Source of the DNA: Myxococcota bacterium
GTDB taxonomy: Bacteria > Myxococcota_A > UBA9160 > PR03
DNA length: 23,181 nucleotides
Direction of reading: 5' to 3'
Assembly: GCA_030066475.1 (NCBI GenBank)
Contig: JASJBO010000010.1
Span: 1-23,181 of the forward strand
The notes beneath the pieces are model-generated. The model did not search any database. It worked only from the letters and a program-made list of their open reading frames with translations, and was not told the DNA's origin. Below, piece after piece: positions 1-23,181 of this stretch; position 1 is the stretch's first letter; the number at the start of each line of letters is the position of its first letter. The position numbers and the translations under genes are program-made.

Positions 1-833
1 ACCGCGCTGCGCAGGCCGCCCAGGATGCGCACCGCCTCCTCGGCCTGCTGGCGGATCTCGCGCGGTCCGGACTCGCGCAGGCCGTCGAGCACGTCGTCGA
101 GCGCGAAGCGGTTGGCGAAGCGCCCGTTCAGGGTGTCGCCGGCGGCCTCGGCCGCGCCGCTCAGCGCGTCGATCGCGAACTCGGTGACGTCTGCGAACTC
201 GAAGATGTCGTTGAGGATCTCGACCAGCTCGCCGAAGATCCCGTAGTTGCAGTCGTAGTCGACGTCGAGGCGCTCGTAGAGGAGGTCGACCGTGACCGGA
301 TCGCCCGTGTAGAAGTCGTAGGCGATCTCGATCGAGAGGTCCTGCAGGTCGAGCGCGGCGAAGATGCGCGAGCCGCAGAAGAAGCGGGCGACGCTGTCGT
401 CGGGCCGGAACCGCCCGCTGATGTGGACGGTCTCGAAGCCGGCGATCGTGGCGACCACGCTGGTCTGCTCGCCCGACAGGATGAAGGTCGGCACCGGCAG
501 CGAGTACTGGATCGGGTTCAGGCTGCGCACGCCCGGGGTGTTGCGGATGGCCGACTCGATCAGCGGCTTGAACTCGGCCTCGGCCTCGTCGAAGGCGCGG
601 AAGACGTCGTCGTTGGCGACCGTGAGGCTCGACGAGCGGTAGGGCGGCGAGGGCTGCCCGGTGGGCAGGCGGAACTCGAAGCTGGTGGAGGCCGGCTGGG
701 AGGGCGGCGGCGGGATCGGCGGCTCGCCCCACGGCCAGTCCGGAAACTCGGGCTCGTAGCCGAAGGTCTGGGTCGGGGCGGCCGCGAGGCCGGCCAGAGC
801 GAGGGTCAGGACCAGGAAGCTGCGCGCGCGCAT
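1..833 (-). CDS. Secreted protein of unknown function (3' end cut by window)
   Basis: An open frame runs without a stop from the ATG at 833 down to base 1, giving at least 277 residues. The C-terminus lies outside the window. The start has a GAGGAG ribosome site about 9 bases upstream. The first ~20 residues (MRARSFLVLTLALAGLAAA) are a clear Sec signal peptide. A Pro-rich stretch (PPIPPPPSQP) follows, then a mixed alpha/beta region with two Cys (in FFCGSR and YDCNYG). The visible end is Ala/Glu-rich and probably helical, containing AIDALSGAAEAAG and QQAEEAVRIL. I do not recognise a family. It is transcribed away from the STAND regulator that starts at 1023, so the two share an upstream region. 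The signal peptide and reading frame are seen directly; export is inferred. Confidence 0.8.
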   Translation of the reverse strand, partial: MRARSFLVLTLALAGLAAAPTQTFGYEPEFPDWPWGEPPIPPPPSQPASTSFEFRLPTGQPSPPYRSSSLTVANDDVFRAFDEAEAEFKPLIESAIRNTPGVRSLNPIQYSLPVPTFILSGEQTSVVATIAGFETVHISGRFRPDDSVARFFCGSRIFAALDLQDLSIEIAYDFYTGDPVTVDLLYERLDVDYDCNYGIFGELVEILNDIFEFADVTEFAIDALSGAAEAAGDTLNGRFANRFALDDVLDGLRESGPREIRQQAEEAVRILGGLRSA

Positions 834-1022
834 CGGGTGTCTCCTCGTGCTGCGTCTCCAGGACGCGCGAGCCCCGCTCCCGCCGGGCGGTCCTCGCGCT
901 GGCCGGGAGCGTGGACCCGCGCGGGCCCCGCGGCGAGGGGCTTCCGCGGGAGATCCGAAAGTGGTCCGGATTCGGGGCATCCGAGGGGGATCGCCCCCGA
1001 CGCCTGGTATCCTCACGGCTCG
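834..1022. promoter_or_regulatory. Divergent intergenic region between secreted protein and STAND regulator
   Basis: This 189-bp gap separates two head-to-head genes and must hold both promoters. It contains a CCGAA/TTCGG inverted repeat (955-959 and 971-975) and a small hairpin, GGGGG-ATCG-CCCCC (985-998), 25 bases before the regulator's ATG. A TATCCT hexamer at 1009-1014 lies only 8 bases before that ATG. No Shine-Dalgarno sequence precedes the ATG, so a leaderless transcript is possible. The inverted repeat could be an operator for the adjacent regulator, but nothing here proves it. I could not identify a convincing -35 element. Confidence 0.35.
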
Positions 1023-3695
1023 ATGGTCTACGACTTCGGGCGCTTCGAGCTCGACGAGGACGCCTTCGAGCTCACCGAGCACGGTCGGGTCGTTCCGCTC
1101 GAGCGCAAGGTGCTCTCGACGCTGATCTACCTGCTGCGCGAGCGCAACCGGGTGGTGTCGCGCGAGGAGCTGCTGCGCGAGATCTGGCCCGACGTGGCGG
1201 TCTCGGACAGCTCGCTCCAGCGGGTGGTCAGCCGCCTGCACCGCGTCCTGGGCAACGGGGACGGCGAGGCCACCGGCCCGTCGCTGAAGACGGTCTACGG
1301 CAAGGGCTATCGGCTGGTCGGCGAGGTGCGCGTGCGCGCCGCCGCGGACCTGCCGACCGAGGGGCACGTCCACCAGCTGCGCGCGCCGGTCGCGGACTTC
1401 ACGGGGCGCGACGCCGAGCTCATGCTGCTCGAAGAGCGCATCCGCCGCGGCGGCGTGGCGATCTCGGGCTTCTACGGGCTCGGCGGGATCGGGAAGACCG
1501 AGCTGGCGCTGCAGCTCGGCCAGCGCCTGCGCAGCGAGTTCCCCGACGCGCAGATCCTGCTCGACCTGCGCGGCGTCGATCCCGACCCGGTCTCGGTGCG
1601 CGACGCGATGCTGCACGTGATCCAGAGCTTCCACCCCGACCTCCAGCAGCCGGAGTCGGAGGCGCGCGTTGCGGGCCTGTACCGCACCGTGCTCGACGGC
1701 AAGCGCGTGCTGCTGATCATGGACAACGCGCGCGACGAGCACCAGGTGCGGCCGCTGCTGCCGCCGCCGGGCTGCGCGCTGATCGTGACCTCGCGGCGGC
1801 AGTTCGTGCTGCCGGGCATGGAGGCGATGACGCTCGACACGTTGCCGCGCGCCGCGTCGCGCGAGCTGCTGCTGCGGATCGCACCGCGGATCGGCGAGCA
1901 GGCCGAGGCGATCGCCGAGCTGTGCGGCGACCTGCCGCTGGCGCTGCGCCTGGCGGGCAGCGCGCTGGGCCGCTCCGGCCACCTCGACCCGGCGGAGTTC
2001 GCCGCGCGGCTGGCCGACCGCTCCGGGCGGCTCGACCGCTTCGAGGAGGTGCGGGCCAGCATCGAGCTGAGCTTCGAGCAGCTCGACGAGCGCCTCGGCG
2101 AGCGGCTCTGCCAGCTCTCGGTGCTGGGCACGAGCTTCGACCGGCGCGCGGCGGCCGCCGTGTGGGACGAGGACGATCCGGCCCGCGCGCTGGACGACCT
2201 CGACCACCTGCTGGCCTACAGCCTGGTCGACTGGAGCGAGCGCGACGGGGTGGGGCGCTACGCGCTGCACGACCTGGTGCGGCTCTTCGCGGCCGGGCGG
2301 CTGCGCTCGGCCGAGCGGGTGCGCGCCCGCCACGCGCGGCACTTCTGCGAAGTGCTCGCCGAGATCGGCGCCGGCTACCTGGAGGGCGCGGACGGCGTGC
2401 AGCGCGCGCTCGCCGCGTTCGACTTCGAGGCCGACCACATCGGGGTGGGGTTCCGCTGGGCGGCCGATCGGCTGGGTCAGAGCGAGGAGGCGGCGCGGCT
2501 GTGCGTGGGCTACCCCACCGCCGCGTTCGACGTGATCGCGCTGCGCCTGTCGGGCAAGGAGCGCATCTTCTGGTACCGCACCCAGCTCGACGGGGCGCGG
2601 GCGCTGGGCGATCGCGAGCTCGAGAAGGCGGCGCTGGGCTTCCTGGGCAACGCCTATCGCGAGATCGACGAGCCGCACACGGCGCTGCAGCTCTACGAGC
2701 AGCGCCTGGCGTTGAGCCGCGAGGACGGCGACGTCGGCGGCGAGACGGCGGCGCTCGGCCAGATCGGCATCGCCTACTACGCGTGCGGCGAGCCGCGCCG
2801 CGCGATCGAGTACTACGACAAGTGCCTGGCGCTGGCGCAGCGGATCGCGGCGGCCGGCGCGTCCAGCTACGCCGCCGAGTACCTGGTCGCGGCCTACACG
2901 CGCGAGACCGGCGACCGGCGTGGGGCCTGGATCGGGATCGACAGCCTGGGGAGCCCGTACCTGGCGCTCGGCGAGCCGCTGCGGGCGATCAAGCTGTACG
3001 AGGCGTGGCTGGCGCTGGCGCGCGACTTCGGCGACCGGCGCGGCGAGCAGGTCGCGCTCACCAAGATCGGCAGCACGCTGCGCAGCCTGGGCGAGCCCGA
3101 GCGCGCGCGGCCCTACTACGAGAGCTGGCTCGCGATCGCGCGCGAGATGGGCGACCGGCTCGGCGAGGGCTACGCGCTCAGCTACCTGAGCGGGCTGCAC
3201 CTCGAGCTCGGCGAGCCGGACGAGGCGCTGCGCCTGGCGCAGGCGCATCGCGCGATCGCCAGCGAGATCCGCGACCGCCGCGGCGAGTGGCTGGCGATGG
3301 GCAGCCTCGGCAACGCCTACGCGGCGCTGGGCGAGTCTCGGCGCGCCACGCGGCTGTTCGAGCAGTGGCTGCGCTTCACGCGCGAGACCGGTGACCGCCG
3401 CGGCGAGTGTCTGGCGCTCCACCGGCTGGCCGACGCGCGGCTGGTCCTGGGCGAGCGCGAGCGGGCCGTCGAGCTGTACACCGCTTGGCGCGAGCTGGCC
3501 CGCGAGATCGGCGATCGCAGCGGCGAGACCGAGGCCTGCTGGCGGCTCGGCCTCGCGCTCGAGGCCGACGGCCGGCTCCCCGAGGCCGCGGAGCTGCTCG
3601 CCGCGCGCGTGGCCTACGAGCAGGACGTGGGACACTGCCAGGCGAAGCAGCACGCCGAGCACGTCGAAGGCCTGCGCGCGCGGCTCGGCGGCTAG
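1023..3695 (+). CDS. STAND-class transcriptional regulator: OmpR-type winged helix, NB-ARC-like ATPase, TPR repeats
   Basis: The 890-residue protein is probably a cytoplasmic, ligand-gated transcription factor. Residues 1-105 form an OmpR/PhoB-type winged helix, ending in the wing motif KTVYGKGYRLVG. Residues ~125-420 are an NB-ARC-like STAND ATPase: Walker A GLGGIGKT at 152-159, Walker B LLIMDNA at 230-236 (Asp234), a sensor-like IVTSRR, a GLPL-type motif (GDLPLALRL) and an HD motif (LHDLVR). Residues ~530-880 hold about eight TPRs of ~40 residues with the recurring cap GDRRGE. The third repeat carries an extra partial unit (TRETGDRRGAW), as if a neighbour had been partly deleted. In this family the TPRs are thought to sense a ligand or partner and ATP binding switches the protein on. 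I chose the ATG at 1023 because the winged helix begins there; the frame upstream is GC-driven and has no domain. No ribosome site is visible. The target genes are unknown; the divergent secreted protein is the obvious candidate. Confidence 0.9.
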   Translation: MVYDFGRFELDEDAFELTEHGRVVPLERKVLSTLIYLLRERNRVVSREELLREIWPDVAVSDSSLQRVVSRLHRVLGNGDGEATGPSLKTVYGKGYRLVGEVRVRAAADLPTEGHVHQLRAPVADFTGRDAELMLLEERIRRGGVAISGFYGLGGIGKTELALQLGQRLRSEFPDAQILLDLRGVDPDPVSVRDAMLHVIQSFHPDLQQPESEARVAGLYRTVLDGKRVLLIMDNARDEHQVRPLLPPPGCALIVTSRRQFVLPGMEAMTLDTLPRAASRELLLRIAPRIGEQAEAIAELCGDLPLALRLAGSALGRSGHLDPAEFAARLADRSGRLDRFEEVRASIELSFEQLDERLGERLCQLSVLGTSFDRRAAAAVWDEDDPARALDDLDHLLAYSLVDWSERDGVGRYALHDLVRLFAAGRLRSAERVRARHARHFCEVLAEIGAGYLEGADGVQRALAAFDFEADHIGVGFRWAADRLGQSEEAARLCVGYPTAAFDVIALRLSGKERIFWYRTQLDGARALGDRELEKAALGFLGNAYREIDEPHTALQLYEQRLALSREDGDVGGETAALGQIGIAYYACGEPRRAIEYYDKCLALAQRIAAAGASSYAAEYLVAAYTRETGDRRGAWIGIDSLGSPYLALGEPLRAIKLYEAWLALARDFGDRRGEQVALTKIGSTLRSLGEPERARPYYESWLAIAREMGDRLGEGYALSYLSGLHLELGEPDEALRLAQAHRAIASEIRDRRGEWLAMGSLGNAYAALGESRRATRLFEQWLRFTRETGDRRGECLALHRLADARLVLGERERAVELYTAWRELAREIGDRSGETEACWRLGLALEADGRLPEAAELLAARVAYEQDVGHCQAKQHAEHVEGLRARLGG

Positions 3696-3706
3696 CTGAG
3701 CTGGTG

Positions 3707-3770
3707 GACTTCGCTCGCCTGCGGCTCGCTGCGCGCGCCCTACGGGCGCTTGCAGGGGGCTTCTGCCGCA
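3707..3770 (+). repeat. 64-bp dispersed repeat, copy 1 (convergent junction)
   Basis: This is a 64-bp element beginning GACTTCG and ending TTCTGCCGCA. It starts 11 bases after the STAND gene's stop and ends 5 bases before the stop of the opposing GFA gene. It aligns without gaps to copies at 9011-9074 (minus) and 16577-16640 (plus), with about 8 mismatches to the latter. The core GCGCCC-TAC-GGGCGC forms a 6-bp stem with a 3-base loop; other copies keep the stem but have TGT or TGC loops. It could be a bidirectional terminator or a REP-like element. Confidence 0.85.
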
Positions 3771-3775
3771 TGCGC

Positions 3776-4192
3776 CTAGCCACGTTGGGGGAACGGCGCG
3801 CCCTCGCTCTGACGCGGCAGGGCGTCGGCGATCTCGACCCACGGCGCCTTCGACCCGACGAAGACGTGGTCCTCGACCTGGCGCCCCGGGTCGCTGTCGA
3901 GCGTGCCGAGGCGCAGGCCCAGCACGGCGGGTATGTCGTCGCGCCGCTTGTACACCGGCGAGCCACAGCAGCTCGCGAAGAAGCGGTGGATGCCGGGGCT
4001 CGACTCCCAGCTCCGCAGCCGCTCCGCGCCCGCGACGACGCGCAGGTCGTCGGCCTTCACGGCGCAGGTCGTCCCGAAGCTCGAGCCCGAGTGCTTCCGG
4101 CACTGCCAGCAGTGGCAGTAGCTCATCGGCCCCACCAGCTCCCCGTCGATCTCGTAGCGGACCTCGCCGCACGCGCACGATCCCCGGAGCAT
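3776..4192 (-). CDS. GFA-family (CENP-V/GFA fold) zinc-binding protein
   Basis: This 138-residue protein matches the GFA family, named after a protein first described as glutathione-dependent formaldehyde-activating enzyme. Most members have no proven substrate, so I assign no reaction. The family's zinc motifs are visible: C-x-C at Cys6/Cys8 (SCACGEV), CHCWQC with Cys26, Cys28 and Cys31, and a late SCCGSPVY (Cys75, Cys76). One oddity is that the late C-x-x-C-G motif has Ala73 where the first Cys is normally found, though Cys75 is close by and might substitute. The ATG at 4192 starts the domain directly (MLRGSCACG). An AGGA lies about 12 bases upstream. There is no signal peptide, so it is cytoplasmic. 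It is tail-to-tail with the STAND regulator, with repeat copy 1 between them, and lies 43 bases downstream of the Kazal protein gene. Confidence 0.88.
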   Translation of the reverse strand: MLRGSCACGEVRYEIDGELVGPMSYCHCWQCRKHSGSSFGTTCAVKADDLRVVAGAERLRSWESSPGIHRFFASCCGSPVYKRRDDIPAVLGLRLGTLDSDPGRQVEDHVFVGSKAPWVEIADALPRQSEGAPFPQRG

Positions 4193-4235
4193 CAGCGCGC
4201 CCAGTCCTACCGACCCTCGCGCCCGCGCCTCCCCC

Positions 4236-6461
4236 TCACGGGAGCGGGAGGGGCAGGAAGGGCGGGCTGCCGATGCCGGGGCCGGGCTTGCGGCCGAAGT
4301 AGCGGCGGAGGACGTTGAAGTCGGGGATGCCGATGCCGCCGTCGCCGTTGTGGTCGCAGCGGGAGTCGTAGTCCGGGTCGCCCTTTTTCGTGCCGAACTT
4401 GCTGCGGAGCACGTTGAAGTCCGGGATCCCGACCAGACCGTCGTTGTTGTAGTCGGGATCGCAGGCGTCGCCGTAGCTCTGGTTGCCGGGTAGCGAGGTG
4501 TCGTCGTCGGTGCCCGCGTCGGCGTCCTTCTGGTCCGGGTTCGGCACCAGGCGGCAGTTGTCCTTGAAGTCCGGCACGCCGTCCTTGTCGGTGTCCTCGA
4601 AGCAGATCGGCGGGACGCACTCGCCCCGGTGCTTGATCTCGACGTGCGCGCAGCGGGCCTCGCAGGCGTTGCCGTAGGTCTCGCCGTCGACGCCGCACAC
4701 CGGGTCGTAGACGTCCGGGCAGGCACACGGCCAGCACTCACCGCCGCGGCAGATCTCGCCCACCGGGCAGTCGTCGTCCTCGCGGCAGCGGTCGCGGCAC
4801 TCGCCCTCGTGCCGGATCGGGACGTGCGCACAGCGCGCCTCGCAGGCGTTGGGATAGGTCATCCCGTCGACGCCGCAGACCGGATCGTAGATCTCGGGGC
4901 AGCCGCACGCCTCGCACTCCTCGTCCTCGCAGATGAAGCCGACGCGGCAGTCGTCGTCGTCGCGGCAGTCGCGCGGGCACTCGCCCACGAACGCGATCTC
5001 GACGTGCGCGCAGCGAGCCTCGCAGGCGTTGCCATAGGTCACGCCGTCGACGCCGCACACCGGCGCGTAGACCAGCGGGCAGATGCAGCGACCGCAGGTC
5101 CCGTCCTCGCAGATCTCGGGCACCTCGCAGTCGTCGTCGTCACGGCACTCGTCGCAGCGGCCCGGCCGCCGCACCTCGACGTGAGCGCAGCGCGCGAAGC
5201 ACGCGTTGTCGTAGGTCTTGCCGTCGGCGCCGCACACCGGTTCGTAGATCTCCGGACAGCTGCAGGACTCGCAGCGGTTCTCCTCGCACACCTCGCCCAC
5301 GGGACAGCCGTCGTCGTCGCGGCAGCCCTCCTCGCAGGGCCCCTCGTAGGCGACCTCGACCCGGGCGCAGTCCGCGCGACAGTCGTTCCCGTAGGTGTGG
5401 CCGTCGACGCCGCACACGGGGTCGAAGACGGCGGGGCAGATACACGGCCTGCAGATGCCGAGCTGCACGGTGCCCGGCACCGGGTGGCAGGACTGGCCGG
5501 GCGGGCACTGCTCGTTCTCGGTGCACCCGCCGCAGGGGCCGGGGTGCGCCACGGTGGTGCCGTGGCAGAAGGCGTCGAGCTCACCGCACGAGTAGGTGTT
5601 GCCGTCCTCGCCGCACACGAAGTCGGGCCGGAGGCAGGCGATCTGGCAGGGCGGCCGGCACTGCTGCGTCGGCGGGAAGCAGATCTCGTCCTCGTCGCAG
5701 TCGTCGTTGTCGCGGCACTCGGGCTCGGGCCGGCACTCGCCTTCGTGGGCGATCTCCACCCCCGCGCACTGGGCGCGGCAGGCGTTGCCGTAGGTGCCGC
5801 CGTCGACGCCGCACACCGGCTCGTAGACCAGCGGGCACGCGCACGGCTCGCGGCAGGGCCCCTCGTGCGTCACCTCGGCGCCGTGGCAGTGGGCGTCGAG
5901 CTCGCCGCAGGCGTAGGTCACGCCGTCGTCGCCGCACACCGGGTCCTCGACGAAGCAGTCGACCGCACAGGGCGGCTGGCAGCGGTCGGTCGGCGGGAAG
6001 CAGATCTGGTCGTCGCGGCAGTCGTCGTTGTCGCGACAGGGCGGCTTGCCGCACTCGCCCTCGTAGGCGACCTCGACCCCCGCGCAGCGGGCGCGACAGG
6101 CGTTGCCGTAGGTGTTGCCATCGACGCCACACACCGGGTCGTAGACGTGCGGGCAGACGCAGTCCTGGTCGCACGGTCCCTCGGAGACGACCTCGGCGCC
6201 GTGGCAGTGCGCGTCGGCCTCGCCGCACACGTAGGTCACGCCGTCGTCCCCGCACACCGGGTCGGGCACCAGGCAGAGGATCTCGCACGGCTTCTGGCAC
6301 TGGTGGGTTGGCGGGTAGCAGATCAGGTCGTCGGGGCAGTCGATCTCGTCGCGGCACAGGTCGGGGCAGATGTCCCCGAGCTGGGCGGCGGCCGGGGGCG
6401 CCGGGAGCAGGGCGAAGACGGAGAGAAAGAGCAGCCCACGGACCAGATTCCACACGCGCAT
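4236..6461 (-). CDS. Secreted Kazal-repeat protein with thrombospondin-3 and dockerin-like C-terminus
   Basis: This is a 741-residue exported, cysteine-rich protein. Residues 1-26 are a signal peptide (LLFLSVFALLPAPPAAA). Residues ~28-618 hold seven canonical Kazal modules (C-x-C-P-x-x-Y-x-P-V-C-G-x-D-G-x-T-Y-x-N) and three shorter variants with CGDDGVTY and DAHCHGAEV. They alternate with about eight short four-Cys linkers of the type CRDDDDC-x4-IC-x4-C. By alignment with ovomucoid-type Kazal domains, the P1 residues of the canonical modules are His, Leu, Ala, Glu, Leu, Glu and Asp. Residues 619-668 are TSP3-like (DTDKDGVPDFKDNC). Residues ~669-725 have two dockerin-type calcium loops (DYNNDGLVGIPD and DHNGDGGIGIPD). 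The ATG at 6461 has a GGAGG ribosome site. Kazal domains are classic serine-protease inhibitors, and the divergent neighbour encodes a secreted serine protease. Inhibition is inferred, not shown; some Kazal-like (follistatin) domains only bind ligands. Confidence 0.93.
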   Translation of the reverse strand: MRVWNLVRGLLFLSVFALLPAPPAAAQLGDICPDLCRDEIDCPDDLICYPPTHQCQKPCEILCLVPDPVCGDDGVTYVCGEADAHCHGAEVVSEGPCDQDCVCPHVYDPVCGVDGNTYGNACRARCAGVEVAYEGECGKPPCRDNDDCRDDQICFPPTDRCQPPCAVDCFVEDPVCGDDGVTYACGELDAHCHGAEVTHEGPCREPCACPLVYEPVCGVDGGTYGNACRAQCAGVEIAHEGECRPEPECRDNDDCDEDEICFPPTQQCRPPCQIACLRPDFVCGEDGNTYSCGELDAFCHGTTVAHPGPCGGCTENEQCPPGQSCHPVPGTVQLGICRPCICPAVFDPVCGVDGHTYGNDCRADCARVEVAYEGPCEEGCRDDDGCPVGEVCEENRCESCSCPEIYEPVCGADGKTYDNACFARCAHVEVRRPGRCDECRDDDDCEVPEICEDGTCGRCICPLVYAPVCGVDGVTYGNACEARCAHVEIAFVGECPRDCRDDDDCRVGFICEDEECEACGCPEIYDPVCGVDGMTYPNACEARCAHVPIRHEGECRDRCREDDDCPVGEICRGGECWPCACPDVYDPVCGVDGETYGNACEARCAHVEIKHRGECVPPICFEDTDKDGVPDFKDNCRLVPNPDQKDADAGTDDDTSLPGNQSYGDACDPDYNNDGLVGIPDFNVLRSKFGTKKGDPDYDSRCDHNGDGGIGIPDFNVLRRYFGRKPGPGIGSPPFLPLPLP

Positions 6462-6613
6462 GGCCGACCTCCGAACGAAGACCCGCAGACCTTAAACCTG
6501 GAAGTTGTCTTGGAGGTGTGACGCGTGGCACGCTTTCCCCTGGGGGGAGAGGTATCGTCTTCAGGTTTCCTTGCGCGAGTCCCGGTCCCGAGCCGATGGG
6601 AGGCCTGGAAGCC
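6462..6613. promoter_or_regulatory. Shared divergent promoter region, Kazal protein / serine protease
   Basis: This ~150-bp gap is the only space between the start of the Kazal gene (6461, minus) and the start of the protease gene (6614, plus), so both promoters must be here. It is less GC-rich than its surroundings, for example around CTTAAACCTGGAAGTTGTC (6491-6509). The Kazal side ends in GGAGG six bases before its ATG. No textbook promoter hexamers stand out. Confidence 0.4.
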
Positions 6614-9055
6614 ATGGCGCGCCCGCGCGATCTCTCGCCGCTCTCCGCGGCACTCGGGATGCTCGTGTCGCTGGGTCTGATGGCTCCGGCACCTGCTCTG
6701 GCGGAGCGGCTCTCCCCGGACGCCCGGGCCCGCCTGCGCAGCGCCCTGGCGGTGAAGCAGCGTCATGCCCCGGCCTTGCTCTCCCGCGCCGACGTGGTGG
6801 GCATCGGCGCCGGCGTGGATGCGGACGGCCGCGCGGTGATCCGCGTGCTGACCGCCCGTCCGCTGCCGGGCCTCCCGGCCACGCTCGACGGCGTGGCGGT
6901 GCGCGAACGCGTGACGGGCCGCCTGCACGCGCTGCGCGGCGCCACCTGCGAGGCCAGCGGCGACGCGGTCTGCGATCCCGACGAGCGCTGGCCGCTGCCG
7001 GTCCCGACCGGCGTCTCGGTCGGCCACCCGAGCATCAGCGCCGGCACCATCGCCGCCCGGGTCACCGACGGCGTGGACGTCCTGGCGCTCAGCAACAACC
7101 ACGTGCTCGCGGCCTCGAACCAGGCGCTGATCGGCGACGCCGTGATCCAGCCGGGCAGCTTCGACGGGGGCTCGCTCGCCGCGGGCGACGAGATCGGCAC
7201 GCTCTTCGACTTCGAGCCGATCGTGTTCTGCGACCTGATCTTCGGCCTGCCGCTCTGCAGCCAGCCGAACTTCATCGACGCGGCCGTCGCGCTCAGCTCT
7301 CCCGGCCAGCTCGGCTTCGCCACCCCGACCGGCGAGCACGGCTCGGAAGCCGGCTACGGCGCGCCGAGCCCCATCCTGCACGCGGCCTATGGCGACCCGA
7401 GCCTGCTGGGCGACGAGGACCTCGGCCAGCTCCAGAACCTGGCCGTCCAGAAGTACGGCCGCACCACCGGCCAGACCACGGGCGTGATCGACACGATCGG
7501 CCTCAGCTCGCTGGTCTGCTACGACGAGCTCTGCACCCTGATCGCCCAGTTCGACGACCAGCTCGCCATCACCGGCCCCTTCAGCGGCCCGGGCGACTCC
7601 GGCTCGCTGGTCGTCACCGACGACGCCGCGGCGCAGCCCGTCGGGCTGCTGTTCGCCGGCAGCGAAACCCAGAGCATCCTGAGCCGCATCGACCTGGTGC
7701 TCGACCGCTTCGGCGTCACGATCGACGACGGCGGCACCACGGGCCCGGTCGTCGACGCGTCGGTCGAGAGCTTCGGGGCGCCGTCGTACGCGATCGTCGA
7801 CGAGACGACCCCCGTCGCCGTCGAGGTCCGCAACCGCGGCACCGAGCCCCTGGCGTCCTTCGACGTGGTCTTCCGCGACGAGACCGAGCTCACCGAGAGC
7901 ACGCTCACGGCGCCCGCGCTGGCGCCGGGCGCCACCGCGCAGCTCGACTTCGACTGGACGCCCACCGCGACCGGCCCGCATACCGTGAGCGTCGAGCTGC
8001 AGCTCGCGGACGACGATCCGGGCAACGACACGGCCGACGCGCAGGTGCCCGTGCTGCTCGAGCCGCCCGGCATCTCGCTGCGCGTGTGGCGGGGGGCGGT
8101 GCGCACCGACCTGTGGACGCTCGTGGACCTCGGCGTGGACTACGGCAGCGAGATGGTCGTGGTCTGCACGCCGCTCTACGACGCGACGGCGATCGGCCCG
8201 CTGGTGGCGCGCGTGCGCAACGCCGCGGGGACGAGCTTCGAGGTCGGGCTGGGGCGGCCCTGGTTCGGCGCCTTCCCGGGGGAGGAGGGCGCCGCGGACG
8301 TGCACTGCATGGCGCTGCGCGCCGGCGTCTACACCGAGGCCGACAGCGGCGTCCGGCTCGAGGCCGTACGCATCGCGGGCTTGGCGACCAAGGACGACAC
8401 GACCTCGTGGGTCGGGTCGAGCCGCAGCTACGCGCAGGCCTACGCGCAGCCGGTCGTGGTCGGTCAGGTCATCTCGCCAGCCACGGGCGGGCTGCCCGGC
8501 GAGCTCGGGGTGTGGTCGGTGTTCTGGGCGCGCGGGCCCACCTCGTTCGACCCGCCCTCCGCCGCCCAGCTCTTCGTGGGCCGGCACACCGCCGAGGACC
8601 CGACCGCGCGCGCACCCGAGGACCTCGCCTACGTCGTGATCGAGGCGGGGCGCGGGCGGATCGGCCAGCGCCCCTATCGGGCCGCGCTCGGCGCCGAGAC
8701 CGTGCGCGGCGTCGACGACGCGCCGCCCCACGTCTACGGGCTGGATCCGCCGTTCGGCCCGGCCCGTACCGCGCTGGCGAGCTCCGCCGGCATGGACGGC
8801 CTCGAGGGCGGCTGGCCGGTGCTGTGGGGTGCCGGCGCCGTCGCGCCCGACGGGCTCGGGCTCGCGATCGAGGAGGACTGGTGGTTCGACCCCGAGCGCT
8901 CCCACACCACGGAGCAGGTCGGCTACCTGATCCTGGGCCCGCGCACCGCCTGCGGGCTGGGCGTCGAGCTGGCGTTGGCGCTGCCGCTGTGGGCCAGGCT
9001 GCGGCGCCTGCGCGGCCGAAGCCCCCTGCAAGCGCCCACAGGGCGCGCGCCGTGA
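6614..9055 (+). CDS. Secreted chymotrypsin-fold serine protease with CARDB and H-type-lectin-like domains and a C-terminal sorting tail
   Basis: The 813-residue protein has a signal peptide at residues 1-31 (ending APALA). The protease domain (~60-370) shows a complete S1-like triad: His163 in SNNHVLA, Asp222 in FIDAAVAL and Ser329 in GPGDSGSLV. A CARDB-type beta-sandwich follows (~380-480; VAVEVRNRGTEPL, DDDPGND). The next region (~485-775) resembles bacterial H-type-lectin-like repeats (VARVRNAAGTSFEVGL, YVVIEAGRG, VGYLIL). The C-terminus reads TACGLGVELALALPLWARLRRLR: Cys-Gly, a hydrophobic stretch, then Arg, like a MYXO-CTERM or PEP-CTERM-type sorting signal. The ATG at 6614 has GGAGG 11 bases upstream; an in-frame ATG at 6596 is the alternative. 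The last 15 codons, including the stop, lie inside repeat copy 2, so the final RSPLQAPTGRAP is repeat-derived. It is likely surface-attached or secreted; the substrate is unknown. Confidence 0.88.
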   Translation: MARPRDLSPLSAALGMLVSLGLMAPAPALAERLSPDARARLRSALAVKQRHAPALLSRADVVGIGAGVDADGRAVIRVLTARPLPGLPATLDGVAVRERVTGRLHALRGATCEASGDAVCDPDERWPLPVPTGVSVGHPSISAGTIAARVTDGVDVLALSNNHVLAASNQALIGDAVIQPGSFDGGSLAAGDEIGTLFDFEPIVFCDLIFGLPLCSQPNFIDAAVALSSPGQLGFATPTGEHGSEAGYGAPSPILHAAYGDPSLLGDEDLGQLQNLAVQKYGRTTGQTTGVIDTIGLSSLVCYDELCTLIAQFDDQLAITGPFSGPGDSGSLVVTDDAAAQPVGLLFAGSETQSILSRIDLVLDRFGVTIDDGGTTGPVVDASVESFGAPSYAIVDETTPVAVEVRNRGTEPLASFDVVFRDETELTESTLTAPALAPGATAQLDFDWTPTATGPHTVSVELQLADDDPGNDTADAQVPVLLEPPGISLRVWRGAVRTDLWTLVDLGVDYGSEMVVVCTPLYDATAIGPLVARVRNAAGTSFEVGLGRPWFGAFPGEEGAADVHCMALRAGVYTEADSGVRLEAVRIAGLATKDDTTSWVGSSRSYAQAYAQPVVVGQVISPATGGLPGELGVWSVFWARGPTSFDPPSAAQLFVGRHTAEDPTARAPEDLAYVVIEAGRGRIGQRPYRAALGAETVRGVDDAPPHVYGLDPPFGPARTALASSAGMDGLEGGWPVLWGAGAVAPDGLGLAIEEDWWFDPERSHTTEQVGYLILGPRTACGLGVELALALPLWARLRRLRGRSPLQAPTGRAP

Positions 9056-9074
9056 GGCAAAGCCGAACGAAGTC
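9011..9074 (-). repeat. 64-bp dispersed repeat, copy 2 (inverted; overlaps protease 3' end)
   Basis: Read on the minus strand this begins GACTTCGTTCGGCTTTGCC and ends TTCGGCCGCG. It differs from copy 3 at about 5 of 64 positions. The core stem GCGCCC/GGGCGC is intact with loop TGT. It starts one base after the stop of the minus-strand dockerin-like gene (9076-9078) and runs into the last 45 bases of the plus-strand protease gene. It therefore again sits at a convergent junction, and it supplies the protease's final residues. Confidence 0.85.
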
Positions 9075-9075
9075 C

Positions 9076-10053
9076 CTATGGACAGGGCACGGTGCCGGCA
9101 CAGGCCAGGCCCGACGGCCCGGGCGGCCCACCGAAGAAGCTGCGGAACACGTTGAAGTCGGGGATCCCGATCGCGCCGTCGCCGTTGTGGTCGACGGCGG
9201 GATCGAAGCCGGGGTCGTCCTCCGTCAGCCCGAACTGGGCGCGGAACACGTTGAAGTCGGGGATGCCGACCGCGCCGTCGTTGTTGTAGTCGGGGTCGCA
9301 GCGGTCGCCGAAGCCGTCGCGGTCGGCGTCGCGGTGCACCGGGTCGTCGTGCTCCATGCAGGCGTCGGAGGGGTCGGGGATGCCGTCGCCGTCGACGTCC
9401 GGCTGCGGGGCGCGCAGCGCGATCGAGTCGACGTAGGCCCAGGACTGCAGGTTGGTGGTCACCACTGGCCGGTTCGCGCACGCGTAGGGAAAGGGCTCCC
9501 CACAGTATCGCGAGGCCATGTTGCCCGCATTCAGGGTGAGCAGGAGCACGTTGACGGGGAGCTCGCGCAGGTCGACCGAGAGGAGCCGCCAGCCGGTGCT
9601 CCGGAGGGCGAGTCCGGAGCTGGAGGGGTTGAGCTCCCGCGCCGAGACGTGGTGCACGGCGATGCCGTTGACCAGGACCACGAAGGCCGGATCGTCCCAG
9701 TCGCAGCAGTCGCGGGAGTAGACGTTGTACCAGACGTCGAGGATCGGGCGGTCGGGGTCCAGGGGGTCGAGGCCCGTGAACTGGCTGATCAGGCTGCTGG
9801 TCCAGGGGCTCGTGCCGTGGCGCCCGGTCACGTCGTCGCGCTCGTCGCCGTCGAAGTCCACCGAGCCGATCGCAGCGGCGTAGCTGCCGCCGTGCACCAC
9901 GTCGCTCTGCAGGCGGAAGCCACCCCCTCCGCCCCAGGGCGCGAGCTCGCCGGTCTCGAAGTCGCCGTTCACGAGATCCGCGAACTGCGCCTGTGTCGGC
10001 AGGCCGACGGATACCACGACAGCGGCGAGCAGGGGAGCGGCAGCGGCTCTCAT
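9076..10053 (-). CDS. Secreted protein with NGDFE-type beta-sandwich domain and dockerin-like C-terminus
   Basis: The 325-residue protein has a signal peptide at 1-23 ([16 protein letters not shown]). The region starting [15 protein letters not shown] (~27-215) has the signature of the galactose-binding-like beta-sandwich found in many secreted and carbohydrate-binding bacterial proteins. It includes a DSIAL strand near its end and a Cys-Cys pair (DCCDWDD). A TSP3-like linker follows ([14 protein letters not shown]). Residues 253-325 carry two dockerin-type calcium loops ([12 protein letters not shown] and [12 protein letters not shown]), each followed by FNVFR. The extreme C-terminus is [13 protein letters not shown], shared with the plus-strand protein ending at 11746 and with the fossil at 13382. 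The ATG at 10053 is the only start that gives a signal peptide. It is the second of two minus-strand genes here, 97 bases after the 142-residue exported protein. Glycan binding is an inference from the fold signature. Confidence 0.88.
9079..9297 (-). repeat. Inverted repeat arm A: dockerin-coding DNA
   Basis: These 219 bases encode the dockerin-like tail of the 325-residue protein. They match, in inverted orientation, 11510-11728 inside another gene, including a perfect 44-base run centred on the second [10 protein letters not shown] codons. The arms lie about 2.2 kb apart. They could recombine to invert the segment between them or exchange sequence by gene conversion. Confidence 0.8.
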
Positions 10054-10150
10054 GCGCGCAGGAGGTTGCAGGCCCCGTGCCAGCGCTCGAGCCGCGCGGG
10101 GCTGCCCCGGTCGGCTCGGTGGGACGGCGTGCCCCAGCGAGGTGGGGCCC

Positions 10151-10579
10151 TCAGGCCTCGGGCTCGTAGTAGACCGCGATCCGCTCCGTCACCATCCGAA
10201 TGCTGCGCAGCAGCGGCTCGATCTGCTTGCTCGGCACCGCGTCGCGCGCCACCTGGCGCACGGCGCGCACGGCTTCTCGGAGCTGGAAGAAGAAGGGCTC
10301 CGTGGCCTCCGGTTCGGGGTCGCCGCGCAGACGGTCGAGATAGGTGCGCGCCAGCTCGTGCGTGCGCTCCATCTGGCGCACGGCCGCGTCGCGCTGACGC
10401 TGCTGGATGACGGTCTCCTGCCCGAGCTGCCGGGGCGCCAACGCCAGCACGCGCCCGGTCAGCTCGACCAGCTCGACCGCGAGGCTCTCGACCTGCTCGG
10501 GATCCCACTCCACGGCGGGCGCCGAGACCGGTGCGAGCAGGGCGGCGAGCAGCAGCAGACCGAGAGAGAACCGCTTCAT
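10151..10579 (-). CDS. Small exported helical protein, unknown function
   Basis: This is a 142-residue protein with a signal peptide at residues 1-22 ([19 protein letters not shown]). The mature part is Glu/Arg/Gln-rich and appears almost wholly alpha-helical ([53 protein letters not shown]). It has no Cys and no motif I recognise. The ATG at 10579 is preferred over an in-frame ATG 45 bases upstream because it begins the signal peptide and has GGAGG 11 bases before it. That GGAGG lies in a perfect 6-bp hairpin. The next minus-strand gene, a dockerin-like protein, follows after 97 bases, so the two may be co-transcribed. A periplasmic structural or accessory role is possible, but no function is assigned. 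Confidence 0.75.
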
Positions 10580-10774
10580 GCGGAGGAACGCCTCCGGGGA
10601 GCTTCGACGTCGAGGATGGCACATCCATTCGACGCAGCGAGGCGGACAGATCGACCCACCTGCGTCTCCGGATGCCTCGCTCCGCCGGCGCGAGGCGACG
10701 AAGGGCTCGGCCGCTTCGGCACGCGCCTTGCTTCAAGCGGAGGCTTCCCGAGAGGCGACTTCCAGGAGACCTTC
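10580..10774. promoter_or_regulatory. Divergent intergenic region, helical exported protein / dockerin-like protein
   Basis: This 195-bp gap separates head-to-head genes. Besides the start-proximal hairpin (10581-10596) it holds an inverted repeat GCCTCG...CGAGGC around 10674-10697. The plus-strand gene has AGGAG at 10764-10768, seven bases before its ATG. No clear promoter hexamers were identified on either strand. Confidence 0.35.
10581..10596 (-). promoter_or_regulatory. Hairpin masking the ribosome site of the 142-residue exported protein
   Basis: On the minus strand the sequence CGGAGG-CGTT-CCTCCG is a perfect 6-bp stem with a 4-base loop, ending one base before the ATG at 10579. The left arm contains the GGAGG ribosome site, so folding would hide it. 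This is seen directly; any regulatory effect is inferred. Confidence 0.4.
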
Positions 10775-11746
10775 ATGCAGCGCATCACGCCGGCCCTTGC
10801 CGCGGCCGCCCTGTTCCTTGCGACCCCCGCCTGGGCCATCCAGATCGACGAGGGTCCCAGCGACTCGCCGCCGGGGGTGGAATCCCAGAGCTTCAGCGGC
10901 TTGCCGGATACCGGATCGGGTTTGACGGTCACGTACACCGACGTCGACCTGGAACAGACCGCGAACCTCTACTTCGGCATCCGGAACGACCGGGATGTGA
11001 ACGGCTTCTCGATGGATGGGTCCGGGATCAGCGGAGACGAGATCTTCCGCTTCGCGTCCCTGACCGCGACCTCGGTCGTCTACTCGGGCACCACCTTCGT
11101 CGAGAGCGTCGAGTACACGGGCTCGATTGCGACGCGCATGACCCTCACCTTCATGGGTCCGGGCGATACGGTCAGGGACGCGACGACGGCGGCCCTGAAC
11201 GGCCCCCTGGGCGATGTCGAGGTGCTCTGGCGCCTCGCGGGCGACCTTTCCGTCAACATCCTGATCGAGGCCCAGGTTCCGCCCGGCGTATCGAACGCGG
11301 GCAACTGGGAGCCCGGTCGCGATCTGTTCGATCGCCTCGGGACGGGCGGCGTGTCGACGGGCAGCGCCTCGTCGGTGGACTGGGGCTTCTACTACGAGGA
11401 GGCGCCGGACTTCGACGAGGACGGCGTGCCCGACGCCCTCGACAACTGCGTCGAGACGCCCAACGCGAGCCAGCGGGATACCGCCCGCGACGGCTACGGC
11501 GACGCCTGCGACCCCGACTACAACAACGACGGCGCGGTGGGCATCCCCGACTTCAACGTGCTGCGCGGCCAGTTCGGGCTGACGGACGAGGACCCGGGCT
11601 TCGATCCCGCCGTGGACCACAACGAGGACGGGGCGGTCGGCATCCCCGACTTCAACGTGTTCCGCAGCTTCTTCGGTGGGCCGCCGGGTCCGTCGGGGCT
11701 GGAGTGCGCCGGGACGGTGCCGTGTCCCGACGACGGTCCGATGTAG
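10775..11746 (+). CDS. Secreted protein with TSP3-like and dockerin-like C-terminus
   Basis: The 323-residue protein has a signal peptide at 1-21 ([18 protein letters not shown]). Residues ~22-210 form a Thr/Ser/Asp-rich region that looks like a beta-sandwich ([21 protein letters not shown]... style strands). I do not recognise its family. A TSP3-type linker [14 protein letters not shown] follows. Residues 246-300 hold two dockerin-type calcium loops ([12 protein letters not shown] and [12 protein letters not shown]). The second loop keeps the calcium-ligand pattern although Asn/Gly is replaced by Glu. The tail is [18 protein letters not shown], five residues longer than its paralogue's. The ATG at 10775 has AGGAG at a seven-base spacing. 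It converges on the glycosidase-like gene with only 16 bases between the stops, and here the 64-bp repeat is absent. It is presumably exported; no partner with a recognisable cohesin domain is seen in the window. Confidence 0.88.
11510..11728 (+). repeat. Inverted repeat arm B: dockerin-coding DNA
   Basis: This is the plus-strand counterpart of 9079-9297: 73 codons with no length difference and a 44-base identical run starting ATCCCCGACTTCAACGTG. Such DNA identity beyond protein conservation suggests recent duplication or gene conversion. Confidence 0.8.
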
Positions 11747-11762
11747 TCGCGCCGCCCCGCGC

Positions 11763-13346
11763 TCAGCGTGCCGCGGCGGCGAGGGCGGCCTCGACCGCGG
11801 CACGCGAGCGCTCGAGCGTGCCGTCCTGGAAGGCGAGGGTGGCGACGAGGCCGGGGCCTCCCGGTACCGCGCCCGGCTTCCAGCGGCCCAGCTCGTGGAC
11901 GCCGGTGCGGCCCTCGGGCTCGCCCTCGCACAGGTGGCCGCAGCGCAGCGCGTAGCGCCGCGTCCAGGCGGGCGCATCCATCCACCAGGCGCGCTGGAAC
12001 AGCGGGAAGAGCGCCAGCAGGGCGTCGTAGTCGTACTCGGCCGCCAGCAGCAGCTCGGGCCGGGCCGCGCGCAGCCGCTCGCACAGGGCGGCGAGGCCGG
12101 GTGCCACGGCGTGGTCGGGGTCGTTGGTCCACACCTCGGTGGTGTCGAGGAAGACCGCGTCGAACCCGAAGCGGGCGAGCAGCGCCTCGATCTGCTCGGC
12201 CAGCGCCTCGCGCCAGGCCGGATGCCCCGGATTCAGCCAGCCCTGCCAGCCGGTGTCGTGCGCGCGCGAGAGGTCCCAGTCGGGGGTGTTGCCGTGGAAG
12301 CGGTTGCCGGTGGCGCTCTTCAGGAAGACGCTCGGGTCGAGCCCGCGGAAGCGCGGCAGCCGGACGTTGGCGCAGTGGGCGCCGAACATCGGCATCAGGT
12401 GGACGCCGAGCCGGCGCGCCTCGTCGCAGAGCGCGGCGAAGCCGGCCTCGCCACCGAGGCGCGGGTCGGGACGGTAGTCGCCGTACTGCCAGTAGTAGCG
12501 GCCCTCCCAGCCGGGCAGGTAGGCGAGCACGCGGGCCGGATCGATGCGCGCGGCCACGAAGCGCAGCACCTCGGCCATCGCCGCGTAGTCGAGGAACACC
12601 CGCCCGGTCCAGTGCATGCCGTGCAGCGTCGCGACCAGGCGCAGCTCGCGGGCCCAGCCGGGCAGGTCGCTGCGCCGCGCCAGGGGGACGAGGCCGTGCG
12701 CGCGCTCGAGCCAGGCCACGTGCTCGGCCTCGACCGTGCCTGGGTCGGCGTCGGGGACGACGACGAAGTCGGGGGTTGCGAGCGTCGGAGCGAAGCCTGG
12801 CGCCGCCTCCTCGTGGATCAGCTCCAGGCAGCCGCGCCCGTCGAGCGGGCCCCAGCGCTCGCGGAAGGCCGTGAAGCGCTTCTCGCGCACCTCGCGATCC
12901 TCGCAGCGCAGCGCCCGGGTCGCGGAGCCCGCGCGGGCGAAGAGCAACGGCGTGTGCAGGCGCCCCGGGTAGACGAAGCGCTCGCCGAACTCGGGCACCT
13001 CGCTCCAGCGCGCGCCGTCCACCGAGACCGAGAGCGGCGCCTCGAGGTCGCGCAGCAGGAGCTTCGCGCAGCGCAGCGGGACCGGCGCGCGCGCCTCGAC
13101 CCGCAGCCGCACGGCGCCGCCGGCCTCGCGCCGGGCCTCGAGCAGGCAGCTTCCGTCCGCTCGTTCCTGTCCGCTGGCTCTCGAGAGCGCGGAAGCGCGC
13201 ACCGTCACCCAGTCGGCACCGCTCTCGACCCGCACCGCCTCGGGGTCGATGCCGTAGAGGTTCTCGAGCGTCACGAGCTGGACCGATAGCCGCAGACCGA
13301 ACGCCTCGAAGAGCGGGTCGCCCAGGTCGAAGCTCGCGAACTGCAC
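11763..13346 (-). CDS. Glycoside-hydrolase-like TIM-barrel protein
   Basis: This 527-residue protein has no signal peptide. It looks like a two-part glycosidase: an N-terminal beta-rich domain (~1-180) and a TIM-barrel-like domain (~200-510). Barrel hallmarks include VLAYLPGWEGRYYWQYGDY, a helix-strand unit ending RRLGVHLMPMFGAH, and FDAVFLDTTEVW, where Asp401 sits at a strand end as retaining-glycosidase nucleophiles do. In LLLAAEYDYD, Glu437 is a plausible acid/base. I recall similar uncharacterised proteins related to alpha-galactosidase-like clans, but cannot name a family or substrate with confidence. The start is GTG at 13346; an in-frame TAA lies four codons upstream and no strong ribosome site is visible, so a later start remains possible. 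It converges on the plus-strand dockerin-like gene. Being cytoplasmic among many exported proteins, it might process imported oligosaccharides; that is inference. Confidence 0.7.
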   Translation of the reverse strand: MQFASFDLGDPLFEAFGLRLSVQLVTLENLYGIDPEAVRVESGADWVTVRASALSRASGQERADGSCLLEARREAGGAVRLRVEARAPVPLRCAKLLLRDLEAPLSVSVDGARWSEVPEFGERFVYPGRLHTPLLFARAGSATRALRCEDREVREKRFTAFRERWGPLDGRGCLELIHEEAAPGFAPTLATPDFVVVPDADPGTVEAEHVAWLERAHGLVPLARRSDLPGWARELRLVATLHGMHWTGRVFLDYAAMAEVLRFVAARIDPARVLAYLPGWEGRYYWQYGDYRPDPRLGGEAGFAALCDEARRLGVHLMPMFGAHCANVRLPRFRGLDPSVFLKSATGNRFHGNTPDWDLSRAHDTGWQGWLNPGHPAWREALAEQIEALLARFGFDAVFLDTTEVWTNDPDHAVAPGLAALCERLRAARPELLLAAEYDYDALLALFPLFQRAWWMDAPAWTRRYALRCGHLCEGEPEGRTGVHELGRWKPGAVPGGPGLVATLAFQDGTLERSRAAVEAALAAAAR

Positions 13347-13381
13347 GAGCGTCGCTTAGCGCGTCGCGCGGCGCGCGTCGA

Positions 13382-13429
13382 TCAGGGGCAGGGGATCGTG
13401 CCGGCGCAGACCAGTCCGGAGGGATTCGC
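13382..13429 (-). pseudogene. Fossil C-terminal tail of a fourth dockerin-like gene
   Basis: Translated on the minus strand, these 16 codons read ANPSGLVCAGTIPCP then TGA. This matches the extreme C-terminus of the two dockerin-like proteins nearby ([13 protein letters not shown]). Upstream in the same frame similarity fades after ~5 residues and no calcium loops or FNVFR motif remain. No intact gene reaches this tail: the preceding PEP-CTERM gene stops at 13559. The best reading is the leftover end of a deleted or replaced dockerin-like gene. Chance is unlikely because the stop codon position and both Cys are kept. Confidence 0.65.
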
Positions 13430-13508
13430 GAACCCGCACATTACTGCCGGTCCGTGAAGGAGCTGGGGTGCCTTCGCACGCCCGCGCGGTCGGGAGCCAG
13501 ATGCAGAA

Positions 13509-13536
13509 GCGGCGGCGAGTGCGCACTCGCCGCCGC
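13509..13536 (-). terminator. Perfect 28-bp palindrome downstream of PEP-CTERM gene
   Basis: The half-site GCGGCGGCGAGTGC is followed immediately by its exact reverse complement, giving 14 paired bases (12 or so in RNA after loop formation). It lies 22 bases past the stop of the PEP-CTERM gene. It has no long T-tract, but position and strength suit a transcription terminator or mRNA 3'-end stabiliser. Confidence 0.6.
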
Positions 13537-13558
13537 GCGTAAGAACGAATGCCGGTCG

Positions 13559-14221
13559 TTAGCGACGGCGGCGCGTGGCCAGGACGATCGTGGTGAAGCC
13601 TCCGGCGAAGAGCAGGAAGCCGCCCGGCTCGGGCATCGCGGGGGTCGGCGCCACGTAGGGAACCACGCCGGCGACCAGATCGACCATCACGGGCATGCCC
13701 TCGACCTCGAAGCCGATCAGGTACTTGTCCTCTTCGCCGATCCAGGGGTAGGTCGCCGCCATGTCCTCGCCGTCCGGGTTGGCCGACGCGTCCGTGCTGT
13801 AGATGACGTCGCTTCCCGCTTCCTCGAAGCTGGCCACGAAGGCGATCGGCCCGGTCCCGGGCGTGAAGGTGCTCTGGATGGTGAAATCGTCCCAGTCGTA
13901 GATCCGGCCGTTGTTGAAGTCGATCACGGCGATCTGGCTCGTCATGCCGATCGTGACGTCGTCGCCGGGCTCGAAGATGGTGATGATCTCGCTGGGGTCG
14001 CTCTCGAAGTAGAAGCCGAAGGAGCTGGCCTGGCCGAGCTGCGCGGGGATGTCGCGCATCTCGAGCGAGGCAACCCAGTCCTCGTTGACGAAGAGCTCCG
14101 TCCCGTCGTCGGCACCGAAGTCCGACGGGGGCGTGTAGTGCTCGAGCGGAAGCGCCTGCGCGGTGCTGCCAGCGAAGGCCATCAACGTGATTGCGAACAA
14201 GAAGATTCCGAGGGATTTCAT
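13559..14221 (-). CDS. PEP-CTERM exosortase-sorted protein, unknown function
   Basis: The 220-residue protein starts with a signal peptide (SLGIFLFAITLMAFAGSTAQA) and ends with a textbook PEP-CTERM tail: PEPGG at about 197-201, a hydrophobic helix and RRRR at the very end. Proteins with this tail are recognised and cleaved at the inner membrane by exosortase and usually end up in exopolysaccharide or at the surface. The mature part is acidic and beta-rich (FGFYFESDPSEIITIFEPGDD, FVASFEEAGSDVIY) without a recognised family. I chose the second of two adjacent ATGs (14221 rather than 14224) because GGAG then sits five bases upstream. A 28-bp palindrome follows the stop. The gene-free 375 bp upstream must hold its promoter. 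No exosortase gene lies in the window. Confidence 0.9.
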   Translation of the reverse strand: MKSLGIFLFAITLMAFAGSTAQALPLEHYTPPSDFGADDGTELFVNEDWVASLEMRDIPAQLGQASSFGFYFESDPSEIITIFEPGDDVTIGMTSQIAVIDFNNGRIYDWDDFTIQSTFTPGTGPIAFVASFEEAGSDVIYSTDASANPDGEDMAATYPWIGEEDKYLIGFEVEGMPVMVDLVAGVVPYVAPTPAMPEPGGFLLFAGGFTTIVLATRRRR

Positions 14222-14596
14222 CATCGCTCCCAAGCACACCTTCGACTTCACCATCGAGACCCAGCCCACCTTGGACAGCTCACCTTAGGCCACCCGATAT
14301 GCCAAGGACCCACAACTCCCCGGCATCCTCCGCGGTGCCATGACGGAACGAGGCGATGATGCCCGGTCCGGACCGCCATGTCTACAGAAAAATCGCCTGG
14401 GATCGGCGACTTGCACAGAATCTCCGAGCGCCTCCAGGCGCGACGAATTGCCGCGGGTCGAGGGGAAAAACCCCGCCGGGGAACGCTCGAGAGCGCCGGT
14501 CGAGCCGCAGCGCGTAGAGCTGCGGGGCAGAATGCACCAAATTGGTGTCTCGGGCCCTCGGAGTCTTCCCCGAGGGGCCCGATCCGTTGGTGACGT
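14222..14596. other. 375-bp gene-free region dense in inverted repeats
   Basis: No credible gene is present here. The stretch lies between the start of the PEP-CTERM gene and the stop of the metalloprotease gene. Seven inverted repeats fall within 14351-14582: AGGCGAT (14351-14357) with ATCGCCT (14392-14398), enclosing the palindrome CGGTCCGGACCG (14364-14375); GCGCCT-CC-AGGCGC (14428-14441); GGGG-AAAAA-CCCC (14462-14474); CGCTC-GA-GAGCG (14484-14495); CCGCAG/CTGCGG (14505-14525); CACCAA-A-TTGGTG (14535-14547); and a long hairpin at 14550-14582. The CCCC at 14471-14474 can also pair with GGGG at 14478-14481, giving alternative folds. This could be a structured leader or small RNA, or stacked terminator and operator sites. 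No known riboswitch consensus was recognised. Confidence 0.4.
14550..14582 (-). terminator. Probable terminator hairpin of the metalloprotease gene
   Basis: A 12-bp stem (TCGGGCCCTCGG paired with CCGAGGGGCCCGA, one bulged G) with an eight-base loop lies 15 bases past the metalloprotease stop at 14597. On the minus strand it is followed by AGACACCAATTTGGTG rather than a run of T, so it is not a classical intrinsic terminator, but its place fits transcript-end formation. Confidence 0.5.
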
Positions 14597-15436
14597 CTAC
14601 GCCGATGCGCTTCGGCGCCGAGCCCGGCGGCAGGCGCCGGCCCCGAGGAGGCCAGCCGCGACGAGGTGTGCGGAGCCCGGCTCGGGCACGCGCGCGGGGT
14701 CGAGGTCGACGGACCCGAAGCCGTTCGCCGCCGCCGCGCCCAGCACGTCGGCCGCACTCAGGAGCCGGCGTTCGCCCACGTCGAAGTAGGGGTACATCAG
14801 GGCGCCGGCGAGCGTGAGGTGGTCGGCGTCCGCGGTGACCGGCAGCTCCGCCCCGGCGAAGGGAAGCGGTGCTGCGACATCGACGTCGCCGTCGAGCGTC
14901 TCGCTGCCGTGCGGCCCGAACTCGCCGACGAAGCCGAGGGTGTGTCCGATCTCGTGCGCCACCACCGAGAGCAGGTCGTAGCCGAAGGCGGAGTCGAGCG
15001 TGGTCGCACGCAGGGTGCGGCCGACGTTGACGAGACCCGCCGAGCTGCCCAGGTCCTGCTCGATCCCGGGCAGCACGAGGAACTCGTCGTCGTCGTCCGG
15101 CGACGCGTCGACGAACCACCGGGCGCGGTTGCTGACCCTGAGCAAGCCGCCCCCGCTGCGCCCGCTGCCGGTGGCGAAAGCGAAGCCGAGCTGACCGTAC
15201 GGCAGCGGCGCCCAGCCGTAGAAGACCGTCACCGTGTGGTCGTCGAGCAGGGCGCGCTCCCACAGACCGGCGGCGGCGCGGAACACGCGGTCCAGGTTGC
15301 CTCCACCAGCTACCAGCGTGTCGGGCGGCGCCGGGCCCGCCAGCCGCATGCCGACGATCGTCAGGGCGGCCGCGGAGTGGCTCAGCGTCAGGGCGAGGGC
15401 GAGCGCGAGACAGGGGAGCAGCGAGCGCAGCAGCAT
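14597..15436 (-). CDS. PEP-CTERM-tagged zinc metalloprotease (metzincin-like)
   Basis: The 279-residue protein has a signal peptide at 1-24 (SLLPCLALALALTLSHSAAA). The zinc site HEIGHTLGF lies at 161-169, with His161 and His165 as ligands and Glu162 as catalytic base. Instead of the usual metzincin His/Asp a few residues on, the sequence continues VGEFGPHGS, so the third ligand is unclear; His206 in DADHLTLAGALMYP is a candidate, and Met214 there looks like the Met-turn. The C-terminus is VPEPGSAHLVAAGLLGAG followed by CRRARRR, a PEP-CTERM sorting signal (Pro252-Glu-Pro254). PEP-CTERM metalloproteases with HEIGH-x-LGF are known as a family without clear substrates. The ATG at 15436 has GGAGA about 12 bases upstream. 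It is the second protease in the window and carries a different surface-sorting tail from the serine protease at 6614. Confidence 0.88.
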   Translation of the reverse strand: MLLRSLLPCLALALALTLSHSAAALTIVGMRLAGPAPPDTLVAGGGNLDRVFRAAAGLWERALLDDHTVTVFYGWAPLPYGQLGFAFATGSGRSGGGLLRVSNRARWFVDASPDDDDEFLVLPGIEQDLGSSAGLVNVGRTLRATTLDSAFGYDLLSVVAHEIGHTLGFVGEFGPHGSETLDGDVDVAAPLPFAGAELPVTADADHLTLAGALMYPYFDVGERRLLSAADVLGAAAANGFGSVDLDPARVPEPGSAHLVAAGLLGAGACRRARRRSASA

Positions 15437-15636
15437 CAGGACGGGTCTCCGCGAGAGCGTTCCCCGTTCCCGGTCGCGGACCCTTCTATCAGAGTCGCTT
15501 CAGGCTTGGCAAGCACGCCGTGTGCCGCGGCGTCTCACTTCGGGACAGCCTGCACCAGACCTGCCGCTGGAGCGCGCGCTCGTCGGCTCGACCGTGGCAC
15601 GCTTCCTGCTCCGCTCTCCGGACGAGGAGGCGAGCC
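15437..15636. promoter_or_regulatory. Divergent intergenic region, metalloprotease / Yip1-like protein
   Basis: This 200-bp gap lies between head-to-head genes. It includes a short less GC-rich stretch (CTTCTATCAGAGTCGCTTC at 15483-15501). The plus-strand gene has GAGGAGG at 15624-15630. No convincing promoter hexamers or operator repeats were recognised. Confidence 0.3.
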
Positions 15637-16209
15637 ATGAGTGACGGCATTCCGGAGGCGGCGCCCGGGTCGGGCGCTGCGCCCGCGCGCTCGCTGGGCG
15701 CGCGCTGGCTCGCAGCGGCGCGGCTCGACGCGGCGCTCTACGACGAGATCGAGCACGACCCCGGCGCGCTCTGGCAGTCCGCGCTGGTGGTGGTCGTCGC
15801 CGGCCTGGCGCGCGGAGTCGGGAGCTTTGCCGTCGAGGGCTGGGTCGGCCTGCTGGCCGGTACCGTGGCGGGTGCGCTGCTCTGGTTCACGACCAGCGCC
15901 GTGGTCCTGGCCGTCGGCATCCGGGTGCGGCCGGGGGCCTCGAGCTTCGAGGAGCTGCTGCGCACGCTGGGCTTCGCCGCGGCGCCGCTCTGGCTGCTGG
16001 TGCTCGGGGCGCTGCCGCTGGGCTTCGTGCGCGAGGTGCTCTGGCTGGTGATCCACGCCTGGGCCGTGCTCGCGCTGGTCGTGGCGGTGCGGGCCGCGCT
16101 CGATACCGACACGCGTCGCGCCCTGCTGGTGTGCGCGGGCGCGATCGGTCTGGGCCTGGCGCTGCTGCTGATCCTGAGCCTGCTCTTCTTCGGCCTGACG
16201 GCCGCCTGA
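15637..16209 (+). CDS. Yip1-like multi-spanning membrane protein
   Basis: The 190-residue protein has a ~40-residue soluble N-terminus followed by about five hydrophobic segments: SALVVVVAGLARGVGSF, LLAGTVAGALLWFTTSAVVLAVGI, a segment around APLWLLVLGALPLGFV, EVLWLVIHAWAVLALVVAV and ALLVCAGAIGLGLALLLILSLLFF. The layout and the conserved-looking motif SFEELLRTLGFAAAP match the bacterial Yip1/YIPF-like membrane family, whose role in bacteria is unclear. There is no signal peptide; the first segment would insert the protein in the inner membrane. The ATG at 15637 has a strong GAGGAGG ribosome site at a six-base spacing. A second small membrane protein follows 52 bases downstream on the same strand and may be co-transcribed. 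Confidence 0.82.
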   Translation: MSDGIPEAAPGSGAAPARSLGARWLAAARLDAALYDEIEHDPGALWQSALVVVVAGLARGVGSFAVEGWVGLLAGTVAGALLWFTTSAVVLAVGIRVRPGASSFEELLRTLGFAAAPLWLLVLGALPLGFVREVLWLVIHAWAVLALVVAVRAALDTDTRRALLVCAGAIGLGLALLLILSLLFFGLTAA

Positions 16210-16261
16210 CGGCCGCCTCCGCGCGCCGGGTGCGGGTGCCGTCCGCCTGCGCTACGGCTGC

Positions 16262-16570
16262 ATGACGATGGATGTGCTGCTCGCCGGCTGCCTCGCCGTC
16301 TACTTCGCCCCGTGCGTGGTGGCGTCGTGGAAGGAGCACCCGCGCGAGGGCTGGATCTTCGTGCTGACCCTGCTCACCGGCTGGACGGGGATCGGCTGGG
16401 CGGCCGCCCTGATCTGGGCGGCGCGTCCCGTGGCGGCGCGGGAGGAGCCTGCGGTGCTGGCGCGCCGCGAGCACCTGCGCCTGCTCGCGGGGGGACGCGA
16501 CGAGATCGCGGGCAGGCGACCGCCCCGGCGCAGCGGTGCCGCCCCCGAAGCCGAGCGCTCGCTGCGCTAG
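16262..16570 (+). CDS. Superinfection-immunity-family small membrane protein
   Basis: The 102-residue protein has two predicted membrane helices (VLLAGCLAVYFAPCVVASW and IFVLTLLTGWTGIGWAAALIWAA) and a basic cytoplasmic tail. The second helix carries the GWTGIGW-x-x-ALIWA signature of the superinfection immunity family named after phage T4 Imm. Many bacteria carry such proteins outside any prophage, and most have no tested role, so defence against phage DNA entry is only one possibility. The tail, rich in Arg and Glu (AARREHLRLL-type), is unlike T4 Imm. The ATG at 16262 or the ATG two codons later are both possible; no strong ribosome site is seen. It lies 52 bases after the Yip1-like gene. 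It ends six bases before repeat copy 3, opposite the TRAP operon's last gene. No phage genes are nearby. Confidence 0.72.
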   Translation: MTMDVLLAGCLAVYFAPCVVASWKEHPREGWIFVLTLLTGWTGIGWAAALIWAARPVAAREEPAVLARREHLRLLAGGRDEIAGRRPPRRSGAAPEAERSLR

Positions 16571-16576
16571 CTGTCT

Positions 16577-16640
16577 GACTTCGTTCGGCTTCGCCTCACT
16601 GCGCGCGCCCTGCGGGCGCTTGCAAGGGGCTTCTGCCGCG
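16577..16640 (+). repeat. 64-bp dispersed repeat, copy 3 (convergent junction)
   Basis: This copy begins GACTTCGTTCGGCTTCGCC and ends TTCTGCCGCG. The stem GCGCCC-TGC-GGGCGC is conserved. It starts six bases after the stop of the superinfection-immunity-like gene and ends two bases before the stop of the opposing TPR gene. Like copy 1, the upstream coding end reads GCTAGCTG around the stop codon, so similarity may reach slightly further left. Confidence 0.85.
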
Positions 16641-16642
16641 CC

Positions 16643-17608
16643 TCAGTATCCCCTCGAGGGCGTCGGCGGTGCGGACGGTGGGCCGGTGCTCGCGTTCGCG
16701 AGGGGACCCGGGGCCTGCTCGCTCGTCCCGGTCGCCTGGTCGCGCACCTGATCGACGTCGAGGAAGCCGATCCGCGAGTAGCCGCACGCCTTCTGCGGCG
16801 ACTCGATCAGGTGTCGGGCGGCGGCCTGGTCCTGGGCGTCGGTCGAGAGCCGGGTCGGCATCGCGAGGGCTGCGTGCAGCACGCGGAAGCCCGCCTCGCT
16901 GCGCTCCGGGTCGTCGCGGCGCTCGCCCAGGCACAGCAGCACGGCGCCGTGCTCGACGTGGTAGTCGATGCGCTCGGGCGAGATCGCCAGCGCCCTGCGG
17001 ATGTGATCGAGCGCGCGATCGGCGTCGCCCCGCACGCCGAACACGAACTGGAGCCAGAACCACTCCGGCACGAGGCGGTAGAAGCCCGCACTCGCACTGT
17101 ACAGGTTGCCGAGCGTGGTGTTGCCGTTGGCGTCGCGGTGCTGCGGGGGCTCGCGCAGGCCCAGGTCGAGCAGCGCGCGCAGGTCGCGCGCGTGACGGGC
17201 GCCCCACACCAGTCCCTTCTGCTCGACGCTGCGTCCCCACGATGCGTAGCGCCAGAGCGCGCAGGCCCCGCAGCGCGGGTTGCGCTCCAGACCGCGCGCC
17301 GACCACTCCGCGGCGCGCTCGAACAGCGCCATGCGCTGCGGGCTGCCGATCGCGTGCTCTTCGCCCGCGCGCCAGTAGCTGCGGGCGGCGCGCCAGCACG
17401 CGTCGGAGCTCGCGGGGTCGCGGCGCGCGACGGTCTCGAAGTGGCGCGCGGACTCGATCAGCGCGCCTTCCGCTTCGAGCGCCGTGGCTTGGGACCAGAG
17501 CTGCGCGAGATCTGCGGCTTCCGAGGCGGTTGCGGGTGTCGCGAAGATCAGGAACAGCGCCGCGAGCCGAAGCGCGCGGCCCGTGGGGGGGAGCACCGCG
17601 CTGCGCAC
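16643..17608 (-). CDS. Exported TPR protein, last gene of the TRAP operon
   Basis: The 321-residue protein has an N-terminal signal sequence (ALRLAALFLIFATPATASEA). The mature part is built of helical TPR-like pairs, for example LWSQATALEAEGALIESARHF, AARSYWRAGEEHAIG and ALDHIRRALAISPERIDYH. A central segment GNTTLGNLY with FYRLVPEWFWLQFVFGV, rich in aromatics, separates the N- and C-terminal helices. The last ~30 residues are a Pro/Ser/Gly-rich disordered tail. The start is GTG at 17608; another GTG four codons later is possible. It begins 42 bases after the stop of the 387-residue TPR gene and is the end of the leftward run beginning with the crotonase. Periplasmic location is inferred from the signal. 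By context it may assist the TRAP transporter, as TatT does, but that has not been shown for this protein. Confidence 0.8.
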   Translation of the reverse strand: MRSAVLPPTGRALRLAALFLIFATPATASEAADLAQLWSQATALEAEGALIESARHFETVARRDPASSDACWRAARSYWRAGEEHAIGSPQRMALFERAAEWSARGLERNPRCGACALWRYASWGRSVEQKGLVWGARHARDLRALLDLGLREPPQHRDANGNTTLGNLYSASAGFYRLVPEWFWLQFVFGVRGDADRALDHIRRALAISPERIDYHVEHGAVLLCLGERRDDPERSEAGFRVLHAALAMPTRLSTDAQDQAAARHLIESPQKACGYSRIGFLDVDQVRDQATGTSEQAPGPLANASTGPPSAPPTPSRGY

Positions 17609-17650
17609 CCTGCCACCCTACCATGCGCGGCCGCGGCGGGGGAAGCGGAT

Positions 17651-18814
17651 TCAGTCGCCGCCTGCCGGACGCACGCCCGGAATGGCGAACGGCCGACGCA
17701 GTCCATCCTCGGCGAGGCTCGCCGCAAGTCGGCTGTGGCGGAGCGCGCCGAGCTCGGCCACCTCCTGGTAGAGCGCCAGCGCCGCCGCGCGCTCGCCCTC
17801 CGCGTCGAGCGCCTGGGCGCGGGTGAGCAGCAGCCACGGCCTTCCCCAGCTCGGGGATCTCGGCTCGTCCGGCCCGAAGACCTCGAGCAGCGTGAGTGCG
17901 TGGGCGGCGCGTCCGCGCATCAGCTCGGCGCGGGCACGCCACAGCCGCCCGATCGCGATGCGACTGCGGTCCAGCTCGTCGCGTCCCTCCTGCGCCTCCA
18001 GCTGCAGCGCCTGCTCGATGGCGGCCTTGTAGCGTCGCCACTCGATCAGCACCCAGATCAGATCGGAGCGGATCAGCGTGTTCTCGGGATAGCGCGTGAC
18101 CAGATCGCTCAGGAGCGCGTGCGCTCGCGGCAGGTCGATCGGCTCGTGGTAGGTGCTGATGTTCGAGAGGATGAGCCGCGCCTGGTCGCGGTTCACGTCG
18201 CCGCGCTCCGCGACGTCGTTCAGGTAGCGACGGCCGGTCGGGCCGTCGCCGCTGGGCACGAACGGCAGCCAGCGCAGCCAGCGAAACCAGCGCGTCACGA
18301 GGTCGGCGTAGTAGTAGTAGAGGCCGACGGGGTAGAGGGCGTCGACCCACTCGGGCTCGAGCTCCAGGACGCGTTCGAGGTGCACGCGGCCGAGCTCGCC
18401 GAGTCGGCCCGCGCGCAGGTAGTGACCGCGCACGCCCAGGATGCGGCCGAGCTGGGTGAGCGCCTTTCCGGCGTAGTAGTGCGCTTCGGCGTCGTCCGGG
18501 TCGATCGCGAGCCGCGCCTCGGCCAGGGCGACGGCGCGCTCGGCGTGGGACTCGATCGCGGCGTCGTAGCGGGTGTTCTCCTCGTCGAAGATCTGGCGCC
18601 AGAAGAGCGTGCGGACCGCGCCGACCTGGCCGGCGGGGTGACTCGGGTGCTCCCGGCGCAGCCGTGCCCACACCGCGTCCGCGCCGTCGCGGTCGCCGAC
18701 GAAGTTCAGGCGCACGCCCTCGCGCAGCAGCGCCTGGATCTCGGGTGCCGCAGCGTGTGCACCCTGGGCGGTGAGCAGACCGAAGACCAGGACCGCCCGC
18801 GCCAGCCCGCTCAC
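17651..18814 (-). CDS. Exported TPR protein translationally coupled to DctM
   Basis: The 387-residue protein starts at GTG 18814, whose last two bases plus the next one form the TGA stop of dctM (GTGA overlap). This coupling fixes the start and the operon. Residues 1-21 are a signal peptide (LARAVLVFGLLTAQGAHA). The rest is TPR-like: AVWARLRREHPSHPAGQ, AEARLAIDPDDAEAHYYAGKA, HLERVLELEPEWVDALY and LLSDLVTRYPENTLIR. An aromatic-rich block LYYYYADLVTRWFRWLRWL (~168-186) could lie at the membrane or bind a lipid-like ligand. Coupling to the permease suggests roughly equal synthesis with it and a shared task. It is not the TatT subunit itself, which is encoded upstream of dctP, so the operon encodes extra TPR partners. 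Confidence 0.85.
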   Translation of the reverse strand: MSGLARAVLVFGLLTAQGAHAAAPEIQALLREGVRLNFVGDRDGADAVWARLRREHPSHPAGQVGAVRTLFWRQIFDEENTRYDAAIESHAERAVALAEARLAIDPDDAEAHYYAGKALTQLGRILGVRGHYLRAGRLGELGRVHLERVLELEPEWVDALYPVGLYYYYADLVTRWFRWLRWLPFVPSGDGPTGRRYLNDVAERGDVNRDQARLILSNISTYHEPIDLPRAHALLSDLVTRYPENTLIRSDLIWVLIEWRRYKAAIEQALQLEAQEGRDELDRSRIAIGRLWRARAELMRGRAAHALTLLEVFGPDEPRSPSWGRPWLLLTRAQALDAEGERAAALALYQEVAELGALRHSRLAASLAEDGLRRPFAIPGVRPAGGD

Positions 18815-20097
18815 TCGCCGGTTCCCACCAGCACCAGGCTGAGCGCGGGCCAGTAGGTGATCACCAGGACGGTGCCGAGCAGGATCGCGAAGAACGGCAC
18901 GGTGGCCAGGTAGACCTCCATGACCGGGCGACGGAAGCGATAGCTCGCGATGAACAGGTTCATGCCGACGGGCGGCGTGATGTAGCCGAGCTGCATGTTC
19001 GCCAGGAACAGGATGCCGAGGTGCACGGGGTGGATGCCGTAGCTCACCGCGACCGGGAGCAGGATCGGCACCACGATCACCAGCGCAGAGAAGATGTCGA
19101 GCATCATGCCGAGCCCGAGCAGGAAGAGGTTGAGCAGCAGCAGGAACGTGAGGCGGTCGTCGACGCGCGCGCGGATCGCCTCGAACAGCCGCGTGGGCAC
19201 CTCGGTGTCGATCACGTAGTTGGTCGAGGCGAGCGACACGCCCAGGATCACGAGGATCGCTCCGACCAGGATCATCGACTCGCGCATCACGGCCGGGAGC
19301 TGGCGCAGCGGGATCTCGCGGCGGATGCCGACCTCCACCACCAGCACGTAGAGCGCGGTGACGGCGGCGGCCTCCGAGAGCGCGAAGGTGCCGCTGTAGA
19401 TGCCGCCCAGCACCACGATCGGGAGCGGCAGCTCGCCGGCGGCGTTGCGCAGCGAGGCGCGTGCCTCGGGCCACGAGAAGCGCGGACCCGGTCGTGTGAG
19501 TCCGCGTCGCTGCCACATGCTCCAGGCCGAGAGCGCGGCGATCATCAGCAGTCCGGGCAGCAGGCCGGCTGCGAACAGGTCGTCGATCCGGACCGGCTCG
19601 CCCAGTCCCATCTGCTGGGCCACGACGCCGTAGAGGATGAGCGGCAGCGCCGGCGCGAACAGCAGCCCCAGGCTCCCAGCCGTGGTGACCAGTCCGAGGC
19701 TGAAGCGCTCCGGGTAGTCGGCCTGCTGGAGGGCCGGGTAGAGCAGGGCGCCGAGCGCCACGATGGTGACGCCCGATGCGCCCGTGAAGGCGGTGAACAG
19801 CGCGCAGGTCACGAGCGCGACGATCGCGAGGCCGCCCGGCAGCCAGCCCAGCCACGCGCGCGTCACGCGCACCAGACGGTCGGGGGCGGTGCTCTCGCCG
19901 AGCAGGTAGCCGGCGAACGTGAAGAGCGGGATGGCGAGCAGCACCGGGGTGTCGGCGAGGCGCTGGATCTCGATCGCCACCACGGCCAGGTCGATCTCCT
20001 CGCGCTGGAAGCCGAGCAGCGCGCTGGCGGCGATGACCGCGAACAGCGGCGCGCCCAGCAGCGCGAGCACCAGCAGGCCGAGGCCGGCCGCGATCAC
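18811..20097 (-). CDS. dctM: TRAP transporter large permease subunit
   Basis: This 428-residue integral membrane protein is the normal length for DctM, the 12-helix subunit that moves substrate with the sodium or proton gradient. Family marks include FTAFTGASGVTIVALG, ALSEAAAVTALYVL and GYITPPVGMNLFIA near the C-terminus. The start is GTG 20097, which overlaps the DctQ stop as GTGA; the frame continues upstream but is DctQ shadow. Its own stop overlaps the start of the next TPR gene. The coupled arrangement DctP-DctQ-DctM-TPR is seen directly. Substrate specificity lies mainly with DctP. It acts in the inner membrane. Confidence 0.96.
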   Translation of the reverse strand: MIAAGLGLLVLALLGAPLFAVIAASALLGFQREEIDLAVVAIEIQRLADTPVLLAIPLFTFAGYLLGESTAPDRLVRVTRAWLGWLPGGLAIVALVTCALFTAFTGASGVTIVALGALLYPALQQADYPERFSLGLVTTAGSLGLLFAPALPLILYGVVAQQMGLGEPVRIDDLFAAGLLPGLLMIAALSAWSMWQRRGLTRPGPRFSWPEARASLRNAAGELPLPIVVLGGIYSGTFALSEAAAVTALYVLVVEVGIRREIPLRQLPAVMRESMILVGAILVILGVSLASTNYVIDTEVPTRLFEAIRARVDDRLTFLLLLNLFLLGLGMMLDIFSALVIVVPILLPVAVSYGIHPVHLGILFLANMQLGYITPPVGMNLFIASYRFRRPVMEVYLATVPFFAILLGTVLVITYWPALSLVLVGTGE

Positions 20098-20624
20098 CGT
20101 GCCCCTTCCTGGCTCCGGACCAGCCGAACGGCGGCGAGCCACGCGTGCAGCACGTGGCGCAGCGCCATGGCGCCGAACGCGAACGGGATCACGGCGGCCA
20201 GCAGCCAGGCCGGCACGCCCGCCCAGGCGGCGGCACCGGCCTCCCACTCGGAGCCCACGAAGCGTCCGGCGTGGTACGCGACCACGCCGCAGATCGCAGC
20301 GGTGGCGAGGCTGGTGAGGATGCGAGCGGCGAGGCCGGCGCGCGGCGGCAGCGCGCGCGCGGCCACGTCGACCCGGATGTGGCGGTCGCCGCGGCTCGCC
20401 GCGAGGGCGCCCAGCAGTCCGAGCCACAGGACACCCGTGCGCAGCAGCGGGTCGATCCACGGCACGCCCGCATCGAACGCGTTGCGTAGCAGGATCTGGA
20501 GCGGGGCGAGCAGCACCAGCGTGCCGAGCAGCCCGGCGAGGACGCCGTCCTCGACCCGGTGCAGCCAGGCGAGGGCGCGAGCCGGAGGCGGGGTCTCGTC
20601 GGCGCTAGTGGGCACGGGCCTCAC
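20094..20624 (-). CDS. dctQ: TRAP transporter small permease subunit
   Basis: The 176-residue protein (from GTG 20624) has four predicted membrane helices, typical of DctQ: LAGLLGTLVLLAPLQILLR, GVLWLGLLGALAASR, ILTSLATAAICGVVAYHAG and WLLAAVIPFAFGAMALR. The family's DRHIRVDVAAR-like loop, normally around G-x-H-I-x-V-D, follows helix 2. The start overlaps the dctP coding end by 20 bases; a GTG three codons later is an alternative. The stop overlaps dctM by four bases. It pairs with DctM in the inner membrane, where the two form the transport core. Confidence 0.93.
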   Translation of the reverse strand: MRPVPTSADETPPPARALAWLHRVEDGVLAGLLGTLVLLAPLQILLRNAFDAGVPWIDPLLRTGVLWLGLLGALAASRGDRHIRVDVAARALPPRAGLAARILTSLATAAICGVVAYHAGRFVGSEWEAGAAAWAGVPAWLLAAVIPFAFGAMALRHVLHAWLAAVRLVRSQEGAR

Positions 20625-21621
20625 GCGTGCGCCGGAACTCCTCGAGATGCCGGTGCAGCGTGTCGATCGCCATGTCGGAGTAGTCGCCGTCGCTGCGCAG
20701 GATCGCGAGCGCCTGGTCGGTGATCTCGTGCCAGCGCACCAGCTCCTCGGGTGACGCCGCCGCGACGAACTCGATGCCCTGCGCGCGCAGCGCCTCGCGC
20801 GCCTCCCCCTCGGCCTTGCGGTTGGCGGCGTCGAGCTTGCGCGTAGCCGTCCCGACCGCCTCGCGCACGATCTGCTGGTCGCCCTCGGCGAGCTTGGCGA
20901 AGGCCTTCCCGTCGAGCACGAGCAGGCCGATCAGGTACATCAGCGGGACGTCGGTGAGGTAGCGCACGCGCGTGTGCCACTGGAAGGCGATGGTCCCGAT
21001 CGGGGGCGACGCGAGCGTGTCGATCAACCCGGTCTGGAGGGCGGTGTAGACGTCGGCGAGCGGCAGCTGGACGGGCGACACGCCGGCGGTCTCGAACGCT
21101 GTCTGGCTCATCTTGTCGCCTTCCTGGATCCAGACCTTGGTGCCGGACAGGTCGCCGACCCGGCGCACCGGCTCCTGCGACATCAGATAGGCGAACCCGG
21201 TGTCGCTGATCCCCAGCACCACGTAGCCGGCGCGCTCGATGCCCTCGATCATGCCGGCGTCCATGCGCGCCCGCACGTAGTCCACCTCGTCGTACGAGCG
21301 GAACAGCAGCGGCAGCCCGTACAGGTCGAGGTCCGGGAACACCTGCGAGAAGGCGCTGCTCGGGAAGGCCCCGCCGTGGAGCTGACCGAGCCGCATCTTG
21401 CGCAGCACGGTCTGATCGCCGCCCATCACGCCGCCGGGATAGAACTTGAGCTTGACCCGGCCCTCGGTGCGCTCGGCGATCTCGTCCGCGGCGGCCCGCA
21501 TCTCGCGCATCCAGCCGCTGCCCTCGGGCACGATGGTCGCGATCTTGAGCGTCTTCGCGTGCGACGGCGTGCCGGCGAGCACGCCGACGGCGATCGAGAG
21601 CAGCAGCAGGACGGTGCGCAT
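20605..21621 (-). CDS. dctP: TRAP transporter periplasmic substrate-binding protein, TatP-like
   Basis: The 338-residue protein has a signal peptide at 1-22 (LLLLSIAVGVLAGTPSHA). DctP features follow: LKIATIVPEGSGWMREM, FYPGGVMGGDQTVLRKMRLGQLHGG, and DVYTALQTGLIDTLASPP. In ordinary carboxylate-binding DctP proteins the motif G-x-K-x-R places an Arg that grips the ligand carboxylate; here the motif is GTKVWIQEGDKM, with Trp164 in that place. The KVW-x-x-EGD form is what I recall from DctP proteins associated with TatT partners, such as the Treponema TRAP system, for which a hydrophobic ligand was proposed. No lipobox is present, so it is soluble in the periplasm. The ATG at 21621 gives the signal peptide. 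A long inverted repeat brackets the space between tatT and this start. Confidence 0.95.
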   Translation of the reverse strand: MRTVLLLLSIAVGVLAGTPSHAKTLKIATIVPEGSGWMREMRAAADEIAERTEGRVKLKFYPGGVMGGDQTVLRKMRLGQLHGGAFPSSAFSQVFPDLDLYGLPLLFRSYDEVDYVRARMDAGMIEGIERAGYVVLGISDTGFAYLMSQEPVRRVGDLSGTKVWIQEGDKMSQTAFETAGVSPVQLPLADVYTALQTGLIDTLASPPIGTIAFQWHTRVRYLTDVPLMYLIGLLVLDGKAFAKLAEGDQQIVREAVGTATRKLDAANRKAEGEAREALRAQGIEFVAAASPEELVRWHEITDQALAILRSDGDYSDMAIDTLHRHLEEFRRTREARAH

Positions 21622-21660
21622 CGCGGCGGGACTCCGTGGCGGGCGGTGGGTTCGCCGCGA
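21621..21660 (-). promoter_or_regulatory. Inverted repeat enclosing the dctP ribosome site
   Basis: On the minus strand TCGCGGCG (21660-21653) pairs perfectly with CGCCGCGA (21628-21621). The right arm includes the A of the dctP start codon, and the GGAG ribosome site lies in the 24-base loop. It is a plausible stability or expression element that could set DctP levels apart from its neighbours. The pairing is seen; function is inferred. Confidence 0.4.
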
Positions 21661-21662
21661 TC

Positions 21663-22529
21663 CTAGAAATAGTCGTCGCTCCCGTCGAGCAGCGTACGGG
21701 CCTGCTCCTGGGCGAGCACGTTGCTGAGCGTCCGGTCGGGCGCCCGGGGGTCGGCCGCCAGCACCTCCTCGAGCAGCCGGTCGTGGAGCGGGCGGTCGAA
21801 GACCAGCCGCGCGTAGGAGTCGGCGAACAGCACCTTGGCCATCAGGTCGCGGCCCCCGGACAGCTCGAGGGCGCGCTCGAAGTGGCGCCGCCCGGCGTCG
21901 GGCTTGCCGCCCAGCGAGGCCGGGCGCTGGCAGTAGAGCACGCCCAGGTACAGGTGCGCGCCCCCTCCGTCCCAGGCGTCGTCGAGCGCGACGATGCGCT
22001 CCATCAGCGCCTCGAGCTTGGGGACCTCGGCGACGGCGGCCCAGTTTCCGCTGCGCGCCTGGAGCCACCCGGCCCAGGCGCCGCCGAAGCCGTAGAGGGC
22101 CGGGACGTCGTCCGCGTCGGTCCGGGCGAGCGCGGCTTCGAACTGCTCGAAGGGGGCGTCGAGCGCCGCGCACAGGTCTGCGTCGCGCAGGCACAGCGCG
22201 CGCCGCCCGTACTCGAGCGCGCGAGCCGTCAGCCGCGCCAGCCGGGCCTCGTCGCTGACGAAGGCGCCGGCGTACGCGCCGTAGAGCCGGGCCCCCACCA
22301 GCAAGAGCTGCTCGTTCTCCGGGCTGCCCTCGATCAGGCCGTCCAGCATGAGCAGGAAGGACGGCGCCCCCTGTCGCACCAGCTCGGGGTCGTCCTGGCT
22401 CAGGATCGCGGTCGAGAGGTCGTCGGTCAGGCTCTCCGTGGCAGAACCCAACAGGGCGGCGCAGCCCAGCCCGAGGGTACTCGCGAGAGCGCTCGCCAGG
22501 GCGACGGATGCTCGCAGCAGCGCTTTCAT
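21663..22529 (-). CDS. TatT-like TRAP-associated TPR lipoprotein
   Basis: The 288-residue protein begins with a signal ending LGLGCAALLG; Cys23 is the likely lipidated residue, although the -3 position is Gly rather than the usual Leu. The mature part starts with a TatT-type region (LVRQGAPSFLLMLDGLIEGSPENEQLLLVGARLYGAYAGAF in outline), followed by FEQFEAALARTDADDVPALYGFGGAWAGWLQA and TPR-like pairs such as HLYLGVLYCQRPASLGGKPDAGRRHFERAL. These match the TRAP transporter TatT component family, whose Treponema member forms a trimer that docks the TatP binding protein. It is directly upstream of dctP (41-base gap) and 37 bases downstream of the crotonase gene. The ATG at 22529 is the only start that keeps the lipoprotein signal; its ribosome site is weak. 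Confidence 0.87.
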   Translation of the reverse strand: MKALLRASVALASALASTLGLGCAALLGSATESLTDDLSTAILSQDDPELVRQGAPSFLLMLDGLIEGSPENEQLLLVGARLYGAYAGAFVSDEARLARLTARALEYGRRALCLRDADLCAALDAPFEQFEAALARTDADDVPALYGFGGAWAGWLQARSGNWAAVAEVPKLEALMERIVALDDAWDGGGAHLYLGVLYCQRPASLGGKPDAGRRHFERALELSGGRDLMAKVLFADSYARLVFDRPLHDRLLEEVLAADPRAPDRTLSNVLAQEQARTLLDGSDDYF

Positions 22530-22566
22530 GGAGGCCGGCAGTATGGGGCATCCGGGCGGCCGGCGG

Positions 22567-23181
22567 CTACCGGTGGGCGCGCGAGAGCTCGTCGACCAGG
22601 CCCCAGTCGAGGGCGGTCTGCGCGCCGATGCGCCGGCCCGTGAGAGCGAGCCAGGCGACGCGTTGGCGGCCGATGCGGCGCGGCAGGCTGACCGTGCCCC
22701 CCGCCCCCGGCACCAGGCCCATCGAGAGCTCGGGCAGGGCGAACACGCTGTCCTCGCGGGCCGCGACTCGTCCGGCGAAGGCGGGCAGCTCGATGCCCGC
22801 GCCGATGCAGGCGCCGTGCAGCTCCGCGCGCACGCGGCCGGCGCAGCGCGCGAGCAGGCGTGCGGCGCTGCGCGTCGAGCGCACTGCGTGGGCCGTGGCG
22901 GGGTCGGGCAGGGTGCCGAACTCGCCGAGATCGCCGCCCGCACAGAATGCCGCGCCGGCTCCCGACAAGACCACGCGAGCGATCGAGGTGTCGGCCACGG
23001 CGAGCGCGAGGCCCTCGACCAGGGCGTCGCGCATCGCGGCCGAGTACGCGTTGCGGCGGCCCGGGCGGTTGAGCGTCAGACGCAGCCGGTCGCCCTCGCG
23101 CAGGGCGAGCACCGCCGGCTCCCCATCGTGCGGCGGCGGATCGCGGGGCGTCTGGGCGGCGCGCCAGGCGGCGAACTCGGG
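22567..23181 (-). CDS. Enoyl-CoA hydratase/isomerase (crotonase) family protein, N-terminus cut by window
   Basis: The frame is open from the right edge to a TAG at 22567 (204 visible codons). It shows crotonase features: LRLTLNRPGRRNAYSAAMRDAL, the oxyanion-hole loop AGAAFCAGGDLGEFG, HGACIGAGIELPAFAG with one catalytic-type Glu, and LPELSMGLVPGAGGTVSLPRRIG with the second. Both Glu positions fit hydration of enoyl-CoA, but the family also includes isomerases and hydrolases, so the substrate is not assigned. A GTG at 23112 could start the conserved core, yet the frame continues upstream as EFAAWRAAQTPRDPPPHDGEPAV, which fits family members with an N-terminal extension. The true start is therefore probably outside the window. 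The C-terminus is short (ALDWGLVDELSRAHR), lacking the helical trimerisation tail of classical hydratases. It is 37 bases upstream of the TatT gene and may be the first gene of the same transcript. Confidence 0.9.
   Translation of the reverse strand, partial: PEFAAWRAAQTPRDPPPHDGEPAVLALREGDRLRLTLNRPGRRNAYSAAMRDALVEGLALAVADTSIARVVLSGAGAAFCAGGDLGEFGTLPDPATAHAVRSTRSAARLLARCAGRVRAELHGACIGAGIELPAFAGRVAAREDSVFALPELSMGLVPGAGGTVSLPRRIGRQRVAWLALTGRRIGAQTALDWGLVDELSRAHR

What the first reader, a model, noticed from the sequence alone, without database searches (positions are those of the whole stretch)
3707..16640. 64-bp repeat found three times, each at a tail-to-tail gene junction
Copies at 3707-3770 (+), 9011-9074 (-) and 16577-16640 (+) align without gaps over 64 bases. 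I count about 5 mismatches between copies 2 and 3 and about 8 between copies 1 and 3. Every copy lies between two convergent genes. Flanking stops are 11 and 5 bases away (copy 1) and 6 and 2 (copy 3); copy 2 is 1 base from one stop and overlaps the other coding end. The stem GCGCCC/GGGCGC is identical in all while the loop changes (TAC, TGT, TGC), as expected if the fold matters. The end starting GACT always follows a gene's stop. This suggests a family of bidirectional 3'-end elements, perhaps spread by a REP-type mechanism. The fourth convergent junction (11746/11763) lacks it.
Basis: seen in the sequence. Interest (0 to 1): 0.7.

Follow-up and report, generated by a model that had tools for sequence, protein, structure and literature searches.

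The report
Dispersed hairpin repeat between convergent genes
A 64-base hairpin-forming repeat sits at three tail-to-tail gene junctions of an unidentified bacterium and looks like a new sequence family of the well-known short extragenic palindromic repeats, an ordinary kind of genome feature.

Summary
The three 64-bp copies are real, ungapped and at the stated places. Essentially only the 64 bp is shared, so this is a dispersed repeat and not a duplicated gene block. The copies occupy 3 of 4 convergent junctions among 17 in my gene calls. That placement, close to both 3' ends, matches published REP-like repeats (PMC3733652). Copy 2 replaces the native end of a conserved protein and adds 14 element-coded residues. 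The tail motif is in none of the 93 other proteins listed, which points to insertion. No canonical terminator was found. The long hairpin has no compensatory change, and all four substitutions in its paired columns break a pair. A small 5' hairpin has two compensated pairs, but it is not the most stable fold and is suggestive only. GTAG/CGTC tags are absent at the element ends. The host genome is not held, and the core pattern gave two chance-like hits in genome contigs. Copy number, junction statistics and transposase stay untested. Verdict: a new, untagged member of a known kind; a two-way 3'-end role is plausible but unproven.

The parts
3707..3770 (+). copy 1 of the 64-bp repeat, convergent junction (stops 3695 / 3776)
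9011..9074 (-). copy 2 of the 64-bp repeat, convergent junction (ORF ends 9055 / 9076); overlaps the coding end of the + gene
16577..16640 (+). copy 3 of the 64-bp repeat, convergent junction (stops 16570 / 16643)
3735..3749 (+). inner hairpin of copy 1 (6-bp stem, loop TAC)
9032..9046 (-). inner hairpin of copy 2 (loop TGT)
16605..16619 (+). inner hairpin of copy 3 (loop TGC)
3713..3729 (+). possible small 5' hairpin of copy 1 (element columns 7-23), where columns 8-22 and 12-18 differ from the other copies in a compensated way
   Evidence: not the minimum-energy fold
9052..9068 (-). possible small 5' hairpin of copy 2
   Evidence: not the minimum-energy fold
16583..16599 (+). possible small 5' hairpin of copy 3
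   Evidence: not the minimum-energy fold
9011..9055 (+). element-coded C-terminal tail (14 residues and stop) of the CARDB-domain protein gene (about 6614-9055, start estimated)
11747..11762 (.). fourth convergent junction, 16 bp, without the repeat

Best explanation
The repeat is a short dispersed extragenic palindromic element (REP-like, untagged, non-coding) that inserted, or was kept, almost exactly between the stop codons of convergent genes. Shown: three diverged copies with essentially unrelated flanks, a tight fit between the stops, and an element-coded gene end at copy 2. Inferred: both converging transcripts run into the element, and its G+C-rich hairpin becomes the shared 3' end, protecting or helping to terminate each mRNA. 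Also inferred: it was spread by a transposase acting in trans that is encoded elsewhere in the genome.
For: Three copies, 5 to 11 mismatches, with flanks that do not align apart from a short AGCTG word before copies 1 and 3. All 3 sit at convergent junctions: 3 of 4 convergent among 17, 0.6% by junction draw; by gap length with elements taken out the convergent gaps are 60 of 1558 bp. The fourth convergent gap is 16 bp, the size left in copy 1's gap of 80 bp when the element is subtracted. Copy 2: the C-terminal signal stops at the element edge, followed by 14 element-coded residues; the tail motif is in 1 of 94 listed proteins, the window's own. The gene on the other side loses similarity to its paralogue at 9080, five bases before the element. 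Published REPs lie mainly between convergent and tandem genes, in the two genomes diagrammed mostly under 20 bp from both 3' ends when convergent, and can provide stop codons (PMC3733652 section 15).
Against: n = 3 in one window, and several gene starts are my estimates. No genome-wide count. No tag motif at the element ends, no transposase in the 15 ORFs scanned. At 64 bp it is longer than the 20-40 bp given for REPs. No U-tract terminator. No tandem junction of the 10 has a clear copy, although published REPs use tandem junctions as well. No empty site from a relative was seen.
Confidence: 0.62

Rival explanations
1. A selfish insertion without function: it lands anywhere and survives only in gaps where it harms nothing, and convergent gaps are the most tolerant.
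For: Copy 2 seems to have altered the 3' end of a neighbour. The long stem tolerates broken pairs. No terminator signature.
Against: Tandem and divergent gaps hold far more non-coding DNA (1498 of 1558 bp by my gene calls) yet have no clear copy. Two compensated pairs in the possible 5' hairpin, weak as they are.
Confidence: 0.22
2. A dedicated bidirectional transcription terminator that duplicated among convergent genes, with its hairpin acting on both strands without a U-tract.
For: Convergent placement of 3 of 3 copies. A hairpin is predicted on both strands. The inner stem is invariant and G+C-rich.
Against: 0 terminator-like sites by consensus scan in 3500-17000, shuffles 2.3. The conservation includes unpaired ends (columns 1-7) that a terminator would not need. 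Folding z-scores only -0.57 to -1.95.
Confidence: 0.12
3. A repeated DNA site for a chromosome-binding protein, placed where converging polymerases pile up supercoils.
For: Long conserved sequence outside the stem; convergent placement. That BIMEs and REPs bind proteins is in the abstract of PMC2817692 (start of abstract seen in a search listing); gyrase and IHF as the binders are recalled.
Against: No binding partner or binding evidence; nothing here tests it.
Confidence: 0.04

Closest known systems
REP elements (GTAG- and CGTC-tagged, Di Nocera 2013, PMC3733652)
   Same: Short palindromic repeats, mostly intergenic, next to gene 3' ends, convergent and tandem junctions favoured, may overlap coding ends and supply stops (section 15 read).
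   Different: 64 bp rather than 20-40 bp; no GTAG or CGTC tag at the element ends; copy number and transposase unknown here.
Other stem-loop repeats (Bordetella Bor, Yersinia Ype, Enterococcus Efa; PMC1590033)
   Same: Stem-loop repeats found near coding regions, Ype and Efa preferentially near the 3' ends of genes (passages read). PMC3733652 names Bordetella among hosts of REP-like families without terminal motifs (passage).
   Different: Other hosts; I did not compare their sequences with this one, and Bor is said to resemble E. coli REPs.
Rickettsia palindromic elements (RPE)
   Same: Palindromic repeats that can add residues to proteins (PMC3733652 section 15), as copy 2 does at a C-terminus.
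   Different: Many RPEs lie inside genes; here the copies lie at junctions. R. conorii RPE sequences end in CGTC (passage), absent at these ends.

Membership tests
REP elements | short palindromic (hairpin) repeat | tested here: met
   15-bp inner hairpin with invariant stem in all three copies; the whole unit, 64 bp, is longer than the 20-40 bp of the definition
REP elements | extragenic, at 3' sides of genes, convergent or tandem junctions | tested here: met
   3 of 3 copies at convergent junctions, though copy 2 overlaps a coding end
REP elements | terminal GTAG or CGTC tag | tested here: not met
   GTAG, CGTC, GGAG and their complements looked for in the copies plus 17-20 bases each side; the only match is CTAC spanning the loop of copy 1
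REP elements | high copy number in the genome | not testable with these tools
   host genome not held; 3 copies in 23 kb
REP elements | associated RAYT (Y1) transposase | tested here: inconclusive
   none in 15 window ORFs scanned with Pfam, which are not all genes of the window; rest of the genome unavailable
Rho-independent terminator | G+C-rich stem followed by a T-run | tested here: not met
   0 sites in 3500-17000, both strands
Structured RNA of a known Rfam family | match at gathering score | tested here: not met
   0 matches in the window
tRNA gene | ARAGORN tRNA call | tested here: not met
   0 genes
Integron attC site | paired R/L boxes with GTTRRRY end | not tested
   only looked at by eye; box consensus recalled, no scan run

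The most novel reading that the evidence does not exclude
A structured 3'-end element reserved for convergent gene pairs, with a covarying 5' hairpin, that works as a two-way transcription boundary without a U-tract and spreads as a mobile unit, so that a transposable element supplies the terminators of a lineage.
Probability: 0.1. Interest if true: 0.5.

Novelty: new member of a known kind. Interest (0 to 1): 0.22.

Why it matters
Short palindromic repeats shape the 3' ends of many bacterial genes. In the listings of five literature searches (12 to 15 papers shown of up to 529, all 8) I saw no title on such a family in myxobacteria, and a sixth search returned no paper; I opened only three papers. 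PMC3733652 does list GTAG repeats in D. alkenivorans and G. uraniireducens (section 5), which I recall as deltaproteobacteria in the older sense. If the present family is abundant, its copies would be a natural set for testing whether G+C-rich bacteria use mobile hairpins as shared 3' ends. Copy 2 also shows a repeat rewriting the end of a probably secreted protein. The kind of thing is well known, so the interest is modest.

Tried and rejected
Duplication of a gene block: rejected, because the flanks of the three copies do not align, apart from a short AGCTG word before copies 1 and 3 that stretches that pair's match to 71 nt (D17). The paralogues 9076-10053 and about 10772-11746 share 324 nt at their ends, but only one has the repeat next to it.

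Fourth copy: a covariance model from the three copies, run without filters on the window, gave 108 matches up to E 10, only the three copies at high score (87 to 95 bits). The best other match is 13502-13552 (-), 19.9 bits, E 0.0025; it starts 6 bases after a stop at a tandem junction and holds a 28-bp perfect palindrome. I treat it as a separate 3'-end hairpin, since only short flank words are shared and the calibration is rough; it could be a remote relative. Six further matches have E 0.05 to 0.09, one of them the reverse strand of copy 1 itself.

Relatives elsewhere. Core pattern in genome contigs: 2 matches, neither with the six-base stem nor with the element's flanks, judged chance. Viral contigs, three patterns: 0. 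Plasmids: 3 weak partial matches, E 0.2 to 0.8. Phages: none. Protein database with one of six element frames: no candidate. One genome-contig scan was allowed and it found something, so no second was made; the metagenome cap was 0 and I did not try it. A divergent family in relatives could have been missed by the strict pattern.

Covariation: the RNAalifold long hairpin has 0 compensated pairs and 4 broken cells of 60. The three-hairpin structure has 2 compensated pairs and 1 broken cell of 54, but 51 of 500 shuffles do as well, and sliding partners by -3 still gives one such pair. My Monte Carlo gave 3.1% for two compensated pairs in one register and 0.6% when also within 20 bases, while a single such pair anywhere arose in 92% of runs; it was run after seeing the pattern. 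Both compensations come from copy 1 alone. In all three copies the minimum-energy fold is a long hairpin (-33.0, -32.2, -31.1), 6.7 to 9.1 kcal/mol better than the three-hairpin form; in copy 1 it is in a shifted register. One search used a structure string out of register in helices 2 and 3 and is replaced.
Full report
Observation. The three copies lie at 3707-3770 (+), 9011-9074 (-) and 16577-16640 (+). They align over 64 columns without a gap, 52 invariant and 12 variable. Mismatches are 5 (copies 2 and 3), 8 (1 and 3) and 11 (1 and 2). A core pattern with up to 3 mismatches finds these three and nothing else in the window; 100 shuffles give a mean of 0.00. The flanks do not align, apart from a short AGCTG word before copies 1 and 3. 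The statement that the GACT end always follows a stop is true but empty, since both sides of a convergent junction are 3' sides.

Setting. From ORFs and family scans (Pfam on 15 ORFs; NCBIfam on 7) I drew 18 genes (listed in the script), with several starts estimated by me and three of the drawn genes (10151-10624, 21663-22528, 22567-end) not scanned at all. The 17 junctions are 4 convergent, 3 divergent and 10 tandem. The copies occupy 3 of the 4 convergent ones. Three random distinct junctions would all be convergent in 0.6% of draws, 1.1% if divergent ones are left out; by gap length with the elements taken out, convergent gaps make up 60 of 1558 bp. These figures rest on three copies and my gene calls, and the gap used at copy 2 is the observed 20 bp, since that copy overlaps coding sequence.

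Copy 2 as an insertion. The gene ending at 9055 encodes a CARDB-domain protein. A search with its residues 400-813 listed 94 proteins including itself, out of 7994 candidates scored. In 34 of the 94 my motif test found the CGxGxE-type signal within the last 110 residues; in the 33 others the length from that cysteine to the end has a median of 26 residues, 22 to 66. The window protein has 20 residues from the cysteine to the element edge, then 14 residues read from the element, RGRSPLQAPTGRAP. The motif of that tail occurs in 1 of 94, itself. So the native end was most likely replaced by the element. On the other side, similarity between the gene ending at 9076 and its paralogue stops at 9080, with five bases between it and the element. 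Insertion is the simple reading; I have no empty site from a relative.

Fold. Single-strand folding is only modestly better than shuffles (z -0.57 to -1.95 over three copies and both strands). RNAalifold's long hairpin has 20 pairs, none compensated, with 4 broken cells of 60. Substitutions are somewhat rarer in its paired columns (4 of 40 against 8 of 24, Fisher p 0.043). A second arrangement has a small 5' hairpin (columns 7-23), the inner hairpin (24-48) and a small 3' hairpin (52-61). There, columns 8-22 (C-G or T-A) and 12-18 (C-G or G-C) are both compensated in the same register, and 1 of 54 cells is broken. Against it: it was found after the fact, comes from copy 1 alone, 51 of 500 shuffles score as high, and the minimum-energy fold of every copy is a long hairpin, 6.7 to 9.1 kcal/mol better. 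A Monte Carlo gives 3.1%, or 0.6% with a span limit. It is a lead.

Function. No U-tract terminator was found in 3500-17000, and no Rfam family or tRNA matches the window. The element could still cap both mRNAs or assist termination as a bare hairpin; that is inference.

Distribution. The host genome is not held. Among the few named proteins of the CARDB listing are 'Myxococcota bacterium' (64% identity) and 'Deltaproteobacteria bacterium' (64%); three others, with other domain make-up and 41 to 48% identity, are named Planctomycetaceae, Thiohalocapsa and Balneolaceae. So the window probably comes from the myxobacterial lineage; this is inference. The core pattern gave 2 chance-like matches in genome contigs, a collection of 84,980 species, none in viral contigs with three patterns, nothing convincing in plasmids and none in phages. 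The exact family therefore seems confined to a poorly sampled lineage, though the pattern is strict.

Comparison with what is known. PMC3733652 (abstract, sections 5 and 15, and passages read) reports that REPs lie mainly between convergent and tandem genes, that convergent ones are mostly under 20 bp from both 3' ends in the two genomes diagrammed, and that they may supply stop codons. It also mentions families without terminal motifs. PMC1590033 (passages read) reports that stem-loops prefer convergent over divergent gaps in all bacteria it studied. Of PMC12306157 I read the outline and abstract. The placement seen here is thus expected of this class. The element lacks the GTAG/CGTC tag at its ends and is longer, so I do not call it a REP proper; it resembles one in placement.

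Verdict. Real, non-random, ordinary in kind, new in sequence as far as searched.

Noticed in passing
window 13502-13552 (-): Perfect 28-bp palindrome (13509-13536) 22 bases after a stop codon at a tandem junction, followed by TTCTGC; possibly a terminator without a U-tract, with weak resemblance to the repeat (19.9 bits).
   Followed up: partly
window about 8950-9010 and homologues P0011-P0046: C-terminal CGxGxE...RRRR-type signal in 33 listed homologues; no NCBIfam model matched that end of the window's protein at E up to 1. Looks like a surface sorting tag resembling MYXO-CTERM (resemblance from recall and the start of the abstract of PMC11980579).
   Followed up: partly
window 9080-9403 and 11404-11727: Two inverted paralogous gene ends, 84% alike, with thrombospondin type 3 repeat matches (weak in one); the Kazal gene end 4279-4477 is 77-79% alike to both.
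   Followed up: no
window 4617-6356: Gene with seven Kazal-type protease inhibitor stretches in Pfam and DNA repeats spaced about 180 and 320 bp.
   Followed up: no
window 13562-15436: Two neighbouring genes with PEP-CTERM-like C-terminal tails, all matches below the curated cut-offs, one weakly like a metalloprotease family.
   Followed up: no
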